From Tuwongella immobilis (GTDB lineage: Bacteria > Planctomycetota > Planctomycetia > Gemmatales > Gemmataceae), in the NCBI RefSeq assembly GCF_901538355.1, contig NZ_LR593887.1, positions 3,138,920 through 3,202,919 of the forward strand: a stretch of DNA of 64,000 nt. Direction: 5' to 3'. The notes below the pieces were generated by a model. That model was not told the origin of the DNA. It saw only the letters and a list, made by a program, of their open reading frames with translations, and ran no database searches. Shown here one piece after another: positions 1 to 64,000 of the stretch (the stretch's first letter is position 1; the number at the start of each line of letters is the position of its first letter). Position numbers and translations under genes: made by a program.

Positions 1-1
1 C

Positions 2-3000
2 CTCGGGCATGCGCTCCGATTGCACCATCAACCGCAGCGAATCGGCGGCCGCTTGTCGGGTGTACCAACTGGTATTTTCCCGCAGCGTTTTCATGACGTC
101 CAGCGGATTTTCCGACTGCACGCCGGATTGTGTCGGTTGCCATTCATCAAACGCCGATTCGAGTTCATCATACAGTTCCGGCGTCGGCTTGGAGAGCCGT
201 TTTCGGAACGGTCGCAAGGAGTTACCGAGCCGCCAGTCGATCCAGTTCACCCGTTCGAGCATTTGCATGCGAACCGATTCCAGCGGGTGAGTCAGCAGAT
301 CCTTGATCGCGGGAATGGCGACTCGCCCCAAGACGTTCAGCGCTCGCCCGCCTTGGTAGCTCCCCTTCGCCAAGATTGCCGCGAAGAGGTGGGCCGCTGG
401 GGCGGCTTCGCTTCCGAATCGGATCAACTCTTCAATCGCCCAATTGCGTTGCTGCAGATTCGGCGTAATCAACGCATCACAAAGAGCAGGAACGAGTTGC
501 GCCGATTCGACTTTCATCTCGCGAAGCAGTCGCATCGCCGGTTCGCGGATCACCTGCAACGGCGAACTGAGCAGTTTGAGCAACGACGGAATCAGCGGCG
601 TTGCATTGCTCGGATCTTCGATGAGAAGTTGGAGCGATTCCATCAGCAGAATGGTGTCTTCTTCGCGGATGGTTTGTTCGACCAACGCGCGGAAGTCTTT
701 GGGCGTTAGGATGTTCCGTAACGAGCGAAACGCGGTGCGTCGCAAGACGGAATTCTCGAGTTTGAGCGTCTCACGCAGAATCGGTTCCGCCGAGCGATTC
801 CCCGAACCAAGACTATGAATCAGGTTAATCTGCACCGCAATTGGGCCAGAGGTGCGAATATCCTGAATCATTCGGGAAATGGTTGGATGATCCATGCCGA
901 TGAGGAAGCCGACAATCTCGGCAATTAGTCGCTGACTGGCCAAGGATTTGGCGCGATTCTGGGCAGTGGTGAATCCGGACAGTTCGTCTTCGGAGAGCGG
1001 GTTCACCAGAATCGGAATCGGTTCCACGGCATAGCGAATCGCCAATAAGTGGGCGTCCAATGCGGAGTCTGAGCAGGTTTTCGCTTGGGCAAACAACAAT
1101 TCGCGGGATTTGCGGACCTGTTTGGTCAATTTGCCCAAAGTGACGGCTGCTTGGTGGGCAATCGCCGAATCGGGATCGCTCAATTTCGGCATTAGCACGG
1201 GGACCAGTGCGTTGACGAAATCGGGGTTGCACGGGATTCTGCCAATGGCCCAAACCGCCTCCAAGCCGACGAGCGCATCGGTCGATTGCAGCGCGAGTTT
1301 GAGTTGTTCGATCACGGCGGCATTCGAACGAGCGATCACACCAAAGGCATGAATGAGCCGACTTCGTTCCTCTGCGAGTGTCGTCGATTCGGCGGATTCG
1401 CAGAGGCCATTCAAGGCCGATTCGCCCAGTTGGGAAAGCGTTTCGGTAATGAATCGCGCGATGGTCGGATCGTCGCACTCCCGCAACTGCGTGATGAGTT
1501 CGGGAACGGCTTCCGCAGCGGCGGCTTCGAGTCGGGCCAATGCCGAGATTGCGGCAATGCGCACGCTTCGATTTTCGGAACGTGTTGCGGTGATGATACT
1601 TGGGACCGCCGAGGCTCCGATCGACACGAGCGCCGCAAAGACATCTTCGCTATGCTCGCTTCGGCGTCGGACTAATTCGACCAGCAGTGGCGTGAGTGGG
1701 GCCGCCGTCGGGCCGAGCAGTCGAATGCAATTGAGCAGTGCCACCGGATCGCGGCCTTCTCGGGCAAGTCGATCGATCAGCAACGGGATGATTCGCTCAC
1801 CCTTGGTGGAGAGTCGGAGTGCTGCCCATTCGCGGAGTTCTTCGACATTGTTTTCCAACAACTCCATGAGTGGTTTTTGTTGGGCGAAATCCTCTCTCGC
1901 GATTTCTCGCAACGCACGCAATGCGGGTTCTCGCGCGGGGGATTGCGGATCGCAAAGTAATGCCGCAAGTGGGTTTAGGGCAATTCGTCCAGCCGGTCCC
2001 ACACGTGTGAGGATGTCGCAAATCGCGATTTGCGCTTGCGGATTGCCTTTCTGAAGTGTCGGCAACAGTCGTTGGATGATTGGTTCGCCAATGCCCGCGA
2101 GTGCGATCGTGGCCCAGCCGCGGACCAGCGAGGAATCATCGCCCAGGAGTTCGATCATGGTCGGCCAGACGGATTCCGGCAGCCCGAACTCGGCAAAGTA
2201 TCGTGCGGCTGCCCAGCGGGTTTCCGGCTCATCACCCAGCAAGAATCGCTTCATGCGTTCCCGAACGCTGTGCTGATTCACGCGCAATCGGACGAGGATT
2301 CCAATACATGCCGTCTGAGCGGGGGCGATTCCCGATTCTAATCCCGCGATGACCGCTGGAATCACCGGTTTGCCCAAGCGAATCAGTGCGTTCTGGGCGG
2401 GGTGCCCTTGCGGTTCATCTGGGTTCGACAATGCTTGCACGAGCGACTGAATTGCTTCGGGAGTCGTCGCGGAAATTTCTTCCAGGAGTTGCAGCGTTTC
2501 GCGGCGAATTTGGCGATTGCTGCATGTGATCGCTTGTTTGAAAATCCCGGCGGATGCGCTCCAATCTTTGGTCCAACGCCAGAGCCAAGTCGCCGCATCG
2601 AGTCGGGCTTCGAGATACGAACTTTGCAGTTGATCGCGGGTGCTGGCGAGTAGCGATTCCGGGAGCGAGCCGGTTTGTGCAAGCAGTCTGGCAGCAAGAT
2701 GTCGCACTTGCGGGACATCGTCGCGGAGTCGTTCGATCAATGCCGATTGGATGGTTTCGCGTGGGAGTGTGCTTCGAGCGATGGCGAGCATCGCCAGGCG
2801 GCGCGTCTCGGGTTGCGGATCGGTGACCAGCGCTTGAATCGTGGGAAGACTCGATGTCGGAACGCCCAGTTTGCCAAGCGTTCGCAAGGCCATGCTGCGG
2901 ACATTGGCGTTCGGATCGTGGAGCAGGGCGGCGACTTCGGGAATGGCGTCTGTGGCCGATTCGCCCATCCGCATCAGTGCGGCGAACAAGGTTTCACGAA

Positions 3001-3952
3001 ATGCCCCAAACGCAGTCGGCAGAAATTGACGAATGATCGGTACCAGTTGCGGGCCGGCGCTGGGGATGCGGCTGAGCGCGTCGATCAGTTGCGGCCGACG
3101 CGTATCTCCTGCCGTGGGAACGAGTTGCAGAATGGCCGGCACGGGGGCAGCCGAGCCAACTCGACCGGCGGCAATCAACGCGGCGGAGCGCAGCGGATTC
3201 TCCGGCCCTTCGAAAAATGGAATCAGATTCTCGGCCAGTGGTTCGGCCGCTGGGCCGATCTTTGCCATCAGCTTGAATACCACCTTGCGATGATCGGCGG
3301 CACCGTCTTTGGGTTCTTTCGTCAGAATCTTTTTCATCTGAGGCAGGGCGGCTTTGGTGATCTCCGGCCACGCGGTCAGCGAATTCCAAGCGGATAATTT
3401 TCCTTCAATGGGCAATTCTTTGACGAATTCGGAGGCGCTGGCGATGATTTCCGGCGATGGTAACTCCAACTGCACCAAGGCATTTGCAGCGGCTTTCTGG
3501 ACATCGCGCTTGCCCGTTTTGAGCAAATGGGCCAAGATCGACTGGCTGACACGCCCTTCCGCACCCAATGCACCGATCGCACGAATTGCGTGCACCTTTG
3601 CGGCACTTTTCCCGTATAGAACGGTATGGATCAGCTCCGGAATCGAAACTGGGCCGATGGCTTGAACGACGCGAAACGCCGCCGATCGGACACTCGTGCT
3701 CGATGCGCCCAATGCGGTCGTGGCGTTTGTCAGTGCCGATGCACTGGCTGGCCCGATGGCAGCAAGACATCGCAAAGCTGCAAACTGCAAGGCGGTATCG
3801 TGTTCGTTGGCAATTTCGCCCAGTTTCGAGACGGCCTCAAATGCCAAGGGGCCGAACCGGCTCAGCCGATCCATGGCTTGGAGTTTTTGGGCTTCATCCG
3901 AACGATGACTCGCCAAAATGCGGATGTGTGATCGGACCAGCTTTGCGCTCAT
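2..3952 (-). CDS. giant HEAT-repeat protein (partial, C-terminus off left edge)
   Basis: An open minus-strand frame runs from ATG at 3950-3952 to the left edge without a stop, giving at least 1317 residues. A GAGGGAG ribosome site lies about five bases upstream of the start. The product is almost wholly made of alpha-helical HEAT/armadillo units of 35-40 residues; typical pieces are NVRSMALRTLGKLG and LVRGWATIALAGIGEP. I see no signal peptide, membrane segment or catalytic domain, so it is probably a cytoplasmic scaffold or protein-binding solenoid. Very long HEAT proteins are common in planctomycetes and their partners are mostly unknown. The C-terminal end is not in the window, so another domain could be attached there. 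Confidence 0.88.
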   Translation of the reverse strand, partial: MSAKLVRSHIRILASHRSDEAQKLQAMDRLSRFGPLAFEAVSKLGEIANEHDTALQFAALRCLAAIGPASASALTNATTALGASSTSVRSAAFRVVQAIGPVSIPELIHTVLYGKSAAKVHAIRAIGALGAEGRVSQSILAHLLKTGKRDVQKAAANALVQLELPSPEIIASASEFVKELPIEGKLSAWNSLTAWPEITKAALPQMKKILTKEPKDGAADHRKVVFKLMAKIGPAAEPLAENLIPFFEGPENPLRSAALIAAGRVGSAAPVPAILQLVPTAGDTRRPQLIDALSRIPSAGPQLVPIIRQFLPTAFGAFRETLFAALMRMGESATDAIPEVAALLHDPNANVRSMALRTLGKLGVPTSSLPTIQALVTDPQPETRRLAMLAIARSTLPRETIQSALIERLRDDVPQVRHLAARLLAQTGSLPESLLASTRDQLQSSYLEARLDAATWLWRWTKDWSASAGIFKQAITCSNRQIRRETLQLLEEISATTPEAIQSLVQALSNPDEPQGHPAQNALIRLGKPVIPAVIAGLESGIAPAQTACIGILVRLRVNQHSVRERMKRFLLGDEPETRWAAARYFAEFGLPESVWPTMIELLGDDSSLVRGWATIALAGIGEPIIQRLLPTLQKGNPQAQIAICDILTRVGPAGRIALNPLAALLCDPQSPAREPALRALREIAREDFAQQKPLMELLENNVEELREWAALRLSTKGERIIPLLIDRLAREGRDPVALLNCIRLLGPTAAPLTPLLVELVRRRSEHSEDVFAALVSIGASAVPSIITATRSENRSVRIAAISALARLEAAAAEAVPELITQLRECDDPTIARFITETLSQLGESALNGLCESAESTTLAEERSRLIHAFGVIARSNAAVIEQLKLALQSTDALVGLEAVWAIGRIPCNPDFVNALVPVLMPKLSDPDSAIAHQAAVTLGKLTKQVRKSRELLFAQAKTCSDSALDAHLLAIRYAVEPIPILVNPLSEDELSGFTTAQNRAKSLASQRLIAEIVGFLIGMDHPTISRMIQDIRTSGPIAVQINLIHSLGSGNRSAEPILRETLKLENSVLRRTAFRSLRNILTPKDFRALVEQTIREEDTILLMESLQLLIEDPSNATPLIPSLLKLLSSPLQVIREPAMRLLREMKVESAQLVPALCDALITPNLQQRNWAIEELIRFGSEAAPAAHLFAAILAKGSYQGGRALNVLGRVAIPAIKDLLTHPLESVRMQMLERVNWIDWRLGNSLRPFRKRLSKPTPELYDELESAFDEWQPTQSGVQSENPLDVMKTLRENTSWYTRQAAADSLRLMVQSERMPE

Positions 3953-4126
3953 ACGACTCCCTCGAGATGCGTTCTCGCCAAGGGTAGACGGAGTGCGGCA
4001 AACTCGCAATGAAATTTTTTCGGCGAGTTGTCCCCTCTTGTTTTTCGTGGTGCCTGAGTTAGAACAGATGAATTGATTCTCGCTTGGCTCCGTCAAGCAG
4101 AGTAGACACCGTTTGGAGGATTCGAC

Positions 4127-5083
4127 GTGCTGCGACGTTCGATCGTGCTGGTTGCCGGGCTATTCCTGATGTCTGGCGTTTCGGCACTGGCCCAAGATAC
4201 GACTGCGGGATTGGCCTGGAAGTTCGAGAAAGACAAAGCCTTCTATCAGAAGGTCTCGACCAAAACGTCGCAGTCCATGACCATCATGGGCACGCCGACC
4301 AGCCAAACTCAGGAACAAACCTTCTACTTCAAGTGGACTCCGGTCAAAGAAGAAGGCGGAAAGTGGACGATCAAGCAAACGATCGAAGGCGTCAGCATGA
4401 AGATCGATATTGCTGGCAACCCGATTTCGTATGATTCGACCGCCCCAAGCAACTCGGGCAACACCGCCCTGGCCGAATTCTTCAAGTCGATCATCGGCGC
4501 GGAATTCACCCTCACCCTCGACAAGTCGTTCAAGGTCGAAAAGGTCGAAGGCCGCGATGAATTCGTGAAGAAGCTCGTCCAAACCAACGCGCAAATGGAA
4601 CCGCTGCTCAAGCAGTTGCTTTCCGATGACGCCATCAAGCAAATGGCCGATCCGTCGTTCGGCCTGATTCCGCCCGAACCCAAGAAGGTCGGCGAAAACT
4701 GGAAGAACGTCAGCAAGCTCGATTTGGGACCGATCGGTTCGTACGAAAACGTCTTCACCTACACCTACAAGGGCAAAGACGCTGCGAACAAAGATTTCGA
4801 CCGCGTCGAAGTTGCAGTTGCGCTCAGCTACAAGGCCCCGACCACCGGCGGCGATGCTTTGCCGTTCAAGATCAAGTCGGCTGACCTCAAGAGCAACCAA
4901 GACAAGGCTCCTGGCGTGATCCTGTTCAACACCAAGACGGGACGCTTGGAAAGCTCGAAGTTCGAGATTTTCCTGGGTGGCAAGCTCGAAGTCGAAATCG
5001 GTGGCATGACCACCCCGGTTGAACTCAAGCAAGAGCAAGTGACCGATGTCACCACCTCGGAAACTAGCTTCATCAAGAAGTAA
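4127..5083 (+). CDS. exported protein, DUF6263-like
   Basis: Predicted 318-residue protein starting at GTG 4127, with GGAGG eight bases upstream. The N-terminus (MLRRSIVLVAGLFLMSGVSA then LAQ) is a clean signal peptide, so the protein is exported. The mature part is rich in lysine, threonine and beta-prone stretches and has no cysteines or recognisable catalytic motif. Length and pattern resemble the DUF6263 family seen in planctomycetes and Bacteroidetes, but I am only moderately sure of that match. It stands alone, with a strong terminator at 5117-5162 just downstream, so it is probably a single-gene transcript. Confidence 0.75.
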   Translation: MLRRSIVLVAGLFLMSGVSALAQDTTAGLAWKFEKDKAFYQKVSTKTSQSMTIMGTPTSQTQEQTFYFKWTPVKEEGGKWTIKQTIEGVSMKIDIAGNPISYDSTAPSNSGNTALAEFFKSIIGAEFTLTLDKSFKVEKVEGRDEFVKKLVQTNAQMEPLLKQLLSDDAIKQMADPSFGLIPPEPKKVGENWKNVSKLDLGPIGSYENVFTYTYKGKDAANKDFDRVEVAVALSYKAPTTGGDALPFKIKSADLKSNQDKAPGVILFNTKTGRLESSKFEIFLGGKLEVEIGGMTTPVELKQEQVTDVTTSETSFIKK

Positions 5084-5116
5084 TTCGAGTTGGGTAGCCG
5101 TTCGTTGAATCCATTC

Positions 5117-5162
5117 GCGGTATGTTCAGGAGTGATTCTGAACATGCCGCGTTGCCTTTTTC
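5117..5162 (+). terminator. rho-independent terminator after the exported protein gene
   Basis: Arms GCGGTATGTTCAG (5117-5129) and CTGAACATGCCGC (5138-5150) pair over 13 positions with one G-U wobble, around an 8-base loop, followed by GTTGCCTTTTTT. This is a strong intrinsic terminator for the gene ending at 5083. It lies just before rfbD, so rfbD needs its own promoter or read-through. Confidence 0.85.
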
Positions 5163-5178
5163 CGCAGGAGCGCAAGCG

Positions 5179-6039
5179 ATGCGATTTGCCGTGCTGGGTT
5201 CGCAAGGCCAACTGGGGCGGGATCTCTGTCCACGATTGCCCGGTGAGGTGATTCCGCTGACCCGAGAGCAGTGCGATCTCGCCAATCCGAATTCGATCGC
5301 ACCGATGTTGGATGAGGTGGCGCCAAGTGTCTTCATCAATTGCGCTGCATACAATCTCGTCGACAAAGCGGAACAAGATCCGACGCTCGCATGGGCGGTC
5401 AACTGCTGGGGTGTCCGCGCCCTGGCGCGCGAATGTGCCAAACGCTCCATTCGGTTGGTCCATTATTCGACCGATTATGTTTTCGGCTTAGATGCGGCGC
5501 GACAAACGCCCTGGCATGAGACCGACGCCCCTGGCCCCATCAGCATGTACGGCATGAGCAAACTCATGGGCGAATATGCTGTCCTTGCCGCGCACCCGGC
5601 CCATCTGGTCATCCGAACCTGCGGCCTGTACGGGGTTTGGGGCAGCGGCGGCAAAGGGGGAAACTTCGTCGAGACGATGATTCGTGTTGCCGGGCAAGGA
5701 AAACCGCTCCGAGTCGTGAATGACCAAGTTTGTTGTCCCACCTACACGGTCGATCTGGCCCAGGCAACGATCGCGCTGATCGAGGCCAAAGGGAGCGGCC
5801 TGATGCACATCACCAATGCGGAATGGTGTACCTGGTACCAACTGGCTGCTGCGATTTTCCAGCGATTGAACCTCACCGCCGATCTCACGCCGATTACCTC
5901 CGCCGAGTTCGATGCCCCGGCCAAGCGACCGCCGTATAGTGTGCTTTCCAACAATCGCTTGTTGACATTCGGCGTTCCCAGTTTGCGAAGCTGGTCGGAT
6001 GCGTTGGATGCCTATTTAGCCGAGCGATCCCAACGATAA
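5179..6039 (+). CDS. rfbD: dTDP-4-dehydrorhamnose reductase (RmlD)
   Basis: 286-residue short-chain dehydrogenase of the RmlD family, which makes dTDP-L-rhamnose from dTDP-4-keto-L-rhamnose with NAD(P)H. It opens with a Rossmann motif (GSQGQLGRDL, about residues 7-16), then NCAAYNLVDKAE (near residue 60), STDYVFG (around residue 98) and the catalytic Tyr-Lys pair in YGMSK (about residue 126). I chose ATG 5179 because AGGAG lies just upstream and the Rossmann strand begins at residue 2; an upstream ATG at 5122 sits inside the preceding terminator stem. No other rhamnose genes are adjacent. Confidence 0.92.
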   Translation: MRFAVLGSQGQLGRDLCPRLPGEVIPLTREQCDLANPNSIAPMLDEVAPSVFINCAAYNLVDKAEQDPTLAWAVNCWGVRALARECAKRSIRLVHYSTDYVFGLDAARQTPWHETDAPGPISMYGMSKLMGEYAVLAAHPAHLVIRTCGLYGVWGSGGKGGNFVETMIRVAGQGKPLRVVNDQVCCPTYTVDLAQATIALIEAKGSGLMHITNAEWCTWYQLAAAIFQRLNLTADLTPITSAEFDAPAKRPPYSVLSNNRLLTFGVPSLRSWSDALDAYLAERSQR

Positions 6040-6064
6040 TTCCAGCGAGTTGAGCACTCGCCCC

Positions 6065-6092
6065 TTGACCGGGCAAGGGTTTATCGTATGAT
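6065..6092 (+). promoter_or_regulatory. sigma-70 promoter of the feo operon
   Basis: TTGACC at 6065-6070 and TATGAT at 6087-6092 are separated by 16 bases, close to the bacterial housekeeping consensus. The predicted start of transcription is near 6099, inside the palindrome at 6098-6112, about 59 bases before the first feoA ATG. Confidence 0.7.
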
Positions 6093-6097
6093 GCTGT

Positions 6098-6112
6098 TGA
6101 GACACCGTCTCA
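6098..6112. promoter_or_regulatory. palindromic operator at the feo transcription start (Fur/DtxR-type candidate)
   Basis: TGAGAC-ACC-GTCTCA is a perfect 6-3-6 palindrome covering the predicted start of transcription of the feo operon. It has the 7-1-7 size and the TGAGA/TCTCA ends of Fur-type boxes, although the centre differs from the classic AT-rich Fur box. By position and by the genes it controls, it is the likely iron-repressor site; which regulator binds cannot be told from the sequence. Confidence 0.55.
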
Positions 6113-6157
6113 TTTTCACCAAGATGCTGCTCGCAACTTCTCGGAGTCTCGCAACTC

Positions 6158-6394
6158 ATGGTACCGCTTGAATTTCTTCGTGCTGGTGAATGGGCCGAAG
6201 TCGAGCAAGTCGTTGGTGACGGCGACTGGGTGCATCGCATGGCGGAGTTGGGATTGCGAACCGGTTGCAAACTGCAAATGCTGCGACCCGGTTCGCCGTG
6301 CATGTTGGCGGTGGGGGCAACCAAACTCTGTTTGCGCTGCGATGATTGCGGCCAAGTGTTGGTGCGCCCCGTGTCGGATCGTGTTCGTATGTGA
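6158..6394 (+). CDS. feoA: FeoA-domain protein 1
   Basis: 78-residue SH3-like FeoA protein, first gene of the ferrous iron uptake operon. It has the usual core pattern: hydrophobic strand, then HRMAELGLRTGCKLQML, a Pro-Gly turn, and a last strand ending in VRPVSDRVRM. Four cysteines (CMLAV, CLRCDDC) in the second half are unusual for FeoA and might bind metal. FeoA proteins assist FeoB in the cytoplasm. A second FeoA-type gene starts nine bases after the stop, so the two are surely co-transcribed. Confidence 0.85.
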   Translation: MVPLEFLRAGEWAEVEQVVGDGDWVHRMAELGLRTGCKLQMLRPGSPCMLAVGATKLCLRCDDCGQVLVRPVSDRVRM

Positions 6395-6402
6395 GATGGC
6401 TG

Positions 6403-6633
6403 ATGCAACTCCATGAATTGCCGATTGGTAGCCGAGCGACGATTGAAGCAATGTCCGGCGAGCCGGCTTTACTTCAGCGGTTATACGAATTTGGCCTGCT
6501 CGAAGGCGAGACCGTGGAGTTACTCGCTCTCGCCCCGTTGGGCGATCCATTGGAAATTCGGATCGGTCGGACACGATTGAGTTTACGTCGATCGGAAGCG
6601 GCTTGTATTGCTGTTCGCGTGTCGGACCGTTGA
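6403..6633 (+). CDS. feoA: FeoA-domain protein 2
   Basis: 76-residue FeoA-type protein beginning MQLHELPIGSRATIEAM and ending with the usual strand AACIAVRV. The motif LYEFGLLEGETVELLALAPLGDP is typical of FeoA. It lacks the cysteines of its neighbour, so the two copies have diverged. I prefer ATG 6403 because the upstream ATG at 6346 would overlap the first feoA gene and lies before the conserved core. It sits 49 bases before feoB. Confidence 0.85.
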   Translation: MQLHELPIGSRATIEAMSGEPALLQRLYEFGLLEGETVELLALAPLGDPLEIRIGRTRLSLRRSEAACIAVRVSDR

Positions 6634-6682
6634 TGCGGAATCCGTGCCCATTTTTACCCTCCTCTGAACTCCCGGTCATCGC

Positions 6683-8899
6683 ATGGCAGATTCGACTACC
6701 TACACGGTCGCGTTGGTGGGCAACCCCAATGCCGGCAAATCCACCCTTTTCAATGCCCTGTCCGGATTGCGACAACGCACGGGAAATTATCCCGGTGTGA
6801 CCGTCGAAATGAAAAAGGGGACGGTTTCGGTTGGTAATGCGACCTTGGAGTTGATCGATCTACCGGGAACGTACTCCCTTGCGGCCCGAAGTCTCGACGA
6901 ATTAGTCGCGGTGGATCTGTTGTTGGGCCATCAACCGGGGGAAAAACGGCCCGATGTGATTGTGGCCATTGCAGATGCGTGCAATCTCGATCGGCATTTG
7001 TATCTGGCAACGCAGCTTTGCGATCTCGGGACGCCGGTGGTTTTGGCGCTGTCGATGATGGATGTGGCCGAATCGCAGCAGATTCGCATTCAAGTGCAAG
7101 AGTTGGGCCGCCGGTTGAATGTGCCCGTGGTGCCGATTCAGGCCCATCATGGCAAGGGACTTCAAGAACTCAAACAAGCGATTGTGGATGCTGCGACTCG
7201 TGGCACGCCCCCGACCGGCCCGACGATGCCTGCCGCGTTTCAAGACGCGGTGCACGCGCTCGCGCAGCAATTCAACGGGAAATATGAGCCATTCTTGTTG
7301 CAACGATTGCTGTTGGATGTCGGAGGCAGCACCGAAGCCCGATTGATCCAGCAGGAACCCACGCTGCAGCAACGACTTCCGGAAATTCGGCAATCGCTGC
7401 AAGCGGCGGGGTGCCCGGTCCCGGCGATTGAGCCGATGACGCGCTACTCCTGGATTCGCAAGCTGCTCGCCGAGGTGGTGCAACGATCGGAAGTCGAGAA
7501 AGTCACTTGGAATGATCGATTGGATCGTGTGTTGACCCATCGAATTTGGGGAACACTAATCTTTCTATCGCTCATGTTTGTGATGTTCTTTTCGATTTTC
7601 GAGTGGGCCGGGCCGCTCATGGATTTCATCTCCGACGGCAAGGACTGGCTTGCGGCCCGCGTTGAGGCCAACATGGAGCCGGGCGTGTTTCGCAGTCTGC
7701 TCATTGGCGGGGTGATTGACGGCGTGGGCGGAGTCGTCGTCTTTCTGCCACAAATCCTGATTCTGTTTGCGTTTATCGCCGTTCTGGAAGACTGCGGGTA
7801 CATGTCGCGGGCTGCGTTTGTGATGGACAAACTCATGTCTCGTTGCGGACTGAACGGGAAATCGTTTATTCCGCTGCTCTCGTCGCTGGCCTGCGCGGTG
7901 CCCGGCGTGATGGCCACTCGGGTAATTGAGAATCGTCGCGATCGACTCGCAACGATCCTTGTCGCCCCGCTGATGAGCTGTTCGGCACGGCTTCCCGTTT
8001 ATCTGCTGGTGACGGGGACGCTATTCACCGATCCGAAATGGCTGGCACCCGTTGTGATGTTCGCCATGTATCTCCTCGGGTTGATTATTGCTCCGATTGT
8101 TGCTCTTGTGTTCAAGCGGACCATCCTGAAGGGGGCCACCCCGGTGTTCGTGATGGAGATGCCGCCGTTGCGCTGGCCGTTGCTCCGGAACGTCATCCGC
8201 CGCATGGTGGAGGCAGGCTGGGCCTTCCTGAAGCGAGCGGGCACCTTCATCCTCGCATCAATGATTATTGTTTGGGCATTGCTCTATTTCCCCAATGGCG
8301 ATTACGAAACGCGGCTTCAAGAGCAGGCCGAATCGATCGAACTCCTGACGGAACAACGAGATGCGCTTCCGGAAGGGGAATCTCCCGAACGGCTCCAGCT
8401 CGAATCGCAGATTGAAGATCAGGAATCCGCCCGCAATCGACTGTATGCCGAATGGAAAGAGCAGACCTATCTGGGCCGCGTGGGGCATGCCCTTGAGCCG
8501 GTGTTCCTACCGCTGGGTTGGGACTGGAAAGTGGGCATGGCAGCGTTGGCTAGCTTCCCCGCTCGTGAAGTGATTGTTGGAACAATGGGAATTTTGTACC
8601 AACAAGGGGATGTGGATCCGGGAGTTCTCGAAGAAGAGGACAACCAAGTTGCCTCGCGGTTCCGAAATGCAATTCTCTCCGATTGGAAAGCGCACCCGGT
8701 CCTTGGACCGTACCCCACGTTAACGGGGCTTTCGCTGATGGTTTTCTTCGCGCTTTGCTGCCAATGTGTCTCGACGTTGGCTGTGATTCGTCGAGAAACG
8801 CAAAGTTGGACGTGGCCTGTGGTTACGTTCGTGTACATGACGACATTGGCATATGTGGCGGCATTGCTCGTGTTTCAAATTGGGAAATTGTTCGTGTGA
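6683..8899 (+). CDS. feoB: FeoB ferrous iron transporter
   Basis: 738-residue inner-membrane Fe(II) transporter with an N-terminal GTPase. G1 is GNPNAGKST (about residues 12-20), the G2 threonine lies in GNYPGVTVEM and G3 is DLPGTYS. G4 reads SMMD where most FeoB proteins have NMxD, so the base-recognition asparagine is replaced by serine. The membrane core holds the Gate segments, including MSRAAFVMDKLMSRCGLNGKSF and a CSARLPVY motif with its cysteine. A charged coiled-coil insert of about 50 residues (near residues 545-595) splits the C-terminal membrane half. It follows two FeoA genes and precedes a Cys-rich FeoB-partner peptide. Confidence 0.95.
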   Translation: MADSTTYTVALVGNPNAGKSTLFNALSGLRQRTGNYPGVTVEMKKGTVSVGNATLELIDLPGTYSLAARSLDELVAVDLLLGHQPGEKRPDVIVAIADACNLDRHLYLATQLCDLGTPVVLALSMMDVAESQQIRIQVQELGRRLNVPVVPIQAHHGKGLQELKQAIVDAATRGTPPTGPTMPAAFQDAVHALAQQFNGKYEPFLLQRLLLDVGGSTEARLIQQEPTLQQRLPEIRQSLQAAGCPVPAIEPMTRYSWIRKLLAEVVQRSEVEKVTWNDRLDRVLTHRIWGTLIFLSLMFVMFFSIFEWAGPLMDFISDGKDWLAARVEANMEPGVFRSLLIGGVIDGVGGVVVFLPQILILFAFIAVLEDCGYMSRAAFVMDKLMSRCGLNGKSFIPLLSSLACAVPGVMATRVIENRRDRLATILVAPLMSCSARLPVYLLVTGTLFTDPKWLAPVVMFAMYLLGLIIAPIVALVFKRTILKGATPVFVMEMPPLRWPLLRNVIRRMVEAGWAFLKRAGTFILASMIIVWALLYFPNGDYETRLQEQAESIELLTEQRDALPEGESPERLQLESQIEDQESARNRLYAEWKEQTYLGRVGHALEPVFLPLGWDWKVGMAALASFPAREVIVGTMGILYQQGDVDPGVLEEEDNQVASRFRNAILSDWKAHPVLGPYPTLTGLSLMVFFALCCQCVSTLAVIRRETQSWTWPVVTFVYMTTLAYVAALLVFQIGKLFV

Positions 8900-8927
8900 G
8901 TCTTCCTGGAAATCAAGGAGTGGCGAC

Positions 8928-9125
8928 ATGGACTGGCAACTCATCGCGGTGATTCTGACCATCGCCGCGGCAATCGCGTATCTCGCACGTTCGGCATTCC
9001 TCGCGTGGACGGGAACCGGCAAAGGATGTGGGTCGAGTTGCGGCCAATGCAAAACGGCGGCCCCCGAAGAGACCGCCGCCGATGCTCGCCGCATTCGCTT
9101 GCCTCAAGTCACCGTGAAGGATTAG
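8928..9125 (+). CDS. FeoB-associated Cys-rich membrane protein
   Basis: 65-residue peptide with one N-terminal membrane segment (WQLIAVILTIAAAIAYLA) followed by a Gly/Cys patch, KGCGSSCGQCK. This is the layout of the small FeoB-associated cysteine-rich proteins often found behind feoB. A role in handing over iron or stabilising the transporter has been proposed for such proteins, but is not established. AAGGAG lies seven bases before the ATG. The last 17 bases overlap the end of the convergent gene at 9109-10809. Confidence 0.8.
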   Translation: MDWQLIAVILTIAAAIAYLARSAFLAWTGTGKGCGSSCGQCKTAAPEETAADARRIRLPQVTVKD

Positions 9126-10809
9126 TCGGTTTCGTTGGTGAGGCGATCGACAACGTGGGGCGAATTCGCAAGAACAGCTCCCCACGTTGCGACGTAACCC
9201 GTGTCCCCAATTCAACTTGTCGAATCCCGGCTAAATCGTTCAACACCGTCTCCAGCGACTCGCCGGAAGCGGGATTGGCGGCGGCAGGAGCCAACCACGC
9301 GGGCAATTCCTTGCGATGCTGTTTCAGATGATTGCGCATCGCTTCCAACGCGAACAATCCCAGCACGTGTTCGGAATCACGCGATCCGGTATCGCCGCGG
9401 GTCGCTTGGAAGTCGATAATCGTTTCCGGCGATTCGCCAATGACCAAGTACCCATCTTTGAGTGCGTACCCCGGACGGAAACCTTCGGGGAATCCCACTT
9501 CATTTTGGAAGGTCATGATCTCGAGCTTTTCGTGTCGAATCGTTCGTGTGATGACTTGATCGCGATCCGGGTGAGTTCGGTTGTACGAAATCCTGAGACT
9601 GGTTGCCAGGTATTGGAGTGTTGGCATGAGCTGATTCATGACCGCATCGGATTGTTCGCCACCAGAAAGTTCGATTGCCAGGCAAATCGAAGGAATGGCG
9701 CGATCCGGGAGCGATCGAACTCGGAGTCCCCACCGAGGTCCAATCGAGGCCAGCACTTCCGACCAACCTTGCCGACCGAAAATGGGGGCTAATTCCTTTT
9801 GCAGGCCGTCTCGCCATTTCTTGGCTGCTTCGCCGGGCATCAATTCATCGGCGAGTGCCGCGATCGATTCCCAGCGGAATCCGCTATTGAGTTCGAGCAG
9901 GACATCATTGGGGCGATTGGCCCAAAGCGGGACCGCCGGGAGAAAACTTGCCAGGAACTGCGGCCCACCGTTGGGAACATCCTCGGAACGTCCCACGATT
10001 GTGCCGACCAGTTCCGGTTCGGGCTGCAAGCGGAGGAACAATCCAATCGCATCCACGCCTTGCCAATAGCGTCCTAAAGTTTCGAGTGTCGCTCGTTCGG
10101 ACTCGCGAGCGGTGGCAATCTGTTGGGCGATTTGGGCGTCGAACGCACGCGGCAACAGCCATGTCCCAAAGATGGCGTCGGTGGCTCCCAATCGTTCGAT
10201 CCATTGTTTGGGAATTTGTCGAGACGGCGTCGCCGCGGTGTCCAAACTATCCCGAAGCAGTGGCAGCGAACTCGACATTCCAAGGATGTTTCCGACGAGA
10301 AAATAGCCGTCTTTCCCCGTCGCGGTTTCTCGAATCATCATCGAAAATCCCGGTTGAATCACTTCCGACCGGACTTTCACCCCTTGGAACGCATTCACTT
10401 TTTGAATCCATTGTTGCACAACTTGGGGCCGTTTCACCCAAAGCAGTACCAGGCCATCGCCTTCTTTCTGGGATTCGTTCGCGTCTCGAAACACGACAAT
10501 AGCACCCGTTCCGAGCAGCTCGCTCGCAATCTCTTGGAACGAATGGCCGAACAATTGACTTACGAACTTTTCGATTCCTTGGAGTGCTTCCCAATCTCGG
10601 GATTCGACCCACGATTTCGGGGGCATCGAACCGATGATCGATTTGCCCAGCGGGGAGGCGGCGATCCGTTGGAGTTGCGTATCCGCGTCTTGCAGAAAAA
10701 TTCCGAAATGGTGATTTTTCGGCACAAACGCGACCATCTCGTCCTTCGGGGCCGCCAACAGGGTACTCGGTATCAGGCAGAGGAGCAGAAGCAAACAAAT
10801 GCGTGTCAC
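9109..10809 (-). CDS. exported protein of unknown function, third gene of sigma/anti-sigma operon
   Basis: 566-residue protein beginning at GTG 10807-10809, with AGAGGA upstream. This start yields a signal peptide (TRICLLLLLCLIPSTLLAA) and avoids the long overlap with the anti-sigma gene that an upstream ATG at 10956 would cause. The mature part looks globular, with repeated motifs of the kind FVPKNHHFGIF and FLASFLPAVPLWANRP, but I recognise no catalytic signature. The gene begins 19 bases after the anti-sigma gene, so it belongs to the same leftward operon. It may be an envelope protein monitored by, or made under, that sigma factor (inference). Confidence 0.8.
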   Translation of the reverse strand: MTRICLLLLLCLIPSTLLAAPKDEMVAFVPKNHHFGIFLQDADTQLQRIAASPLGKSIIGSMPPKSWVESRDWEALQGIEKFVSQLFGHSFQEIASELLGTGAIVVFRDANESQKEGDGLVLLWVKRPQVVQQWIQKVNAFQGVKVRSEVIQPGFSMMIRETATGKDGYFLVGNILGMSSSLPLLRDSLDTAATPSRQIPKQWIERLGATDAIFGTWLLPRAFDAQIAQQIATARESERATLETLGRYWQGVDAIGLFLRLQPEPELVGTIVGRSEDVPNGGPQFLASFLPAVPLWANRPNDVLLELNSGFRWESIAALADELMPGEAAKKWRDGLQKELAPIFGRQGWSEVLASIGPRWGLRVRSLPDRAIPSICLAIELSGGEQSDAVMNQLMPTLQYLATSLRISYNRTHPDRDQVITRTIRHEKLEIMTFQNEVGFPEGFRPGYALKDGYLVIGESPETIIDFQATRGDTGSRDSEHVLGLFALEAMRNHLKQHRKELPAWLAPAAANPASGESLETVLNDLAGIRQVELGTRVTSQRGELFLRIRPTLSIASPTKPTNPSR

Positions 10810-10828
10810 GATCGGATTCCTCTGCGAA

Positions 10829-11623
10829 TTACGGCATCTGCGGAATAGTCGGCAGATCGCGGACCACCCATTGAATGGCGCGACGGGTCGATGATGCGAC
10901 CGGTTCAAATGCGACTGCGACCGATTGAGCGGCTTCATCCAGCGGTTCGGTGGCACGACTCAAATCGACTTCTACGGGTTCCAATTTGGGGGATTCCGGA
11001 AGTGATGGTGCCGACCAAAATCCGTATGCGACATCCATCGCGGGAAGATTGGGCCGTTTGGTGAGTTCCAGAACTGCCGACCGAACATCTTCCAGAGATT
11101 GCAGTTCCGTCGGGCGTTGCGGCGTCAACTGGGCGAACTGCTGCGCTGCAATCGGCGGTTGCATTTCCGGGGTGGTCGATGGGGACGCGGGGTCGGCACT
11201 CGTGGCATGAGATGCCATCGATTCGTTGCGCGTTGGGCGATTTGTCGGCCCAAGCCAAGAAATTCCAACCGCTACGAGAATACTGGCCGCAATTGCGACA
11301 AGCCCTGCGCGTTGCCGCAATTTGCGAATGCGCCGACGTTGTTGATCGCGCACGACCGTGGTGGCAATGCGGAAGGTGAGCAAGGGGGGAACTGCCGGAG
11401 GCGGCGCTTCATCGACCCATTCCAGCAGCGATTGGAGTTCGGCCCATTCCCGGCGGCAGGGGGGGCATTGTTCCAAATGCGCTTCCAATTCGGCCTGTTG
11501 TGAGGCCGAACATTCGCCATCGAGTTGGGCGTGCATGGCCTCGGACGCGCGGTCGCATTCGGACGATGCGCCGGGTCGATTCGGCGGGAGCGGTTGGGAG
11601 TTGGGATCCGACCAAGGGTTCAT
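10829..11623 (-). CDS. zinc-finger anti-sigma factor, membrane-bound
   Basis: 264 residues. The N-terminal half has the zf-HC2/ZAS pattern of anti-sigma factors: MHAQLDGECS followed by HLEQCPPCRREW, that is His-x3-Cys-x2-Cys near residues 50-56. One membrane segment follows (LVAIAASILVAVGISWLG, about residues 127-144), then a Pro/Thr/Gln-rich periplasmic part of about 110 residues. The zinc domain would hold the ECF sigma factor encoded just upstream until a signal releases it. Its start ATG overlaps the sigma stop codon (ATGA at 11620-11623), so the two are translationally coupled. Confidence 0.88.
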   Translation of the reverse strand: MNPWSDPNSQPLPPNRPGASSECDRASEAMHAQLDGECSASQQAELEAHLEQCPPCRREWAELQSLLEWVDEAPPPAVPPLLTFRIATTVVRDQQRRRIRKLRQRAGLVAIAASILVAVGISWLGPTNRPTRNESMASHATSADPASPSTTPEMQPPIAAQQFAQLTPQRPTELQSLEDVRSAVLELTKRPNLPAMDVAYGFWSAPSLPESPKLEPVEVDLSRATEPLDEAAQSVAVAFEPVASSTRRAIQWVVRDLPTIPQMP

Positions 11624-12213
11624 GGCGAAGACCGTGGCTGTAATGGAGACATCGGATCGACGGCGAAGGACGGCTCAGCGTCTTCGGGGACCATTCCCCG
11701 TTGTCGAAGATCGGCGAGCAGTTCCAACCGAGCACGATGTAACCAGGTTTTGATGGTTCCTACCGGGCGATCGACCAATTGGGATATTTCGTCATACGAA
11801 CGTCGTTGCTCGTGAAAGAGGACGAAAACCAATCGGTAATCGGGTCGCAGATTGCCGAGTGCCCGTTGCAATTCCTGTGCAAGTTCCCGACTGTCATCTT
11901 CTTGACTTCGGGCGGGTGTCTCTTGGAGGTAATCCAGGAGTTCGGGTCGCTTGCCGCGTTGAGCCAGCCAAGTGCGACACCGATTGATAGCAATACCCAT
12001 TACCCACGGGCGCAACGGGCGGGTGGAATCCCAACGGTGCAGACTCCGAAAAATCCGAAGGAACACCTCTTGGGTCACATCTTCGGCATCGTGCCGATGG
12101 TGCAGCATGCGAAAACACAATCCAAACACATCCGTTTGGAAGCGTTCGATAAATGTTTGCGTAGCAAGGACTTCGCCCCGCAAGCACTGTCGGACTAGCG
12201 TGTTTTCGTCCAC
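11620..12213 (-). CDS. ECF RNA polymerase sigma factor
   Basis: 197-residue sigma-70 family factor with region 2 (FGLCFRMLHHRHDAEDVTQE then VFLRIFRSLHRWD, about residues 30-63) and region 4 (VLFHEQRRSYDEISQLVDRP, about residues 135-154, with a helix-turn-helix and the GTIKTWLHRAR end). There is no region 1 or 3, which is the ECF layout. The start is GTG at 12211-12213; the ribosome site is weak. It is coupled to the anti-sigma gene, forming a classical signalling pair read leftward together with an exported protein. Confidence 0.92.
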   Translation of the reverse strand: MDENTLVRQCLRGEVLATQTFIERFQTDVFGLCFRMLHHRHDAEDVTQEVFLRIFRSLHRWDSTRPLRPWVMGIAINRCRTWLAQRGKRPELLDYLQETPARSQEDDSRELAQELQRALGNLRPDYRLVFVLFHEQRRSYDEISQLVDRPVGTIKTWLHRARLELLADLRQRGMVPEDAEPSFAVDPMSPLQPRSSP

Positions 12214-12359
12214 GTTGGATTCTCAATCAGGAACTACCCGAGGAGCCGATAGCGAGTTTCAATAATTGGTGGTTCGCTGACAAGGTTATTTCTTGGGTTT
12301 CGATCGTGAAAGTTTTCCGCAATTCAATGGGGAAGTCGATGAGACTGCCAAGTAGTTCC

Positions 12360-12388
12360 TTGAAAGACGGTAGTCAGCAAGGTAGCAT
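12360..12388 (+). promoter_or_regulatory. candidate promoter of the FHA-GAF phosphatase gene
   Basis: TTGAAA (12360-12365) and TAGCAT (12383-12388) are 17 bases apart, placing transcription start about 65 bases before ATG 12461. The surrounding 247-base gap between divergent genes shows no other clear signal. Confidence 0.4.
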
Positions 12389-12460
12389 AGCAGGGAACTC
12401 GGTGGGAATTCGATTTTGATCCGAATCGAGATTCCACCTCGAATCTTCCGAGATCGATCC

Positions 12461-14248
12461 ATGCCGAAGCTGATTGTCATCAAATCGCCCAATGGGGCTG
12501 CGACGGGGATGTCGTTCGATCTTTTGCCAGGGCAACCCGAAGTCACCCTTGGTCGAATCGAAGAATGCCAGATCGTCATTCCCGATGGAAGCGTAAGTCG
12601 CAAGCATGCCTTGGTTTCCTACGTCAACGGAAATCATTTCATTACCGATTTGCGCAGTCGCAATGGCACGTTTGTCAACAATTCGAAGATCGATCCGGAT
12701 TCGCGCATTGCCCTCAAGCACGAAGACAAAATTCGCATCTGCGACTTTCTTTTCCGTTACGATGACGAAAATGCAACCCGGCGCCCCACGAAAAAAGATC
12801 TGCCGGAACACCTGAAAAAAGATTCGACTGTTCCATCTCCGGATGATGATCCCAATACTTCGAGCACGATCGAAGCGACGATCGGACGACAATCACCGCA
12901 GCAGTTGTTGGATGCCCAACCGGCAGAGCGCTTGCGAGTGCTGATCGAGATCACCGCGCAATTGAACAAAACGCTTCAGTTGGATGAACTGCTGCCACGA
13001 ATTGCAGATACGTTATTCAACGTGTTCAAGCAAGCGGATCGATGCTTCGTGATTTTGACCGACGAGACGGCGAATCAGCTCATTCCGAAGGTCATTAAAA
13101 CCCGACGGCCGACTCCGGGGCAGGGCGGCGATCGCTTCTCCAAGACCATTGTTCGCAATTGTTTGGACAAACTGCAATCGTACCTGACCGAAGATGCCTC
13201 GAATGATTCGAATCTCTCACCGTCGGCGTCGATTGCCGAATTCCGAATTCGCTCGGTCATGTGCGTGCCATTGGCGACACCCGAAGGCAAACCGTTGGGG
13301 GTGATCCAGCTCGATTCCCAAGATCGTGCGAAAAAATTCACCCAAGACGATGTTCGATTCCTCAACGCTGTGGCGATGCAGGCTTCCGTCGCTCTCGAGA
13401 ATGCGCGATTGCACGAATCTCGAATGGCCTTGGAATCGGAACGGAACGAAAAAGAACTCGCCCGCAAGCTGCAACTCGGCTTTCTGCCTCGGGCGGCGCC
13501 GATTCTCAGCAACTACGAATTCTTTTTCTATTACGGTGCCGCCAAAACGGTCGGTGGCGATTACTTTGACTTTGTGCCGCTTGCCGATGGCAAAATTGCG
13601 ATCATGCTCGGCGATGTTTCCGGGAAGGGAGTCCCCGCCGCGCTGCTGATGGCCAAACTAAGCGCGGAGGCTCGCTATTCCGTTCTGGCCAAACCGACGA
13701 TCTCCGAAGCGATCGCAACGCTCAACGAACAGTTGATGCTCGCGGATTTGCACGATCGGTATGTGACATTCGTGGCCGCCGTCCTGGATCCGCAGACCAA
13801 CGAAGTAACGATGGTCAACGCGGGCCACGAAGCGCCGCTGATTTATCGTGGAGCCAACCAGACGCTGGAGCCGATTCTCCCCGAAGAAATCGCCGGTTGT
13901 CCGTTGTGTTGGCTGCCGAATAATGAGTATCAGTCTTATCAGTTCACGTTGCAACCGTATGACTCGATTGTGCTGTTTACCGATGGCGTGATCGATGCGA
14001 TTAACGCGGCTGGTGTGCAATTTACCCGCGAGGGGATTTATCGGGTCGTGGTGAGCGACGATGTGATTGGCGCGGAGCGGTTGACGCCGAAAACCATTGG
14101 TGAACGGGTCATTTCCGCTGTGCAAAAACATGCCGCCGGCGTCAGTCAGTTCGATGATATTGCGTTTGTCAGCTTCGGGCGGCTTCCGGTTGCCGATACG
14201 GGGATTCTCCCCACGCAACGCATGCGAACGACGTTCGATGCAACCTGA
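12461..14248 (+). CDS. FHA-GAF-PP2C (SpoIIE-type) phosphatase
   Basis: 595-residue signalling protein with three domains. An N-terminal FHA domain (about 1-95; LGRIEECQIVIPDGSVSRKH and LRSRNGTFVNN) binds phosphothreonine. A GAF domain follows (about 150-310), including RSVMCVPLATPEGKPLGVI. A SpoIIE/RsbU-type PP2C phosphatase domain closes it (about 355-585), with metal-binding aspartates in GGDYFDFVPL, LGDVSGKGVPAALLMA and LFTDGVIDA. Proteins of this build usually dephosphorylate anti-sigma antagonists in partner-switching pathways; no antagonist gene is adjacent. The start at 12461 places the first FHA strand at residue 2. Confidence 0.92.
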   Translation: MPKLIVIKSPNGAATGMSFDLLPGQPEVTLGRIEECQIVIPDGSVSRKHALVSYVNGNHFITDLRSRNGTFVNNSKIDPDSRIALKHEDKIRICDFLFRYDDENATRRPTKKDLPEHLKKDSTVPSPDDDPNTSSTIEATIGRQSPQQLLDAQPAERLRVLIEITAQLNKTLQLDELLPRIADTLFNVFKQADRCFVILTDETANQLIPKVIKTRRPTPGQGGDRFSKTIVRNCLDKLQSYLTEDASNDSNLSPSASIAEFRIRSVMCVPLATPEGKPLGVIQLDSQDRAKKFTQDDVRFLNAVAMQASVALENARLHESRMALESERNEKELARKLQLGFLPRAAPILSNYEFFFYYGAAKTVGGDYFDFVPLADGKIAIMLGDVSGKGVPAALLMAKLSAEARYSVLAKPTISEAIATLNEQLMLADLHDRYVTFVAAVLDPQTNEVTMVNAGHEAPLIYRGANQTLEPILPEEIAGCPLCWLPNNEYQSYQFTLQPYDSIVLFTDGVIDAINAAGVQFTREGIYRVVVSDDVIGAERLTPKTIGERVISAVQKHAAGVSQFDDIAFVSFGRLPVADTGILPTQRMRTTFDAT

Positions 14249-14306
14249 TTCGGGTTTGGCGGATGGGGCATTTCGGTTCGCGCTTTCCGTCAGGAGGAAT
14301 GTTTCG

Positions 14307-14633
14307 ATGTCGAATCCGGTGACACTCCCGGAACAAGAGACCGACACCCAGCAGAAAACTCGGTTTGCTCCCCGGTACCATGTGGTGCTGCTCAATGATG
14401 ATGACCACTCGTTTGAATACGTGATCTTCATGATGAAGAAGCTATTCAATCACTCCGAAGTTCGCGGCTTCGAGATTGCCCAGACGGTTCACCTCAAAGG
14501 GCGGGCGATCGTGTGGACGGGAGCGCTGGAAGTGGCGGAGTTGAAGCGGGATCAGATCCACGACTTTGGCCCCGATCCGCTGATTCCGCGGTGCAAGGGG
14601 TCGATGTCGGCCGAATTGGAACCGGCGGAATAA
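14307..14633 (+). CDS. clpS: ClpS, ATP-dependent Clp protease adaptor
   Basis: 108-residue adaptor that brings N-degron substrates to ClpAP in the cytoplasm. The core shows YHVVLLNDDDHSFEYVIFMM (the N-end-rule pocket, with NDD) and the second helix VHLKGRAIVWTGALEVAELK. The usual His of TxxMxxVH is represented in IAQTVHLKG. The N-terminal extension of about 30 residues is Pro/Gln/Thr-rich. AGGAGGAA lies seven bases before ATG 14307. No clpA is adjacent. An intrinsic terminator follows at 14663-14707. Confidence 0.92.
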   Translation: MSNPVTLPEQETDTQQKTRFAPRYHVVLLNDDDHSFEYVIFMMKKLFNHSEVRGFEIAQTVHLKGRAIVWTGALEVAELKRDQIHDFGPDPLIPRCKGSMSAELEPAE

Positions 14634-14662
14634 TCGTCCACTCGAGTCGAGTCATGAATCAA

Positions 14663-14707
14663 CGCCGATGATCCGAAATCAATCGAATCATCGGCGTCTT
14701 CGTTTTT
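14663..14707 (+). terminator. rho-independent terminator after clpS
   Basis: Perfect 10-base arms CGCCGATGAT (14663-14672) and ATCATCGGCG (14687-14696), with a 14-base loop, followed by TCTTCGTTTTT. The T-run is on the plus strand only, so it ends the clpS transcript rather than the convergent cyclophilin gene. Confidence 0.8.
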
Positions 14708-14727
14708 CTGGCAATTCGGAGAAGCGA

Positions 14728-15291
14728 TTAGCTCGACTTCTTCACCGACTTGATGACGACATCCCGAACCGGCACATCACCATGGACGCCCTTTTGGCCG
14801 GTCGGCACTTCCTTGATCTTGTCGACCACGTCCATGCCCTTGATGACGCGACCGAACACGCAATAGCCCACGCCATCACGCGAGCGGGCCTTGTCCAAGA
14901 AGTTGTTGTCTTTGACGTTGATGAAGAATTGCGAGGTCGCGCTATCGGGAACATTGGTGCGGGCCATGGCCAAGGTGCCGCGTTCGTTGCTCAACCCGTT
15001 GGTCGATTCGTTCTTGATCGGCTTCTTGGTTTCCTTTTCCACCATTCCCGGTGCCATCCCGCCGCCTTGGATCATGAAGTCGGGGATCACGCGATGGAAA
15101 ATCAGCCCGTCATAGTGCTTCGCTTCCACATAGTCGAGGAAGTTTTTGACCGTGATCGGGGCCTTGTCTTCGAACAGTTCGATCGTGATTTCACCAAACG
15201 AGGTGTCCATCACCACGACCGGATTCGCGGCTTGAGCGGCGCGGACGCTGGCGAACGCCAGGATCATGGCCACGATGATTGCAAACTTCAT
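14728..15291 (-). CDS. exported cyclophilin-type peptidyl-prolyl isomerase
   Basis: 187 residues from ATG 15291, with GGAG and GCAGG upstream. A signal peptide ([20 protein letters not shown]) shows export. The rest is a PpiA/PpiB-type cyclophilin: [36 protein letters not shown] (catalytic Arg and Phe), an [12 protein letters not shown] motif and [16 protein letters not shown]. It speeds cis-trans isomerisation of prolyl bonds during folding in the periplasm. An ATG 63 bases further upstream would only add a hydrophilic leader before the signal, so I rejected it. Confidence 0.93.
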
Positions 15292-15478
15292 GAGTACCTG
15301 CTCCAGAGTGAGAGTCGTTGCTGTGGCATCGGACTGGAAAGGTTCCGCCGACACACCCCATCATAGGTAACTCCATTTTCAGCGAGTTGGCAAGGGGCAG
15401 CCAGGAAACTCTTGCGGAACCGGTGTCCACGTCGTACCCTCGACATCGGTGAATTGTGTCGACAATTGGAGTGCTCCC

Positions 15479-16432
15479 ATGCCGCGCTTGCTCCTACCGA
15501 GTTACGCTCTTGTGACGGTTTTCCTGTTAACCACCTCGCTTTCGGCTGCCCCGATCGTGCCCGCTGATGCCAAATTGGAGCAGCTTTTCAAAGGTGGCGA
15601 ATTCACGGAAGGTCCCGCCCAAGGGCCAGATGGAATGATTTACTTTTCCGATATTGGCAACCGCATCTTGCGATATGATCCCAAATCGGGAAAAACGACG
15701 GAGTTTCGCAATCCCTCCGGTCGGTCGAATGGTCTCAAATTTGATCGGTTTGGGAATCTGATTGCCTGTGAAGGGGCGAATACGGGTGGCCGTCGCCGAA
15801 TTTCCAAAACGGACACTCAGGGGAATATCTCCACCGTTGCCGAACGCTATCGGGGGAAACGCTTCAATAGCCCCAATGATTTGACCATTGACACGGCGGG
15901 ACGCATCTTTTTCACCGATCCCCGATATGTCGGCGATGAGCCGCTCGAACTCGCCAGCGAGGATGTTTACCGGATCGATCAAGATGGGACAGTTTACCAG
16001 ATTATCACCGGGATTTCCAAGCCGAACGGTATTGTCATTACGCCGAATCGAAAGACGCTTTACCTGGCCTTGTCGTCCGGCGCACCCGAAGGCAAGCGGC
16101 AATTGGTGTCATTCCCACTCCGCGACGATGGGACGGTCGGGAAAATGACGGTGCTCCACGATTTCGGAGCGGATCGCGGCATCGACGGCATGGCCATCGA
16201 CACCGAAGGCCGCATCTACGCCACCGCAGGCAAGAAAGATACGGCGGCGATTGTGATCTTTTCGCCGACCGGAAAGATTCTGGAGAAAATCCCCCTCCCG
16301 GAAGATCCCTCGAATTGCTGCTTCGGCGGAGAAGGCAACCAGCTTCTGTACATTACCACGGCGGCCGGTTCGCTCTTTCGCATCAAGCTGAATACCACCG
16401 GAATCTCACAGACCGACGTTCCCGTGAAGTGA
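15479..16432 (+). CDS. exported SMP-30/gluconolactonase-like lactonase
   Basis: 317-residue six-bladed beta-propeller of the SMP-30/gluconolactonase/LRE family. After a signal peptide (LLPSYALVTVFLLTTSLSAA) come the metal-site glutamate in FTEGPAQGPDG, the Asn-rich loops RSNGLKFDRFGN and SPNDLTIDTAG, the motif TDPRYVG, then KPNGIVITPN and GIDGMAIDTEG with its aspartate. The family hydrolyses sugar or other lactones with a divalent metal. Export suggests it acts on polysaccharide-derived sugars in the periplasm. ATG 15479 is preceded by GGAG at a good distance. No sugar pathway genes are next to it. Confidence 0.88.
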   Translation: MPRLLLPSYALVTVFLLTTSLSAAPIVPADAKLEQLFKGGEFTEGPAQGPDGMIYFSDIGNRILRYDPKSGKTTEFRNPSGRSNGLKFDRFGNLIACEGANTGGRRRISKTDTQGNISTVAERYRGKRFNSPNDLTIDTAGRIFFTDPRYVGDEPLELASEDVYRIDQDGTVYQIITGISKPNGIVITPNRKTLYLALSSGAPEGKRQLVSFPLRDDGTVGKMTVLHDFGADRGIDGMAIDTEGRIYATAGKKDTAAIVIFSPTGKILEKIPLPEDPSNCCFGGEGNQLLYITTAAGSLFRIKLNTTGISQTDVPVK

Positions 16433-16444
16433 GTTTCGCGCGAC

Positions 16445-17662
16445 TCACCGAGGCGACTTGGCGGAATTCATCGGCGCATTCGAGCGAGATCGGTTTTCCG
16501 CGTCTCGCTCGAATTGCAACGATTCTTGGATGTCCGCGAGAATCTCCGCATATTCGGCCCGATGTTTGGCAATAAACGCGCGACACGTCGCATCATCGCA
16601 GGTGAGCGCGTATCGCAGAATCCCGTTGCGAACGATCGGGGCGGCGAACGTGGCATCGCCGAATCGGGATAGGATCATGTCGGTACAATCCCACCATTTC
16701 CAACGGCGAAGATCCTCGGTAATCAAATCGCACAAGTCTCGATCCAGTAATAGTTTGTGATAAATTCGCAGAATCGTTTCGCGGCTTGCGGCAGGGTTGC
16801 GTTGCTGCAAAAATTGCACGGTGCCCAACAGGGCGAGCTTTTCGGACAATCCGCCGGATGCATTGGCAAATCGTTGCTCGATCCATTTCCAGCCCGCTTC
16901 GGGGCGGAGCATCACATACCCCGTCAGCAGGCCGCCAAAGGTTTCGCGTTGTTCTCGGTCGGTCGCTTCAATTCGCTGACGTAATTGTTCGGCATCCGCC
17001 GGCCCGCCGCACAATCCCAACAGGTAGCCGTACACGCCGAGCCGTTCGGTGGGCGTCTTGGGATCAAACAAGGCTTCACGAATGATTTCCGGGGAGAGCT
17101 GCTTGGCATGGGCTTCGAGGTCGGCATCGGGAATGCGAGCGATTTCCAGAAATGCATCCTGGGCAATCTCGGGATCATTCGATCGCAAGTGCTTAACAAA
17201 GAACGCAATCCGTGATCCGAGATCCGTTGCCGATAACCGCGAGGCATCCACCAAATAAGCCGCCATGCCGTCGGTATGCACGGGAACGCCACGATACGGA
17301 TCGATGCCATCGGATCGCACATCACAAAAGAGCAGAAAGCGATTCGGTTTCTTCGGATCGATGGGCACATATCGGGGAATGGTGAACTGTTTGCGGTCCG
17401 CGATGCTGGGATGGGGGCGGAGTCGCTGTTCGATCTGAAAATCGGTGGTGCCGGTGTCGCTGCCGGGGGAAAGCTGTGGGTTGCTGAGCGTGCCGATGAC
17501 AATCAGGCGAGCGGTCGAGATTTCCTGGCGAAAGGTGGTGAGTCGCTTCAGGTTGCCCGCGCAAAATGAGCAGGCCCAGAGTGCGGTTGGTAACAGAAGC
17601 AAACTCACCGCCAGAGTCGCCGGGATGCCCATGCGGCAGAATCGTCGAAGAATCCAGTTCAT
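16445..17662 (-). CDS. exported Cys-motif protein, tandem paralogue B
   Basis: 405 residues from ATG 17662 (AAGGA upstream). A signal peptide ending in LLLLPTALWA is followed at once by CSFCAGN, then a beta-rich domain with FLLFCDVRSDGIDPYRGVPV near residue 120, and a long alpha-helical second half that looks like HEAT-type helices. It is a clear paralogue of the gene just upstream (17709-18926): same length, same CxFC start after the signal, same FCDV-DPYRG segment. I do not recognise a function; the CxFC pair could bind metal or form a disulphide. It lies 46 bases behind its paralogue in the same operon. Confidence 0.82.
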   Translation of the reverse strand: MNWILRRFCRMGIPATLAVSLLLLPTALWACSFCAGNLKRLTTFRQEISTARLIVIGTLSNPQLSPGSDTGTTDFQIEQRLRPHPSIADRKQFTIPRYVPIDPKKPNRFLLFCDVRSDGIDPYRGVPVHTDGMAAYLVDASRLSATDLGSRIAFFVKHLRSNDPEIAQDAFLEIARIPDADLEAHAKQLSPEIIREALFDPKTPTERLGVYGYLLGLCGGPADAEQLRQRIEATDREQRETFGGLLTGYVMLRPEAGWKWIEQRFANASGGLSEKLALLGTVQFLQQRNPAASRETILRIYHKLLLDRDLCDLITEDLRRWKWWDCTDMILSRFGDATFAAPIVRNGILRYALTCDDATCRAFIAKHRAEYAEILADIQESLQFERDAENRSRSNAPMNSAKSPR

Positions 17663-17708
17663 CGGTTGTCCTTCCATGGACGCGATTCGAAGTTCGGAAG
17701 ATTCAGAA

Positions 17709-18926
17709 TCAGGGCGTTTTCGGAGGCGTTGCCGATTTCTCGGCAGGCAACGGATTCTTGAGACTTTCCTTTTCCAGGTCCAGTCCTTCTTGAACGTCTT
17801 GCACCCGTTCCGGCGATTGCTGACGGACTTTGGCCAGAAATGCCTGGGTCGCCGCATCGGGGGTCGGGATCGACAGCACAAATCGCAGGATCGCTCGACG
17901 AATGATTGGTTGCTTCAGCTTGGGATTGTCATACAGCGGAACAATCGCTGATACCATCTCCCATTTCTTCCACTTCAACAGATCTTCAATGGGCATGTCC
18001 GCGATGTCGTCTTGCTCGAACAATGGTTTCATTGCCGCGATGACTTGCTCTTGGGAGAGAATGTCGGTGCGATATTCTTGGAAGAATCGCAAGGTGCGCA
18101 AGCCGGCGTATCGCTTCAGGAAGTCAACCTTCGGGTCGGACAGCAGTTGCGTCAGATACTCATATCCGTTCTTGCGATCGAGCATGATGTACCCGGCCAA
18201 CATCCCATCCAGACCCGGACTGTACTGATTCTTGTTGAGACATTCGCGGAGCAGGGGCACATGCTTTTCTGTGCCGCAGTGACCCAGCATCGAGCCATAC
18301 AGCCCGTAGCGATGCGATGGCGTTTGCTCGTCATTCAGCCACGCGACAATTTTCTCCGGATTGATCGTCGCCGCAAATGGCTGGAAATCCTTGTAGTCGG
18401 CGTTGGCAAATTCCTGATATGCATCCGATGAAACGACTGTATCCTTGGAATCCAGATAGTCAAAGAAGTATTTCAGCCGGGAGGTCGCATCTTTGGACTT
18501 AATCGCAATCGCACCTTTCAGATAGGTGCCGATCGGACTGGTGGGACCGACCGCAATCCCGCGATACGGATCAATCTTCCCATTGTACACATCGCAAAAG
18601 ACGAGATACTTCTCTTCGCCCTTGGTGGGTGGGATGTACCGGGGGATCGTCAGTTTCATGCGATCCGCACGAATGGCGTGGTCTTTGATGACCAGTTCGA
18701 TCACCATATCGGTGGTGCCACGATCGAACGAACCGTCTTCTTGGCGGGCATTCTGCATGCTGCCAAACAGAATCATGCTCGCACTACTGACCGAGTCGCC
18801 GAGCGTTTGGCCCTGCGAACTACAAAAGGGGCAGGCGAACGCGGCCAGGGGTTGGAACAGCAAACTGGGGATCAGCACCGCCGTTGCGAGCAGAAGCCGC
18901 AAGGACGAGCGACGAGGGTGGCGCAT
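17709..18926 (-). CDS. exported Cys-motif protein, tandem paralogue A
   Basis: 405 residues from ATG 18926, with GGAG six bases upstream. A signal peptide (LLLATAVLIPSLLFQPLAAFA) is followed by CPFCSSQGQTLG. Next comes a domain with YLVFCDVYNGKIDPYRGIAVG and IPRYIPPTKGEEKY, and a helical C-terminal half with a charged end. It matches the downstream gene in length and motif order, so the pair arose by duplication. Function unknown. Promoter elements in the gap shared with the divergent gene at 19113 were not clear on this strand. Confidence 0.82.
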   Translation of the reverse strand: MRHPRRSSLRLLLATAVLIPSLLFQPLAAFACPFCSSQGQTLGDSVSSASMILFGSMQNARQEDGSFDRGTTDMVIELVIKDHAIRADRMKLTIPRYIPPTKGEEKYLVFCDVYNGKIDPYRGIAVGPTSPIGTYLKGAIAIKSKDATSRLKYFFDYLDSKDTVVSSDAYQEFANADYKDFQPFAATINPEKIVAWLNDEQTPSHRYGLYGSMLGHCGTEKHVPLLRECLNKNQYSPGLDGMLAGYIMLDRKNGYEYLTQLLSDPKVDFLKRYAGLRTLRFFQEYRTDILSQEQVIAAMKPLFEQDDIADMPIEDLLKWKKWEMVSAIVPLYDNPKLKQPIIRRAILRFVLSIPTPDAATQAFLAKVRQQSPERVQDVQEGLDLEKESLKNPLPAEKSATPPKTP

Positions 18927-19077
18927 GGGTGTCTCCGCAAAGTAGCTAGGTGCAATCATTATGCTCCGAATCTGCGATCCTTGACAAGCAGAGTTTCCCC
19001 CAATGCCCGTTTCGGCCCCGACAATTCGGTGAATCCGCTCCACCCGACGGCGATTCCGGATGCCGACAACTGAGCGG

Positions 19078-19106
19078 TTGAGCTTTCCCGGTAGCGTGCT
19101 TACAAT
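19078..19106 (+). promoter_or_regulatory. promoter of the ABC/metal-lipoprotein operon (leaderless start)
   Basis: TTGAGC (19078-19083) and TACAAT (19101-19106) are exactly 17 bases apart. The ATG of the first gene is at 19113, seven bases after the -10 box, where transcription should begin, and no ribosome-binding sequence precedes it. The message is therefore probably leaderless. Confidence 0.6.
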
Positions 19107-19112
19107 CCGAGT

Positions 19113-20906
19113 ATGACGCCCAACATGCTGCGAATCTGCTTGATTGTGGGATTGCTCGTCGGGACCGACCGCGTCGGCGCTCACCCCACCTCGCCCAACG
19201 ACGCGATCCGAGCGCCGATCATCGCGGAGCTGCGGATTCAATCCGACGGAATGCGACTCGAACTCGAAATTGCGGATGACGAAACCGAGGCATTCGCCGA
19301 CTTACTGACGGCGAACCCTCAGGGCAAACTCCGCGAATTCTGCGAGCGCAAGTGGATCATTGAAGACGATGACGATAACCCGTTCCTGGCCGATCGTGTG
19401 GAGGTCACTCGCCGGGCGAAAGTGGCTCGCGATCCCATCACGGGGCAGCCGATGGGAATCCTCGGTGGCAAGCAGCCCATGGTGAACGTCATCACGCTGC
19501 ACTACCCCCTCCGCGAGCGGCTCCCGCAGATCACCCTCACGCCGCCTCGTCGAAATGATGGCACCATTCCGCCAATCGGATTGGTGGTCGTCCACGAAAC
19601 GGTGCCCGTCAACGATTTCGACTTCTTCGCCTATCGTGAGACGGTGCGACTGGATTGGAACGATCCGTGGTACAGTCGGGTGCGCAGTCCACGCCTCAAG
19701 CGGTACTACGAGACGCCGGTTGGAGTGTTTGTCTATGTGGACGCCCGTGAAATTCAGATCGAAGTGATTGTTCGACTGCAAGCGTTGCTCGCGGCCACGC
19801 CAATTGCCAGCAATCCCTTGCCGGGCGCTGGTGATGTCGTGAGCATGGATCGGTCGCAACTGCAACGGCTCCTGGCGGATCGACTCGCCGGCAATCTACC
19901 GGTGACGATGGACGGCCGCACGGTCATTCCGCAGTTGGATCAGTTCCAATGGTTGCGATTGAGCCTTAGCCGACTCGATTTGTTGGACGCCACTGCGCCG
20001 CTTCAGCGGGAAACGGATCTAATTGGTGCGATTTTTGTTGCGCCGTTTGATCGAACTCCGAAGGAATTTCAGTTGCGGTGGAATCTCTTTGGCGAGACGA
20101 TTTCCAAAGTCAAAGGGGTGGTGAATAACGCGGCGGTGCCGAGCACGCTGACTCCGGATCAGCCGGAGTTGCGTTGGCAGAATCCCAATCCTCCCGGAGC
20201 GAGCGACGTGACCGAATTGCCTGCCGTGATTCTGCCGCCGACATGGTCGCTGCCGGTGCCAACGCTCATTTGTGCAGTGCTTTTGCTCCGCTGGGCCGTG
20301 CGTCGGCCACAACCCGAACAGCGAACTCGACATTGGATTCGTCTCGGGATCGTTCTGCTCGTGGGAATTCTCCTAGTGCCATTCGGACGGGTCGCCATTC
20401 GCGATCCCTGGACGCCACCGACCCCGATCACCGATGCGGACGCCGCTGCGATCATCCGCGAACGCTTGCTCGATGTCTATCACGCCTTTGATTTTCGCAG
20501 TGAAGAGGCCATTTACGATACGTTGGCGCGAAGTGTCTCTGGCGATCTGCTTCGGCAAACGTATTTAGAAATCAAGCGGACATTGGACAATCAGACCCAG
20601 GGAGCGCGAGCGCGGGTCAAAGCGCTGGATCTGCTCTCTGCCACCGCGACGCCGCTGCCAGATGGGGTGGGGTTTCAAGCGCGATGCCGTTGGTCGGTTC
20701 GCGTGGCGATGAACCACTGGGGGCACACCCATGAACGGACCAATCAATATGATGCGGAGCTGATGGTTCGGCCCATCGATGGGGAATGGAAACTGGTGGG
20801 GCTGAAAATTTTGGACGAGATTATTCCCGAACCCCCTGCGCCACCGCCACTTCCACCCGGTGCGGTCCCCGCTCCTGCCGCTCGATCGCGGGAGAATCTG
20901 CCATGA
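19113..20906 (+). CDS. exported membrane-anchored protein, first gene of ABC operon
   Basis: 597 residues. A signal peptide (LRICLIVGLLVGTDRVGA) would leave histidine as the first mature residue (HPTSPND), a feature of some periplasmic copper or metal proteins. A large, acidic, beta-rich periplasmic region follows, then two membrane stretches (VPTLICAVLLLRWAV, about residue 375, and LGIVLLVGILLVPFG, about residue 410), and a C-terminal domain of about 150 residues ending in a Pro-rich tail. I do not recognise the family. Its stop codon overlaps the start of the ABC ATPase gene (20903-20906), so it is very likely part of the same transport system. Confidence 0.78.
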   Translation: MTPNMLRICLIVGLLVGTDRVGAHPTSPNDAIRAPIIAELRIQSDGMRLELEIADDETEAFADLLTANPQGKLREFCERKWIIEDDDDNPFLADRVEVTRRAKVARDPITGQPMGILGGKQPMVNVITLHYPLRERLPQITLTPPRRNDGTIPPIGLVVVHETVPVNDFDFFAYRETVRLDWNDPWYSRVRSPRLKRYYETPVGVFVYVDAREIQIEVIVRLQALLAATPIASNPLPGAGDVVSMDRSQLQRLLADRLAGNLPVTMDGRTVIPQLDQFQWLRLSLSRLDLLDATAPLQRETDLIGAIFVAPFDRTPKEFQLRWNLFGETISKVKGVVNNAAVPSTLTPDQPELRWQNPNPPGASDVTELPAVILPPTWSLPVPTLICAVLLLRWAVRRPQPEQRTRHWIRLGIVLLVGILLVPFGRVAIRDPWTPPTPITDADAAAIIRERLLDVYHAFDFRSEEAIYDTLARSVSGDLLRQTYLEIKRTLDNQTQGARARVKALDLLSATATPLPDGVGFQARCRWSVRVAMNHWGHTHERTNQYDAELMVRPIDGEWKLVGLKILDEIIPEPPAPPPLPPGAVPAPAARSRENLP

Positions 20907-21634
20907 TCGAATTAACCGATATTCGCTTTCGCTATCCCGCGAGTCCGTTCGAGCTGAACATTCCGCGGCTGACCATCGCCGCAGGCGAGCGGGTGGCGAT
21001 GATCGGCCCCAGCGGTTCGGGCAAGACATCGTTACTGCAACTGATGGCGGGACTGCTCACGCCACAATCGGGCCGCATCACCGTGCTGGGGCAGGAGTTA
21101 ACGCAACTGACCGAGCCGGAACGACGCGCCTTTCGGATTTGTCGGCTGGGCATGGTCTTTCAGCATTTTGCCTTGATCGATTATCTGTCGGTGCGCGAGA
21201 ATATCTTGCTTCCATTTCGGATCAATCCGGCATTGAAACGGCCCACCGACTCCGAGGAGCGCTTGAGCCGATTCGCCGCGAAACTCGGAATCGCGGCGCT
21301 ACTCGATCGCAACGTCCGGCGATTGTCTCAAGGTGAACAGCAACGGGTGGCCGTTTGTCGGGCGATGGTGCCGCATCCAGAAATCGTGCTGGCCGATGAG
21401 CCAACGGGGAATCTGGACCCGACCATCAAAGAAGCGGTGATGGATGCGATCGGCCAACTCTGCGACGATATTGGCGCAACGCTGATTACCGTCACGCACG
21501 ACCATCAATTGCTGCCTCGATTTCGGCGCATCATCGATTTCGCCGAATTGTTGCGATTGGATCGCTCGGCACCATCGACGCTGGCGGATGCATCGGCATC
21601 AGTCTCCGCGAGTCCCGGGGGGATCTCGTCATGA
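20903..21634 (+). CDS. ABC transporter ATP-binding protein, LolD/MacB type
   Basis: 243 residues starting at the ATG that overlaps the previous stop. Walker A is GPSGSGKTS (about residues 36-44), the Q-loop lies in FQHFALIDYLSVRENI, the signature is RLSQGEQQRVAV and Walker B is IVLADEPTGNLDP, with a switch histidine in TVTHDH. The TGNLDP form and the short length are typical of the LolD/MacB/FtsE branch that works with FtsX-type permeases rather than with Znu-type metal permeases. It is coupled at both ends to its neighbours (ATGA overlaps). Confidence 0.93.
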   Translation: MIELTDIRFRYPASPFELNIPRLTIAAGERVAMIGPSGSGKTSLLQLMAGLLTPQSGRITVLGQELTQLTEPERRAFRICRLGMVFQHFALIDYLSVRENILLPFRINPALKRPTDSEERLSRFAAKLGIAALLDRNVRRLSQGEQQRVAVCRAMVPHPEIVLADEPTGNLDPTIKEAVMDAIGQLCDDIGATLITVTHDHQLLPRFRRIIDFAELLRLDRSAPSTLADASASVSASPGGISS

Positions 21635-22824
21635 GCGACGTTCTTTTCTTGGCGTGGCATTATCTGCGGGCCCATCGACTTCAGACGTTGATTTTGGGGC
21701 TGGCAGTGGCGTTGACGCTGGCGATTCCGGCGAGTCTGTGGGTGGTGAGCCAACAGGGGGAGCGCTCCTTGACCCGCCGAGCGGAGCAGACGCCCATTCT
21801 CATCGGTTCGCGTGGAAGCCCGCTGGAATTGGTGTTGAATTCCTTATACTTCCGCACGCAAGTGCCGCAGTCGCTGCCGTTTCGGGAATCGCTCCAGGTG
21901 CAACAATCGGGGCTGGCAACCGCCATTCCGCTGTATGTGCGATTCCGCAGTCAGGAACATGCGATCGTCGGTACGACGTTGGACTATTTCCGGATGCGCA
22001 GCTTTCGAGTCGGGCAGGGGACTGCCTTTCAGCGACTGGGCGACTGTGTCGTTGGCACCCGAGTCGCCCGGATGCGGAATGTCGGCCCCGGCGATTCGCT
22101 CACGTCCACTCCCGAGCAGGCGTTTGACGTTGGCGGCGTCTATCCGCTGAAAATGCGTGTCGTTGGTGTGCTCGACCCCACTGGCACACCCGACGATGAT
22201 GCCATTTTCGTGGACATCAAAACCGCGTGGGTGATTGAAGGCTTGGGGCATGGCCACCAGGATTTGACGACGCCCGACGTGGCACCTGCTGCCGTGCTCA
22301 GCCGCGAGCAGGGGCATGTCACTGCGAAGGGTAACGCGGTTCCGGCCTATCAGGAAATCACGGATGCGAACCTCGATTCGTTCCATTTCCATGGCGATCT
22401 CGCCGCGTTTCCGATTACTTCCGTGATTGCGATGCCCAAGGATGAAAAATCGGCGACTCGGCTGCTGGGCCGCTATCAATCGGCGGAATCGCGGTTGCAA
22501 GCCGTGGAGCCAGTGCGCGTGTTGCAAGAATTGTTGCAAACGGTGGTTTCGGTGCGGAGTTACGCCCTGGCAGCGTTGGCGATGGTCGCGGTGGTGACGG
22601 CTGGGCTGTTGGTGCTGATTCAGGCGTTGTCGTTGCGATTGCGGGAACGCGAGCGGCGAACTTTGGTGCAAATTGGGGCCAGCACCGGACGAATTCGCGG
22701 GATGATTCTCGCCGAGGCTGCCGGCGTCTTGACATTTGGATTGATTTTGGCGGCGGCGTTAACGGGGTTATTTGCCCAATTCGGTGCCCAGGCCGTTCAA
22801 CTGTGGTTGACCCGTGGGACGTGA
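21631..22824 (+). CDS. FtsX/MacB-type ABC permease
   Basis: 397 residues. There is a first membrane segment near residues 15-38 (LILGLAVALTLAIPASLWVV), a periplasmic domain of about 250 residues, then two membrane segments (about 310-335 and 355-385). Between them is the family motif LRERERRTLVQIGASTGRIR. I see three clear membrane segments, whereas MacB-type permeases have four, so the C-terminus seems shortened. FtsX-type permeases work as mechanical gates on periplasmic or membrane substrates rather than as ordinary importers. It pairs with the ATPase just upstream. Confidence 0.9.
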   Translation: MSDVLFLAWHYLRAHRLQTLILGLAVALTLAIPASLWVVSQQGERSLTRRAEQTPILIGSRGSPLELVLNSLYFRTQVPQSLPFRESLQVQQSGLATAIPLYVRFRSQEHAIVGTTLDYFRMRSFRVGQGTAFQRLGDCVVGTRVARMRNVGPGDSLTSTPEQAFDVGGVYPLKMRVVGVLDPTGTPDDDAIFVDIKTAWVIEGLGHGHQDLTTPDVAPAAVLSREQGHVTAKGNAVPAYQEITDANLDSFHFHGDLAAFPITSVIAMPKDEKSATRLLGRYQSAESRLQAVEPVRVLQELLQTVVSVRSYALAALAMVAVVTAGLLVLIQALSLRLRERERRTLVQIGASTGRIRGMILAEAAGVLTFGLILAAALTGLFAQFGAQAVQLWLTRGT

Positions 22825-22837
22825 GAAAGGATTGATC

Positions 22838-23746
22838 ATGTGGCGCAGTTTGGCCATGATGTGGCTCGTGGGGTGCGCGGTGGGTTGTGGCACTTCTGCG
22901 CCACCGACGAACAAACCCGGGAAACCGCAAGTCTATGTTGTGAACGATCCCTTGCGATCCTTTGCGACGACGATCGGCGGGCAATGGGTGGATGTGCATT
23001 TCCCGATTCCCGCCGATGAAGATCCCGATTTCTGGAAGCCCGATGCGGCGACGCTGAGCGCGTATCAATCTGCGGATTTGATTTTGCTCAATGGGGCGAC
23101 ATATGGCAAATGGCTCACCCATGCCCCGCTTCCTCAGGCAGTGCAAGTCGATACCTCGTCAGCGTTTGCGTCCAAATTCATCGCCATTGAAGGTTCCGTG
23201 ACTCATAGCCACGGCGCGGCGGGGGAGCATTCGCATTCCGGGACGGCATCGCTCACCTGGCTCGATCTGCGGCAAGCCAAGCAACAGGCGGAAGCGGTCG
23301 GGATCGCGCTGACGGGGATACTTCCCGAGACGGCTCACCCGGAGATTCACGAACGTACCCAGAAGCTCGTTGCAACGCTCAACGAACTGGATGCGCAAAT
23401 GGAAACGCTCGTCACCGGCAATCGTGCGGTGAAATGTGTCGGATCGCATCCCGTCTTCCAATATTGGGCGCGACGGTATGGCGTGACTTTGCCCACGGTT
23501 CACTGGGAGGCCAGCGATGTGCCGAACAAGGACGCCATCGCGGAATTGGAAGCCATTCTCAAGACGCATCCCGCCACGTGGATGATCTGGGAATCCGACC
23601 CGAACCCCGAGGCGGTTCAGTTGCTCGAAAAACGGGGCATTCGCAGTGTCACGTTCCACACATTGGGCGACAAAAGCGATGGCCCGTCGTTTGTGGAGCG
23701 GATGCAAGCCAATCTGAAGGCATTGCAACCCGTGTTTGCTCGCTGA
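22838..23746 (+). CDS. ZnuA-like metal-binding lipoprotein
   Basis: 302-residue substrate-binding protein of the ZnuA/TroA cluster. The signal ends in a lipobox (LVGC or AVGC, about residues 10-15), so it is a lipoprotein. It has a His-rich loop (THSHGAAGEHSHSG, about residues 122-135) such as zinc-binding ZnuA proteins use. Conserved pieces include LLNGATYGKWL, a SHPVFQYWARRYG segment and the final IWESDPNPE / TFHTLGDK region. It is placed 13 bases behind an FtsX-type permease gene, not beside a ZnuB permease, which is unusual. ATG 22838 is preceded by AAAGGA. Confidence 0.88.
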   Translation: MWRSLAMMWLVGCAVGCGTSAPPTNKPGKPQVYVVNDPLRSFATTIGGQWVDVHFPIPADEDPDFWKPDAATLSAYQSADLILLNGATYGKWLTHAPLPQAVQVDTSSAFASKFIAIEGSVTHSHGAAGEHSHSGTASLTWLDLRQAKQQAEAVGIALTGILPETAHPEIHERTQKLVATLNELDAQMETLVTGNRAVKCVGSHPVFQYWARRYGVTLPTVHWEASDVPNKDAIAELEAILKTHPATWMIWESDPNPEAVQLLEKRGIRSVTFHTLGDKSDGPSFVERMQANLKALQPVFAR

Positions 23747-23766
23747 TATGCATTGGGCGATTCGGC

Positions 23767-23808
23767 GGGGCTTCCAATCGGCGCATCGGCGTCGGAATCG
23801 GAAGCCCC
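23767..23808. terminator. stem-loop between convergent genes
   Basis: GGGGCTTCC (23767-23775) and GGAAGCCCC (23800-23808) pair over nine G/C-rich positions between the stops of two convergent genes. There is no T-run on either side, so if it terminates it does so weakly, or acts to protect the 3' end. Confidence 0.45.
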
Positions 23809-23816
23809 CGTTGCGA

Positions 23817-24533
23817 TTACGGCAATTTGCCCCAGATCGATTCCAGCAATTCGAACAATTCCGGCTCGCCTTCCTTCAGTTCCGCGCTGTTGAACGGGTA
23901 GAAATCATTCTGCCCGAAATACGATTCCGTCATTTCGGCGAAAAATTCCTTCGGGTTGGTCAGTGCATAGTGCCGCGTTCGACTCCCGTTGATATGTAGC
24001 GTCTTCTGGTAGGCCGGTTTCTTGCGAAACTCCTGGAACGCCGCTGCAATCTTGGGGTTGTCGAAATTCAGCACTTGATCGTGATACGCATGCGCCAACT
24101 CATGCATCAGCACAAATGGCTGTTCGCGATGATGCCGGGGATTGGCGAAATCCCGTGCATTCGGAATATGCACACATCTGGCCAAGTTGCGATCGTAGCC
24201 TTTCCCCGCCAGCCAATCGACACTCGGATGATATTGTGCTGGTCGCAGCGTGTCATACGTCGCATCGAGCTGGATGGTCACCCGTTGCAATTGCTTCACG
24301 CGATCCGTCGGCACGACGAACCGGATCGTATGCAATTGCCCTTCCAGCAAGCGAATCGCTTCGGTTCCGATCTGCGAATCCGGCCCATCCAGCAGGCGGT
24401 CGTCAATTCGCACGGTCCATCCTTCGATTTTCCGCGTGGTGTGCGACGTCGGCTTAGCCGGTGCTTCCGCAACCACCAGATTCGGAAAGAACAGTGCATA
24501 CAAAATCAACCCACAAACGTGCGGAATCCTCAT
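23817..24533 (-). CDS. exported zinc metallopeptidase-like protein
   Basis: 238 residues from ATG 24533, which overlaps the stop of the enolase-type gene (ATGA). A signal peptide ([17 protein letters not shown]) leads to a small domain with the HExxH zinc motif in [12 protein letters not shown] (about residues 150-161) and a downstream glutamate in [14 protein letters not shown], which fits the third ligand. An invariant-looking Tyr/Asn patch (GQNDFYPFN) follows. This is the layout of small secreted zinc peptidases related to the anthrax lethal-factor C-domain; the substrate is unknown. It is translated from the same message as the upstream enzyme gene. Confidence 0.8.
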
Positions 24534-25651
24534 GCCATCACTCCCGATTCGGTGACGCGAATGAGCGGATTGCCCAGCAACGCTTCGTTCGGTGTGACAC
24601 CCAGGCCGGGGGATTCCGGAGCGCGGAGGGTGCCGTTGATCCGTTGGGGAGCATCGGCGGCGAATTGAACGGTGGTGTAACTGTTGAAGTCCGTCGCGGT
24701 GAAGAACACCTCGGGCGGACAACTTTGGGCAAAGTGGCTGATCGCGGCTGTGACGATATCGCCGCCCCAACTATCTTCCAAAGTCATGGCCACGCCTAGG
24801 CTTGCGCACAAATCGCGTGCTTGACGGGCTTTCGTCAGCCCACCCAACTTGCTGATTTTGAGATTCACCACGTCCATGGCCAAATCGGCATGCGCTCGCA
24901 GGAGCATATCCACCGAATCGATGACCTCATCCAGCACAAATGGATGATCCGTGTGTCGACGAATGCTCAAACATTCTTCATAGGTGAGGCAGGGTTGTTC
25001 AATGTAGACATCCACATCCCGCACCGCCCGCACGACGCGCATGGCATCATGACGCCGCCAGCCGGTATTGGCATCCGCCACCAAGCGATCGCCGGGTTGC
25101 AACTGAGCCGCTACCGCGTGAATCCGTTGGATATCCACATCGGGATCGCCCCCGACTTTCAACTGGAATCGGCGATACCCCTCGGCACGATAGCCGGCTA
25201 CCTTCGCAGCCATCGCATCCGGCGACTCTTGCGAAATCGCTCGATACAGCAGCACCGATTCTGAATATCGCCCGCCCATCAATTGACAGACCGGCAACCC
25301 TGCGACTTTCCCGAGAATGTCCCAGCATGCCATATCGATGGCCGATTTCACATAGGCGTGCCCCTTGAGCGCAGCATCCATGCGAAGATTCAACACGCCT
25401 AATTCACACGGATCATATCCGAGCAAATGCGGCCCGAGTTCGGCGATCCCCGACCGCACCCCCGCAGCATACGCCGGCAGGTAAAACGGCCCCAGCGGAC
25501 AGACTTCACCCCAGCCTACATGGCCCGTGTCGGTTTCGATTCGAATAATCGAACTATCGAATACCGAAACTCCTTTGCCACCCGACCAATTGTATCGCCC
25601 CTCCCGCAAGGGAAGGTCGATGCGATACACCGCAATCTCACGAATCCGCAT
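24530..25651 (-). CDS. mandelate racemase/muconate lactonizing enzyme family protein
   Basis: 373-residue member of the enolase superfamily. Catalytic parts visible are the lysine of FQLKVGG (about residue 163), the first metal ligand in VADANTGWR, the second in EQPC, the third in FVLDEVID, the second lysine in NLKISKLGG and the acid in EDSWGGD. This set fits the MLE-like branch that includes cis-3-hydroxyproline dehydratase and hydroxyproline-betaine epimerase, but the exact substrate cannot be read from sequence alone. I use ATG 25651; an upstream ATG at 25669 adds six residues. It is coupled to the peptidase gene downstream. Confidence 0.88.
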
Positions 25652-25920
25652 CGGCAAACCTCGATACACCCACGAATCGATCGAACCGAATGCCCACGGT
25701 ACGGCAGCATTGGTTGGCTGTCAAACATTGTGTACCAAATTAACGAAGTCGGATTTCCTACCACTGGGATCATGCCCGAAGGCGTTGTCTTGAGCATTGG
25801 AGTGATGTCAGAGAGATGCGGTTTCGGCTGGATTCGGGGCCGAATTGGAGCGCTCGAACCACTTTTCTCGAATCTGTAGCGAAATTTTGTTCAAATGGCC
25901 TTGACTTCACTACTGTACAA

Positions 25921-27162
25921 ATGCAGATTGGAGATATGAGGCGTGCAATCGGTCATTTAGATGCGGATTCCTTCTATGTCTCCTCGGAACGGGTGCGTGA
26001 TCCGTTTCTGAAAGACAAGCCAGTTGGGGTATTGGGCAACAATGGTGCCTGTGTGATTGCTCGCAGTTATGAGATGAAAGCCATGGGCGTTCGGGTGGGC
26101 GAACCGATCTGGGACGCCATCAAGCGCTGCCCAGATGGGATTTACGTGAAACGCGATTTCCCCTGGTACGAGGTGCTCAGCCGGCAAATGCTGGATGAGA
26201 CCTGCCGACGGTCGCCGTTAGTCGAATACTATTCGATTGATGAGTTTTTCTTCCTCGTCGAACCGTATCCCATCGAACGGATGGAACGGCTGGCGCAATC
26301 CATTCGGGACGATATTTTCCAGAAAACGCGGCTGCCCGTGACCGTTGGTTTGGCCCGATCTCGCACCCTGGCCAAGCTACTCACCGACACCTACAAGCCA
26401 TTTGGAGCGGTGGCCATGCTACGCCCGGAAGAGGAACGGGCCTTACTCATGCGGCTGCCGGTGACGGCGATTTGTGGAATCGCCGAGCGCCGCGCCAAAC
26501 GATTGGCAATGTACAATATCCGCACCTGCTGGGATCTGGCCCAAATGTCGCGCTCGTTGGTCCGCCAATTGCTCACCGTCACCGGCGAAATCATTTGGCG
26601 GGAGCTTAACGGCGAACCCGTTACCCCCATCCAAGCCGAACGCCCTCCCCACAAGATGCTTTCCCGCGGCGGGAGCATCGGTTGGCCTACCAATGACCGC
26701 GATATTATTTTTGCTTGGATTGTTCGCAATCTGGAACGACTCATTGAAGAATTGGAATTTCATCGCGTCCGCATCGGCAAGTTGACGCTCTGGCTCAATT
26801 ATGCAGATGGCGATGGCCCGGATACCATCGGAGAACACACCTTTGAAACCGTTACCGATCGATTTGATCTGCTCCTAGACGCCGCTCGAACCGCGTGGCT
26901 GCGCTCCTGGAGAACCGGAGCCCGCGTTGTTCGCATGCAGTTGATTGGCACCCACTTGCGACGCAGCGGATTGGTCCAACAAAGCCTGTTCGAGCAGCCC
27001 AATCCACAGCAAGTCGCCCTGAGCCAAGTGAAGCAGCAAATCAACCAAAAGCTCGGTCGCTTCAAACTGCGGAGCGGCGCCACCTTACCACTACGCGAAA
27101 TTTATCGCGATGAATCGTGCAACTACGATATCTGTGATGTGCGCGGGAAAATCTGTTTTTAA
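25921..27162 (+). CDS. Y-family (DinB/UmuC-type) DNA polymerase
   Basis: 413 residues from ATG 25921 (or 408 from ATG 25936, which has GGAG but at short range). It starts with GHLDADSFYVSSERV, carrying the first catalytic aspartate, and has YYSIDEFFF with the second acidic pair, so the active site is intact, unlike ImuB. Further parts are RLPVTVGLARSRTLAKL, a helix-hairpin-helix near ICGIAERRAKRLAMYNI and the little-finger domain up to about residue 360. It should copy damaged DNA with low fidelity. A 155-residue gene follows after 30 bases. I could not find a convincing LexA box upstream. Confidence 0.9.
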   Translation: MQIGDMRRAIGHLDADSFYVSSERVRDPFLKDKPVGVLGNNGACVIARSYEMKAMGVRVGEPIWDAIKRCPDGIYVKRDFPWYEVLSRQMLDETCRRSPLVEYYSIDEFFFLVEPYPIERMERLAQSIRDDIFQKTRLPVTVGLARSRTLAKLLTDTYKPFGAVAMLRPEEERALLMRLPVTAICGIAERRAKRLAMYNIRTCWDLAQMSRSLVRQLLTVTGEIIWRELNGEPVTPIQAERPPHKMLSRGGSIGWPTNDRDIIFAWIVRNLERLIEELEFHRVRIGKLTLWLNYADGDGPDTIGEHTFETVTDRFDLLLDAARTAWLRSWRTGARVVRMQLIGTHLRRSGLVQQSLFEQPNPQQVALSQVKQQINQKLGRFKLRSGATLPLREIYRDESCNYDICDVRGKICF

Positions 27163-27192
27163 TCACTCGGAGCCCCCATCGAGTGCCAGATT

Positions 27193-27660
27193 ATGAGTAT
27201 GGGCATTGCTTTACCTTGGAACGAGTTGCCGTTATCACTCATCGAGGCAAATCAATTAACGGGTCGAATTCATGAACGCGGCGGAGAAAAAGAAATCCGG
27301 TTTCTCGTGCGCCACTATCCCCGCATCCTCCCCATTTGGTTGGATGGCCAAATTCAATTGGCCCGCTGGGGCAGCACACGCCGCGATAGCCGACAGTTAC
27401 CCCCCACTGCATGGACCTGGCAAGAAAGCATCGATTCCGGAAAATGGTCCGGATTCAACGCTCAACTAGTCGATATTCCCGCGAATTTTGGTTTCGATAA
27501 AGGGGTGTGGTTCCGCATCCGCCAAGGAATTCGCGGCTTATACGTGCGTGATGAATTCAACCAGGGAACTGTCTACATGATCTGCGAACCCGCAAGTCGA
27601 TACTACCGCATCATGACCCGCAGCGACCGCATGCCCACCCTAATCGACGAAATCATCTGA
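27193..27660 (+). CDS. conserved-looking protein downstream of the Y-family polymerase
   Basis: 155 residues with many tryptophans and arginines (LPIWLDGQIQLARWGS, TAWTWQESIDSGKW) and no cysteine except one near the end. It has no signal peptide or membrane segment. The gene follows the polymerase by 30 bases on the same strand, so a role in the same damage response is likely but unproved. I considered an SOS-associated peptidase (SRAP) because of the WG motif, but the catalytic N-terminal cysteine is missing. Family not recognised. Confidence 0.72.
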   Translation: MSMGIALPWNELPLSLIEANQLTGRIHERGGEKEIRFLVRHYPRILPIWLDGQIQLARWGSTRRDSRQLPPTAWTWQESIDSGKWSGFNAQLVDIPANFGFDKGVWFRIRQGIRGLYVRDEFNQGTVYMICEPASRYYRIMTRSDRMPTLIDEII

Positions 27661-27716
27661 GCTAAAGATTGGAATCGGAGATCAAAAGGCGAAATCAGAT
27701 AAGGCCCAATCAAAAA

Positions 27717-27744
27717 GAGCGGAGGGACAGGGATTCGACACCTA
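27717..27744 (-). other. tRNA 3'-end fragment, likely prophage attachment site
   Basis: Read on the minus strand, 27739-27720 gives T-loop GTCGAAT, T-stem 3' strand CCCTG, acceptor 3' strand TCCCTCC and a G discriminator. The T-stem 5' side matches only three of five positions and there is no anticodon or D arm to the right, so this is a 3' fragment, not a tRNA. Such fragments mark the far end of elements integrated into a tRNA gene. The acceptor strand and G73 suit tRNA-Ser. Host genes lie to the left and phage genes to the right, which is the expected polarity. Confidence 0.65.
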
Positions 27745-27778
27745 TTAAAAAATGCCTTGAATTCGTAGAATTCTTGGA

Positions 27779-27826
27779 AGCCTGACGTAAAAACCGACGT
27801 ATCCACAGCGGCGATTACGTCAGGCT
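27779..27826. repeat. perfect 12-bp inverted repeat beside the attachment fragment
   Basis: AGCCTGACGTAA (27779-27790) and TTACGTCAGGCT (27815-27826) are perfect inverted copies, 24 bases apart. The plus strand continues GTTTCGTTTC. It lies between the tRNA fragment and the end of the AP2-like gene and may be that gene's terminator or a recombinase arm site. Confidence 0.7.
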
Positions 27827-27839
27827 GTTTCGTTTCTGA

Positions 27840-28169
27840 TCAACTTCGACCCGCTGGGTTTGCAGGTTGGTCGAGCGTCGGCTGAAGCATTTCAATTCGG
27901 CGATCGATCGCCGCCGCCGCCAATTCTCGGGTCGAATATCGACCGAGGCACAGTCGGCCCAAGTTCGTCGAGATCCGGGCCCGGAACTTTCGGCGGTGTT
28001 TATCCCAGGTGACCGAGCCGCGCCCATGAACGATTGGCGGCCCGCTTGCCGGCGCGGGATAGCTAACCGCCTCGGTGACCGTTGCATCCAACGGATGAAA
28101 GAGTTGCTCCCGCCGGCTGGCCCGCTCTGCCATGACTTGGATCTTCGCGTCGGTGCCCGGCAGCGCCAT
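27840..28169 (-). CDS. small AP2-domain-like DNA-binding protein
   Basis: 109 residues from ATG 28169, with GGAG six bases upstream; the frame stays open to 28340, but the extra part is low-complexity Arg/Gly/Ala. The C-terminal half reads GSVTWDKHRRKFRARI, then GRLCLGRYSTRELAAAAIDR, which fits the AP2/ERF three-strand plus helix DNA-binding fold. In phages this fold occurs in homing endonucleases and small DNA-binding proteins; no HNH nuclease domain is present here. It is the phage gene closest to the attachment fragment, so a role in excision or regulation is possible. Moderately sure it is real. Confidence 0.6.
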   Translation of the reverse strand: MALPGTDAKIQVMAERASRREQLFHPLDATVTEAVSYPAPASGPPIVHGRGSVTWDKHRRKFRARISTNLGRLCLGRYSTRELAAAAIDRRIEMLQPTLDQPANPAGRS

Positions 28170-28452
28170 CGTCGGCTCCGCTGCCAGCCGGCCCCGCCGC
28201 ACCCCATTCAATCGCCGCCGCCGTCCACCTCGAGCGGCCGCACCCCGCCCAGAAACAACAGCCGAGGCAGACCCCGCAATCGAGCGAGTCTCGATCGATC
28301 GACAACCAGGCTGGCGTCCCATTGAAGATGCCCCACCCACTGCGGCTGATCACCATCAGCCATGCGACAAGAACCGATCCCGTTCTGTCGGCAAAATCGC
28401 TCAGAGGATTGTCAACTTCACAAGTAATATTGTCTAAAATATGCCTGGGTGA

Positions 28453-29331
28453 CTATTTATGAAACTTCGAAGATTTGATGGCGGTTTCGACCCCTAACAA
28501 AAATCGAAGTGCAAGATCAAGGTATTCTCTTGCTTCAAGAGGCGAGACAGATTGTGCTGAGGAATGAACCGCTTGGTTCCGAAGTTTTCGGAGCCCATTA
28601 TACGCATCGTTTAATGATTGGGGTAAAAGACTACTAAGATCCTGGCTTCCAATGCTGGGTTCGTGTTTCATTGCTCGCTGCAACCCTTCAAGTGATCTTT
28701 CGATTCTAGTCCAAATGTATTGCACAGCTACAGATGGAGATTTATCAATTAGCAGGTGTAAATCTTTATCCATGGAAAGTTGAATGAGTAGTGATGGCTC
28801 AGAGGTGGTTAGGAAGGAGTTAGGGTAATAATCAGATCCCGAACAATATGCAGGAGCTGTGGTCGTTGGTGGAAGTGTTGTGGTCGTTGTTGGAGGAGCC
28901 GAAGTAGTGGGAGGAATCGAAAAAAATTGCTGATCTAAGGCAGTTGGTCCAGGGATTCTAGCTGCATCAAGTTCTTTGTCGATAGATTTCAACTGCTCTG
29001 AGAATTCACCTTTGATGCCACCTGGTCCTTCAAATTTGATAAGTCTATTGATTAGCGTGTCTATTTGTTGTCGGGATTTCCAAAAGATCACCCCGACCAC
29101 GAGCGGCCACGAGCCATACTCTACTAATTTGACAATAAGATATATCAGATTCCAATTTTGCGGAGAGCTGTGTTGTTCCAGAGAATCTGATGTTTTCTCA
29201 GGTTTTGATTCTTCTAGAACTTCACCGGCAAAAGCCTCGTTGTTAAGGAGGCCGATACTGTCGACTGTCAAGAAAAAGATTGCACAGATCGATAGTACTG
29301 ATGGTCTTATAGAAGTGATGGTGTTTTTCAT
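28453..29331 (-). CDS. membrane-anchored HEPN-like protein (phage cargo gene)
   Basis: 292 residues from ATG 29331 (AAGG upstream), in clearly AT-richer DNA than the phage late genes. It has a signal-like N-terminus (VLSICAIFFLTVDSIGLL), a membrane segment near residues 65-85 (LVEYGSWPLVVGVIFW), a charged linker, a Pro/Thr-rich stretch (APPTTTTTLPPTTTAPA) and a helical C-terminal domain. That domain contains LRKLRNQAVHSS, an RX4H motif with Asn after Arg, as in HEPN ribonuclease and DUF4145-like domains. It lies beyond the late-operon terminator, so it is expressed on its own. A defence or exclusion role is possible; function unproved. Confidence 0.75.
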   Translation of the reverse strand: MKNTITSIRPSVLSICAIFFLTVDSIGLLNNEAFAGEVLEESKPEKTSDSLEQHSSPQNWNLIYLIVKLVEYGSWPLVVGVIFWKSRQQIDTLINRLIKFEGPGGIKGEFSEQLKSIDKELDAARIPGPTALDQQFFSIPPTTSAPPTTTTTLPPTTTAPAYCSGSDYYPNSFLTTSEPSLLIQLSMDKDLHLLIDKSPSVAVQYIWTRIERSLEGLQRAMKHEPSIGSQDLSSLLPQSLNDAYNGLRKLRNQAVHSSAQSVSPLEAREYLDLALRFLLGVETAIKSSKFHK

Positions 29332-29423
29332 CAAGTTTACCTTCAAGATTTGCTAGTGAATTTGATGTTATGCTAGTTATCCTGCTATTTTACATCGTCG
29401 GTCAGATACATAGAGAAACTTGA

Positions 29424-29468
29424 ACGAAAAGACCCCTCACCTTTGCTGGTTTGCAAAAGTGAGGGGTC
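29424..29468 (-). terminator. rho-independent terminator of the phage late operon
   Basis: On the minus strand the arms GACCCCTCAC (from 29468) and GTGAGGGGTC (to 29431) pair over ten positions, extended inward by TTTGC/GCAAA-type pairing, and are followed by TTTTCGTT. It lies just past the stop of the gene ending at 29515 and closes the long leftward late operon. Confidence 0.88.
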
Positions 29469-29514
29469 CAGCCTGGGGAGATGCACGTCGCAATTGCAAC
29501 GATCCGATCGATCA

Positions 29515-30522
29515 TCATCCCCGGTTCTTTTCGAGCAGGCGCATCAGCTCGGCGAGTTGGTCGGGGGTGAGGCTTGGGGTTGGTTGGGGGCGCAGGCGAG
29601 CCAGGAGGCTGCCGCCGGCGGCGAGGAGCGGGCCTTTGAAGATCAGGGCCACGATGATGCCGACGAGGCCCAGAGTCGTCGGCGTAAAGCCCGAGAGGGC
29701 ATCGCTCAACGGATTCGAGGATGACTTCCGAAGGTCGGGATCCTTCGCCGGGTCGTAATTCGGATCGCTTTTGCGGATGGCGCTGGCGAGCGAATCCGGC
29801 CCATCGTAATCGTCCTGGCGATGCAAGACCTTACCATTCGGCGCCTGCAGGTAGATCGTCGGCTTGCCGCTCGTCACAAACCCCGCATCGTTCACCGCCC
29901 AATCAGCCGGCGAATAGGTCTTGATCACCAGTTGGTCACGATATCCGCTCAGCTTCGGCGACGACTTCAAATCCTCGACCACCGCTTTGCGCTGCTCCGG
30001 CGTCCCGATCACCGTCAGGCGTCGGAGGTGCGAGTCATCCACCAGGTCATCGCCAGCCGCTTGGAAGGCTTCGGCCTGGCTGACTTCTCGACCGTTCAAC
30101 GAATAGCGCTCCCGGTGGCCGAGTTTGTCCAGGTCGATCCCATAGTTGCCGGCTGGTGGGCGAGTGGCCTCCTCGGCTGACTCGGGGCGAGGTGGGCCGG
30201 ATTCTACGAGCATCGACTTGGCCGCCGAGGGCTTCGAAACCACCTGGCTCGGGTTGCGAGCGGCGTCACCCCATCGACCATTCTGATACCAGCGGACGAC
30301 ATCGGCGGTGGCATCGTAACCAAGGACTCGGGTCGAGCCACGAAACAGGTGGACCTTCTCGGGATCCTCTTCGGTGACGATCGACCACGGTGCGGAGCGG
30401 TCGGTCGGCGCTGGCGATGGTTGGATCAGCGCCGGAGCAGCGAGGAAAGGGCGCGAGCATTGCCCATTGATGCACTGCGCGGGAGACATGGTCATTGCGA
30501 TGATTGTCAGTGTGGAAAGCAT
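29515..30522 (-). CDS. exported protein with C-terminal membrane anchor, last gene of the late operon
   Basis: 335 residues from ATG 30522, with AGAGGG seven bases upstream. A signal-like N-terminus (LSTLTIIAMTMSPAQC) is followed by a domain with VHLFRGSTRVLGYD and VRWYQNGRWG. A central part (DYDGPDSLASAIRKSDP) looks thioredoxin- or Rossmann-like but has no motif I can name. A C-terminal membrane helix follows (TTLGLVGIIVALIFKGPLLA, about residues 290-310). It sits directly downstream of the cysteine-peptidase-like gene and 47 bases before the operon terminator, the place where many siphophages carry lysis genes. Function unknown. Confidence 0.72.
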   Translation of the reverse strand: MLSTLTIIAMTMSPAQCINGQCSRPFLAAPALIQPSPAPTDRSAPWSIVTEEDPEKVHLFRGSTRVLGYDATADVVRWYQNGRWGDAARNPSQVVSKPSAAKSMLVESGPPRPESAEEATRPPAGNYGIDLDKLGHRERYSLNGREVSQAEAFQAAGDDLVDDSHLRRLTVIGTPEQRKAVVEDLKSSPKLSGYRDQLVIKTYSPADWAVNDAGFVTSGKPTIYLQAPNGKVLHRQDDYDGPDSLASAIRKSDPNYDPAKDPDLRKSSSNPLSDALSGFTPTTLGLVGIIVALIFKGPLLAAGGSLLARLRPQPTPSLTPDQLAELMRLLEKNRG

Positions 30523-30596
30523 CGATTGCCCTCTGGATGCGATCCGCACGAGTCTCGACCCATGCGGAGCCGTTTTTGAAGTTGCGACACGCGGAT

Positions 30597-31223
30597 TCAG
30601 TTGGTCGGTGGCGGGGGCGGCGGTGGTGTCAGCCAAACATGGACCCAACCTTGCCCAGTGGCGTGCTTGATGCGGCTCACGGCCTCATCGGGGCTCATCC
30701 ACTCGTAATTGCCGGGGAAGTTGTTGTCGAGGATGGCGGCGGATTTACTGCCGAATTTCGGGCAGCAAACCATGTGGTAGATCGTCCCACCGTATCGAGG
30801 CGAGCGACCATAGGTGACCGACGCCATTCGGCCAGTCTTATCTGCCAAGGCCAAAATCGGGGCCGGATCTTTGCCTTCGTATTGGACATAACGAGGCGGT
30901 TCCAACCCCTTGAGTTTGGCATAGGCGGCGATTTGCTCGTCGACTTTGCCCGGATACGAGCCACCAGGCCATTGAGCGGACCAGTCTCGGAACCCTCGCC
31001 AATCCTCCATGCCAGCCCAGCGGGCGGCCATTTCGAGCGAGCTATTGACGCACATCCCGGCCCCATCGACTCGACTGCCGATGTTGCGAATGTGCTCCGA
31101 GACGGGCAGATCGACCGTCAGGGACTCTCCCTGGAAGGTCGGCCCGCCCACCGTGGATGGGCCTGCCAGCGCGATGCCTGCAAGCACAATCGTGCTGAAC
31201 GCAAAGATCCATTTGAGACGCAT
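30597..31223 (-). CDS. exported papain/C39-like cysteine peptidase
   Basis: 208 residues from ATG 31223 with GGGAG eight bases upstream. A signal peptide (LKWIFAFSTIVLAGIALA) directs export. The mature part shows GMCVNSSLEMAARW (candidate nucleophile Cys near residue 58 of the full protein, at the start of a helix), then TIYHMVCCPKF (His near residue 150) and ILDNNFPGNYEWM (Asp/Asn), in the order of papain-like or C39-like peptidases. The C-terminus is a poly-proline tail. By position at the end of the late operon it could be the cell-wall lytic enzyme or a virion-processing protease. No cell-wall-binding domain is visible. Confidence 0.7.
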   Translation of the reverse strand: MRLKWIFAFSTIVLAGIALAGPSTVGGPTFQGESLTVDLPVSEHIRNIGSRVDGAGMCVNSSLEMAARWAGMEDWRGFRDWSAQWPGGSYPGKVDEQIAAYAKLKGLEPPRYVQYEGKDPAPILALADKTGRMASVTYGRSPRYGGTIYHMVCCPKFGSKSAAILDNNFPGNYEWMSPDEAVSRIKHATGQGWVHVWLTPPPPPPPTN

Positions 31224-31275
31224 GGGACGGGCTCCCAAAAAAATGGTGGGTGGAGCAAAGCGAAAACCGCAGGGA

Positions 31276-31437
31276 TCACTCCCCGGTCGGCGCGCACGGA
31301 CACGATTTGGCCTCGCTCACCGTCGAGACCGGTACGCTGGTGGGAGTCAGCGAGACATGAATGCCAAGGGACGCCAGCACCGCGGCGATGGCCGCCCAAG
31401 CCAGATCCGTCAAACGCTTGCGGTCGAAATTGAACAT
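31276..31437 (-). CDS. 53-residue membrane protein, holin-like candidate
   Basis: A short frame from ATG 31437 to TGA 31276, with GAGG six bases upstream. The product is MFNFDRKRLTDLAWAA... with one hydrophobic helix (about residues 11-30) and a C-terminal part carrying two cysteines (SCPCAPTGE). The basic N-terminus and single helix suit a holin or pinholin, and the gene directly precedes the exported peptidase-like gene. This placement is the main reason for the suggestion. The start region contains a 9-base inverted repeat (31443-31488). Confidence 0.65.
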   Translation of the reverse strand: MFNFDRKRLTDLAWAAIAAVLASLGIHVSLTPTSVPVSTVSEAKSCPCAPTGE

Positions 31438-31442
31438 GCAAA

Positions 31443-31488
31443 CCTCGTGAATGGAGAAATCGTCTCGAAATTCGAGGACTTCACGAGG
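31443..31488. repeat. nested inverted repeats upstream of the 53-residue membrane protein
   Basis: CCTCGTGAA (31443-31451) and TTCACGAGG (31480-31488) are perfect inverted copies; inside them CTCGAA-A-TTCGAG forms a second palindrome. The outer arm covers the ribosome site of the gene starting at 31437, so folding of the message could block its translation. Confidence 0.55.
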
Positions 31489-31610
31489 ATCGCATGGGGA
31501 CCAAGGGAGGGGGGATCATGAGCGAGAATCTTCAGTCAACGATGAATAACAGATGGTTGTGTGTTCGCGCATCAATTAAGGGAATTCAGCCCTTCAGAAA
31601 CCAAAGTGAC

Positions 31611-32546
31611 TTAGGGCAAACTGACAGGTTCTCCGCCAGCTCGAGTTGAAAGAGCGGGAAGGAGGTCATTCACGGAGTAATTGAGATATCGACAAGAGCC
31701 GTCTGCAAAAAGAAAATTTGCCCCACCCGAATGAAGACTCCAAAGGTGATATCGATCACATTCATTCGCCGGTCGTCCTGGACCAAACGCATTGGGAATT
31801 CCTCCAACACAAGAATCACCAGGCGGTACTGCGACCGGAGAAACGGTATGGATGAGTTCATCAGGTCCAAATCGGAACCCGTTACCTGGTTCGGGGGATA
31901 ACCAGGTATACCAAATCCCAGCTTGAAGGGTGTCAGGTGGTGGTCGTTCTCCACAAATCAACGTATTTGTCGTTCCATCCAGAATATCACTCATGCGGAT
32001 TTTGCTCGAGAGTCCTAAAACACCTTCAAAGCCTCTACCCCCTCGCAATCCAATGTAATCCGTGAACGCTGCTCTGATGCCCACAGGATTGGTGAGGGAT
32101 GAAAACAATCGACCATCCGCGGGACAAACATACGGTTTGATGACAAGTGAAAGACCTTGATGCGGAGGGGAGACGAATGGATCAACGGGTTCCATTTTTA
32201 ATGCGTCAATGGCTTGCATTCCTTCAGTAGGATACCCCAACTCAGGGAGAATCAGGACTCGCCAACTTAGCGGAGAATGAACATTCAGATCGATAGTCCC
32301 CGCAGGAGGTCCCTGAGGAAAGAAGCCTCGGCGATCATGAAATGCATGAATCGCTAAGCCGATCTGTTTGAGATTATTTTGACAAGCAAGTTTGGTAGAT
32401 GAGGAACGAATTGCCTGGATGCCTGGTAAACTCAGGCCAATTAAAATCCCAAGAATTCCAATAACAACAAGTAATTCGATTAGCGTCATCCCAAGACGAG
32501 AAGGCAATGGTCGCATTGGAACAACATTTTCGATTTTTGCAACCAT
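31611..32546 (-). CDS. DUF1559 pilin-like protein
   Basis: 311 residues from ATG 32546, preceded by AAAGGAG. The N-terminus carries a type IV pilin-like methylation and helix signal (GMTLIELLVVIGILGILIGL), then the DUF1559 hallmark CQNNLKQIGLAIHAFHDRRG and the family ending LFADGSCRYLNYSVNDLLP. DUF1559 proteins are a large expanded family of planctomycetes and are normally chromosomal; one lying among phage tail and lysis genes is odd. It is the second gene of a two-gene cargo operon behind its own promoter (33794-33822). The exact role of the family is unknown; a pseudopilin-like surface or secretion role is likely. Confidence 0.9.
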   Translation of the reverse strand: MVAKIENVVPMRPLPSRLGMTLIELLVVIGILGILIGLSLPGIQAIRSSSTKLACQNNLKQIGLAIHAFHDRRGFFPQGPPAGTIDLNVHSPLSWRVLILPELGYPTEGMQAIDALKMEPVDPFVSPPHQGLSLVIKPYVCPADGRLFSSLTNPVGIRAAFTDYIGLRGGRGFEGVLGLSSKIRMSDILDGTTNTLICGERPPPDTLQAGIWYTWLSPEPGNGFRFGPDELIHTVSPVAVPPGDSCVGGIPNAFGPGRPANECDRYHLWSLHSGGANFLFADGSCRYLNYSVNDLLPALSTRAGGEPVSLP

Positions 32547-32556
32547 AACGACTCCT

Positions 32557-33660
32557 TTAAGACTTCGCCTTCTTTGATCTCTGGACGGCAAAGAGTACCA
32601 TCCCGAGAATTAAAACGAGAAACGAAAAAATGAAGATGATTGGCGCAGTGAGGTCGAAGGCTTCTGAAGTCGAAGCAAATTTAGTGGAATTCAACATCGA
32701 CTGATCAGATTCAACTGGTTCACTTTGTGAAAGAGTTAGTCGCTGACCTTGTTTGTTTTTTGCGACAAGTGTTGGCTCCCCTGAATTATTTGTCCGAAAG
32801 AGATCATTGCGAACCAGATCCGTGACAAGAATACCAGGAGGAAAACGAAATTCAAAACTTTGCGATTTCAATGGTTGATTGATTTTTATGTCACTAAAAG
32901 TGACTTTGCATGTCGAATTGTTCTTCGAGTTTGAAATCTCGACACGTTTCGGGAAATACCGATTGTTCGACTGGGTAAATTCTAAGACTGTAGAGGTTGC
33001 ATCAACAGACTGATCGACAAGTCGAACTTGACGGATAAGATAGTCGTTTGATGTGTCGAAGGAAATCGTTAATCTTGCACGAGTGTGCTCCAGCTCAACG
33101 ATTTTAACTCGGTGGCCATTTATTAGATCATCCCGAACCGAATTTATTGATGTGTCTTTATGCGAGAATATATCATTGAGTGGAGATCGGAATCGGGTTG
33201 GACCGTACAACGTTATCAGTGAGTATGCCCAGGGATCACAATCGATAGGCATATCACTATTTGAGATCAGTCCCTCAGTTTCGATGGCTCGTTTCGAGTC
33301 GGATGTCAGCCGCCGAATTAAGTTGTCACGGACGAGGATTGTATTTGAAGTAGTCCCGATTCGGTGTTTAATGAGTGTGCGGTTGGAGGCAGTGTCAGAT
33401 ATGACAAGCGCCTCTTCATTAAAGATATTTTGCTGAGCAGGGGAGTATTCGATATTTATTTTGCATTGGAGTGTAACAATACCTGATACAGCATTTTGGT
33501 GATTTGATCGAATTTGCTCAAATGATTCTGAGGCAGGTGCCAGACTAAACAATGACAGGAAAATAAACACAGATACAACCCCTATGTTAGTCAGACTTGC
33601 GAATCCAGTCTCCCGGACACACAAAACCCTTCCCTTGTCCGTGAAGATGGGCACCTGCAT
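32557..33660 (-). CDS. exported protein with C-terminal membrane anchor, cargo operon
   Basis: 367 residues. After a basic leader comes a hydrophobic stretch (IGVVSVFIFLSLFSLAPASE), then a mainly beta domain (about 50-270) that recalls LolA/LppX-like or planctomycete outer-membrane sorting proteins: TLQCKINIEYS, VKIVELEHTRARLTISF. A final membrane helix (IIFIFSFLVLILGMVLFAVQ) precedes a basic end. DNA is AT-richer than the surrounding tail genes. It lies 10 bases before the DUF1559 gene and both are served by the promoter at 33794-33822. Function not known. Confidence 0.78.
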   Translation of the reverse strand: MQVPIFTDKGRVLCVRETGFASLTNIGVVSVFIFLSLFSLAPASESFEQIRSNHQNAVSGIVTLQCKINIEYSPAQQNIFNEEALVISDTASNRTLIKHRIGTTSNTILVRDNLIRRLTSDSKRAIETEGLISNSDMPIDCDPWAYSLITLYGPTRFRSPLNDIFSHKDTSINSVRDDLINGHRVKIVELEHTRARLTISFDTSNDYLIRQVRLVDQSVDATSTVLEFTQSNNRYFPKRVEISNSKNNSTCKVTFSDIKINQPLKSQSFEFRFPPGILVTDLVRNDLFRTNNSGEPTLVAKNKQGQRLTLSQSEPVESDQSMLNSTKFASTSEAFDLTAPIIFIFSFLVLILGMVLFAVQRSKKAKS

Positions 33661-33793
33661 TCATGTGGCCACCATCAAAAAATCTCCACCGAGACCATTC
33701 CTGGTTAGTAATTGAACAGACGGTTGATAGATGTTCACGATTTTGGAACTGACAAGAACCCACCTGCTTGAACGAAAGCTGATAGGTTGGAAG

Positions 33794-33822
33794 AATTTAT
33801 TCTTAGTGAACCATGCTGTCAA
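33794..33822 (-). promoter_or_regulatory. sigma-70 promoter of the DUF1559 cargo operon
   Basis: On the minus strand TTGACA (33822-33817) and TAAATT (33799-33794) are exactly 17 bases apart, the best housekeeping-type promoter in the phage region. Transcription would start near 33787, leaving a leader of about 130 bases before ATG 33660. It lets the two cargo genes be expressed in the prophage state. Confidence 0.7.
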
Positions 33823-33853
33823 GGATATTTTGACGACTACTGCACAATTCGAG

Positions 33854-34102
33854 TTAAGTTGGACGAAACTCGCATCCCACACAGCAGGCGCGGCCTGGTT
33901 CTGGTTGCGTGATTCGGCAGGTGCCGTGGATCTCGCAGGCGTAGAGCCAGCGGCCATGGCATTGGCAAGGGGTGCCGGCGGCATCGGTGCGGGCGAGGGG
34001 TAGGGCGGAGCGGTGGTCGCAGTCGAGGGCGGCCTCGGGGGGAGTGGAGGCCGGTCGGGGTGGCTCGGGACGTCGGTCGTGTTTGTGACGCAGGGGAGTC
34101 AT
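33854..34102 (-). CDS. small Cys/His-rich phage protein
   Basis: 82 residues from the ATG overlapping the upstream stop (ATGA at 34099-34102). It carries many cysteines and histidines: CDHR, PCQCHGRWLYACEIHGTC, and ACCVGCEF near the end, suggesting one or two bound zinc ions. The N-terminal third is basic and Pro-rich. It is the last gene of the tail block before the cargo operon. Overlapping frames in the same stretch lack any such pattern, so this frame is the likely one. Function unknown. Confidence 0.65.
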   Translation of the reverse strand: MTPLRHKHDRRPEPPRPASTPPEAALDCDHRSALPLARTDAAGTPCQCHGRWLYACEIHGTCRITQPEPGRACCVGCEFRPT

Positions 34103-35568
34103 GTGTGGATCTCCACCGTAATCGGAATTCCGGCGATCGAGAATGTGTACACCCACCGATGGACCACCCCATCCACCGTGTAAGTCGTGTAAGGGACTGT
34201 GGTTGCGATCGAGCTTCCATCGATCCAGCTCAACTCAAAATCCGCGTCGGTGCCGAATGGATGTGGCTTGGTGTGGTAGAACTGCAGGACTTGATCGAAT
34301 GCAGACGGATCATCCGCATGGACTAATCGGCAATCCACACGACCACCGCGTCGGGATGACATCACCTCCAGCGAGTCGATATCCGAGTATGCTCGGCTGA
34401 TCGGTTTGACGATCGAGGTGCCAACTTGCCCGGTGTGGGCGGTGGTGTACGGCGCTGGGACGGTGAACTTCCAGAAGCCCGGTCGAGGGGCCTCGGCGGG
34501 GACAACCAGTGGAAACGGCCAGGTGCGAGCGCTCAAGGTGATGGTGTTGGTTCCTGCCGGCAGCAAGGTTTGTCCACCGCCGGGAATCTCGAATTGCAGC
34601 GTGTCGCCCACCCGCACTCCCCAGAACAGATATTGCTGCTCCTCGGGCAGAAAGCCAAACCCGGAATTCCCCCAGAAAAGCAGATAATCCTCTCCATAGC
34701 GGAAGACGCAAATGTGCGGCCCGTAATCGCTTCCGAAAACCGTCGACTCCAGAAAGGTCATGCCACCATACGAGAGATTGGCATTCTTCCGCATGACAAT
34801 GTAGTCATCGTAGTACGGGTGATAGAAGCCGATGCAATCGGGCAAACCATCGAGCGGATCGAACGAGTTGTACAAATCGGGATCAATGACGCTGGTGTCG
34901 CCCGCTTCAAGGATCGTGATCTCGGCGTTCCAAGGGCTGGGTGGAAACACTGCAGTGAACTGATTCAGATAGACAAAAGTCGGACTGAACAGGGCCATGA
35001 TTCCAAGCCGGCCACGAGTCGAGGATACCAGAGCGTCGGCGGAAAGGGCCGCGCCGCAGCGACTCAGGCTCGCGGGATATTGGTCGCCGAGGGCGATCCA
35101 GGTCGCTTGGGTGAAGCCCTCGGATTGATACTCCACCACGCTTTGGGTGCAGATCGTTCGCCCGGCGAGTCCGGATGAGAATTTGAACGTCGTGATGGTG
35201 TAGAACCGCGGGACGGTCGCCCCGAGACAGGGGACCATGACCAGGTCGCAGGCGCAATCGGTGGCGGTCGTGCAGAACAGATCCATCAGCATCCAGATGG
35301 GGAGCCGGATCCGCTGCTTGGTCAGACGAATCCCGACGGTAGCGAACTGCCCGCCCTCGGTCGCACTGTCGCAACAATCGCTGGCGGGGATGTCGACGCA
35401 GAATGGTGCCCCGACTTTCTCGCCTGGCAATCGGAGTTTGCGACGAGTGAGCTTGAGTCGTGGCTGGCTGCCACTGGGTGGTTCACCGCAGCAGGATGGC
35501 CCGCTGACCACGCATCGGCTGGCCTCGGCGTGAGCGACCAACTTGCGGCGCTGGATCTGCATATCCAT
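34099..35568 (-). CDS. phage tail-region protein, Cys-rich
   Basis: 489 residues from ATG 35568, which overlaps the previous stop; GGAAGG lies upstream. The first 150 residues contain many cysteines (RCVVSGPSCCGEPP, DIPASDCCDSA, DLFCTTATDCACD), followed by a long beta-rich part typical of virion surface proteins. The C-terminus (YTTYTVDGVVHRWVYTFSIAG) also looks like beta structure. It lies between the fibre-like protein and the end of the tail block, so it is probably a tail tip or baseplate component. No named family recognised. Confidence 0.7.
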   Translation of the reverse strand: MDMQIQRRKLVAHAEASRCVVSGPSCCGEPPSGSQPRLKLTRRKLRLPGEKVGAPFCVDIPASDCCDSATEGGQFATVGIRLTKQRIRLPIWMLMDLFCTTATDCACDLVMVPCLGATVPRFYTITTFKFSSGLAGRTICTQSVVEYQSEGFTQATWIALGDQYPASLSRCGAALSADALVSSTRGRLGIMALFSPTFVYLNQFTAVFPPSPWNAEITILEAGDTSVIDPDLYNSFDPLDGLPDCIGFYHPYYDDYIVMRKNANLSYGGMTFLESTVFGSDYGPHICVFRYGEDYLLFWGNSGFGFLPEEQQYLFWGVRVGDTLQFEIPGGGQTLLPAGTNTITLSARTWPFPLVVPAEAPRPGFWKFTVPAPYTTAHTGQVGTSIVKPISRAYSDIDSLEVMSSRRGGRVDCRLVHADDPSAFDQVLQFYHTKPHPFGTDADFELSWIDGSSIATTVPYTTYTVDGVVHRWVYTFSIAGIPITVEIHT

Positions 35569-36794
35569 CAATACACCTTCCGCCATCGGAGGATGGTATA
35601 GCCGATCGTGCCACTTCGAACTTGAACCGGTGTGGTGGTGCCACCGCCAGATGTTGTACACCGAGCTTGGAGCCGCAACACTCGCCCAGCACTGGCGGTG
35701 TGTGCCCAATGCACGCTGGATGTCCCTTGCAAGATGACACCGACTTGATTGGTCGAAAACGCGAACCGGATCGAGTCACCGGGGTTGTCTTGAACCACCG
35801 CACCCAGATCGTCGATCAGTCGAAATTCGACATAGGCGCTGGTGGTGGAACTGATAATGAAGCGATAGTCCAGGGTGATGTCGTAATGACCGGCATCCAG
35901 CGAGGCGGTGGCAATGCCGACATTGGCCCACGAAGTCCCGATGTCGGCACTGTTTGTGGTCATCGCCGTGTGACCAAAGGTCTGGCCTGGGAACACATTC
36001 ATCTGCGCCAAGTCCCCGAGACCCAGCACCGCACGAGCCGCCGGCGCTCCGGATGCCGCCATCAGACTGCGGGCGATCGAGAGGCACGGGAGCTCCACGA
36101 TATCGCCAGCCGTGTTGCCGCGGCCCAGCACGATGTTGGCGCTGGCAGCTTGCAAGTTGGCATAAGTCACGACATTGGCGGCCAGTGCGGTACTGATCAA
36201 CGTCGTTCCAGAACCAGTGACGGCCCCAGAGATGGTGATGGTTGGAGTGGGCGGCGGTGGCGGGCTCGCGGGGAGTGAAGCCGGTGTCCATTCGGTGCCG
36301 TTGTAGGTGAGTACCTGGCCGGTCGTCGGGGTCGAGTTGGAAACAGTCCGCCCTCGAATCGCTGCAACGATGGTCTGGACGGCCGACTTGCCACTGACGT
36401 AAGCCACATCGCCTTCATGGGCAACGTCGTAGAAATCCGAAATTGTCACATAGTTGGTGTCACCGCTGACCCCATTACTGAACGCGATGAGACTCGAAGG
36501 CATAATCGCAGTTGATTCGGCGAGTGATGCAAGATCGAGTCGCAACGGGTCGCCGGTCGTTCCATTACCTGACAGACCACCATTCGCTCCAACAGCGACG
36601 GTCCCCGCGCCGCCGCCGCTGATGACTGCGTATTTCCCGTCGCCGGTGCTGATCCAAATCTCATGGGTGCCCGATTCCCGATGGTAGAACACCCGCCCAT
36701 CGAAGTCGCCAGCTTTGGTCCCGCCGCCGGTGATGAGGGTGATTTCTGCCTTGGTCCGCGGCAGTAACCCAAATGGTCCGCTAAGGGTGGCCAT
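35568..36794 (-). CDS. tail fibre/tip protein
   Basis: 408 residues. The N-terminal part (about 1-70) includes RVFYHRESGTHEIWIS, a pattern common in fibre adaptor domains. The middle is Gly/Ser/Thr-rich with the repeat-like motif GGLSGNGTTGDPLRLDL, then a Pro-rich hinge (SPPPPPTPT, about residue 180). The C-terminal 140 residues (YDITLDYRFIISST, LRLQARCTTSGGG) look like a C1q/TNF-like jelly-roll used by fibres to bind receptors. It probably determines host attachment. It is coupled to the genes on both sides. Confidence 0.75.
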   Translation of the reverse strand: MATLSGPFGLLPRTKAEITLITGGGTKAGDFDGRVFYHRESGTHEIWISTGDGKYAVISGGGAGTVAVGANGGLSGNGTTGDPLRLDLASLAESTAIMPSSLIAFSNGVSGDTNYVTISDFYDVAHEGDVAYVSGKSAVQTIVAAIRGRTVSNSTPTTGQVLTYNGTEWTPASLPASPPPPPTPTITISGAVTGSGTTLISTALAANVVTYANLQAASANIVLGRGNTAGDIVELPCLSIARSLMAASGAPAARAVLGLGDLAQMNVFPGQTFGHTAMTTNSADIGTSWANVGIATASLDAGHYDITLDYRFIISSTTSAYVEFRLIDDLGAVVQDNPGDSIRFAFSTNQVGVILQGTSSVHWAHTASAGRVLRLQARCTTSGGGTTTPVQVRSGTIGYTILRWRKVY

Positions 36795-36795
36795 C

Positions 36796-37368
36796 TTATG
36801 CCCCTATGAACGTGTCGCCGGGCCGCAATGCCGCTCCATCGGCAAGCTGCTCAGTCGTGACCGATCCATCGGCCAGGACGGGATTCGTCGGGCAGACATC
36901 CACCACCACATCGAGCTCAATCATGCCGCCGTTGGATGCAATGAACCGCCAGTTATCATCGACTTCCCCTTCGACCAACGAAGCGGATGCGGCATTGGGG
37001 ATCTCGAACACCAGGACGATCGTGTTAATTGGGATGCCGGCGGTGTTGCCGACTTCGCGGATGCAGTTGAGCGGGAGCTCCTCGACCAGCTCGCCGCGCA
37101 TGCCGCCGATTTTCTCGGCGAGGTCGCCGGTCTCGTTCGGCTCGAGCTCGATCCATGAATAGAGTCCCTCCTCGACTTCGCCCGTCAGTTTGCCGAGGTG
37201 GAATCGCATTCCGGTCGGGATCCGAAGTTGGGGCACACCGCCATCACGGCTGATCTCGCCGCCATCGACACGCATGCCGACCGCCGACTTGAGCGCATCG
37301 ACCAGCGTGTTGAGTTGGCTCGCGCTGACTTGTTTGGTGCCGGCCTCGAATGGTTTGATCGGAGGCAT
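36796..37368 (-). CDS. phage tail protein
   Basis: 190 residues from ATG 37368, one base after the stop of the upstream gene. The opening PPIKPFEAGTKQVSASQLNTLVDALKSA resembles the trimeric attachment helices of fibre-associated proteins, and the rest is beta-rich and acidic. An ATG 72 bases upstream would overlap the previous gene and was rejected. By position between a tail-tip protein and the fibre it is a tail or baseplate component. Family not recognised. Confidence 0.68.
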   Translation of the reverse strand: MPPIKPFEAGTKQVSASQLNTLVDALKSAVGMRVDGGEISRDGGVPQLRIPTGMRFHLGKLTGEVEEGLYSWIELEPNETGDLAEKIGGMRGELVEELPLNCIREVGNTAGIPINTIVLVFEIPNAASASLVEGEVDDNWRFIASNGGMIELDVVVDVCPTNPVLADGSVTTEQLADGAALRPGDTFIGA

Positions 37369-37369
37369 G

Positions 37370-38353
37370 TCAAATCGCCCTCGGATGGAACAGTAAGTTG
37401 AAGCCCCGCACGGTCTTCCCACCCAACGTCTGCTGCACATCCTTGTCGAGCAGGTGGATCGAACGGTCCTTGTTCTTCATGAGCTGCACACGCCGCCAGA
37501 AGCCAGTCCGCGGATCGAAGAGGCGATTCCACCCAACGAATCCCTTGCTGGTCACCGGCGGCGGGTTGGGATTGCCGGGTGAGGGGATGCCGGGCTTGCC
37601 CATGTCGTCGTAGGTGGGATGCACCGCGAACTTGTAGGTGAGCTCGAAAAACCGGAAGCCGAAGTTGGAGATTTTGCGGGTGGCGGTGGCGGCATCAAAC
37701 CGCACCGTTTCCGCAGGGTAGGTGTCGCCGGCCAGGCGAATGGTCGTGGAGTTGATTCGGCCCAACATCGCTAGGATGCCGTTGAGTGGCTTGGTCCGGC
37801 AGCGATGGCGCACCATCACCAACTCGATGCGCGGGATGAGCTTTGTCACCGCAACATCCGATCGCTGCAGCAGTTCCGCTGGCGGCTGGGTATCGACCGC
37901 ATTCTCCCAACCATAACGATTATTCGGGAGTGTGATATTCTGACCGCTGAACTCCCAAGTCATGCTCGCCAGGTCGATTTCCTGCGGCGAATCACCTTGG
38001 GCTTGGTCTTCCTCTTCGGTCTGTTCGGGAGTCCGATAGATGACGGTCAGACTGACCGGATCGGCAAAGTAGTCTGCAGCCCGCTGGAGCGGCGTCAACG
38101 TACCAGGGGTTTCGGGATAACTCTCCTCGATCGGGTCCATCTTCACTTCGGCCACTCGGCACCACGGGGCCCGTGGATCGCGTGCGGGTGGCACGCGGAT
38201 GATTCGGCCTGCCACCAAGCGAACCGTTCCCGTGAGGGCGGAATACGCTTCGAATCGGGCGCTGCCCGGCTTGCAGAGCATCTTCTTTTCGATGGTCATG
38301 CCTTCGGGGGTGATGACCTCTTTGCGGCTGACTTCCGTAAGCGTGTATGCCAT
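37370..38353 (-). CDS. phage tail protein downstream of the tape measure
   Basis: 327 residues with no membrane segment. It has a compact N-terminal domain (TPEGMTIEKKMLCKPG), a middle section with FSGQNITLPNNRYGWENAVD, and a C-terminal part containing SNFGFRFFELTYKFAVHP. In siphophages the first gene after the tape measure usually encodes the distal tail (Dit-like) protein, and that is a reasonable guess by position. I see no sequence signature that proves it. Four bases separate its start from the tape-measure stop. Confidence 0.68.
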   Translation of the reverse strand: MAYTLTEVSRKEVITPEGMTIEKKMLCKPGSARFEAYSALTGTVRLVAGRIIRVPPARDPRAPWCRVAEVKMDPIEESYPETPGTLTPLQRAADYFADPVSLTVIYRTPEQTEEEDQAQGDSPQEIDLASMTWEFSGQNITLPNNRYGWENAVDTQPPAELLQRSDVAVTKLIPRIELVMVRHRCRTKPLNGILAMLGRINSTTIRLAGDTYPAETVRFDAATATRKISNFGFRFFELTYKFAVHPTYDDMGKPGIPSPGNPNPPPVTSKGFVGWNRLFDPRTGFWRRVQLMKNKDRSIHLLDKDVQQTLGGKTVRGFNLLFHPRAI

Positions 38354-38356
38354 GGC

Positions 38357-39559
38357 TTAACTCCCGACTGCGGGGACAAACGCACCCCGGATCGCCCCGA
38401 GGACCTGGCCGAGCGTCTCGTTCATTTTCTTCTGCTCCCCGAGTTGGTCGCGCGCGATATCCTCGGCTGAGCCACCCGCAAACGCCTTCTGAAGCCGATC
38501 CCAGGTCCCTTGCATCGACTCAAACTGAACGTCGAGTTTGAGTTGTGGGCCAGCGCCGCCGGTATTGAATGCATCCGTCACGCGCTGAATTCCCATCGCC
38601 AGTCCCGACGCGAATCGCTCGCCGACCTTGCCCCATTTGCTCCCGCGAGCCTCGAACTCGGCATCCAGGGCCGCCAGCTTCGCCTTGAGCGCGGGATTGT
38701 CAAAGAACTTGTTGAGGTTCTTGCTTTCAAAAGGGCGGAAGGCGAGACTCTCGAGGTTTTCGGTGATGCCTGCAAAATTGCCGCTGATCGCTCGCTCGGT
38801 CATGGTGCGAACATTGCGAGCCATGGCGCCGCCGATGCGAACCGCTTCATCAAACGTAAATCGAATGAACTGGAGCAGGTCGTCGAAGACAGCCCGCGCA
38901 AACGAACCGAGATTCTGAAAGACGAACGACGAAACCGCAAAAAACTTCCGTACACCCTTTTCGCCAGCCAGGTAGGCATCCACACAAAATTGCATGGCCT
39001 TGCCGACGTTCTCCGAAAAGGTTCCGGTGATTCGCCCCGTGCTGACGAGATACGTCCCGATTGCAGCAATGCCGGCAATCATCAGACCAATCGGCGAAAT
39101 GACCGCTCCGATGACAGCTCCGACGATCGGCATCACGGCGATGAACGCACCAATCCCGGCGACTGCCAGCACGGTGGCTGTGACCACCGCTTTCGTCGAT
39201 GGGGTCAGCGACCGATAGGCATCCGCTAAGGAAACGATTCCACTCGTCAGAATGCGGACATAGGGAGCGAGGCCACCCCCAACAACTCGGCCAAGATATT
39301 CCATCGAGGCACCAAGTCGCTCACCTTCCACGGTCCCAGACATCGCCGCTCGCCCGAAGGTTGCGACCGCCCCGCCGGCGATTCCGCCAAAGACGATTCC
39401 GAGATTTTTCGCACTCGATGCGATCGAGCCGATGATCGTCCCAACACCCGAGAAACCGCGGCTGATGGCAGCGACGGTGCCAGCCACTGCCGACTTCGAT
39501 GCCTCGAGTCCTTTGACGCTAAACTGAACAAACATCTCGCCAATTTTGGAGCTCTTCAT
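38357..39559 (-). CDS. tail tape measure protein
   Basis: 400 residues, short for a tape measure. It opens with a helical segment, then Gly/Ala-rich hydrophobic stretches (GTIIGSIASSAKNLGIVFGG, AVVTATVLAVAGIGAFIAVM, AVISPIGLMIAGIAAIGTYL) that are typical of tape-measure membrane regions. A charged coiled region follows and the C-terminus (QKAFAGGSAEDIARDQLGEQ) is helical. A tape of this length predicts a short tail, roughly 60 nm at 0.15 nm per residue. It follows the tail-chaperone frameshift pair, the usual place. Start ATG overlaps the chaperone stop. Confidence 0.85.
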   Translation of the reverse strand: MKSSKIGEMFVQFSVKGLEASKSAVAGTVAAISRGFSGVGTIIGSIASSAKNLGIVFGGIAGGAVATFGRAAMSGTVEGERLGASMEYLGRVVGGGLAPYVRILTSGIVSLADAYRSLTPSTKAVVTATVLAVAGIGAFIAVMPIVGAVIGAVISPIGLMIAGIAAIGTYLVSTGRITGTFSENVGKAMQFCVDAYLAGEKGVRKFFAVSSFVFQNLGSFARAVFDDLLQFIRFTFDEAVRIGGAMARNVRTMTERAISGNFAGITENLESLAFRPFESKNLNKFFDNPALKAKLAALDAEFEARGSKWGKVGERFASGLAMGIQRVTDAFNTGGAGPQLKLDVQFESMQGTWDRLQKAFAGGSAEDIARDQLGEQKKMNETLGQVLGAIRGAFVPAVGS

Positions 39560-39753
39560 GGAATCCCATCCAACGGTGGTAATCCTCGTCGCGCTCGCCG
39601 TTCGTTCAACAACACAAAGGCTTCAGCGGGGGACAACGATCCAACAGGCGCCTGCAGCGCAAAGAGCTGATGGACCGTGTGCTCATGGAGCGTCATGTGT
39701 GGGGTCCACCCGAATTCATGCCGGATTTGCTTGGTGTACGTCAGCCACTTCAT
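39556..39753 (-). CDS. tail assembly chaperone, downstream frame (GT-like)
   Basis: This reading frame gives a 65-residue product if it starts at ATG 39753 (GCGAGGA upstream), but the frame is open far upstream and is entered by a -1 shift from the preceding gene at 39801-39807. The fused product would have about 237 residues. The sequence (KWLTYTKQIRHEFGWTPHMT then LHEHTVHQLFAL) is helical, as in lambda gpGT's T part. Chaperone genes directly before the tape measure are the rule in long-tailed phages, which supports the call. Confidence 0.78.
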   Translation of the reverse strand: MKWLTYTKQIRHEFGWTPHMTLHEHTVHQLFALQAPVGSLSPAEAFVLLNERRARRGLPPLDGIP

Positions 39754-39776
39754 CGGTTCCTCGCTGAGCATTTCGC

Positions 39777-40268
39777 TCAAGAAGAGGAAGCACCAAGTGC
39801 TTTTGGGTCGATTTGATCCTCCACTTGCACCCCGGTGGCGGTATCGAAATCCGCGAGGACCTGATCGACATTCGACGCATCGATCAGTGCTTGGATCTCT
39901 TCGAGGCGAATCGACCGATCGTGCTTGCGGGTCGCCAGCCAAACCATCATCGCCGCGCCTTCGGGCGAGGTGGTCACATCGAACAATTCATCTGCCGACA
40001 ATTCCCGCTTGCGGGATCGTGCCATGGCAAACTCGCGCAGCAGCGTTTGCTGGGCCTCCGGGTCAAGTCGGTCCAAGTCGGCTTGCTGGAGGCCGACCGG
40101 TTGGCTGGATTGCAGGATTCGCTCGGCGTTGGCAAAGATCCATTTCCGCATGGTGAACAGGTCGGCGGGAGTCGGTGCGGAGACCAACAGGGTGCGATTG
40201 CCGATCGTCAGCGGGCCAGGGGCGGAAATGATCTCTTGCGAATGGCGACGATTCTTCTTGTGACTCAT
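39777..40268 (-). CDS. tail assembly chaperone, upstream frame (G-like)
   Basis: 163 residues from ATG 40268. The middle is helical (TPADLFTMRKWIFANAERIL, SPEGAAMMVWLATRKHDRSI) and the protein ends ALGASSS. It lies between the tail-tube-like gene and the tape measure, the position of gpG in lambda. Near its end the slippery heptamer C-CCA-AAA (39801-39807) is exactly in the phase required for a -1 shift into the next frame. Most ribosomes would make the short form and a few the fused form. Confidence 0.8.
   Translation of the reverse strand: MSHKKNRRHSQEIISAPGPLTIGNRTLLVSAPTPADLFTMRKWIFANAERILQSSQPVGLQQADLDRLDPEAQQTLLREFAMARSRKRELSADELFDVTTSPEGAAMMVWLATRKHDRSIRLEEIQALIDASNVDQVLADFDTATGVQVEDQIDPKALGASSS
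39801..39807 (-). promoter_or_regulatory. programmed -1 frameshift slippery site
   Basis: On the minus strand the zero-frame codons read GAC CCA AAA GCA, so C-CCA-AAA is an X-XXY-YYZ heptamer. Slipping back one base gives CCC AAA AGC and leads straight into the open frame ending at 39556. The site is eight codons before the zero-frame stop, as in other phage tail-chaperone pairs. Confidence 0.85.
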
Positions 40269-40279
40269 CGGGGTGGTTC

Positions 40280-40666
40280 TCAGCTGTAGGTGAATGCCAC
40301 GTTGGCGTATCCGGTGACAGACAGGCGAACGACGTCTTCGTCCTCGTCGTTGACGTAGGTGCATTTTTCGATGATCACGGCGGGGGAGGTCCACTTCTTG
40401 CCGGAGCGACCGGCGTTGAGCACCACCTTGATGATTTTGCCTTCATCGAAGCCAGATGCCTCCGGGTTGATCGCATCATCCCAAGGGACTTCGAAGGTCA
40501 CCTGTTGGTTTTTGATGGTGGCGTGGCGCTGCTTGATGCCGTTGGATTTCGAGGAGGTCGTATTCGCCAGGGCGACGCTCTTATCGAGTGTCCACTTGGC
40601 GACCGGCCAATCGACATCCGTCTCCGTCATCGTGACGGTCCCGCCCTCACCGGCCCAGTGTGCCAT
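40280..40666 (-). CDS. tail tube protein candidate
   Basis: 128 residues with GGAG before ATG 40666. The sequence is beta-rich and compact: VTMTETDVDWPVAKWTLDK, VTFEVPWDDAINPEASGFDE, KWTSPAVIIEKCTYVNDEDE, ending in VTGYANVAFTYS. Length, fold pattern and position just before the tail-chaperone pair suit a siphophage major tail (tube) protein. No database family could be confirmed by eye. Confidence 0.65.
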   Translation of the reverse strand: MAHWAGEGGTVTMTETDVDWPVAKWTLDKSVALANTTSSKSNGIKQRHATIKNQQVTFEVPWDDAINPEASGFDEGKIIKVVLNAGRSGKKWTSPAVIIEKCTYVNDEDEDVVRLSVTGYANVAFTYS

Positions 40667-40716
40667 AGTTGATCTCCAGGATTGAAACCGAGTCGTCCCA
40701 TCAGATCAGCGGGACC

Positions 40717-41262
40717 TCAGGCGACGCCAGCAATCACGACCGCCACTTGGATCGGATTTGCCGATGGATTGTGGAATCGCAGGATCTTGCTGGTCGGGGA
40801 AACAGGCCACCCCGCCCAACGATTGACTCGAGCGACCGCGTCCCAGACGGCTTCGCCGGCATCCGCGCCGCTGCCAGCAAACCAGAGGGCCGCGCCGTTT
40901 GCCACCCCCAGCGGCCCGACCACAAACCGATGCACGCCATCGGGTAGCGGCGTTTCTTCATCGCCGATCAGGGTGGCATAGAACAGCTTCACCGCCGAGA
41001 GCGAACGATTGGCTTGGCGAAGGACGTTGGTGAACTGCTTCAGGTCGACATCGCTGTTGCCGCCGGCGGCGATTGTCAGCACCTCGGCGAAGAGCTCGTT
41101 GGCTTCCCCATCGATGTCACCTTGGCCCAACGACACATTCAAGCCAGGCAGCCCGCCCGAATTGCTTTGCAGCGAGGCGGTTGGAATGTAGATCACCCGA
41201 TCGAGGTCGGTCAGCGAGGCGGTGACATCGATTCGAATGTTCGCAGCGAATTCGTTCGGCAT
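40717..41262 (-). CDS. phage structural protein of the tail-tube region
   Basis: 181 residues, rich in Ala, Val and Gly with a regular alternation of strands (VIYIPTASLQSNSGGLPGLN, AVKLFYATLIGDEETPLPDG, ILRFHNPSANPIQVAVVIAG). It sits between the tail-terminator-like gene and the tail-tube candidate, so it is a structural component, possibly a second tube or a decoration protein. I cannot tell which of this and the next gene is the main tube subunit. Confidence 0.65.
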   Translation of the reverse strand: MPNEFAANIRIDVTASLTDLDRVIYIPTASLQSNSGGLPGLNVSLGQGDIDGEANELFAEVLTIAAGGNSDVDLKQFTNVLRQANRSLSAVKLFYATLIGDEETPLPDGVHRFVVGPLGVANGAALWFAGSGADAGEAVWDAVARVNRWAGWPVSPTSKILRFHNPSANPIQVAVVIAGVA

Positions 41263-41265
41263 CGA

Positions 41266-41688
41266 TCAAGTCTCCTGAATGAGGATGCGCCAGGTCATGC
41301 GGCCTTGGCAAACGTCGGCAGCGTTGCGGAGCGATTCCTCGAGGTGCAGGTCGCCTTCGCCCGCCCGAACTCGGATCACTCGACCGGGCGACACGATCAT
41401 GGGACGTTGCCGGGTATCGAAGGCTGTGAGGATGGCGGCGGTCAGGATGCGAGGCTCGCCGCCGATCGACTGATCGGACCAAAGCGACATCTCAACTTCG
41501 AAGGTGACCAGTGAGCCGCGGCTGAAGTATTCGGTGCCCGATTTCCGCACACTGATGGAGGCATACGGCGGGCCAGCATCGGGCGGAACGCGACCGTACC
41601 AAAGCCCGCCGCGGATTTGTCCATCCAGTCGTTCGGCATTCCATCGCCGCAGAAACGCCTCGGCAATGTCGGCTTCGGTGGTGGTCAT
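41266..41688 (-). CDS. tail terminator-like protein
   Basis: 140 residues. It begins with a helix that contains AEAFLRRWNAERLD, followed by strands (GTEYFSRGSLVTFEVEMSLW) and a second helix (ILTAAILTAFDTRQRPMIV), the layout of lambda gpU/HK97 gp10-type tail completion proteins and DUF3168. Its start overlaps the end of the HK97 gp10-like gene by four bases. Position after the head-tail joining genes agrees. Confidence 0.7.
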   Translation of the reverse strand: MTTTEADIAEAFLRRWNAERLDGQIRGGLWYGRVPPDAGPPYASISVRKSGTEYFSRGSLVTFEVEMSLWSDQSIGGEPRILTAAILTAFDTRQRPMIVSPGRVIRVRAGEGDLHLEESLRNAADVCQGRMTWRILIQET

Positions 41689-42068
41689 CCGCTGGTTCCT
41701 CCGAGGATCTGTTCGAGTTTGCTGCGGAGGTCCTCGGCGGTGTCGAGCAGTCCCAGAAACCCTTTTTGGGCGAGGAACTCCCCGTATTGGGCAGCGACTC
41801 CGATGCCGACGCGAACGGTCAGGTCTGCCGCAACTTCTTCTGGTGAAGTCGGTTCCATCATGACTTGCGATTGCAGGAAGCCCGTGCGTTTGCGCGGATA
41901 CTCACCGACTTGCGCGGGTGTTTGGTGCGGCATCGGATTGGAACGATTCAAGCGCCGCTGATGTTCGGCCACCAAGGTCACACCTGCTCGGAGCAGCCGC
42001 TTGGCCAGTTCCACTTGGGTGTCCTTGATCGCTCGAGCGGGGTTGATGCGAATCACAGTGTTCGCCAT
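41685..42068 (-). CDS. HK97 gp10-like head-tail joining protein
   Basis: 127 residues. Features of the HK97 gp10/neck family are the long N-terminal helix (AIKDTQVELAKRLLRAGVTL), the TPAQVGEYPRKRTGFLQSQV segment (a small-residue loop then the Arg/Gly joint) and GVAAQYGEFLAQKGF near the end, which recalls the family's YA.FLE/GT pattern. It acts at the connector where head meets tail. Coupled at both ends to its neighbours. Confidence 0.8.
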   Translation of the reverse strand: MANTVIRINPARAIKDTQVELAKRLLRAGVTLVAEHQRRLNRSNPMPHQTPAQVGEYPRKRTGFLQSQVMMEPTSPEEVAADLTVRVGIGVAAQYGEFLAQKGFLGLLDTAEDLRSKLEQILGGTSG

Positions 42069-42715
42069 CAGTCGATCCTTTCCAGCGTGAGCTCCATGAG
42101 CGTGTCGATTCGATCGGCGTTTGATGCACTCAACACCTGGTAGGTGATGCCATTTTCATCACGGACCAGGTCGGTTGGGGCTGTCCGGAGCGGTTGGCCG
42201 ATGATCGCGGTGTACTGGCGTCGCATGCTCAATCGGCCATGACGAGTGATCGATTCCTCGGCCACCAGCTGGATCCGTGCGGGGATGTTGGCCACCAGCA
42301 CGGTCGGCTCGGCGACTCGGCCACCGGCGTGGTCGGGTCGGTTGGTCGGACGAATCAGGGCGATGGTGTCGCGCAATTGATGAACCAGCACAAGGTTGCG
42401 CGTGACCAATCGCCACCAGCTTTGCCAGGTGTTGAGCGCTGCTTCGAGGACTGTCCAAGCGACTCCCGTGGAGTCGACGATCCGGTCGGCCAGTTTCGGC
42501 TGGATGCCATCGGGGAGTTTCACGCGGGGGATCAACCAGACGAGATCCATGCCGGTGTAGATCCCAGCACTGGCCGACAATTCCCGATAGCCGATCGCTC
42601 GGCGTTTGCAATCGACGAGCAGCCAACTGGTGTCCTCCACCCGGTTGACGGAGACCAACGTCACCGGCTCGCGATTCGCCCAGACTTTCCAATTGTTGGT
42701 CGGATTCAACGGCAT
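42068..42715 (-). CDS. phage head-tail connector region protein
   Basis: 215 residues from ATG 42715, which shares a base with the upstream stop (TGATG). The sequence has beta stretches (VTLVSVNRVEDTSWLLVDCK, GITYQVLSASNADRIDTLME) and a Trp-rich helix near the middle (ALNTWQSWWRLVTRNLVL). It lies between an Ig-like small protein and the gp10-like protein, where head-tail adaptors are coded. An overlapping, longer frame upstream was rejected because it crosses the neighbour gene. Family not recognised. Confidence 0.68.
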   Translation of the reverse strand: MPLNPTNNWKVWANREPVTLVSVNRVEDTSWLLVDCKRRAIGYRELSASAGIYTGMDLVWLIPRVKLPDGIQPKLADRIVDSTGVAWTVLEAALNTWQSWWRLVTRNLVLVHQLRDTIALIRPTNRPDHAGGRVAEPTVLVANIPARIQLVAEESITRHGRLSMRRQYTAIIGQPLRTAPTDLVRDENGITYQVLSASNADRIDTLMELTLERID

Positions 42716-43032
42716 CAACGGATCTCGTAGAGGATGTGCCCGCCGACTGCGACTGCGGAAGCCAGATGCAGCACCAGCGCCTCGCCGGCGGCGGTCTCGA
42801 ATTGCGCCGGGATTCCTCCCGCCATCACCGGCGCAATCGGGGCCGAGACCGGGCCGCCGGCGATGAGCGACATCCCGCCGCTGAGCGGGGTGCTGCCGCG
42901 CTTCCACGTCACGATCACCGAGCCGCCGGCGACGAGAACATAGCCCAGCACGCGAATGCTGCGGCCCGGCCCAGGTGAGGCCACCACCACATTGTCGCCG
43001 CTGGCAGAGCAACTGATCGGTGCGTTCTTCAT
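42715..43032 (-). CDS. small beta-rich phage head protein
   Basis: 105 residues, nearly all Gly, Ala, Ser and Val in strand-like alternation (IRVLGYVLVAGGSVIVTWKR, FETAAGEALVLHLASAVAVG). Such composition is typical of decoration or Ig-like outer-capsid domains. It starts at an ATG overlapping the upstream stop and is coupled downstream. It may stabilise or coat the capsid; this is inference from composition and position. Confidence 0.65.
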   Translation of the reverse strand: MKNAPISCSASGDNVVVASPGPGRSIRVLGYVLVAGGSVIVTWKRGSTPLSGGMSLIAGGPVSAPIAPVMAGGIPAQFETAAGEALVLHLASAVAVGGHILYEIR

Positions 43033-43244
43033 GCGCGTCCTCGTGAGCGGATCATGAACGGGCCGCTCGCTTGTCGGATCAGGATGTTCAACCGCTCGAG
43101 TTCGTCGATCAGACTCATTCGGTATTCGGTCCAACTGATCTGCTCACCATCAATGCTGTTGCTTGGCTGATGGATGTCGCCATTGGCCAGCTCGAGCGTG
43201 ACCGCATCGCGGCGAGCGATCAGGGACTCCAGATGAGATGGCAT
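43029..43244 (-). CDS. small helical phage protein
   Basis: 71 residues from ATG 43244 (or GTG 43247). The protein is helical: PSHLESLIARRDAVTLELAN and RMSLIDELERLNILIRQASG form two amphipathic helices that could pair as a coiled coil. This pattern resembles the small head-to-tail completion proteins (gpW or FII-like) in size, but I see no family motif. It is coupled to genes on both sides in the head-tail block. Confidence 0.6.
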   Translation of the reverse strand: MPSHLESLIARRDAVTLELANGDIHQPSNSIDGEQISWTEYRMSLIDELERLNILIRQASGPFMIRSRGRA

Positions 43245-43663
43245 CACTCCCCCCAGTAACGCCCCACCGGCGTCGATGGCGGCATCGGACCAATCTCCGG
43301 CTGATAAGGGGTGCTGATGAGGCCGGTGGCCTGACGGTAGGCCGCCCAGGCGCTGGCCTCATTGGTGGCCAGCACCACCCAAGCCGGCCCTTCTTGCACC
43401 TTCACCAGCCAAGGCTTCTCCTGGCTGGTGAAGGTGGGCTGCGGTTGTCGGGAGCTGTTCTCCAGTTGTGCCCGGAGCATCGCGTTTTCACGCTCGTACT
43501 GTTCGAGCTTCGCGTTGAGAACCTCCGTCTCCGACAGCGAGGCGGGTTCCGCGGATGTTGGAGTCCCGATAAGAATGGTCGGACCTTCCGACGTGACCAA
43601 CTCAAACTCGGGGGCGGGCTCGATGGTCGGCGTCGGATCGGCGGTCGGTTTCTGTTTGGCCAT
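43244..43663 (-). CDS. coiled-coil phage head-region protein
   Basis: 139 residues from ATG 43663. A Pro/Thr/Glu-rich N-terminus leads to a coiled coil (TEVLNAKLEQYERENAMLRA), then a compact C-terminal part with KPWLVKVQEGPAWVVLATNE that looks like a small beta domain. It directly follows the major capsid gene, separated by 55 bases. The coiled coil suggests trimerisation, perhaps as a capsid-associated or head-completion protein. Family unknown. Confidence 0.62.
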   Translation of the reverse strand: MAKQKPTADPTPTIEPAPEFELVTSEGPTILIGTPTSAEPASLSETEVLNAKLEQYERENAMLRAQLENSSRQPQPTFTSQEKPWLVKVQEGPAWVVLATNEASAWAAYRQATGLISTPYQPEIGPMPPSTPVGRYWGE

Positions 43664-43718
43664 GGCAAGCACTCGCAAGGGAAATGGAGTCCATCCGAAA
43701 TCATGCAGTCAGAACGGG

Positions 43719-45023
43719 TTACGGCTTGTTGCGGACAGCTTTGCGGGGCTCTTTGACCATCGGCACGCCGCGCTCATCCGCCTTGACGTAGAGCACCACC
43801 CCGCGATCGATCATGTCCATCTGGCCCGGCGCCGCTTGTTGAACCCGCAGCGGCCAGTTCTCGGCGTAGCAGAGCGGCTTGCCCTTTTCGAACATCCACC
43901 AATACTTTTCCGCATCCGCGGGCGAGACGTTGAGCCCGTTCGCGGCGGTGATGCGCTCGTACACCAATGGCGATTCGAGGATCTCGAATTTGTTCTTGTA
44001 GGGCGATTCGCTGTAGGTGACGTTGCCCGCCGCGGTGCTGGCGTCCTGGTAGCGGGTGCCCGATGCCAGATCGCCGACGATGGCGCGGGCGGTCGCCATC
44101 TTGCCGAGCTGCACCAAGATCGTGTTGGGATTGGTCAGCACGCGGGTGCCAGTGGCGGGGTCGGTCATGTCGCGGAATTTCATAAGCGTCGTCTGCACGT
44201 TGGTGTAATGCAGCAGCTCATTATTCGAGACATCGTTATCGTAAAATCCGTTGGCGATGTAGGTTGCGTAATTGTTCCCGTTGTAGACATAGGTGTTGGT
44301 GACGCCGATGAAGGCATCGATGCACCGGATTTCCTTGCGGTAACGCAACCAGGTCCCCAAGTCGTTCGCCTCCCCGTATGCTTGTCCGGTGAGGTCGAGG
44401 AAGATGGTTTCTTGGTTGACCTCGGCAGCCAGGCTGTTCTCGACGGTGCGAGGTTGGGTGATCCAGCGCTCGCCGAATTGGACGCGCTTCGTGGGCATCC
44501 CAGGAAGGCGTTCCTCGGCCTGGTCGCCGATCCGCGTCACGCCGATGGTCTTTCGCCCTTCGAACATTCGGGTCGATTCGGATGGGCAGAGCACATCGGC
44601 GATGAACTGAGGATTTTGCCAAGCCTCGAGGATGTTGACTTCCATCAGGCCAGCGACGGTGCCGGTGAAGGCGTTGATGTTGGCGAATGCGCTGGCCGAG
44701 ACGGCGCCTGCCGATGCTTCGAGCAGCGAGCGATTGTTGGCCAACCAGGTCGAGCCAGGTGTGTAGACCTGTTCGAACAACGAATGCCCCAACAGCCCGC
44801 GGCCCGTCTCGGCCAGACTGAATTCTTGTGGGCGAATGCGTTGCACCTGGCGGCCGGTGTCACTGATGGGGTCACGAAGCACCGGTCGCCCGAAGGAGTC
44901 GCGGTATCGATTGCCGTTGCGGTCACACAGGCCCAGCATGTGTTGGATGCCCACCACCGCCTTGATGGGATCCGAGGCGCACGATTCAAACAGTCGTCGC
45001 ACATTGGTCGCGTTGATTGGCAT
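43719..45023 (-). CDS. major capsid protein (HK97-fold candidate)
   Basis: 434 residues, with GGAGGAG before the start. The first 120 residues are helical and charged; the body shows TRMFEGRKTIGVTRIGDQAE, an EVNQETIFLDLTGQAYGEAN segment typical of capsid P-domains, a region with FRDMTDPATGTRVLTNPNTI, and a C-terminal part (YVKADERGVPMVKEPRKAV). Length, position behind a protease-scaffold gene and a decoration gene, and the absence of catalytic motifs support the major capsid call. No separate delta domain is obvious. Confidence 0.85.
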   Translation of the reverse strand: MPINATNVRRLFESCASDPIKAVVGIQHMLGLCDRNGNRYRDSFGRPVLRDPISDTGRQVQRIRPQEFSLAETGRGLLGHSLFEQVYTPGSTWLANNRSLLEASAGAVSASAFANINAFTGTVAGLMEVNILEAWQNPQFIADVLCPSESTRMFEGRKTIGVTRIGDQAEERLPGMPTKRVQFGERWITQPRTVENSLAAEVNQETIFLDLTGQAYGEANDLGTWLRYRKEIRCIDAFIGVTNTYVYNGNNYATYIANGFYDNDVSNNELLHYTNVQTTLMKFRDMTDPATGTRVLTNPNTILVQLGKMATARAIVGDLASGTRYQDASTAAGNVTYSESPYKNKFEILESPLVYERITAANGLNVSPADAEKYWWMFEKGKPLCYAENWPLRVQQAAPGQMDMIDRGVVLYVKADERGVPMVKEPRKAVRNKP

Positions 45024-45047
45024 GGTCTTTGCACTCCTCCGGATGGG

Positions 45048-45794
45048 TTAGGCGCTCAGGATGGCTCGCCAGGTGGTGCCATCGCAGACCGCGATTGCCG
45101 ATTTGGTGGCGGGGATCGACAGCACTGTCGCGCTGTCGGCGGTGTCCCGCAGGTTGATGGCATGGGTGGCCGGAGCCAGATTGAAGACGAAGAACATCCG
45201 CCCTTTGCAGACGGCGGGGAGTGGAAGAATCACCTTCCGGGCTGCCGTCGGCGTCATCGTCACCACCGGCAAACTTGCGGCGGTCAAGGTCGTGTCGGAA
45301 TCGCTGGCCGCCGTCGGCCCGAATCCGGAATCCGGTCGGAAGTGTGGCGAGAATGCCAGCGAGCTGACGAGCCGGGCCCGCACCTTGGTGGCGTTGCTCG
45401 CTTTCTTAATGCAGGTGCCGATCGCCAGATTGGGATTCGTCACCTTGGCCACCTGCTGATCGCTGTTGGCGGGTGTGCTTGCGTTTCGGTCGATCCCGAC
45501 CAGGTCGCCGACTTCCCAACTGGTGGTCGCGCAATCGGCATCGAAAATGCCATCGACGACGATGACACGATCGCTGACGGTGTTCTCGCTGATGAGCCGC
45601 TGATCGGCAGCGACGCCGAGGAACACCTGTCGGAAATCGGCCTGGTTGGCAATGAGCGAGCCGCGGTCAACGCGGTTGCTGGCCTTCTCAGCGCTCCCAG
45701 CGTTGAACCACATCAGGTCGCCGATTGCCACCAACGTGGAGGCCGGAAAGGGAATCCCGATGGTTCGATGATCGGTCAGAACGTGGCGAATCAT
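45048..45794 (-). CDS. head decoration protein candidate
   Basis: 248 residues with GGAGGATAA before ATG 45794. The first part (STLVAIGDLMWFN then TSWEVGDLVGIDRNAS) recalls DUF2190-type capsid decoration proteins, with SWEVGDLVG echoing their typical start. The second half (PTAARKVILPLPAVCKGRMF and AINLRDTADSATVLSIPATK) is a distinct beta domain often placed on fibre-like head spikes. It lies between the protease and the major capsid gene, as decoration proteins usually do. Confidence 0.72.
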   Translation of the reverse strand: MIRHVLTDHRTIGIPFPASTLVAIGDLMWFNAGSAEKASNRVDRGSLIANQADFRQVFLGVAADQRLISENTVSDRVIVVDGIFDADCATTSWEVGDLVGIDRNASTPANSDQQVAKVTNPNLAIGTCIKKASNATKVRARLVSSLAFSPHFRPDSGFGPTAASDSDTTLTAASLPVVTMTPTAARKVILPLPAVCKGRMFFVFNLAPATHAINLRDTADSATVLSIPATKSAIAVCDGTTWRAILSA

Positions 45795-45801
45795 GGGCGA
45801 C

Positions 45802-47022
45802 TTATCCTCCGATCAACGATTGGTAGAGAACATCGGTTGTGGGCAGGGCGGCCGGCGCAGGCCCGCCGCCCGCGCCAGCAGTCGGCGGTGGCAGTGCGGC
45901 TGGCGACCCCGAACGTGGCGCGGTCACCGGGCGGATGCCGGCGAGCAGCTCCCGGCGCTGGTCATCGGATTCCAGCAGGCAGAGCGCTTTGAGGAGGCTG
46001 GGCGTTGTTTTGACATTCAGCGATTCGCACAGCGATCGGCTCTCCACCTCCCGCCGGAGTCGGACCAGCTCCTTCGATTCTGTCTTGGTCCCGCCGGAGT
46101 CGGTTTTGTCGTCGTCCTCTTCGGACTCGGTCTTGGTCGGCTCGTCTTCTTCGGACTCCGGCTTCGATGGCTCAGTCGCGGCGAGGAGTTTTTCTTGGGT
46201 CATGAGCAGCTCTTTGAGGCGGGCGAGTTTTTCACTCGCAGGGCTGTCATCGTCAATGACCGAGAGCACGGCGGCGCGGAATCCAGCCTTCAGGGCTGCT
46301 TCGGGGCTGGCTTCTTCGGGAGCCTCGGCGGCGGCATCCAAGACGGGGTCGGCATCCTCTTGGTAGTTTTCGCTTTCGAGCAGCCGGTTGAGCCAGGCAC
46401 GACGGGGTTTGCTGAACCGCTTGCGCTGCGATTCCAACAGCGAACGCAGGGTGAATTTTTTGGGCATGGGGCGTTTCGACTCCCAGAGATTGGAATTGGT
46501 CGCGGGTTGGTCGACGATGTCCACCCCGATGACCTCGGTGATGCGACCGACGATGAGCGTGCCATTCTCGACGCGATCCTGTCGGGGATCGGAGTTCGCA
46601 TTGTGGCTGAGGCCGTACACCCCCAGCGCTCGCTGCACGTCCTCGACGATGGAGTTGGCAAACGAATGCGAGCCGAGGTAGTGCAGATCTCCGCGAATGG
46701 CAAAGCCATCAGGATCCTGCACGACTCGGCAATTGCGAAGCACGCCAAAGGTATCGAAGACGTTGCGTTCGGCCTGGGGATTGGCCCGATCTGGATGATT
46801 GGTACGGACTTTCAGCCCTTCATAGAGCGGCAGCGCATCCCGTTGCGTCGCTTCGGGATAGCGAGTCCCATGCACCACACCATCAATCCCGTGGCAATTG
46901 TCGGATCGCTCCCCGACAATCCGCACATTCTTGATGATGCAGGCCGTGGTATCGACCTCCAACGGCGTCTTCGCCGCGGTCGCCGACTCAATCAATTTGC
47001 GAGCAGAATTTGTGGCACCCAT
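45802..47022 (-). CDS. prohead protease fused to scaffold
   Basis: 406 residues. The N-terminal 180 residues look like a phage maturation protease: GLKVRTNHPDRANP (His in a strand end), YGLSHNANSD with His/Ser, and EVIGVDIVDQPATNSNLWES, as in Mu gpI-like or U35-type proteins. From about residue 200 the protein is highly charged and helical (Glu/Asp/Lys-rich, EEDEPTKTESEEDDD), the build of an internal scaffold. Ending in a Gly/Pro/Ala tail, it should drive prohead assembly and then digest itself. The opposite-strand cargo gene at 47209 separates it from the MuF gene. Confidence 0.8.
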   Translation of the reverse strand: MGATNSARKLIESATAAKTPLEVDTTACIIKNVRIVGERSDNCHGIDGVVHGTRYPEATQRDALPLYEGLKVRTNHPDRANPQAERNVFDTFGVLRNCRVVQDPDGFAIRGDLHYLGSHSFANSIVEDVQRALGVYGLSHNANSDPRQDRVENGTLIVGRITEVIGVDIVDQPATNSNLWESKRPMPKKFTLRSLLESQRKRFSKPRRAWLNRLLESENYQEDADPVLDAAAEAPEEASPEAALKAGFRAAVLSVIDDDSPASEKLARLKELLMTQEKLLAATEPSKPESEEDEPTKTESEEDDDKTDSGGTKTESKELVRLRREVESRSLCESLNVKTTPSLLKALCLLESDDQRRELLAGIRPVTAPRSGSPAALPPPTAGAGGGPAPAALPTTDVLYQSLIGG

Positions 47023-47208
47023 GCCACCAGAAGAGCATGGGGACCACGGGGATGAGGAAGGCGATTAGGCGACCGCTGGAAGTGTCCGATACTAGATAGC
47101 GAGAGTGGTGAAAATTCGAAAAATCTCGGCAAATATCGAAACAAATCATTCGAATAAAAAGATATCTAATCGCAAGGATGGCTATTTTTAGCTGATTACG
47201 AGACAAGC

Positions 47209-48120
47209 ATGAGTAAACGAAATTCAAACAAGAAGCATCATAAACGAACTAGCCAGAGCGTCGTGGCGATGCAGGAGAGTGAACTACCCTCGAGTGCCAC
47301 ACGAGAACAAAAGCCTACGACACTTGATGTTATTCTGAAATACAACGGAGTTTTTGCGCTTATCGTTTCCTTTGCAGCAATTTGGATTAGTCAACGGCAG
47401 ACGAATATTGCTCAAGCAACATTAGATCTGCAGAGTGGCAACCATGAACCCAAATCACAGATGGCAGATGTATATCCTCAATTTGTTGATTTTTTGGACC
47501 ATGAGAGATCAGATTTTGCAGGGATCAATCAGCCCCTTTATGATTCCCTGATCAAGATGTCGTTAAAAACACCAATGTTATACATCAATAACACTGGTGA
47601 CTACCCGATTGACTCTATCAAATTAGAAACGCGATTTCTTGAGGGTATATTGAACGGTAAGTTAGATTTCGATTTCAATAATCCTCCATCCGACTGGCAT
47701 AAATCTCTTACTCCGGTTATTCTGAAACGAGTGGAAAAAGAAGAAATTCAGTTACCACAATTATGGAAGCCTGGGACAGGGATACAGATTCCGATCATGA
47801 AAGGGCTTATCGGACAAATGATGCGGGTGCAAAGTAAGACGTTAAAGGACACGTCGCATCTCGGACTTTTTGAGATTTCGGTGTTTTTACGATGTGCTGG
47901 GAGTTCTGTGTATCACTACTCTGGGCAAGTCTTAAAATATCCATGTATTTGGAAACCAAGTGGATTTTCTGAAATCGAGTGCCAAAATTTTCTTGAAACA
48001 TACCAAGAAAAAATTGAATTTGGGCCGATCGTTCCGGTCAACTTAAAAAATGTAGATCGGCAAACCTTTAATACAAGAATCTTTAATGGGAAAAGTTTTG
48101 AGACGTCTAAATTAAACTGA
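47209..48120 (+). CDS. opposite-strand membrane protein (cargo gene)
   Basis: 303 residues on the plus strand, in AT-rich DNA between two minus-strand head genes. A basic, Asn/Lys/His-rich N-terminus (NSNKKHHKRTSQ) is followed by one membrane helix (YNGVFALIVSFAAIWIS, about residues 46-62). The remaining 240 residues are mixed alpha/beta with no recognised motif (HERSDFAGINQPLYDSLIKM, FEISVFLRCAGSSVYHYSGQ). The basic N-terminus suggests the large domain is outside the cytoplasm. It ends nine bases inside the MuF gene. Composition, orientation and position are those of a moron; candidate roles are superinfection exclusion or defence. Confidence 0.78.
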   Translation: MSKRNSNKKHHKRTSQSVVAMQESELPSSATREQKPTTLDVILKYNGVFALIVSFAAIWISQRQTNIAQATLDLQSGNHEPKSQMADVYPQFVDFLDHERSDFAGINQPLYDSLIKMSLKTPMLYINNTGDYPIDSIKLETRFLEGILNGKLDFDFNNPPSDWHKSLTPVILKRVEKEEIQLPQLWKPGTGIQIPIMKGLIGQMMRVQSKTLKDTSHLGLFEISVFLRCAGSSVYHYSGQVLKYPCIWKPSGFSEIECQNFLETYQEKIEFGPIVPVNLKNVDRQTFNTRIFNGKSFETSKLN

Positions 48121-49194
48121 CGCCAGCACTGGCGTCAAATAGCATCGGCAGTTGAACGCGATGGTGCCATCGGCCTCGAGGGGTGGGCGGGGCATCTTGT
48201 CGATGCCGAGCTGGTCGCCGGTGGGTTGTTTGTAGTAGATGGTGCCGTCGCGGCGAAGGTGCTCGGGGCGGACTCGGTGGTCGTGGGTGGCGTGGATCTG
48301 GTAACCGATCACTAGGTCGCCGAGTTGTTCGTAGGCGGCGAGGCGCGTGTGGTGCGAGACGCGCATCAGCTCGGTGCGAGCGACCCGGCGGGCTGCGGAT
48401 TGGACACCTTGGAGCATCGGGCGGAGTTGGCGAGTCAGCTCGGCGGGAGTCAGACCCTGTTGCGCGGCCACAGCCACACTCGCAGCAACGGCTTCCGGCG
48501 CGGCCAGGCCGGTGACACTTGCAAAATGACTGGGCCAGTTCCGCCCGTAGACGACGCGGGCCACCTCCTCCCGAGTCGGGGCCGGGAAGATTGTCGCTTG
48601 GCCGATGGTTGTTCCCACCTTGGCATCCGGCCCGAAGCGGGAGTATACCACCGCGACTTGGCTTCGCGGGACACGCACCGCGATGGTCGGCTCGCCGGCG
48701 GCAATCGCCGCAGCAACACGATCCTCGCCAGCAGTCACCTTGAGCGCACCCGATGAATCGAGTTCGGCCAGGATCGTTCCGCGTGCGGGTGGACTTCCAC
48801 CAGGTTGGCCAACAGGGATGCCCAGTTTGCGCGGGTCCACTCGTACCAGGATCGTCGCTTCGGTCGGTTCGGATGACTCCATCCGAGAGGCCGACTCCCG
48901 CGACTCGCCATCCGGCAGAACCGCCACCACATCCCGAGTCGCTTCAGTGAAATCGAGGAGCGCGGCAGCGTACATGCGGGCGACCAGCGCCTGAAGCAGG
49001 GAGTGGCGAAGCGAGACCAACTCCGAAGCGATGCGGCCTTGGAGCTCGAAAGCCGGGGTGTGGGAGAGTCGTTCGAGTAATCGGGACCAATGCTCAGCGA
49101 CGATCCGATCGACGGCGCTGGCGGCTTGGATGGCTCGCCGGTCGATCCGTTCGGCGTGGGTGGTGGCCCGCCGCTGGAGCAATCGCCGGCTCAT
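48112..49194 (-). CDS. phage MuF-like head morphogenesis protein
   Basis: 360 residues. The C-terminal domain carries the SPP1 gp7/MuF pattern: ARRVARTELMRVSHHTRLAA, a IHATHDHRVRPEH motif and the closing TIAFNCRCYLTPVL with the two cysteines. The first 150 residues are helical and the middle is Pro/Gly-rich. Proteins of this type ride inside the head near the portal and help assembly or ejection. The start overlaps the portal stop by four bases. Confidence 0.88.
   Translation of the reverse strand: MSRRLLQRRATTHAERIDRRAIQAASAVDRIVAEHWSRLLERLSHTPAFELQGRIASELVSLRHSLLQALVARMYAAALLDFTEATRDVVAVLPDGESRESASRMESSEPTEATILVRVDPRKLGIPVGQPGGSPPARGTILAELDSSGALKVTAGEDRVAAAIAAGEPTIAVRVPRSQVAVVYSRFGPDAKVGTTIGQATIFPAPTREEVARVVYGRNWPSHFASVTGLAAPEAVAASVAVAAQQGLTPAELTRQLRPMLQGVQSAARRVARTELMRVSHHTRLAAYEQLGDLVIGYQIHATHDHRVRPEHLRRDGTIYYKQPTGDQLGIDKMPRPPLEADGTIAFNCRCYLTPVLASV
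48118..48137. terminator. hairpin at the convergent ends of the cargo gene and MuF gene
   Basis: TGACGCCAG (48118-48126) and CTGGCGTCA (48129-48137) form a perfect hairpin that begins with the stop codon of the plus-strand cargo gene and lies inside the last codons of the MuF gene. It may end the cargo transcript; no T-run is present. Confidence 0.5.
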
Positions 49195-50780
49195 GAGGAT
49201 GCTCCGAATCCGTCCAGGCCCGGCAATGGATCACCACCACCGACGCCGCCGGTGCGTGCCAGATACTCCTCGTTGTCGGCCAAGATTTGGGCGAAGTCTC
49301 GACCCGATTCCGCCGCCGCGATTTGCCGAGATTGAATCCCCAGGCCGATCTCGATCTGGTTGCGTTGGGCTTCCTCCAACCGATTGCGGACTTGGGCGGT
49401 CGGGTGCTCCACCAGTATATCGACGAGCGCTTGGATCTCACCCCATCCCCATGTTCGTCCACCCGCATGAATGCCGCCATGCGTGTTGGCATGATGCTCC
49501 AAGACGTACCAAAACGTGCGTCGGAACGCCTGAGCATATTGCGGTTGCCGGCGCTGGATCGTTCGGGTGAATGGTGCCTCGGCGGTCAGCGAGCTGGCAT
49601 AGTTGTTGTTGCTAGCATCGCCGGACACGAGCCATTCCGGTGCGTTCCAGCGAACACCCGCCGCACGCAAGCATGCCTGCAAGATCGAGAGATGCACCGG
49701 GCCGTTCGTCGCATTCGGCGGTGGGACATAGGTTTGTCCCTCGGGGACATGGAGATGGGTTCCGCGGCGATAGCGTTTGACCGGGCTCTCCTGACCATTG
49801 AGCGGATTGCGTTCCTGGAAGTCGGCATCCGAATCGACGAACGCCTGGATATCCTCCTTGGTGCCGATGGCATGTTGCATCACCGAGACGATGCTGGCTT
49901 GCTCCGCCGCACCCTCCGCCAGCGAGCCGAGGAGCGCTGCTGAGGAGTTGAGCGTCTCGAAGGTGTCGAAGCTGAAGTCGGTCATGCCGCGCTTGATCGA
50001 TCGCTTCACATTTCGACGAAAGTGCGTCACGCGCTCGGGTGGCAGCTCCTCACCGTCGGCGGGGTTGGCAGGATCCCAGGCGATCCAATAGCCAAGCGGA
50101 CGTTGGGTATCTTCGGGGAGAGTCCGCACGCCAAACGACCATTCCCGAAGGTCACTCCCCGGTGGTTGGGTCAGCTGCTCGGGCTCGGCGGTGCGGACTT
50201 CCACCTTGCCATCCGGCATCGGGAAATGGATCAGCAGAAACTCGCCATCCTCGACCGACCGGACGAAAAGTTCTTCTTCGAGGCCGGGGAGCTCGCCGCC
50301 ATGCCATTCGGTGCGCTGCTCGAACTCATCAATGATGTCCTGACAACGATCAAGCAGTTCCTGCGGCGCGGGGTTGGCTTTCCGGCGCGAGGCCGCCCGG
50401 TAGCGATAGCCGGTTGAGATGACGTAGCTGGTTAGCCCCTCCATCAAACCAATGGCATAGGAATTCGAGCTGGCCAAGACGCGGGCCGGGGCTCGCAGCA
50501 GCGCGAGCTCGGCCTCGGTTTGAAACAGTGGATAGTTCCGCCCCAGGGTACGATGCCAGCCGGCAGCGGGCCCGCCCGGAAGAATATCATCCCGCCGATA
50601 GCGGTCGAGCATGTCGAGGTAGGGTGTCACCCAATTCAGCGACAACGACTCCAATCGCCGATGCTCCCGCTTCAGCCGACGCAGCTTCATCTGCTGTTCC
50701 ATCAGTCGGTTTTCGCGCTTCAAGCGACGGAGCTCATCGCGTGGTTTCGGCGGCGGTTGCACTCCGGGCAGGTCGTTCAT
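49191..50780 (-). CDS. phage portal protein (lambda type)
   Basis: 529 residues. A charged helical N-terminus (ELRRLKRENRLMEQQ) leads to the portal core: ARVLASSNSYAIGLMEGLTS, YVISTGYRYRA, EFEQRTEWHG, GYWIAWDPANPADGE, and VTHFRRNVKRSIKRGMTDF, all typical of lambda-type portals. The C-terminal part includes YASSLTAEAPFTRTIQRRQP, matching the portal clip and stem region. The dodecamer is the DNA entry channel at one capsid vertex. It lies between terminase and head genes as expected. Confidence 0.9.
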   Translation of the reverse strand: MNDLPGVQPPPKPRDELRRLKRENRLMEQQMKLRRLKREHRRLESLSLNWVTPYLDMLDRYRRDDILPGGPAAGWHRTLGRNYPLFQTEAELALLRAPARVLASSNSYAIGLMEGLTSYVISTGYRYRAASRRKANPAPQELLDRCQDIIDEFEQRTEWHGGELPGLEEELFVRSVEDGEFLLIHFPMPDGKVEVRTAEPEQLTQPPGSDLREWSFGVRTLPEDTQRPLGYWIAWDPANPADGEELPPERVTHFRRNVKRSIKRGMTDFSFDTFETLNSSAALLGSLAEGAAEQASIVSVMQHAIGTKEDIQAFVDSDADFQERNPLNGQESPVKRYRRGTHLHVPEGQTYVPPPNATNGPVHLSILQACLRAAGVRWNAPEWLVSGDASNNNYASSLTAEAPFTRTIQRRQPQYAQAFRRTFWYVLEHHANTHGGIHAGGRTWGWGEIQALVDILVEHPTAQVRNRLEEAQRNQIEIGLGIQSRQIAAAESGRDFAQILADNEEYLARTGGVGGGDPLPGLDGFGASS

Positions 50781-50791
50781 CGGCTCACCTT

Positions 50792-51220
50792 CTACTCATC
50801 CAGTGTGTGTCGCAATAACAGGCCCAAGAGCGGAAAGGGATCCTTGGCCAGGTTGTATGTCGGCGAATCGTCCTGCGTGCGATACTTGCCATCCGCATCG
50901 ACAATCACCGCATCCACCCAAGGCGATGTCCCATCGGCATTTCGGAGGGGCTCCCCTCGATCATCGCTTGGGACCCAGCGCAACTCCAACCAAGGCGTGG
51001 GGTTGGGTACTGAGCTCCGCGGCTGATAGAACACCGGGATTACCACCATCGACTCACCGTTGAATCGCACCACCAGACGGTCGGTATCCCGCACCGGCTT
51101 GATCGAGAGCGTCGGCAGATTCAGTCGATGCACCACCGTCACAAAACCCTGCAATGCATGCATCAGTTTTTGATAGCCGAGCGATGCCATCATCAATTCC
51201 GATTCGTTGGGAACGACCAT
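50792..51220 (-). CDS. phage protein of unknown function, hairpin-controlled
   Basis: 142 residues starting at ATG 51220. Beta-rich sequence: LSIKPVRDTDRLVVRFNGES, MVVIPVFYQPRSSVPNPTPW, VDAVIVDADGKYRTQDD, then the helix-like end NLAKDPFPLLGLLLRHTLDE. No signal or membrane segment. It lies between the methyltransferase and the portal genes. Its ribosome site (AAGGAGC) is inside the arm of a perfect hairpin at 51229-51258, so its translation is probably regulated. Family not recognised. Confidence 0.68.
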   Translation of the reverse strand: MVVPNESELMMASLGYQKLMHALQGFVTVVHRLNLPTLSIKPVRDTDRLVVRFNGESMVVIPVFYQPRSSVPNPTPWLELRWVPSDDRGEPLRNADGTSPWVDAVIVDADGKYRTQDDSPTYNLAKDPFPLLGLLLRHTLDE

Positions 51221-51228
51221 GAGAAGCT

Positions 51229-51258
51229 CCTTGACCTGGAATCATGTCCAGGTCAAGG
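51229..51258 (-). promoter_or_regulatory. SD-sequestering hairpin before the gene at 50792-51220
   Basis: CCTTGACCTGGA (51229-51240) and TCCAGGTCAAGG (51247-51258) are perfect 12-base inverted copies with a 6-base loop. On the minus strand the downstream arm ends in CAAGG, the first part of the AAGGAG ribosome site of ATG 51220. A second 7-base palindrome (51263-51280) overlaps the methyltransferase stop codon. Together they look like a translational switch. Confidence 0.7.
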
Positions 51259-51277
51259 ATACTGAACAAATTCTTGT

Positions 51278-52282
51278 TCACCATGTCCGTTGTTCACTAA
51301 GTTCAGCATCGATCCGGCGCCGGGCGATGGTGACATAGTTGGGGTCTTGCTCGATGCCGGTGAAATGGAATCCCTCCAAGATGGCGGCTTTGCCGGTCGA
51401 GCCTGAGCCGGTGAAGGGATCGAGCACCGTTCCGCCGGGTGGCGTGATGAGCCGACAGAGCCAGCGCATCAACCCCGTTGGTTTGACGGTGGGATGGTTG
51501 TTGCCATCCCCTCGATCCTTTGCGGTGATCTTGGCCGAGTAGAAATATCTGGCCGCGGCCCCCATTCCAGCGGTAGCCTCAGCGCTGCCATCGTGCATCA
51601 CATTCGCAGGCCATCGCATTGGGCCTTCGGGGTCATCTCCCGGCAATCGGCAGCCATCGATGTTGATGCCACCGGTCCCGAACTGCCGGACATTGTCGGC
51701 GACGGTGCCCACACAGGGCTTGCGGACCAAGAAGATGGGTTCCCACCCTGGTTTGAGAGCGGTGCCCCAACCTTTCCAGCGTTTGGCTTCGTCGGATGCG
51801 GGCTCGCGGACTTCGACCACCCGCTTGACCCGCGTGAACGTTGGACTGTGGGTGGCTCCAGTGAAGCCGGGGCGACCACCTTTGCTGGAGTCGCAGACAA
51901 CCTTCGTGGCGATGACCGGGCCGAGCTCTTTCTCCGGGTGGGCTTTGTCGAGCGCCTTGGAAATGTTGTGCGACTTCGGGAAGCTGCATCCGTAGAGCCA
52001 CATCAGGCAATCGCGGATTTGGAAGCCCGCATTCTCGATGGCACAGCCCAAGCGGTGGAAGGTCCGGGTGCCGCCGAAGACGAGCATGTGTCCGCCTGGC
52101 TTCAGGACCGATAGCGCTCGCTGCCAGATTTGTTCGGAAGGCGGGGCGGCATCCCAATCGCGGCCCATGAAGCTGAGCCCGTAGGGTGGATCGGTCACAA
52201 TTGCATCTACCGAAGCCGGGGAGAGCGTCGGGAGGATCTCTTCGCTCTTGCCGTGAATCACAGTCGCTTGGGGCAGACTCAT
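51278..52282 (-). CDS. DNA methyltransferase, beta-class N4/N6
   Basis: 334 residues. The catalytic motif DPPYG comes early (AIVTDPPYGLSFMGRDWD, about residues 30-47) and the AdoMet-binding motif late (TVLDPFTGSGSTGKAAIL, about residues 290-307), the order of beta-class amino-methyltransferases. The middle third, with its cysteines (LYGCSF, VVCDSS) and Gly-rich stretch, is the target-recognition part. GNNHPTVKPTGLMRWLCRLI is the usual link. No restriction enzyme is adjacent, so it is an orphan that may protect phage DNA. Placed inside the packaging block and coupled to terminase. Confidence 0.92.
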   Translation of the reverse strand: MSLPQATVIHGKSEEILPTLSPASVDAIVTDPPYGLSFMGRDWDAAPPSEQIWQRALSVLKPGGHMLVFGGTRTFHRLGCAIENAGFQIRDCLMWLYGCSFPKSHNISKALDKAHPEKELGPVIATKVVCDSSKGGRPGFTGATHSPTFTRVKRVVEVREPASDEAKRWKGWGTALKPGWEPIFLVRKPCVGTVADNVRQFGTGGINIDGCRLPGDDPEGPMRWPANVMHDGSAEATAGMGAAARYFYSAKITAKDRGDGNNHPTVKPTGLMRWLCRLITPPGGTVLDPFTGSGSTGKAAILEGFHFTGIEQDPNYVTIARRRIDAELSEQRTW

Positions 52283-53760
52283 CGCTTTCCTCGTCGTTGC
52301 TTGCCATTGAACAAATCGATGGCCAACCGACGGGCCATCTCCAAAGCGTCGGGGCCATCGTCATGGTCCGCGGCGGGGAACTCCTCAAGTTGGCGGACCA
52401 AGAGACGGCCACCGGGCGTGTCTCGAATGTGGATATCTCGCCCAGTGAAATGCGGTGTCAGGCGGCGAATCCGCACCGACTTGTTGACCTGGTTGAGAAT
52501 CTTGTAGATGGGCGGCATGATGCCTCGGGTGCGGGCCACTCGCATCATCTCGTCGGCGAGGAGTTCCTGGAACTGATTGGCCTCGACTCCGAAGCCATCC
52601 ACCACACCCGCGGTTTCCTGCTGGAAGCGCTCCACCGAATCCAAGGCATGCATGATGAGTGGGGTGGTCGGCATTCGCACCAAGTCAGCTTCCACCCACA
52701 GGTGCCCCCGACCGCAACGAGCCAATCGGATCAGGCCAGCATAGTCGCCTCGTCGTGCATCCTTGCCCTTGCTGGGGTCGAGGGCGACCACCCGAAGCGT
52801 GATGTCATGGGGCCAATCGTGGAACCAGAGATGCTCGCCGAACAGCTCACCCGGCCATTCGCTGCCGCCCTCGGCCCGTGGGCGCTGCTGATAGAGGGCG
52901 CCCCATTCGCGTGCATCCTGGGCCTGGATGCGAGTGAGTTCCTCATCGCTAAACCGAGCAGGCCAAAGCGGATCGCCGATCTCCCGAGGGTCGCCCGGCG
53001 CCAGCGGATCCTCGGCGATGGCCGGGAACCGAATCACGTCCCATTGATCTGCGTTCGGATCTGCGTCGGCGAGTCGCAGCAATCGCCCGGCCAGGTCATC
53101 CGGATGCCAGCGCGTCTGGCACAGCACAATGCGACCGTTCGGAGAGAGACGTGTGCGGAGCGTCGACGAATACCATTCCCAAAGCGATTGGCGAATCATC
53201 GGACTGTCCGCTTCTTCTCGATCCTTCAGCGGGTCATCGACGATGGCAATGTCACAGCCCATGCCGGTGATGCCTTGGCCGCGCCCCGCCGCTCGATATC
53301 GTCCGCGGTGGCCGACAATCTCGAAGACATCCGAATTCCGAAGATAGCTGCCCGTGGCATTGGAGCGGACATTGGAGCTCGAGAGCTTTGTCTTGGGGAA
53401 GAGTCGCTCGAACGATGGCGAATCGATGATGCGCTGGGTGTCGCGGTTCATTGCCGAAGCGAGGTCCGCCGAGTAACTGGCGGCGATCAACTCCAAGTCA
53501 GGGTTGCGGCCCAGCGCCCAAGCGGGAAAGCGGCGCGAGACCAGCTCGCTCTTGCCATGCCGAGGCGGCATAAACACCATCAGGCGCCGGATCTCACCTG
53601 CGAACAGTTGCTCGAGTTTGGAGCAGAGCAGGGCATGGTGCCAATTGCTGGCGTACTCGGGGAAGGTGTATTCCGTGAACGCAAGCAACTCCCGCCGTGC
53701 CACTCGCCGGCGAAGCAGTTCATTCGCCGCGGCTTGCGGCGATATTGGCAAGCTGCTCAT
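52279..53760 (-). CDS. terL: terminase large subunit
   Basis: 493-residue packaging motor. Walker A-type motif is in FMPPRHGKSELVSRR (about residues 62-76), the Walker B in CDIAIVDDPLKD (about residues 155-166), with SSTLRTRLSPNGRIVLCQTR as coupling motif. The C-terminal nuclease begins with VVALDPSKGKDARRGDYAGL. A Gly-Met near GQGITGMGCD is usual for this family. It overlaps the end of the small-subunit gene by 41 bases and its own stop overlaps the methyltransferase start, showing tight coupling. Confidence 0.93.
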   Translation of the reverse strand: MSSLPISPQAAANELLRRRVARRELLAFTEYTFPEYASNWHHALLCSKLEQLFAGEIRRLMVFMPPRHGKSELVSRRFPAWALGRNPDLELIAASYSADLASAMNRDTQRIIDSPSFERLFPKTKLSSSNVRSNATGSYLRNSDVFEIVGHRGRYRAAGRGQGITGMGCDIAIVDDPLKDREEADSPMIRQSLWEWYSSTLRTRLSPNGRIVLCQTRWHPDDLAGRLLRLADADPNADQWDVIRFPAIAEDPLAPGDPREIGDPLWPARFSDEELTRIQAQDAREWGALYQQRPRAEGGSEWPGELFGEHLWFHDWPHDITLRVVALDPSKGKDARRGDYAGLIRLARCGRGHLWVEADLVRMPTTPLIMHALDSVERFQQETAGVVDGFGVEANQFQELLADEMMRVARTRGIMPPIYKILNQVNKSVRIRRLTPHFTGRDIHIRDTPGGRLLVRQLEEFPAADHDDGPDALEMARRLAIDLFNGKQRRGKR

Positions 53761-54247
53761 CCGTCAGGTCCTCAGCGGTAACGATGGTGACTTTCCCGCT
53801 ATGCTCCAACCGCTCGACGAATAGCCCCAGATGCCGAGCCAGCTTGTCCAGCGCGGCGACCTTGTCCCAAGTCCGAATTTTCTTGATGATCGCGTGACTC
53901 TCTTCCGAAACTTCCTCGTGGATATCCACCGAAGAGACGGCCCGCGCGGTGTCCTCATCCAACTCAGGTAGGGGGCGGAGCGTACCGTTGTCGGTGAAGA
54001 GTTTGCGGACATCCAGGAAGGCGATTCGCCCCAACTCGGCCAGGACTCGATCCGCGGAGATCTCCGTGCGTTGCGACCGAGCTGCATTCAACTCCCGAAT
54101 GCGATTCTGAATTTCAACTTTTTTCAACAGGCGCTCCCCCTGTTGCCCAGCAGTGCGATGGGAATACCCCGCTCGCCGAGCCGCTGCCGAAGCATTCAGA
54201 TCGACGAGGTATTCCAAGCAAAAGCGTTCTTGCAACGGTGAAAGCAC
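53720..54247 (-). CDS. terS: terminase small subunit
   Basis: 175 residues from GTG 54247, which has GGGGAGGA seven bases upstream; an in-frame ATG at 54286 is less well placed. The N-terminal half carries the XtmA/terS pattern LQERFCLEYLVDLNASAAAR then RAGYSHRTAGQQGERLLKK, a helix-turn-helix that recognises the packaging site. The second half holds an IAFLDVRKLFTDNGTL segment and a coiled region. It starts the leftward late operon. Confidence 0.88.
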   Translation of the reverse strand: MLSPLQERFCLEYLVDLNASAAARRAGYSHRTAGQQGERLLKKVEIQNRIRELNAARSQRTEISADRVLAELGRIAFLDVRKLFTDNGTLRPLPELDEDTARAVSSVDIHEEVSEESHAIIKKIRTWDKVAALDKLARHLGLFVERLEHSGKVTIVTAEDLTDEQLANIAASRGE

Positions 54248-54430
54248 GAGTGATCCTCCCCACGCACACGGTACGGGGTGGACCATCCCGAATGGGCTTG
54301 TTCGTGGGAGAATAAACGGCGGCGCTCACCGAATAATCCGTGAAGACAAATCTGTTCGCCGTTGTGCGGTCGATTGGTTAGATTACGTTTCTTTCTGGCA
54401 CTTCGCTGATTGTTCACATTGAGGTGATGT

Positions 54431-55507
54431 ATGGGCCGTCGCAATCCGTTTCGGCTTCCAAGAATCCCATTCGGAACCAAACGTTGGATGAATCGATGTC
54501 GGGATTGTAATTCGACTTGGTATCCTCGAGGGAAAGAGCTTTCAAAGGTATGTCCGAATTGCGGCAGTCCAAACACCGAGATTCCTGGAATGGGTTGTTC
54601 TGGATGCTTGGTTTTTATTGGGATTCTGATTGGAGCGTTGGTCTGGCTGTTCTCAAGGGGAGAAGTTGCGAACGTCCCTCCTGCGATGAAAAATGAAGTG
54701 ACGTCCCCCAAAAAGAATCCATCAGCACCAGCCGAGCCAGCGGTGCCAGTGGCCGAGCCAGAGTTGCCAAGCCCAACTCCTGCGGAGGCCATCAAAGAAC
54801 TCAAGTCAGAAACCACCAATCGGCAACTTATCGAAACGATTACCGGAAAGATGTCCCCCCGATCGAATGCCGATCTTCAAAAGGTAAACGATGCGGTGAA
54901 TGAGATCATCAAGCGAGGCGATGCTGGGCGAGATGCCCGATGGGTTTTGATCGAACTGCGAAGCTCCTCGGCAAGCGACAGCTCGAAGATCCTTCGAACG
55001 ACGATCGATGATGCGTTCAAGGATTGGTTCGGGGCAGAGAATGTTGTTCGAGTGGTCCAAGCCTTCGACCGGCGAGTCGTTGCGACGCATCTTTTAACGA
55101 CCGGGCCGGAGCTCCTCAAACATCTCGACCAAGGGAGAGATATCGTTGCCCAGGCCGCTTGGTGGATTGTTCGAAATCCGATCGATCAGAAGAACTCTCC
55201 CGATCGTGTCAGCGCCATCGCCGAACTGGCAATGTCGTTGCTTCCCGATCTTCCTGCAAACGATTGGCCCCATGTCGAGGCGGGGTTGAAGTGGCTGGTT
55301 TCATCCAACGAGGCAAAGGGGAAGGACTCTCGGGAGCGGGTGATCGATCGATTGCCCGAGCTGGCAGGATTCCCCGGATTCTCAGAAAAACTCCGAGCAG
55401 TGCTATTGGCTGAACTGACGCTTCGTCAGGCCACCGATGAAGCGAATCGAGCCAGATACCAAAAGATCATCGAGCAATTAAATAAAATCAAAGTCAAAAT
55501 GAAGTAG
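54431..55507 (+). CDS. opposite-strand zinc-ribbon membrane protein (cargo gene)
   Basis: 358 residues on the plus strand with GAGGTG before ATG 54431. The N-terminus has a zinc ribbon (CRDC, about residues 23-26, and CPNC, about residues 41-44), then a Gly/Cys turn (GMGCSGC) and a membrane helix (LVFIGILIGALVWLFS, about residues 59-74). A Pro-rich linker and a helical domain of about 250 residues follow (TTIDDAFKDWFGAENVVRVV, SAIAELAMSLLPDLP) that looks like HEAT-type helices. Set between the terminase and primase genes on the wrong strand, it has the position of a moron. Function unknown. Confidence 0.76.
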   Translation: MGRRNPFRLPRIPFGTKRWMNRCRDCNSTWYPRGKELSKVCPNCGSPNTEIPGMGCSGCLVFIGILIGALVWLFSRGEVANVPPAMKNEVTSPKKNPSAPAEPAVPVAEPELPSPTPAEAIKELKSETTNRQLIETITGKMSPRSNADLQKVNDAVNEIIKRGDAGRDARWVLIELRSSSASDSSKILRTTIDDAFKDWFGAENVVRVVQAFDRRVVATHLLTTGPELLKHLDQGRDIVAQAAWWIVRNPIDQKNSPDRVSAIAELAMSLLPDLPANDWPHVEAGLKWLVSSNEAKGKDSRERVIDRLPELAGFPGFSEKLRAVLLAELTLRQATDEANRARYQKIIEQLNKIKVKMK

Positions 55508-55616
55508 CGAACAATGTAAGACATCAGGAAAACACGACTAAGATGATAGGGATTATCATAAAAGATGATATTATATATTCTGATATAATGTGTGCATTCT
55601 GAATGGAAGTTAATTG

Positions 55617-55711
55617 AGTTTTTTGCGTTATTTGCGCCCGCCTATATTCCCTGATCGAGTCCAGGTTAGGGAAGAAGGGTGGGTGTAAAAAACGCAAAAA
55701 ACTACAAAAAA
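55617..55711. repeat. inverted repeat with phased A-tracts in AT-rich gap
   Basis: AGTTTTTTGCGTT (55617-55629) and AACGCAAAAAACT (55691-55703) are perfect 13-base inverted copies. Next to the second arm three A6 runs (55687-55692, 55696-55701, 55706-55711) are spaced 9 and 10 bases, a pattern that bends DNA. The surrounding gap (55508-55734) is the most AT-rich non-coding stretch of the window and has TATAAT-like boxes on both strands but no clear -35 partner. Confidence 0.6.
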
Positions 55712-55734
55712 CCACCTGTTTGAATATTAACCAT

Positions 55735-57840
55735 CTATGCTAGGAGATATGTTATTCGCGGGCGCCCACCTTTGCGACCCGGATTTGTTTTGCTCTCTCG
55801 GATTTCTCCATTTTCGAGCAATGCTTCGATGACCTCGGCGCGTTCCCGTGGGGTCAGCGATCGTGTCGCCAGACAGAGATCCGTCTGCGTGATTCCCAAT
55901 TCGCCAGCGTCGCTGATGATGCGGAGCACGCGGCGGCGGCGGGCATCGAATGGGGTTTCGGCCACCCAGCGATTGGTCAGATAGACCATCCGGCGTGAGA
56001 GATAGCGGCTCAAAGCGCAGGCCCACTCGGCAGCGGCGGCATCGATTTCAGGTGTCTCGGCGTTTCGGCTGCAGGCGTACAGGATCGCCAACTTGCGGGC
56101 CTTCTCTGTGGCCCGTGACCACAACGAGCCGAAGGGCTCGCCCAGATTGACCATCTGTTCGTCGGCCTCGGCATCGAACCGATCGGTGATCCGTTCCGCT
56201 TCGTCGCTCATCGGCACGATGGCGGGCTTAGGATGTTGGTTATTCAGATTCCCGCTTGGTTGATAGTTCGCCCACCACCGCGCCTCTTCCACGAGGGGTT
56301 CGGGCATCGGGATGGTCGCTGGCTTCCGTTTGGGAGGAAGGTCGTTTGGTGCCTCGAAGATCATCACCCGCGATAGAAAGCCATCCGTGATATTCTCGGT
56401 CGTGAACCCTTCGAACAACGAGGTCGGCACTGTCGTCCCCCACATGCAAGCATGGGGTTGATGGATGATCCGATTCTGGCTGGCATCGGCATAGGCATCG
56501 CCGATGTAGACCGAGCTCGAGCTGGTGAACAGCTTCATCAGGTTGGTCGCAATATGGTACAAGTGCGGCGAGCAGCTCGGGTTGCCCAGCGTTCGGATCA
56601 GTCGACCAATCTCGTCCAGTTGAAGCAAGAGGGCAGGTTGCTGCTCGACCGCGGTGATCAGGCCCGCGTGACTGGCCAGCCCCTCCGGCCCGATGAGCCG
56701 ATCGGCGCCGGCCAGGAACAGGAGCTCCTTACTCACCAAGCGAGCCCGCTCTTTGCCGCCGCCGGTGGGGCAGACGCCGAGGCAGTAAAGATTCGTTCGA
56801 GTGTTGTAGACATCCCGGACCTTACGGCCTGTCAGCGTGGCGAGCATCGCCAATGCGGCCCCCAGCGCCAGGACCGGCTGAGGGCGAAACGATGTGGCCA
56901 GGGTGAACTCCATCACCCGCTCGATGAAGCCAGGGACATGGAGCAGATGTTCGGGGAATGGGCCGGGGTCGCGAGCCGGATTCTCGCGAGGCGGGTTGAA
57001 GATCTGGTCGTAATGGTTTTCCGCCAGCGCGACCGAGACCTCATCGGGGGCATAGCGTCCGACACTCTTGGCGATTCGGGCCACCTCTCGGTCGGAGAGT
57101 GGAGGGCGGCATCGCAGTCGATTGGTTGCATCGAGGGCCGCCAGGATCTCCTCAGCGCTCAGGCCGAAGCGGCGCATTGCTCCGCCCAGACGGGCCAACG
57201 TCGCGTTTCGTTGGCCTTCTGGAATCGGGTTGCCATCAGGCAGAATTTGCCCGCCGTCTTCTCGATCCTCGTTCACGGAAGGCGGTTTCGCAACGGGTGT
57301 TCGGGAGGCTTCATGCAAGCGATCCACAGCTTCCGCAAGCCAAACGGGCGGCTCGACCAGCTTGGTGATCGATGTATCCAGTTGAAGGGATTCCAACCAA
57401 ACATACGGCCCGTCTTTGGTTTTCGACGGAGCCACGACGATATAACCACCATCCGCTCGGATATCGACTTTTGGGGCGAGCTGCCCCGAGGAGCATCGCC
57501 AGGATTTCTCCGGAGGCATCCGAAACAGATGGTGGCGCCCCCCTCGGGGAGTCAGCGCCACTGCACCCGCCTCGGCCAATTGCGCTGCCCATTCGGGATC
57601 ATGTGGCCAACGATTCTCTGTGCCATCAATGTCGATGACCAGCATGCCCTCGGTGGCAATTCCGATGTTTGCTCGAGGGTAGGTCTGCCACCATCGTTCG
57701 ATCTGGTTGGGATCGGTCGTGGCCGCATGGAACCCGCCATCAATGAGCGGATTCTTGTCATTGGGGACGCACGGAAACACGCGGTAGCCGAGTTCCGCAT
57801 AGCCAAGGGCGGCGTTCCGAAGTTCTTCGCTCGTCACCAT
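55735..57840 (-). CDS. primase-polymerase with DUF3987-like helicase domain
   Basis: 701 residues. N-terminal prim-pol (AEP) domain, about 1-190: YRVFPCVPNDKNPLIDGGFH, VIDIDGTENRWP with metal aspartates, TPRGGRHHLFRMP and APKVDIRADGGYIVVAPS. A PriCT-like segment follows (SAEEILAALDATNRLRCRPP). The second half is a DUF3987-type P-loop ATPase (CLGVCPTGGGKERARLVSKE, LLQLDEIGRLIRTLG). A winged-helix end (GITQTDLCLATRSLTPRERA) closes it. It should start phage replication. Stop is TAG. It overlaps the helicase gene by seven bases. Confidence 0.88.
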   Translation of the reverse strand: MVTSEELRNAALGYAELGYRVFPCVPNDKNPLIDGGFHAATTDPNQIERWWQTYPRANIGIATEGMLVIDIDGTENRWPHDPEWAAQLAEAGAVALTPRGGRHHLFRMPPEKSWRCSSGQLAPKVDIRADGGYIVVAPSKTKDGPYVWLESLQLDTSITKLVEPPVWLAEAVDRLHEASRTPVAKPPSVNEDREDGGQILPDGNPIPEGQRNATLARLGGAMRRFGLSAEEILAALDATNRLRCRPPLSDREVARIAKSVGRYAPDEVSVALAENHYDQIFNPPRENPARDPGPFPEHLLHVPGFIERVMEFTLATSFRPQPVLALGAALAMLATLTGRKVRDVYNTRTNLYCLGVCPTGGGKERARLVSKELLFLAGADRLIGPEGLASHAGLITAVEQQPALLLQLDEIGRLIRTLGNPSCSPHLYHIATNLMKLFTSSSSVYIGDAYADASQNRIIHQPHACMWGTTVPTSLFEGFTTENITDGFLSRVMIFEAPNDLPPKRKPATIPMPEPLVEEARWWANYQPSGNLNNQHPKPAIVPMSDEAERITDRFDAEADEQMVNLGEPFGSLWSRATEKARKLAILYACSRNAETPEIDAAAAEWACALSRYLSRRMVYLTNRWVAETPFDARRRRVLRIISDAGELGITQTDLCLATRSLTPRERAEVIEALLENGEIRESKTNPGRKGGRPRITYLLA

Positions 57841-59801
57841 GGCACCGTGTTCTCCCAGGATCGATCATCGTCCAACGGCCAAACCTGTTCGGCCTCGTTC
57901 GGCGTCAGGACTCGGATCAGCGCCCCACAGCCATTGCAGCATTCCACCGAGGATTGCAGCTCACCCACCCCGCGGATCCAATGGCGAGTCGTCAACCCGC
58001 ACCCCGGACAGGCGGCGGCGTCCGGTTCCGTCTTCTCAAACGGGATTCCCACCCGGATGTCGTGCTGCCACCAGGGCTCGTTTGCGATTGCGTCCGATTC
58101 CGTCATCCCGAATGGGAATTCCACGTCGGATGTGGACTCCGGCTCGTAGGCATCGCCCGGTTCCTCGATGATGGATTCGGTTGGTGCCGACATCCCATCC
58201 GGAATCTTGCCGAGTTGATAGCCGACGATCGTGTCAAATTTCTCACCGCTGACCGTGCGAACGGTGATTGCGGTGGGGCTCGCCACCCCGCCGGACATTG
58301 CGATGTCCCATGCCTCACGGGCGGTCTGCGGGACCGGCAGTCGGGAGCGCTGCTTCCACCATCGAACTGCTTTCTGGTGAGCAAAGCCGGTATGTTCGAA
58401 GCAGATCCACTCGGATTGGAAGCGCTGCCAACCGATCTTGTAATCCACTCGCAGGGAGCGGGCCTCGCTGTGGCGCTTGGAATGGACGCTATAGATCACC
58501 GAGATCACGTTGAATGACTCGGTCGATACCTGGCCGGACAGCACCCCGACTTTGGAAGCGGTGGCGTCGTGGCTTGCCTTATCCGGGGGCGGGAATTCAT
58601 GGCCGCAGTCTGGACAAGCGGCGTAGGCGGTCGGGAGCAAGGTCGAGCATTCCGGACATTCCTTCGCCGGTGCCTCGCCCTTTTCTCGATTCGATTTTCG
58701 GGTCGTCTTCGTCCGAATGCGATCGACCGGACCATGCCGGAGCACATTCCCACCATAATCCAAGATCAAACAATTCTGCTTAGATTCGTGCAAACGGAAT
58801 CCTCGGCCCACCATCTGATAATACAATCCCGAGGAGAGCGTCGGGCGGAGCAGCACGACGCAATCGATGTTCGGCGCATCAAAGCCGGTGGTCAGCACAT
58901 TGACGTTGCAGAGGTATTTGATCCGCCCTTGTTTGAAGTGGCTGAGGATCTGTTCCCGCTGCTCCGGGGGCGTCTCGCCAGTAATGAAGCCGCAGTTCAC
59001 GCCATGCTCGGCTTGAAGCGTGTTGACGATATGCAGCCCATGCTGCACACTGGTCGCAAAGATCAAACAGGCATACCGATCGGCGGTGAGCTCGACAATC
59101 TCCCGACAGGCCGACTTGACCAGGTCCTCGGCGTCCATCACCTGTTCGAGCTCATCGTTGCAATACTCACCCTTGTGGATTCCGACCTGGCTGACATCGA
59201 ATTTGGTGCGGCCTGCTTTGCTGGTCAACGGGCAGAGAAAGCCGCGGACGATCAACTCCCGCACGCCGACCTCGTAGCAGACGTGGTTGAGCATTCCCTC
59301 GGGGGTGCAGATCGGCCCACCCTTCAGGCGGAACGGGGTGGCAGTGCATCCGATCACCCGCAGGTGCGGATTTACCACCTTGGCATCGGCGAGGAACCGA
59401 CGATACATCCCATCCCCCTCCAACGGAATGAGATGCGCCTCATCGACGATGATCAGGTCGAACGGCTCGAAATCGCAGGCGAAGCGGTAGATCGATTGGA
59501 TGCCGGCGATTAACACCGGCTGGTTCCGATCCTTGCGCTTGAGCCCCGCCGAGAAAACACCGAATGGCACATCGGGGCAGACACTCCCGAGTTTTTCGGC
59601 GGTTTGTTGGAGGAGCTCTTTGACGTGGGCGAGCACCAGGACTCGGCCATTCCATTGGGTGACAGCATCGCGGCAAAGCGTGGCGATCACCGGGGTTTTG
59701 CCCCCACCGGTCGGGATGACAACACAGGGGTTATCATCCCGTTTCCGGAGGTGATCGTAGACGGCATCCACTGCGTGCTGTTGATAGTCACGCAGGTTCA
59801 T
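57834..59801 (-). CDS. superfamily 2 DEAH helicase
   Basis: 655 residues from ATG 59801, which overlaps the RusA stop. Motifs: Q-region LRDYQQHAVDAVYDHL, I PTGGGKT, Ia LAHVKELL, II DEAH (IIVDEAHLIPL), III GCTATPFRL, IV-VI in FATSVQHGLHIVN, VLTTGFDAPNIDCVVLLRP and YYQMVGRGFRLH. A zinc ribbon follows the helicase core (CPECSTLL, CPDCGHEF) and a second Cys cluster lies near the end (CPGCGL, CCNGCG). Probably works in replication or recombination with the RusA and Sak4-like proteins encoded just upstream. Confidence 0.92.
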   Translation of the reverse strand: MNLRDYQQHAVDAVYDHLRKRDDNPCVVIPTGGGKTPVIATLCRDAVTQWNGRVLVLAHVKELLQQTAEKLGSVCPDVPFGVFSAGLKRKDRNQPVLIAGIQSIYRFACDFEPFDLIIVDEAHLIPLEGDGMYRRFLADAKVVNPHLRVIGCTATPFRLKGGPICTPEGMLNHVCYEVGVRELIVRGFLCPLTSKAGRTKFDVSQVGIHKGEYCNDELEQVMDAEDLVKSACREIVELTADRYACLIFATSVQHGLHIVNTLQAEHGVNCGFITGETPPEQREQILSHFKQGRIKYLCNVNVLTTGFDAPNIDCVVLLRPTLSSGLYYQMVGRGFRLHESKQNCLILDYGGNVLRHGPVDRIRTKTTRKSNREKGEAPAKECPECSTLLPTAYAACPDCGHEFPPPDKASHDATASKVGVLSGQVSTESFNVISVIYSVHSKRHSEARSLRVDYKIGWQRFQSEWICFEHTGFAHQKAVRWWKQRSRLPVPQTAREAWDIAMSGGVASPTAITVRTVSGEKFDTIVGYQLGKIPDGMSAPTESIIEEPGDAYEPESTSDVEFPFGMTESDAIANEPWWQHDIRVGIPFEKTEPDAAACPGCGLTTRHWIRGVGELQSSVECCNGCGALIRVLTPNEAEQVWPLDDDRSWENTVPW

Positions 59802-60373
59802 GCCACCTCTCCAATCCCATGGAACCGCAGGCTGACTCCGTTGTGCCGTTGGTCGCCGCGCTGGGCGTGCAGTTGCCGTTCGCTCACGGAGCTGGCCTCG
59901 GAGCAGGTCGGACAGATCCGATTCGCCGGGCCTCGCGATGCGAAGCGAAACCCACATTGCAAGCAGCTTCGGCGACGAGCGCTTGAAGGAGTCGATGATT
60001 CGGGCTCCGGTTCCGGCTCGGGGGTGACTGGTGAAATCACCACCTTGATCTTGCCGCCCGGAGTCGGCTTGCAGCGCACGGTACGCAAGTCGTCGATCTG
60101 GCCATCGTCGTGATAAGCCAGCTTCTGGAGCGAATCCAGAAGCGTCTTCTGGACGTTGTCCGCATCCCGCCGCCGTCGATCCGGTGGGTAAAACCAGATC
60201 ACCATGATCAGGCGTCCATCCATCGGTCGAATCCCTTGCGCGGTGAGGAGCGTTCCGATCATTTTGCGATAGTCGCGGGCTTCCTTACTGAGGATCGCGC
60301 GGCCATCGACGTGGCGGATCGTGTGGTTGCCGGAAGGGGGGTATGGTAGTTCGAGTTCGAGGGCGTTCGTCAT
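59798..60373 (-). CDS. rusA: RusA-type Holliday junction resolvase with zinc ribbon
   Basis: 191 residues from ATG 60373 (GGAGGAA upstream). The RusA core covers residues 5-120: LPYPPSGNHTIRH, ILSKEARDYRKMI, RRRRDADNVQKTLLDSLQ with the catalytic aspartates, and DDGQIDDLRTVR. After a Pro/Glu hinge (TPEPEPEPE) comes a zinc ribbon (CLQCGF, CPTC), an extension not present in E. coli RusA. It would cut branched DNA during replication or before packaging. Starting further upstream would add a low-complexity leader. Confidence 0.88.
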   Translation of the reverse strand: MTNALELELPYPPSGNHTIRHVDGRAILSKEARDYRKMIGTLLTAQGIRPMDGRLIMVIWFYPPDRRRRDADNVQKTLLDSLQKLAYHDDGQIDDLRTVRCKPTPGGKIKVVISPVTPEPEPEPESSTPSSARRRSCLQCGFRFASRGPANRICPTCSEASSVSERQLHAQRGDQRHNGVSLRFHGIGEVA

Positions 60374-60443
60374 CGATGCTTCCTCCAACCTCTGCGAGCG
60401 GTGAGGGCCACACTCGCAGAGGGCGAATTGATTGGATGTTGGA

Positions 60444-60959
60444 TCAGCGCTTCCAAGGGGGAATGGAGTTCTTGCTTTGGGTCGCGGTCGTGCTTGTGCT
60501 CGAGCCAGGCTTGCTGGTCGTTGGCTTGGTTGGGGGCGTCGATGGAGGAGTTGACCGTTCCTCGTTGCGCGAGGAATAGCCGCGGATTTCGTTGGTGATT
60601 TCGCCAGTGTCCTCACGCTTGCGGCATTTCACGGTGATGATCAGCGGGAGGTCGTGAAGGTCTTCGGAGTCGTTGGGTTGCATCACACCGACTGCTCGAC
60701 AGATGGCCGAGAGTTCGGCCCGCGCAATCGTGACGGCCTGCGGGTTGGGATTGTCGAGGTTGAGTCGGGCCCAGACCATTCGGCCCTCGAAGGGGCCTTC
60801 GATGACTTGGAAGGTCAGTTTGAGGAAGGCGCCGTTCCCGGCCTTGTTGGGGCTCATTTCACTGGCAGTGATCACCGCCACATATTTGCCGGCGGGGATT
60901 GGATCGAGATCCAGTTGCGGATCCACCTCATTGGCATCAAAACCGTGTAAATTCGCCAT
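60444..60959 (-). CDS. DUF669-like single-strand-binding candidate
   Basis: 171 residues from ATG 60959 with AAAGGAG eight bases upstream. The first 120 residues match the DUF669 layout: LDPIPAGKYVAVITASEMSP, AFLKLTFQVIEGPFEGRMVW, LNLDNPNPQAVTIARAELS, LIITVKCRKREDTGEITNEI. The tail is Pro/Ser/Thr-rich and ends SIPPWKR, like the tip of SSB proteins (acidic/hydrophobic end aside). DUF669 proteins go with Sak4-type ATPases in phage recombination modules, as here. Confidence 0.82.
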   Translation of the reverse strand: MANLHGFDANEVDPQLDLDPIPAGKYVAVITASEMSPNKAGNGAFLKLTFQVIEGPFEGRMVWARLNLDNPNPQAVTIARAELSAICRAVGVMQPNDSEDLHDLPLIITVKCRKREDTGEITNEIRGYSSRNEERSTPPSTPPTKPTTSKPGSSTSTTATQSKNSIPPWKR

Positions 60960-60961
60960 GG

Positions 60962-61744
60962 TCATTCTCCTTTGGAAGTGAGGGCGTTGTCGTTCATTGC
61001 TGCCATCCAGTCAGCCCAACTGAGGGGCAAGTCGTCGTTGATCCCGTAGCGGTTCTTGGCGATGCAAGCAGGCCCGCCGACGGGGCGAAGGATGCGTTCA
61101 CCGCCCGCTTTCCCGACTGCGTGAGCGGTGGTCCGTTTCCTCCCAAAGCCGGTATCCTCGCTTTGGGTCCGAAACTTCCGAGTGGCGAAAAGGATCGCAT
61201 CGCACCATTCGATGAACATCGCCGAGGCATGTTTGTGCAGCCGAGGCGAGTAGCGGTCATAAGACATCGCGGCCTCGGGATCCTCAAACTTCTCCACCTT
61301 GGCGTGGGCGATGAGGATGATGGCCATGCCGCGATCGAGCCGAAGTTGCGAGAGCAGATCAATGGTCTCGTTCCAGAGATCCAGGGCGAGGATGTACCCT
61401 TTCCCCCAGCCGCCATCGACCTTCTCGATGTTCTTCACGCCGAATTTTTCGCAGGTCTTGGCCCACACCAATCGCTCGAGCCAATCGAGCGAATCGACGA
61501 CCAGCGTCTCGAAATCGTGCTTTTCCCGATAGAGCTCGACCAGCGCCTCGCGGACCTCCGAATAGTTGGTCATGAGCGGGAACTTCGCGCAATCGATCAC
61601 GTCGAGCCCATCCTCGGTTGGCAAAAAAATCGGGTTGGGCGCCTGCGACCCGAAGGTCGATTTCCCGATGCCCGGTGTGCCATAGATCAGCAGGCGCGGC
61701 GGATTGGAGACCCGCCCATGCTGAACTCGGTTCAAAAATCCCAT
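60962..61744 (-). CDS. Sak4-like RecA-fold ATPase
   Basis: 260 residues from ATG 61744 (GAGGG upstream). Walker A is YGTPGIGKSTFGSQ (about residues 20-33), Walker B is TLVVDSLDWLERLV (about residues 80-93), with the expected AIILIAHAKVEKF strand afterwards and an acidic/His segment (SYDRYSPRLHKHASAMF). This is the AAA_24/Sak4 single-strand annealing recombinase type. It is followed at once by DUF669 and RusA, a standard recombination module. Confidence 0.87.
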   Translation of the reverse strand: MGFLNRVQHGRVSNPPRLLIYGTPGIGKSTFGSQAPNPIFLPTEDGLDVIDCAKFPLMTNYSEVREALVELYREKHDFETLVVDSLDWLERLVWAKTCEKFGVKNIEKVDGGWGKGYILALDLWNETIDLLSQLRLDRGMAIILIAHAKVEKFEDPEAAMSYDRYSPRLHKHASAMFIEWCDAILFATRKFRTQSEDTGFGRKRTTAHAVGKAGGERILRPVGGPACIAKNRYGINDDLPLSWADWMAAMNDNALTSKGE

Positions 61745-61751
61745 CACGCCC

Positions 61752-61949
61752 TCAATTCGCACTAGGTGAAAGAGTGAGAGGTGTTGACATCTCGACAGTT
61801 GGACTGTTGGGGCGACGCAGCAGCGACGGTCCTCGGCACGAAGGCTTGCTGCAATAAAGCTTTCGGGTCTTCTGGTCAAACCAGAGCAGCTCGTTGCAGC
61901 GAAAACAGGCCGCATTCCGAATGCGAATATGCCGCGGTTGACCGCTCAT
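61752..61949 (-). CDS. small zinc-ribbon phage protein
   Basis: 65 residues from an ATG that overlaps the previous stop (ATGA at 61946-61949), with AAGGAG ten bases upstream. It contains CFRCNELLWFDQKTRKLYCS then KPSCRG, a Cys4 ribbon near residues 15-38. The rest is basic and Ser/Pro-rich. Small zinc-ribbon proteins are common in phage early regions and may bind DNA or host RNA polymerase. Family not recognised. Confidence 0.6.
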   Translation of the reverse strand: MSGQPRHIRIRNAACFRCNELLWFDQKTRKLYCSKPSCRGPSLLRRPNSPTVEMSTPLTLSPSAN

Positions 61950-62398
61950 GCCCGTGTGCTCCTTGTCTTGGCCGGTTGAAGATAGCGTTTCGCGCTCAAG
62001 AGTCCGGCTCTCGCCTCGAGGCCCAATGACTTGTACCGGCAGCGCACCAAGGCGGTGGCAAGGTTCAGACAGCGTCGATCCCGAATCGATTTCGCCTCGC
62101 TGCCTTGCAGCAAGTAGATGGGAAAACCGTTGAGAATTGCCACAAGCTCATTGAGTAAAAAGGCATACGGTTTAATCCGGCAGCAAGTCATCCCCGATTC
62201 TGTGGGGATTCGACTCCGTCCGCACCCGCAAAGCCACACTTGATTGATGGCCGATTGCAGTGAATTCGATTCGTTGACGCTGAGTCGTTTGAAGGGGCCT
62301 CGGCAGTAGCGCAGTTGTCCCCACCGGTCCAGTTTGCCGACTGGCTTCGGAAGCGGCGGATGGAACTGGGCCTTCGATCGATTCTTGGCTTGACTCAT
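61946..62398 (-). CDS. phage early protein with Cys cluster
   Basis: 150 residues from ATG 62398, overlapping the previous stop. It is basic, with a Cys cluster VWLCGCGRSRIPTESGMTCC (about residues 54-73) that could hold zinc, and a helical end (LNELVAILNGFPIYLLQGSE). No signal peptide. Its neighbours are small early genes, all coupled by ATGA overlaps. Function unknown. Confidence 0.6.
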   Translation of the reverse strand: MSQAKNRSKAQFHPPLPKPVGKLDRWGQLRYCRGPFKRLSVNESNSLQSAINQVWLCGCGRSRIPTESGMTCCRIKPYAFLLNELVAILNGFPIYLLQGSEAKSIRDRRCLNLATALVRCRYKSLGLEARAGLLSAKRYLQPAKTRSTRA

Positions 62399-62865
62399 GA
62401 TCGATCCTCCACTTCCCGAGCCAATCGGCGGGCGAGTGCAAGTGCGACCGGCAGCGAGGTGGTATGCTCGTATGCTTCGGTGGTGGCCCGCATCGGATTG
62501 AATTCGACGAGCCGCGGCGATTTCGGGATGATGAATCGTTCCAATGCCCATCGGACGATGTAGCTGAATTGGGCCTGGACCGGAATGCCGAAGGGATGGA
62601 TTTCCAGAAAAAACTCACGGTCGTCTTTGCGAAACTTTGGATCACACTCGGTGGAGCTGGTTGGGTTGAGCTCCTGGAGCGTTGAGGCAATCACGGATTG
62701 AAGCACTTGCCATTGGGCCAGTCGGATCGCGTTTTCCTCTTCCAGTTGGCGGCGGGCGATCTGCTCTTGTTCTTCCTTGGCTTCCCGAATGATCTGCTCG
62801 CCCTGTTCGGCAAGTCGCTCGAGGAGGCGGGCGAATTCGATCATGTTACTCGTGATCTGAAGCAT
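62395..62865 (-). CDS. phage early protein with N-terminal coiled coil
   Basis: 156 residues from ATG 62865 (AAAGGAG seven bases upstream). The first 60 residues form a charged coiled coil (LLERLAEQGEQIIREAKEEQ), followed by a globular part with FRKDDREFFLEIHPFGIPVQ and helices near the end. No membrane segment, no zinc site. It starts 15 bases after the sigma-factor remnant. Family not recognised. Confidence 0.62.
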   Translation of the reverse strand: MLQITSNMIEFARLLERLAEQGEQIIREAKEEQEQIARRQLEEENAIRLAQWQVLQSVIASTLQELNPTSSTECDPKFRKDDREFFLEIHPFGIPVQAQFSYIVRWALERFIIPKSPRLVEFNPMRATTEAYEHTTSLPVALALARRLAREVEDRS

Positions 62866-62879
62866 GGTTGGCTCCTTTC

Positions 62880-63464
62880 TCAACTCGCAGCTGCCAGGCG
62901 AGTGTTGGTATGGGAAAACAGAGACCGAAGTTCGCGGATGCAGTGCGCGCAAGTCGTGCCGATCGTCGATTCGCTCAGCCCGAGCATGATGGCGACTTCC
63001 TTCTCACTGAGCCCGATGCGGTATCGCAACGAGAGGATCTTGCGTTGGTGCGGGGTGAGCGGTTTGAGCAGCCGGGCCCATTCCGACTCTTCCATCGATG
63101 TTGGCTCTTTGGCCGCCTTCGCCGTCAGCCAGCTCGGATGTTTGCTGCGACCGCTCGCATGCTGGTCTTCGCAGAGATCGCCGAAGAGCAGCAGTTTCCG
63201 CTTCGGCGAGCGTCGGCGTGTTCCGAGGAACTCGCGGCGCTAATCCAAGAGCGCCCCGCGGATGCGATGATTCGCGTAGGTCCGGAAATGGATGTTTCGC
63301 TCTGGCTCGAATCGGATCGCGCATTCCATGAGTGCGTCCGAAGCGCAGGACTCGAGCTCATCGGCATGCGCTCGTAAGCGTGGGTTCCGACTCAGGAATA
63401 CCCGCAAGAGCACCTGTGCCAATTTCACATGCTCGACGACCAGTTGCTGTTGGTCCTGAGTCAT
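62880..63464 (-). pseudogene. phage sigma-70 family factor interrupted by an in-frame amber codon
   Basis: Codons from ATG 63464 (GGGAGGA upstream) give 74 residues with sigma region 2: DELESCASDALMECAIRFEP, then HFRTYANHRIRGALLD. Codon 75 is TAG (63242-63240). Without a change of frame the reading stays open for 119 more codons and ends with sigma region 4: LTPHQRKILSLRYRIGLSEK, EVAIMLGLSESTIGTTCAHC. Sigma factors of the FliA/WhiG/SigF type continue straight through RGALLD, so a single nonsense change splits one gene. Either it is broken, or the amber is read through, or the halves are made apart (ATG 63095 starts the second). Coupled to the DUF550 gene by ATGA. Confidence 0.75.
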
Positions 63465-63928
63465 TTGCTGTCCTCCCGAAGGTGCTCGACGGGCTGATCT
63501 GTTGTGGGCTTCGGCCAATGGCGTTTCTGGTTTTTCTGGAGTTTCTTCCAGACTTCCATCAGGAGTTCCACCGGACCCAATCCCGCGCGTCGAGCAGCGT
63601 CCCAGATCAGCAGTTGGCAGTCGGCAAGTTCCTCGGCGAGCTCGGGTGTGCCGATCGCCTGAACCGCCTCTCGGACCTCCTTTTCCAAATGCAGCAGCGG
63701 ACCTTTGGGGCCGCGATATTCAACGGAGCCGAAGGTTTTCTGCGACCATTCCCACGATGCGTCCAAAAGACAAGCGTGCAAATGACCCCAGATTTCAGAC
63801 GTGATCGACCCTCGGAATTGAGCCACTGACAAGATGGCATTGATGAAGCCAGATGTCTCTTTGGGCATTTCAATCAATCCGTCATTGGACCGAATGAAAT
63901 CCCGTTTGATTCTGATCTGCTCACTCAT
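63461..63928 (-). CDS. DUF550/MazG-like dATP/dGTP pyrophosphohydrolase
   Basis: 155 residues from ATG 63928. The C-terminal 80 residues have the DUF550 pattern: LLHLEKEVREAVQAIGTPEL, EELADCQLLIWDAARRAG with the EExxD metal motif, and KLQKNQKRHWPKP. Related enzymes cleave dATP or dGTP to the monophosphate and belong to the all-alpha NTP pyrophosphatase fold. The N-terminus carries RIKRDFIRSNDGLIEMPKET. Such enzymes serve phages that adjust purine pools. Its start overlaps the stop of the gene at the right edge. Confidence 0.82.
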   Translation of the reverse strand: MSEQIRIKRDFIRSNDGLIEMPKETSGFINAILSVAQFRGSITSEIWGHLHACLLDASWEWSQKTFGSVEYRGPKGPLLHLEKEVREAVQAIGTPELAEELADCQLLIWDAARRAGLGPVELLMEVWKKLQKNQKRHWPKPTTDQPVEHLREDSK

Positions 63929-64000
63929 TGGTCTCACCGCCCTTGGTTTGAGCATTTTGGGAGAGCCATTCTTGGAGCTCCTTGATTGGGAACACGATGC
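63921..64000 (-). CDS. partial phage gene at the right edge (3' end only)
   Basis: The last 26 codons of a minus-strand gene are visible, ending IVFPIKELQEWLSQNAQTKG then GETNE and TGA at 63923-63921. The end overlaps the DUF550 start. The stretch PIKELQEWL recalls the tail of small helix-turn-helix (excisionase-like) proteins, but too little is visible to name it. Confidence 0.6.
   Translation of the reverse strand, partial: IVFPIKELQEWLSQNAQTKGGETNE

Follow-up and report, generated by a model that had tools for sequence, protein, structure and literature searches.

What is a piece of a serine tRNA gene doing beside phage genes in a stretch of DNA that holds no complete tRNA? The stretch, which we call the window, is 64,000 nucleotides long and covers positions 3,138,920-3,202,919 of a genome of one contig (6,690,754 bp); no Rfam family matches within it. 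The host is a planctomycete which, judged from its relatives, would belong to the family Gemmataceae. An earlier, sequence-only reading had taken the letters at 27717-27744 for the 3' part of a tRNA-Ser with a G discriminator, marking the junction of chromosomal and phage genes, and had predicted an intact minus-strand tRNA-Ser and an integrase gene to the right of the window. Extended coordinates below are the window numbering carried on past the right edge (position 64000), and the genome-wide statistics were obtained from pattern searches.

The sequence at 27717-27744 is as that reading described it, with the part identical to a tRNA limited to 27720-27738. This att core, TCGAATCCCTGTCCCTCCG, runs on the minus strand from the T-loop interior to the discriminator G, and the bases beside it (GAG to the left, CACCTA to the right) give no continuous match with the tRNA. 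The fragment is without CCA, which is usual in this genome, where a rough check found CCA at the end in 1 of 30 tRNA genes. The 19-mer has exactly two copies in the 6.69-Mb genome, both on the minus strand. The second lies at the 3' end of an intact tRNA-Ser(UGA) 3.2 kb past the right edge of the window, on the strand foreseen, with a core-to-core distance of 39,512 bp. The anticipated direct repeat is present, over 19 bp and not over 24-28, and it is limited by the tRNA end on one side and by the T-loop interior on the other. Four tRNA-Ser genes were examined, and this one alone has the anticodon UGA, the others having CGA, GGA and GCU. A 16S rRNA gene, read by eye, is found just past the UGA gene.

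The integrase was also found where it had been expected. It is a tyrosine integrase with catalytic and core-binding domains (Pfam PF00589 and PF13102), and its gene ends approximately 130 bp from tRNA-Ser(UGA), the two genes standing tail-to-tail. Packaging, head, replication and lysogeny genes are all present between the repeats (Table 1). Both cores are on the same strand, and in geometry as in polarity they fit an element that has inserted at the 3' end of a tRNA, with the target tRNA regenerated intact at the right junction; the integration proposed from the fragment is borne out by the repeat, the intact tRNA and the integrase. As read from the assembled sequence, we therefore have a temperate tailed prophage that a tyrosine integrase placed in the single-copy tRNA-Ser(UGA), at its T-loop/3' end, and a fragment that is the displaced end of that tRNA, a conclusion of which we are very nearly certain.

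Table 1 Features of the prophage, of its flanks and of related elements in the same genome. Positions are those of the window unless marked as extended or genome.
Feature	Position	Strand	Remarks
Prophage	27720-67250 (extended); in-window part 27720..64000	.	39.5 kb between cores
Y-family (UmuC/DinB-like) DNA polymerase, left chromosomal flank	25816..27162	+	Pfam IMS 9.7e-36
155-aa protein, left chromosomal flank	27193..27660	+	relatives in other planctomycetes; no phage family match
Left att core	27720..27738	-	displaced tRNA-Ser(UGA) 3' end; exact 19-bp copy of 67232-67250 (extended)
Left-end candidate arm-type site TGACGTAAAAACCGACGTA	27780..27801	+	GACGTAAAAANCGACGT exact match; ~40 bp inside left core
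Left-end cargo region (probable)	28453..33660	-	membrane protein, unknowns, DUF1559 (pilin-like N-terminus), LolA-like
Tape-measure-like protein, weak	38357..39559	-	PHROG E 6e-5
Minor head protein / head morphogenesis	48112..49194	-	PHROG 4e-13
Portal protein	49191..50780	-	PHROG 1.3e-30
DNA methyltransferase	51278..52282	-	PHROG 1.3e-69; Pfam 1.8e-28
Terminase large subunit	52279..53760	-	PHROG 1.6e-107
Terminase small subunit	53720..54286	-	PHROG 3.4e-40
DNA primase/polymerase	55735..57840	-	PHROG 3.4e-81
DNA helicase	57834..59957	-	PHROG 1.3e-100
RusA-like Holliday junction resolvase	59798..60616	-	PHROG 1.2e-32
Single-strand DNA binding protein	60444..60965	-	PHROG 4.4e-47
Sak4-like annealing protein	60962..61915	-	PHROG 9e-43
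Excisionase-like regulator (weak match)	64253-64996 (extended)	-	
CI/LexA-like repressor	65203-65805 (extended)	+	
Tyrosine integrase	65950-67101 (extended)	+	PF00589 E 1.9e-15; PHROG integrase E 2.6e-42
Two right-end candidate arm-type repeats	about 67076-67115 (extended)	+	
Intact tRNA-Ser(UGA)	67231-67319 (extended)	-	3' end carries second 19-mer copy
tRNA-Val(UAC) element, ~25 kb	genome 3,087,919-3,113,350		~90-bp near-identical end duplication; arm-type motif both ends
tRNA-Sec element, 42-kb	genome about 1,948,000-1,990,700		terminase gene; in predicted selenocysteine tRNA gene
38-kb element	genome 6,406,228-6,444,469		terminase gene; 16-bp core CTAAAGGTATCAGCAC
Integrase paralogue tail-to-tail with tmRNA gene	genome 4,309,491-4,310,819		

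We also looked for an empty site in other genomes. The same fragment in phage-free relatives, which the sequence-only reading had named as evidence against itself, was not found: none of 58 related genomes carries the 19-mer, these genomes being all too distant for a true empty site and none of them of the same genus. The 155-aa protein of the left flank, which stands beside the Y-family polymerase and has no Pfam match, is conserved in 19 of the 58 related planctomycete genomes. No tRNA was found within 1.5 kb of those homologues that were examined, and synteny has therefore been lost, making this search uninformative on the empty site.

The left end of the element needs a closer look. The fragment does mark the end of the element, as had been claimed, but not a direct passage to phage genes, since no recognised phage gene is found in the first 6.4 kb to its right (27.7-34.1 kb). 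The DUF1559 and LolA-like genes in this part (31611-33660), which have low GC, are probably cargo. An uncultivated viral genome of the public catalogue, IMGVR_UViG_2883404505_000002 (33,003 bp), is this same prophage, both stretches compared being identical to the window. By coordinates it spans 34,099-67,101 (extended), with its right end at the integrase stop codon; its boundaries follow genes, and 6.4 kb and both att sites are left out. One could accordingly place the start of the phage near 34.1 kb, with the 27.7-34.1 kb part being chromosomal or another insertion and the fragment an older or composite scar at the same site. The catalogue boundary, the planctomycete-type DUF1559 gene and the lack of phage matches of known function at 28-34 kb would agree with this. 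However, the left core carries no mutation over its 19 bp, a motif that matches the one on the integrase side lies just inside it, and neither a second core nor an exact arm-type motif occurs between 28 and 64 kb, so that we consider a later start of the phage unlikely.

That motif is a paired repeat, and arm-type sites are known in lambda-like systems. The paired 6-mer GACGTA-N6-GACGT, with a spacing of 12 bp, has exact matches at both ends of the element and nowhere else in the genome, and the three exact genomic matches of GACGTAAAAANCGACGT are divided between the left end (one) and the right end (two). All four main paralogues carry the related form GNCGYAAAAAGCGNCGYA, one mismatch being allowed, at their integrase end, and three of them have it at the far end too. 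In order to have a measure that presumes no motif, we counted identical 6-mers by spacing just past the integrase core in 43 non-redundant related planctomycete loci. A spacing of 12 bp was present in 37 of these loci, compared to 1.9 (maximum 5) in shuffles, and further spacing peaks were at 11, 23 and 35 bp. This pattern suggests that the paired repeats are probably integrase arm-type sites; the literature that we searched has no description of such sites for this integrase family. The left candidate arm-type site also forms an inverted repeat, AGCCTGACGTAA ... TTACGTCAGGCT (27778-27830), and this may act as a terminator or provide an additional binding site.

The repeats near the integrase end could instead reflect a repeat of the protein, in its C-terminal tail, and not sites on the DNA. 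In many relatives they appear inside the integrase frame, and 12 bp corresponds to four codons. However, neither 11 nor 23 bp corresponds to a whole number of codons; here one copy at the right end lies past the integrase stop codon, the copy at the left end is outside any int gene, and in a free phage described below a copy is found beyond the core, all of which makes a protein-level origin quite improbable. As for the fragment itself, the shared length of only 19 bp might be put down to a chance match or to a degenerate second copy of the tRNA that has no connection with the phage, a possibility that is practically negligible given a chance expectation of ~5e-5 and the strand, polarity, integrase and arm motif at both ends, which fit integration. 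The expectation is 0.003 when the 3' ends of all 61 tRNA genes are counted; shuffles of the window gave 0.03 matches to the 19-mer on average with up to 3 mismatches allowed, and the 19-mer read backward gave 0 matches in the genome even at 3 mismatches.

Returning to the integrated prophage, we compared the predicted structure of its integrase to known recombinases. The prediction gives a three-domain fold, matching full-length lambda Int (1z1b) with Z 17.7 and lambda Int 1z19 with Z 18.2, rmsd 3.2 and 249 aligned residues; the predicted fold is shared with the lambda and Tn1549 integrases, whereas the sequence is not, identity being ~18%. The N-terminal 80 residues are predicted, with a mean pLDDT of 91, to form strands at 3-6, 11-17 and 23-30 and a helix at 33-52. 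This domain is matched best by 3rmp, 3jtz and 3ju0, arm-type binding domains of P4-like integrases, but at low Z (3.9-4.4; for 3rmp Z 4.4, rmsd 1.4, 48 aligned), and a Foldseek search with the domain alone gave no significant match. The arm motif itself is particular to the present integrase family. We infer that residues 1-80 probably bind paired GACGT-type arm sites, with GACGTAAAAAGCGACGT as a candidate, on both sides of the attP core. No near relative of the integrase was found in deposited phage genomes, identity being at most ~32% among the matches listed.

The same arrangement can be seen elsewhere. All ten integrases that are at least 55% identical and have an RNA gene downstream (this one counted) face a tRNA-Ser, with anticodons UGA, CGA, GGA or GCU. 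For one of the ten, from an independent genome, the geometry is repeated with a fragment, a 17.8-kb element, an integrase 58% identical and an intact tRNA-Ser(CGA); its displaced fragment has no tRNA around it and an arm-type motif ~64 bp inside. A 35.7-kb viral contig has, in this order, the integrase, paired repeats, GGTTCGAATCCCACTCCCTCCG (a tRNA-Ser 3' end) and a paired repeat, and no tRNA was found near its integrase; judged by its sequence, this is the order expected of the attP of a free phage. Two more elements of the same genome, with paralogous integrases, have the same build, one of 25 kb in tRNA-Val and one of 42 kb in tRNA-Sec. The displaced copy of the tRNA-Sec element has one acceptor-stem change. 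For the 38-kb element, ARAGORN found no tRNA gene at the core. The 3' end of the tmRNA gene that adjoins another integrase paralogue occurs in one copy only, with no second one found in the genome to mark a distal end, and the tmRNA-adjacent element has therefore lost one end or is not intact.

By analogy to lambda, the integrase and host factors would pair attP with the tRNA gene. The attB before integration would have consisted of tRNA-Ser(UGA), followed by the CTCTTTTTGATTGG flank and the polymerase gene. As has been suggested for mycobacteriophage Ms6 and other class II sites (PMC1762012), strand exchange probably takes place near the T-loop edge, because the tRNA cores compared begin in the T-loop or close to it. 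With attP bringing the same 19 bp, a complete tRNA would be rebuilt at the right junction; the 3' end from the phage is identical, and the single-copy tRNA would therefore stay functional. The original 3' end would have been moved 39.5 kb leftward, becoming the fragment at 27720-27738, and the two cores would presumably also allow the element to excise.

The integration itself is a textbook case with a classic arrangement. In the class II (T-loop) tRNA integration of Ms6, a 26-bp att core extends from the T-loop to the tRNA 3' end (PMC1762012); the core described here has the same extent, with 19 bp in place of 26, in a tRNA-Ser and not a tRNA-Ala, and in an unrelated host phylum. Islander-type islands in tRNA and tmRNA genes likewise have their two ends marked by a regenerated target and a displaced fragment (PMC4383910), by an established principle, in a work whose main text makes no mention of planctomycetes, to which the present prophage belongs by its host. 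In the tRNA-dependent lysogeny of the mycobacteriophages Fionnbharth and Boilgate, integration does not restore the target tRNA, and a tRNA carried by the phage takes its place (PMC10865867). These phages are similar to ours in having a tyrosine integrase, a tRNA target and paired arm-type sites flanking the core (candidate sites here; PMC10865867). They differ in that the target tRNA is intact here and no phage-borne tRNA was found, either in the window or in the part of the element beyond its right edge.

A 19-base scrap of tRNA alone correctly predicted features outside the window, and exact ends are now set for a prophage that was given wrong boundaries in a public viral catalogue. Our literature search found no description of this prophage, and in the Tuwongella proteome paper 'prophage' is a category name only. 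Beyond this element, we are inclined to think, with some reserve, that this planctomycete integrase family has kept an arm-site code (paired 6-mers at 12-bp spacing, often 12-11-12, just past the integrase coding core and once more at the distal end) while its core target changed repeatedly, among tRNA-Ser, Val, Glu, Asn, Arg, Leu, Lys, Met and Sec and tmRNA. If this is true, it would give a simple sequence rule for locating both ends of such elements. For the planctomycetes, a phylum with few known phages and limited genetic tools, the arm-site pattern could help delimit mobile elements and provide tRNA-targeting integration vectors.
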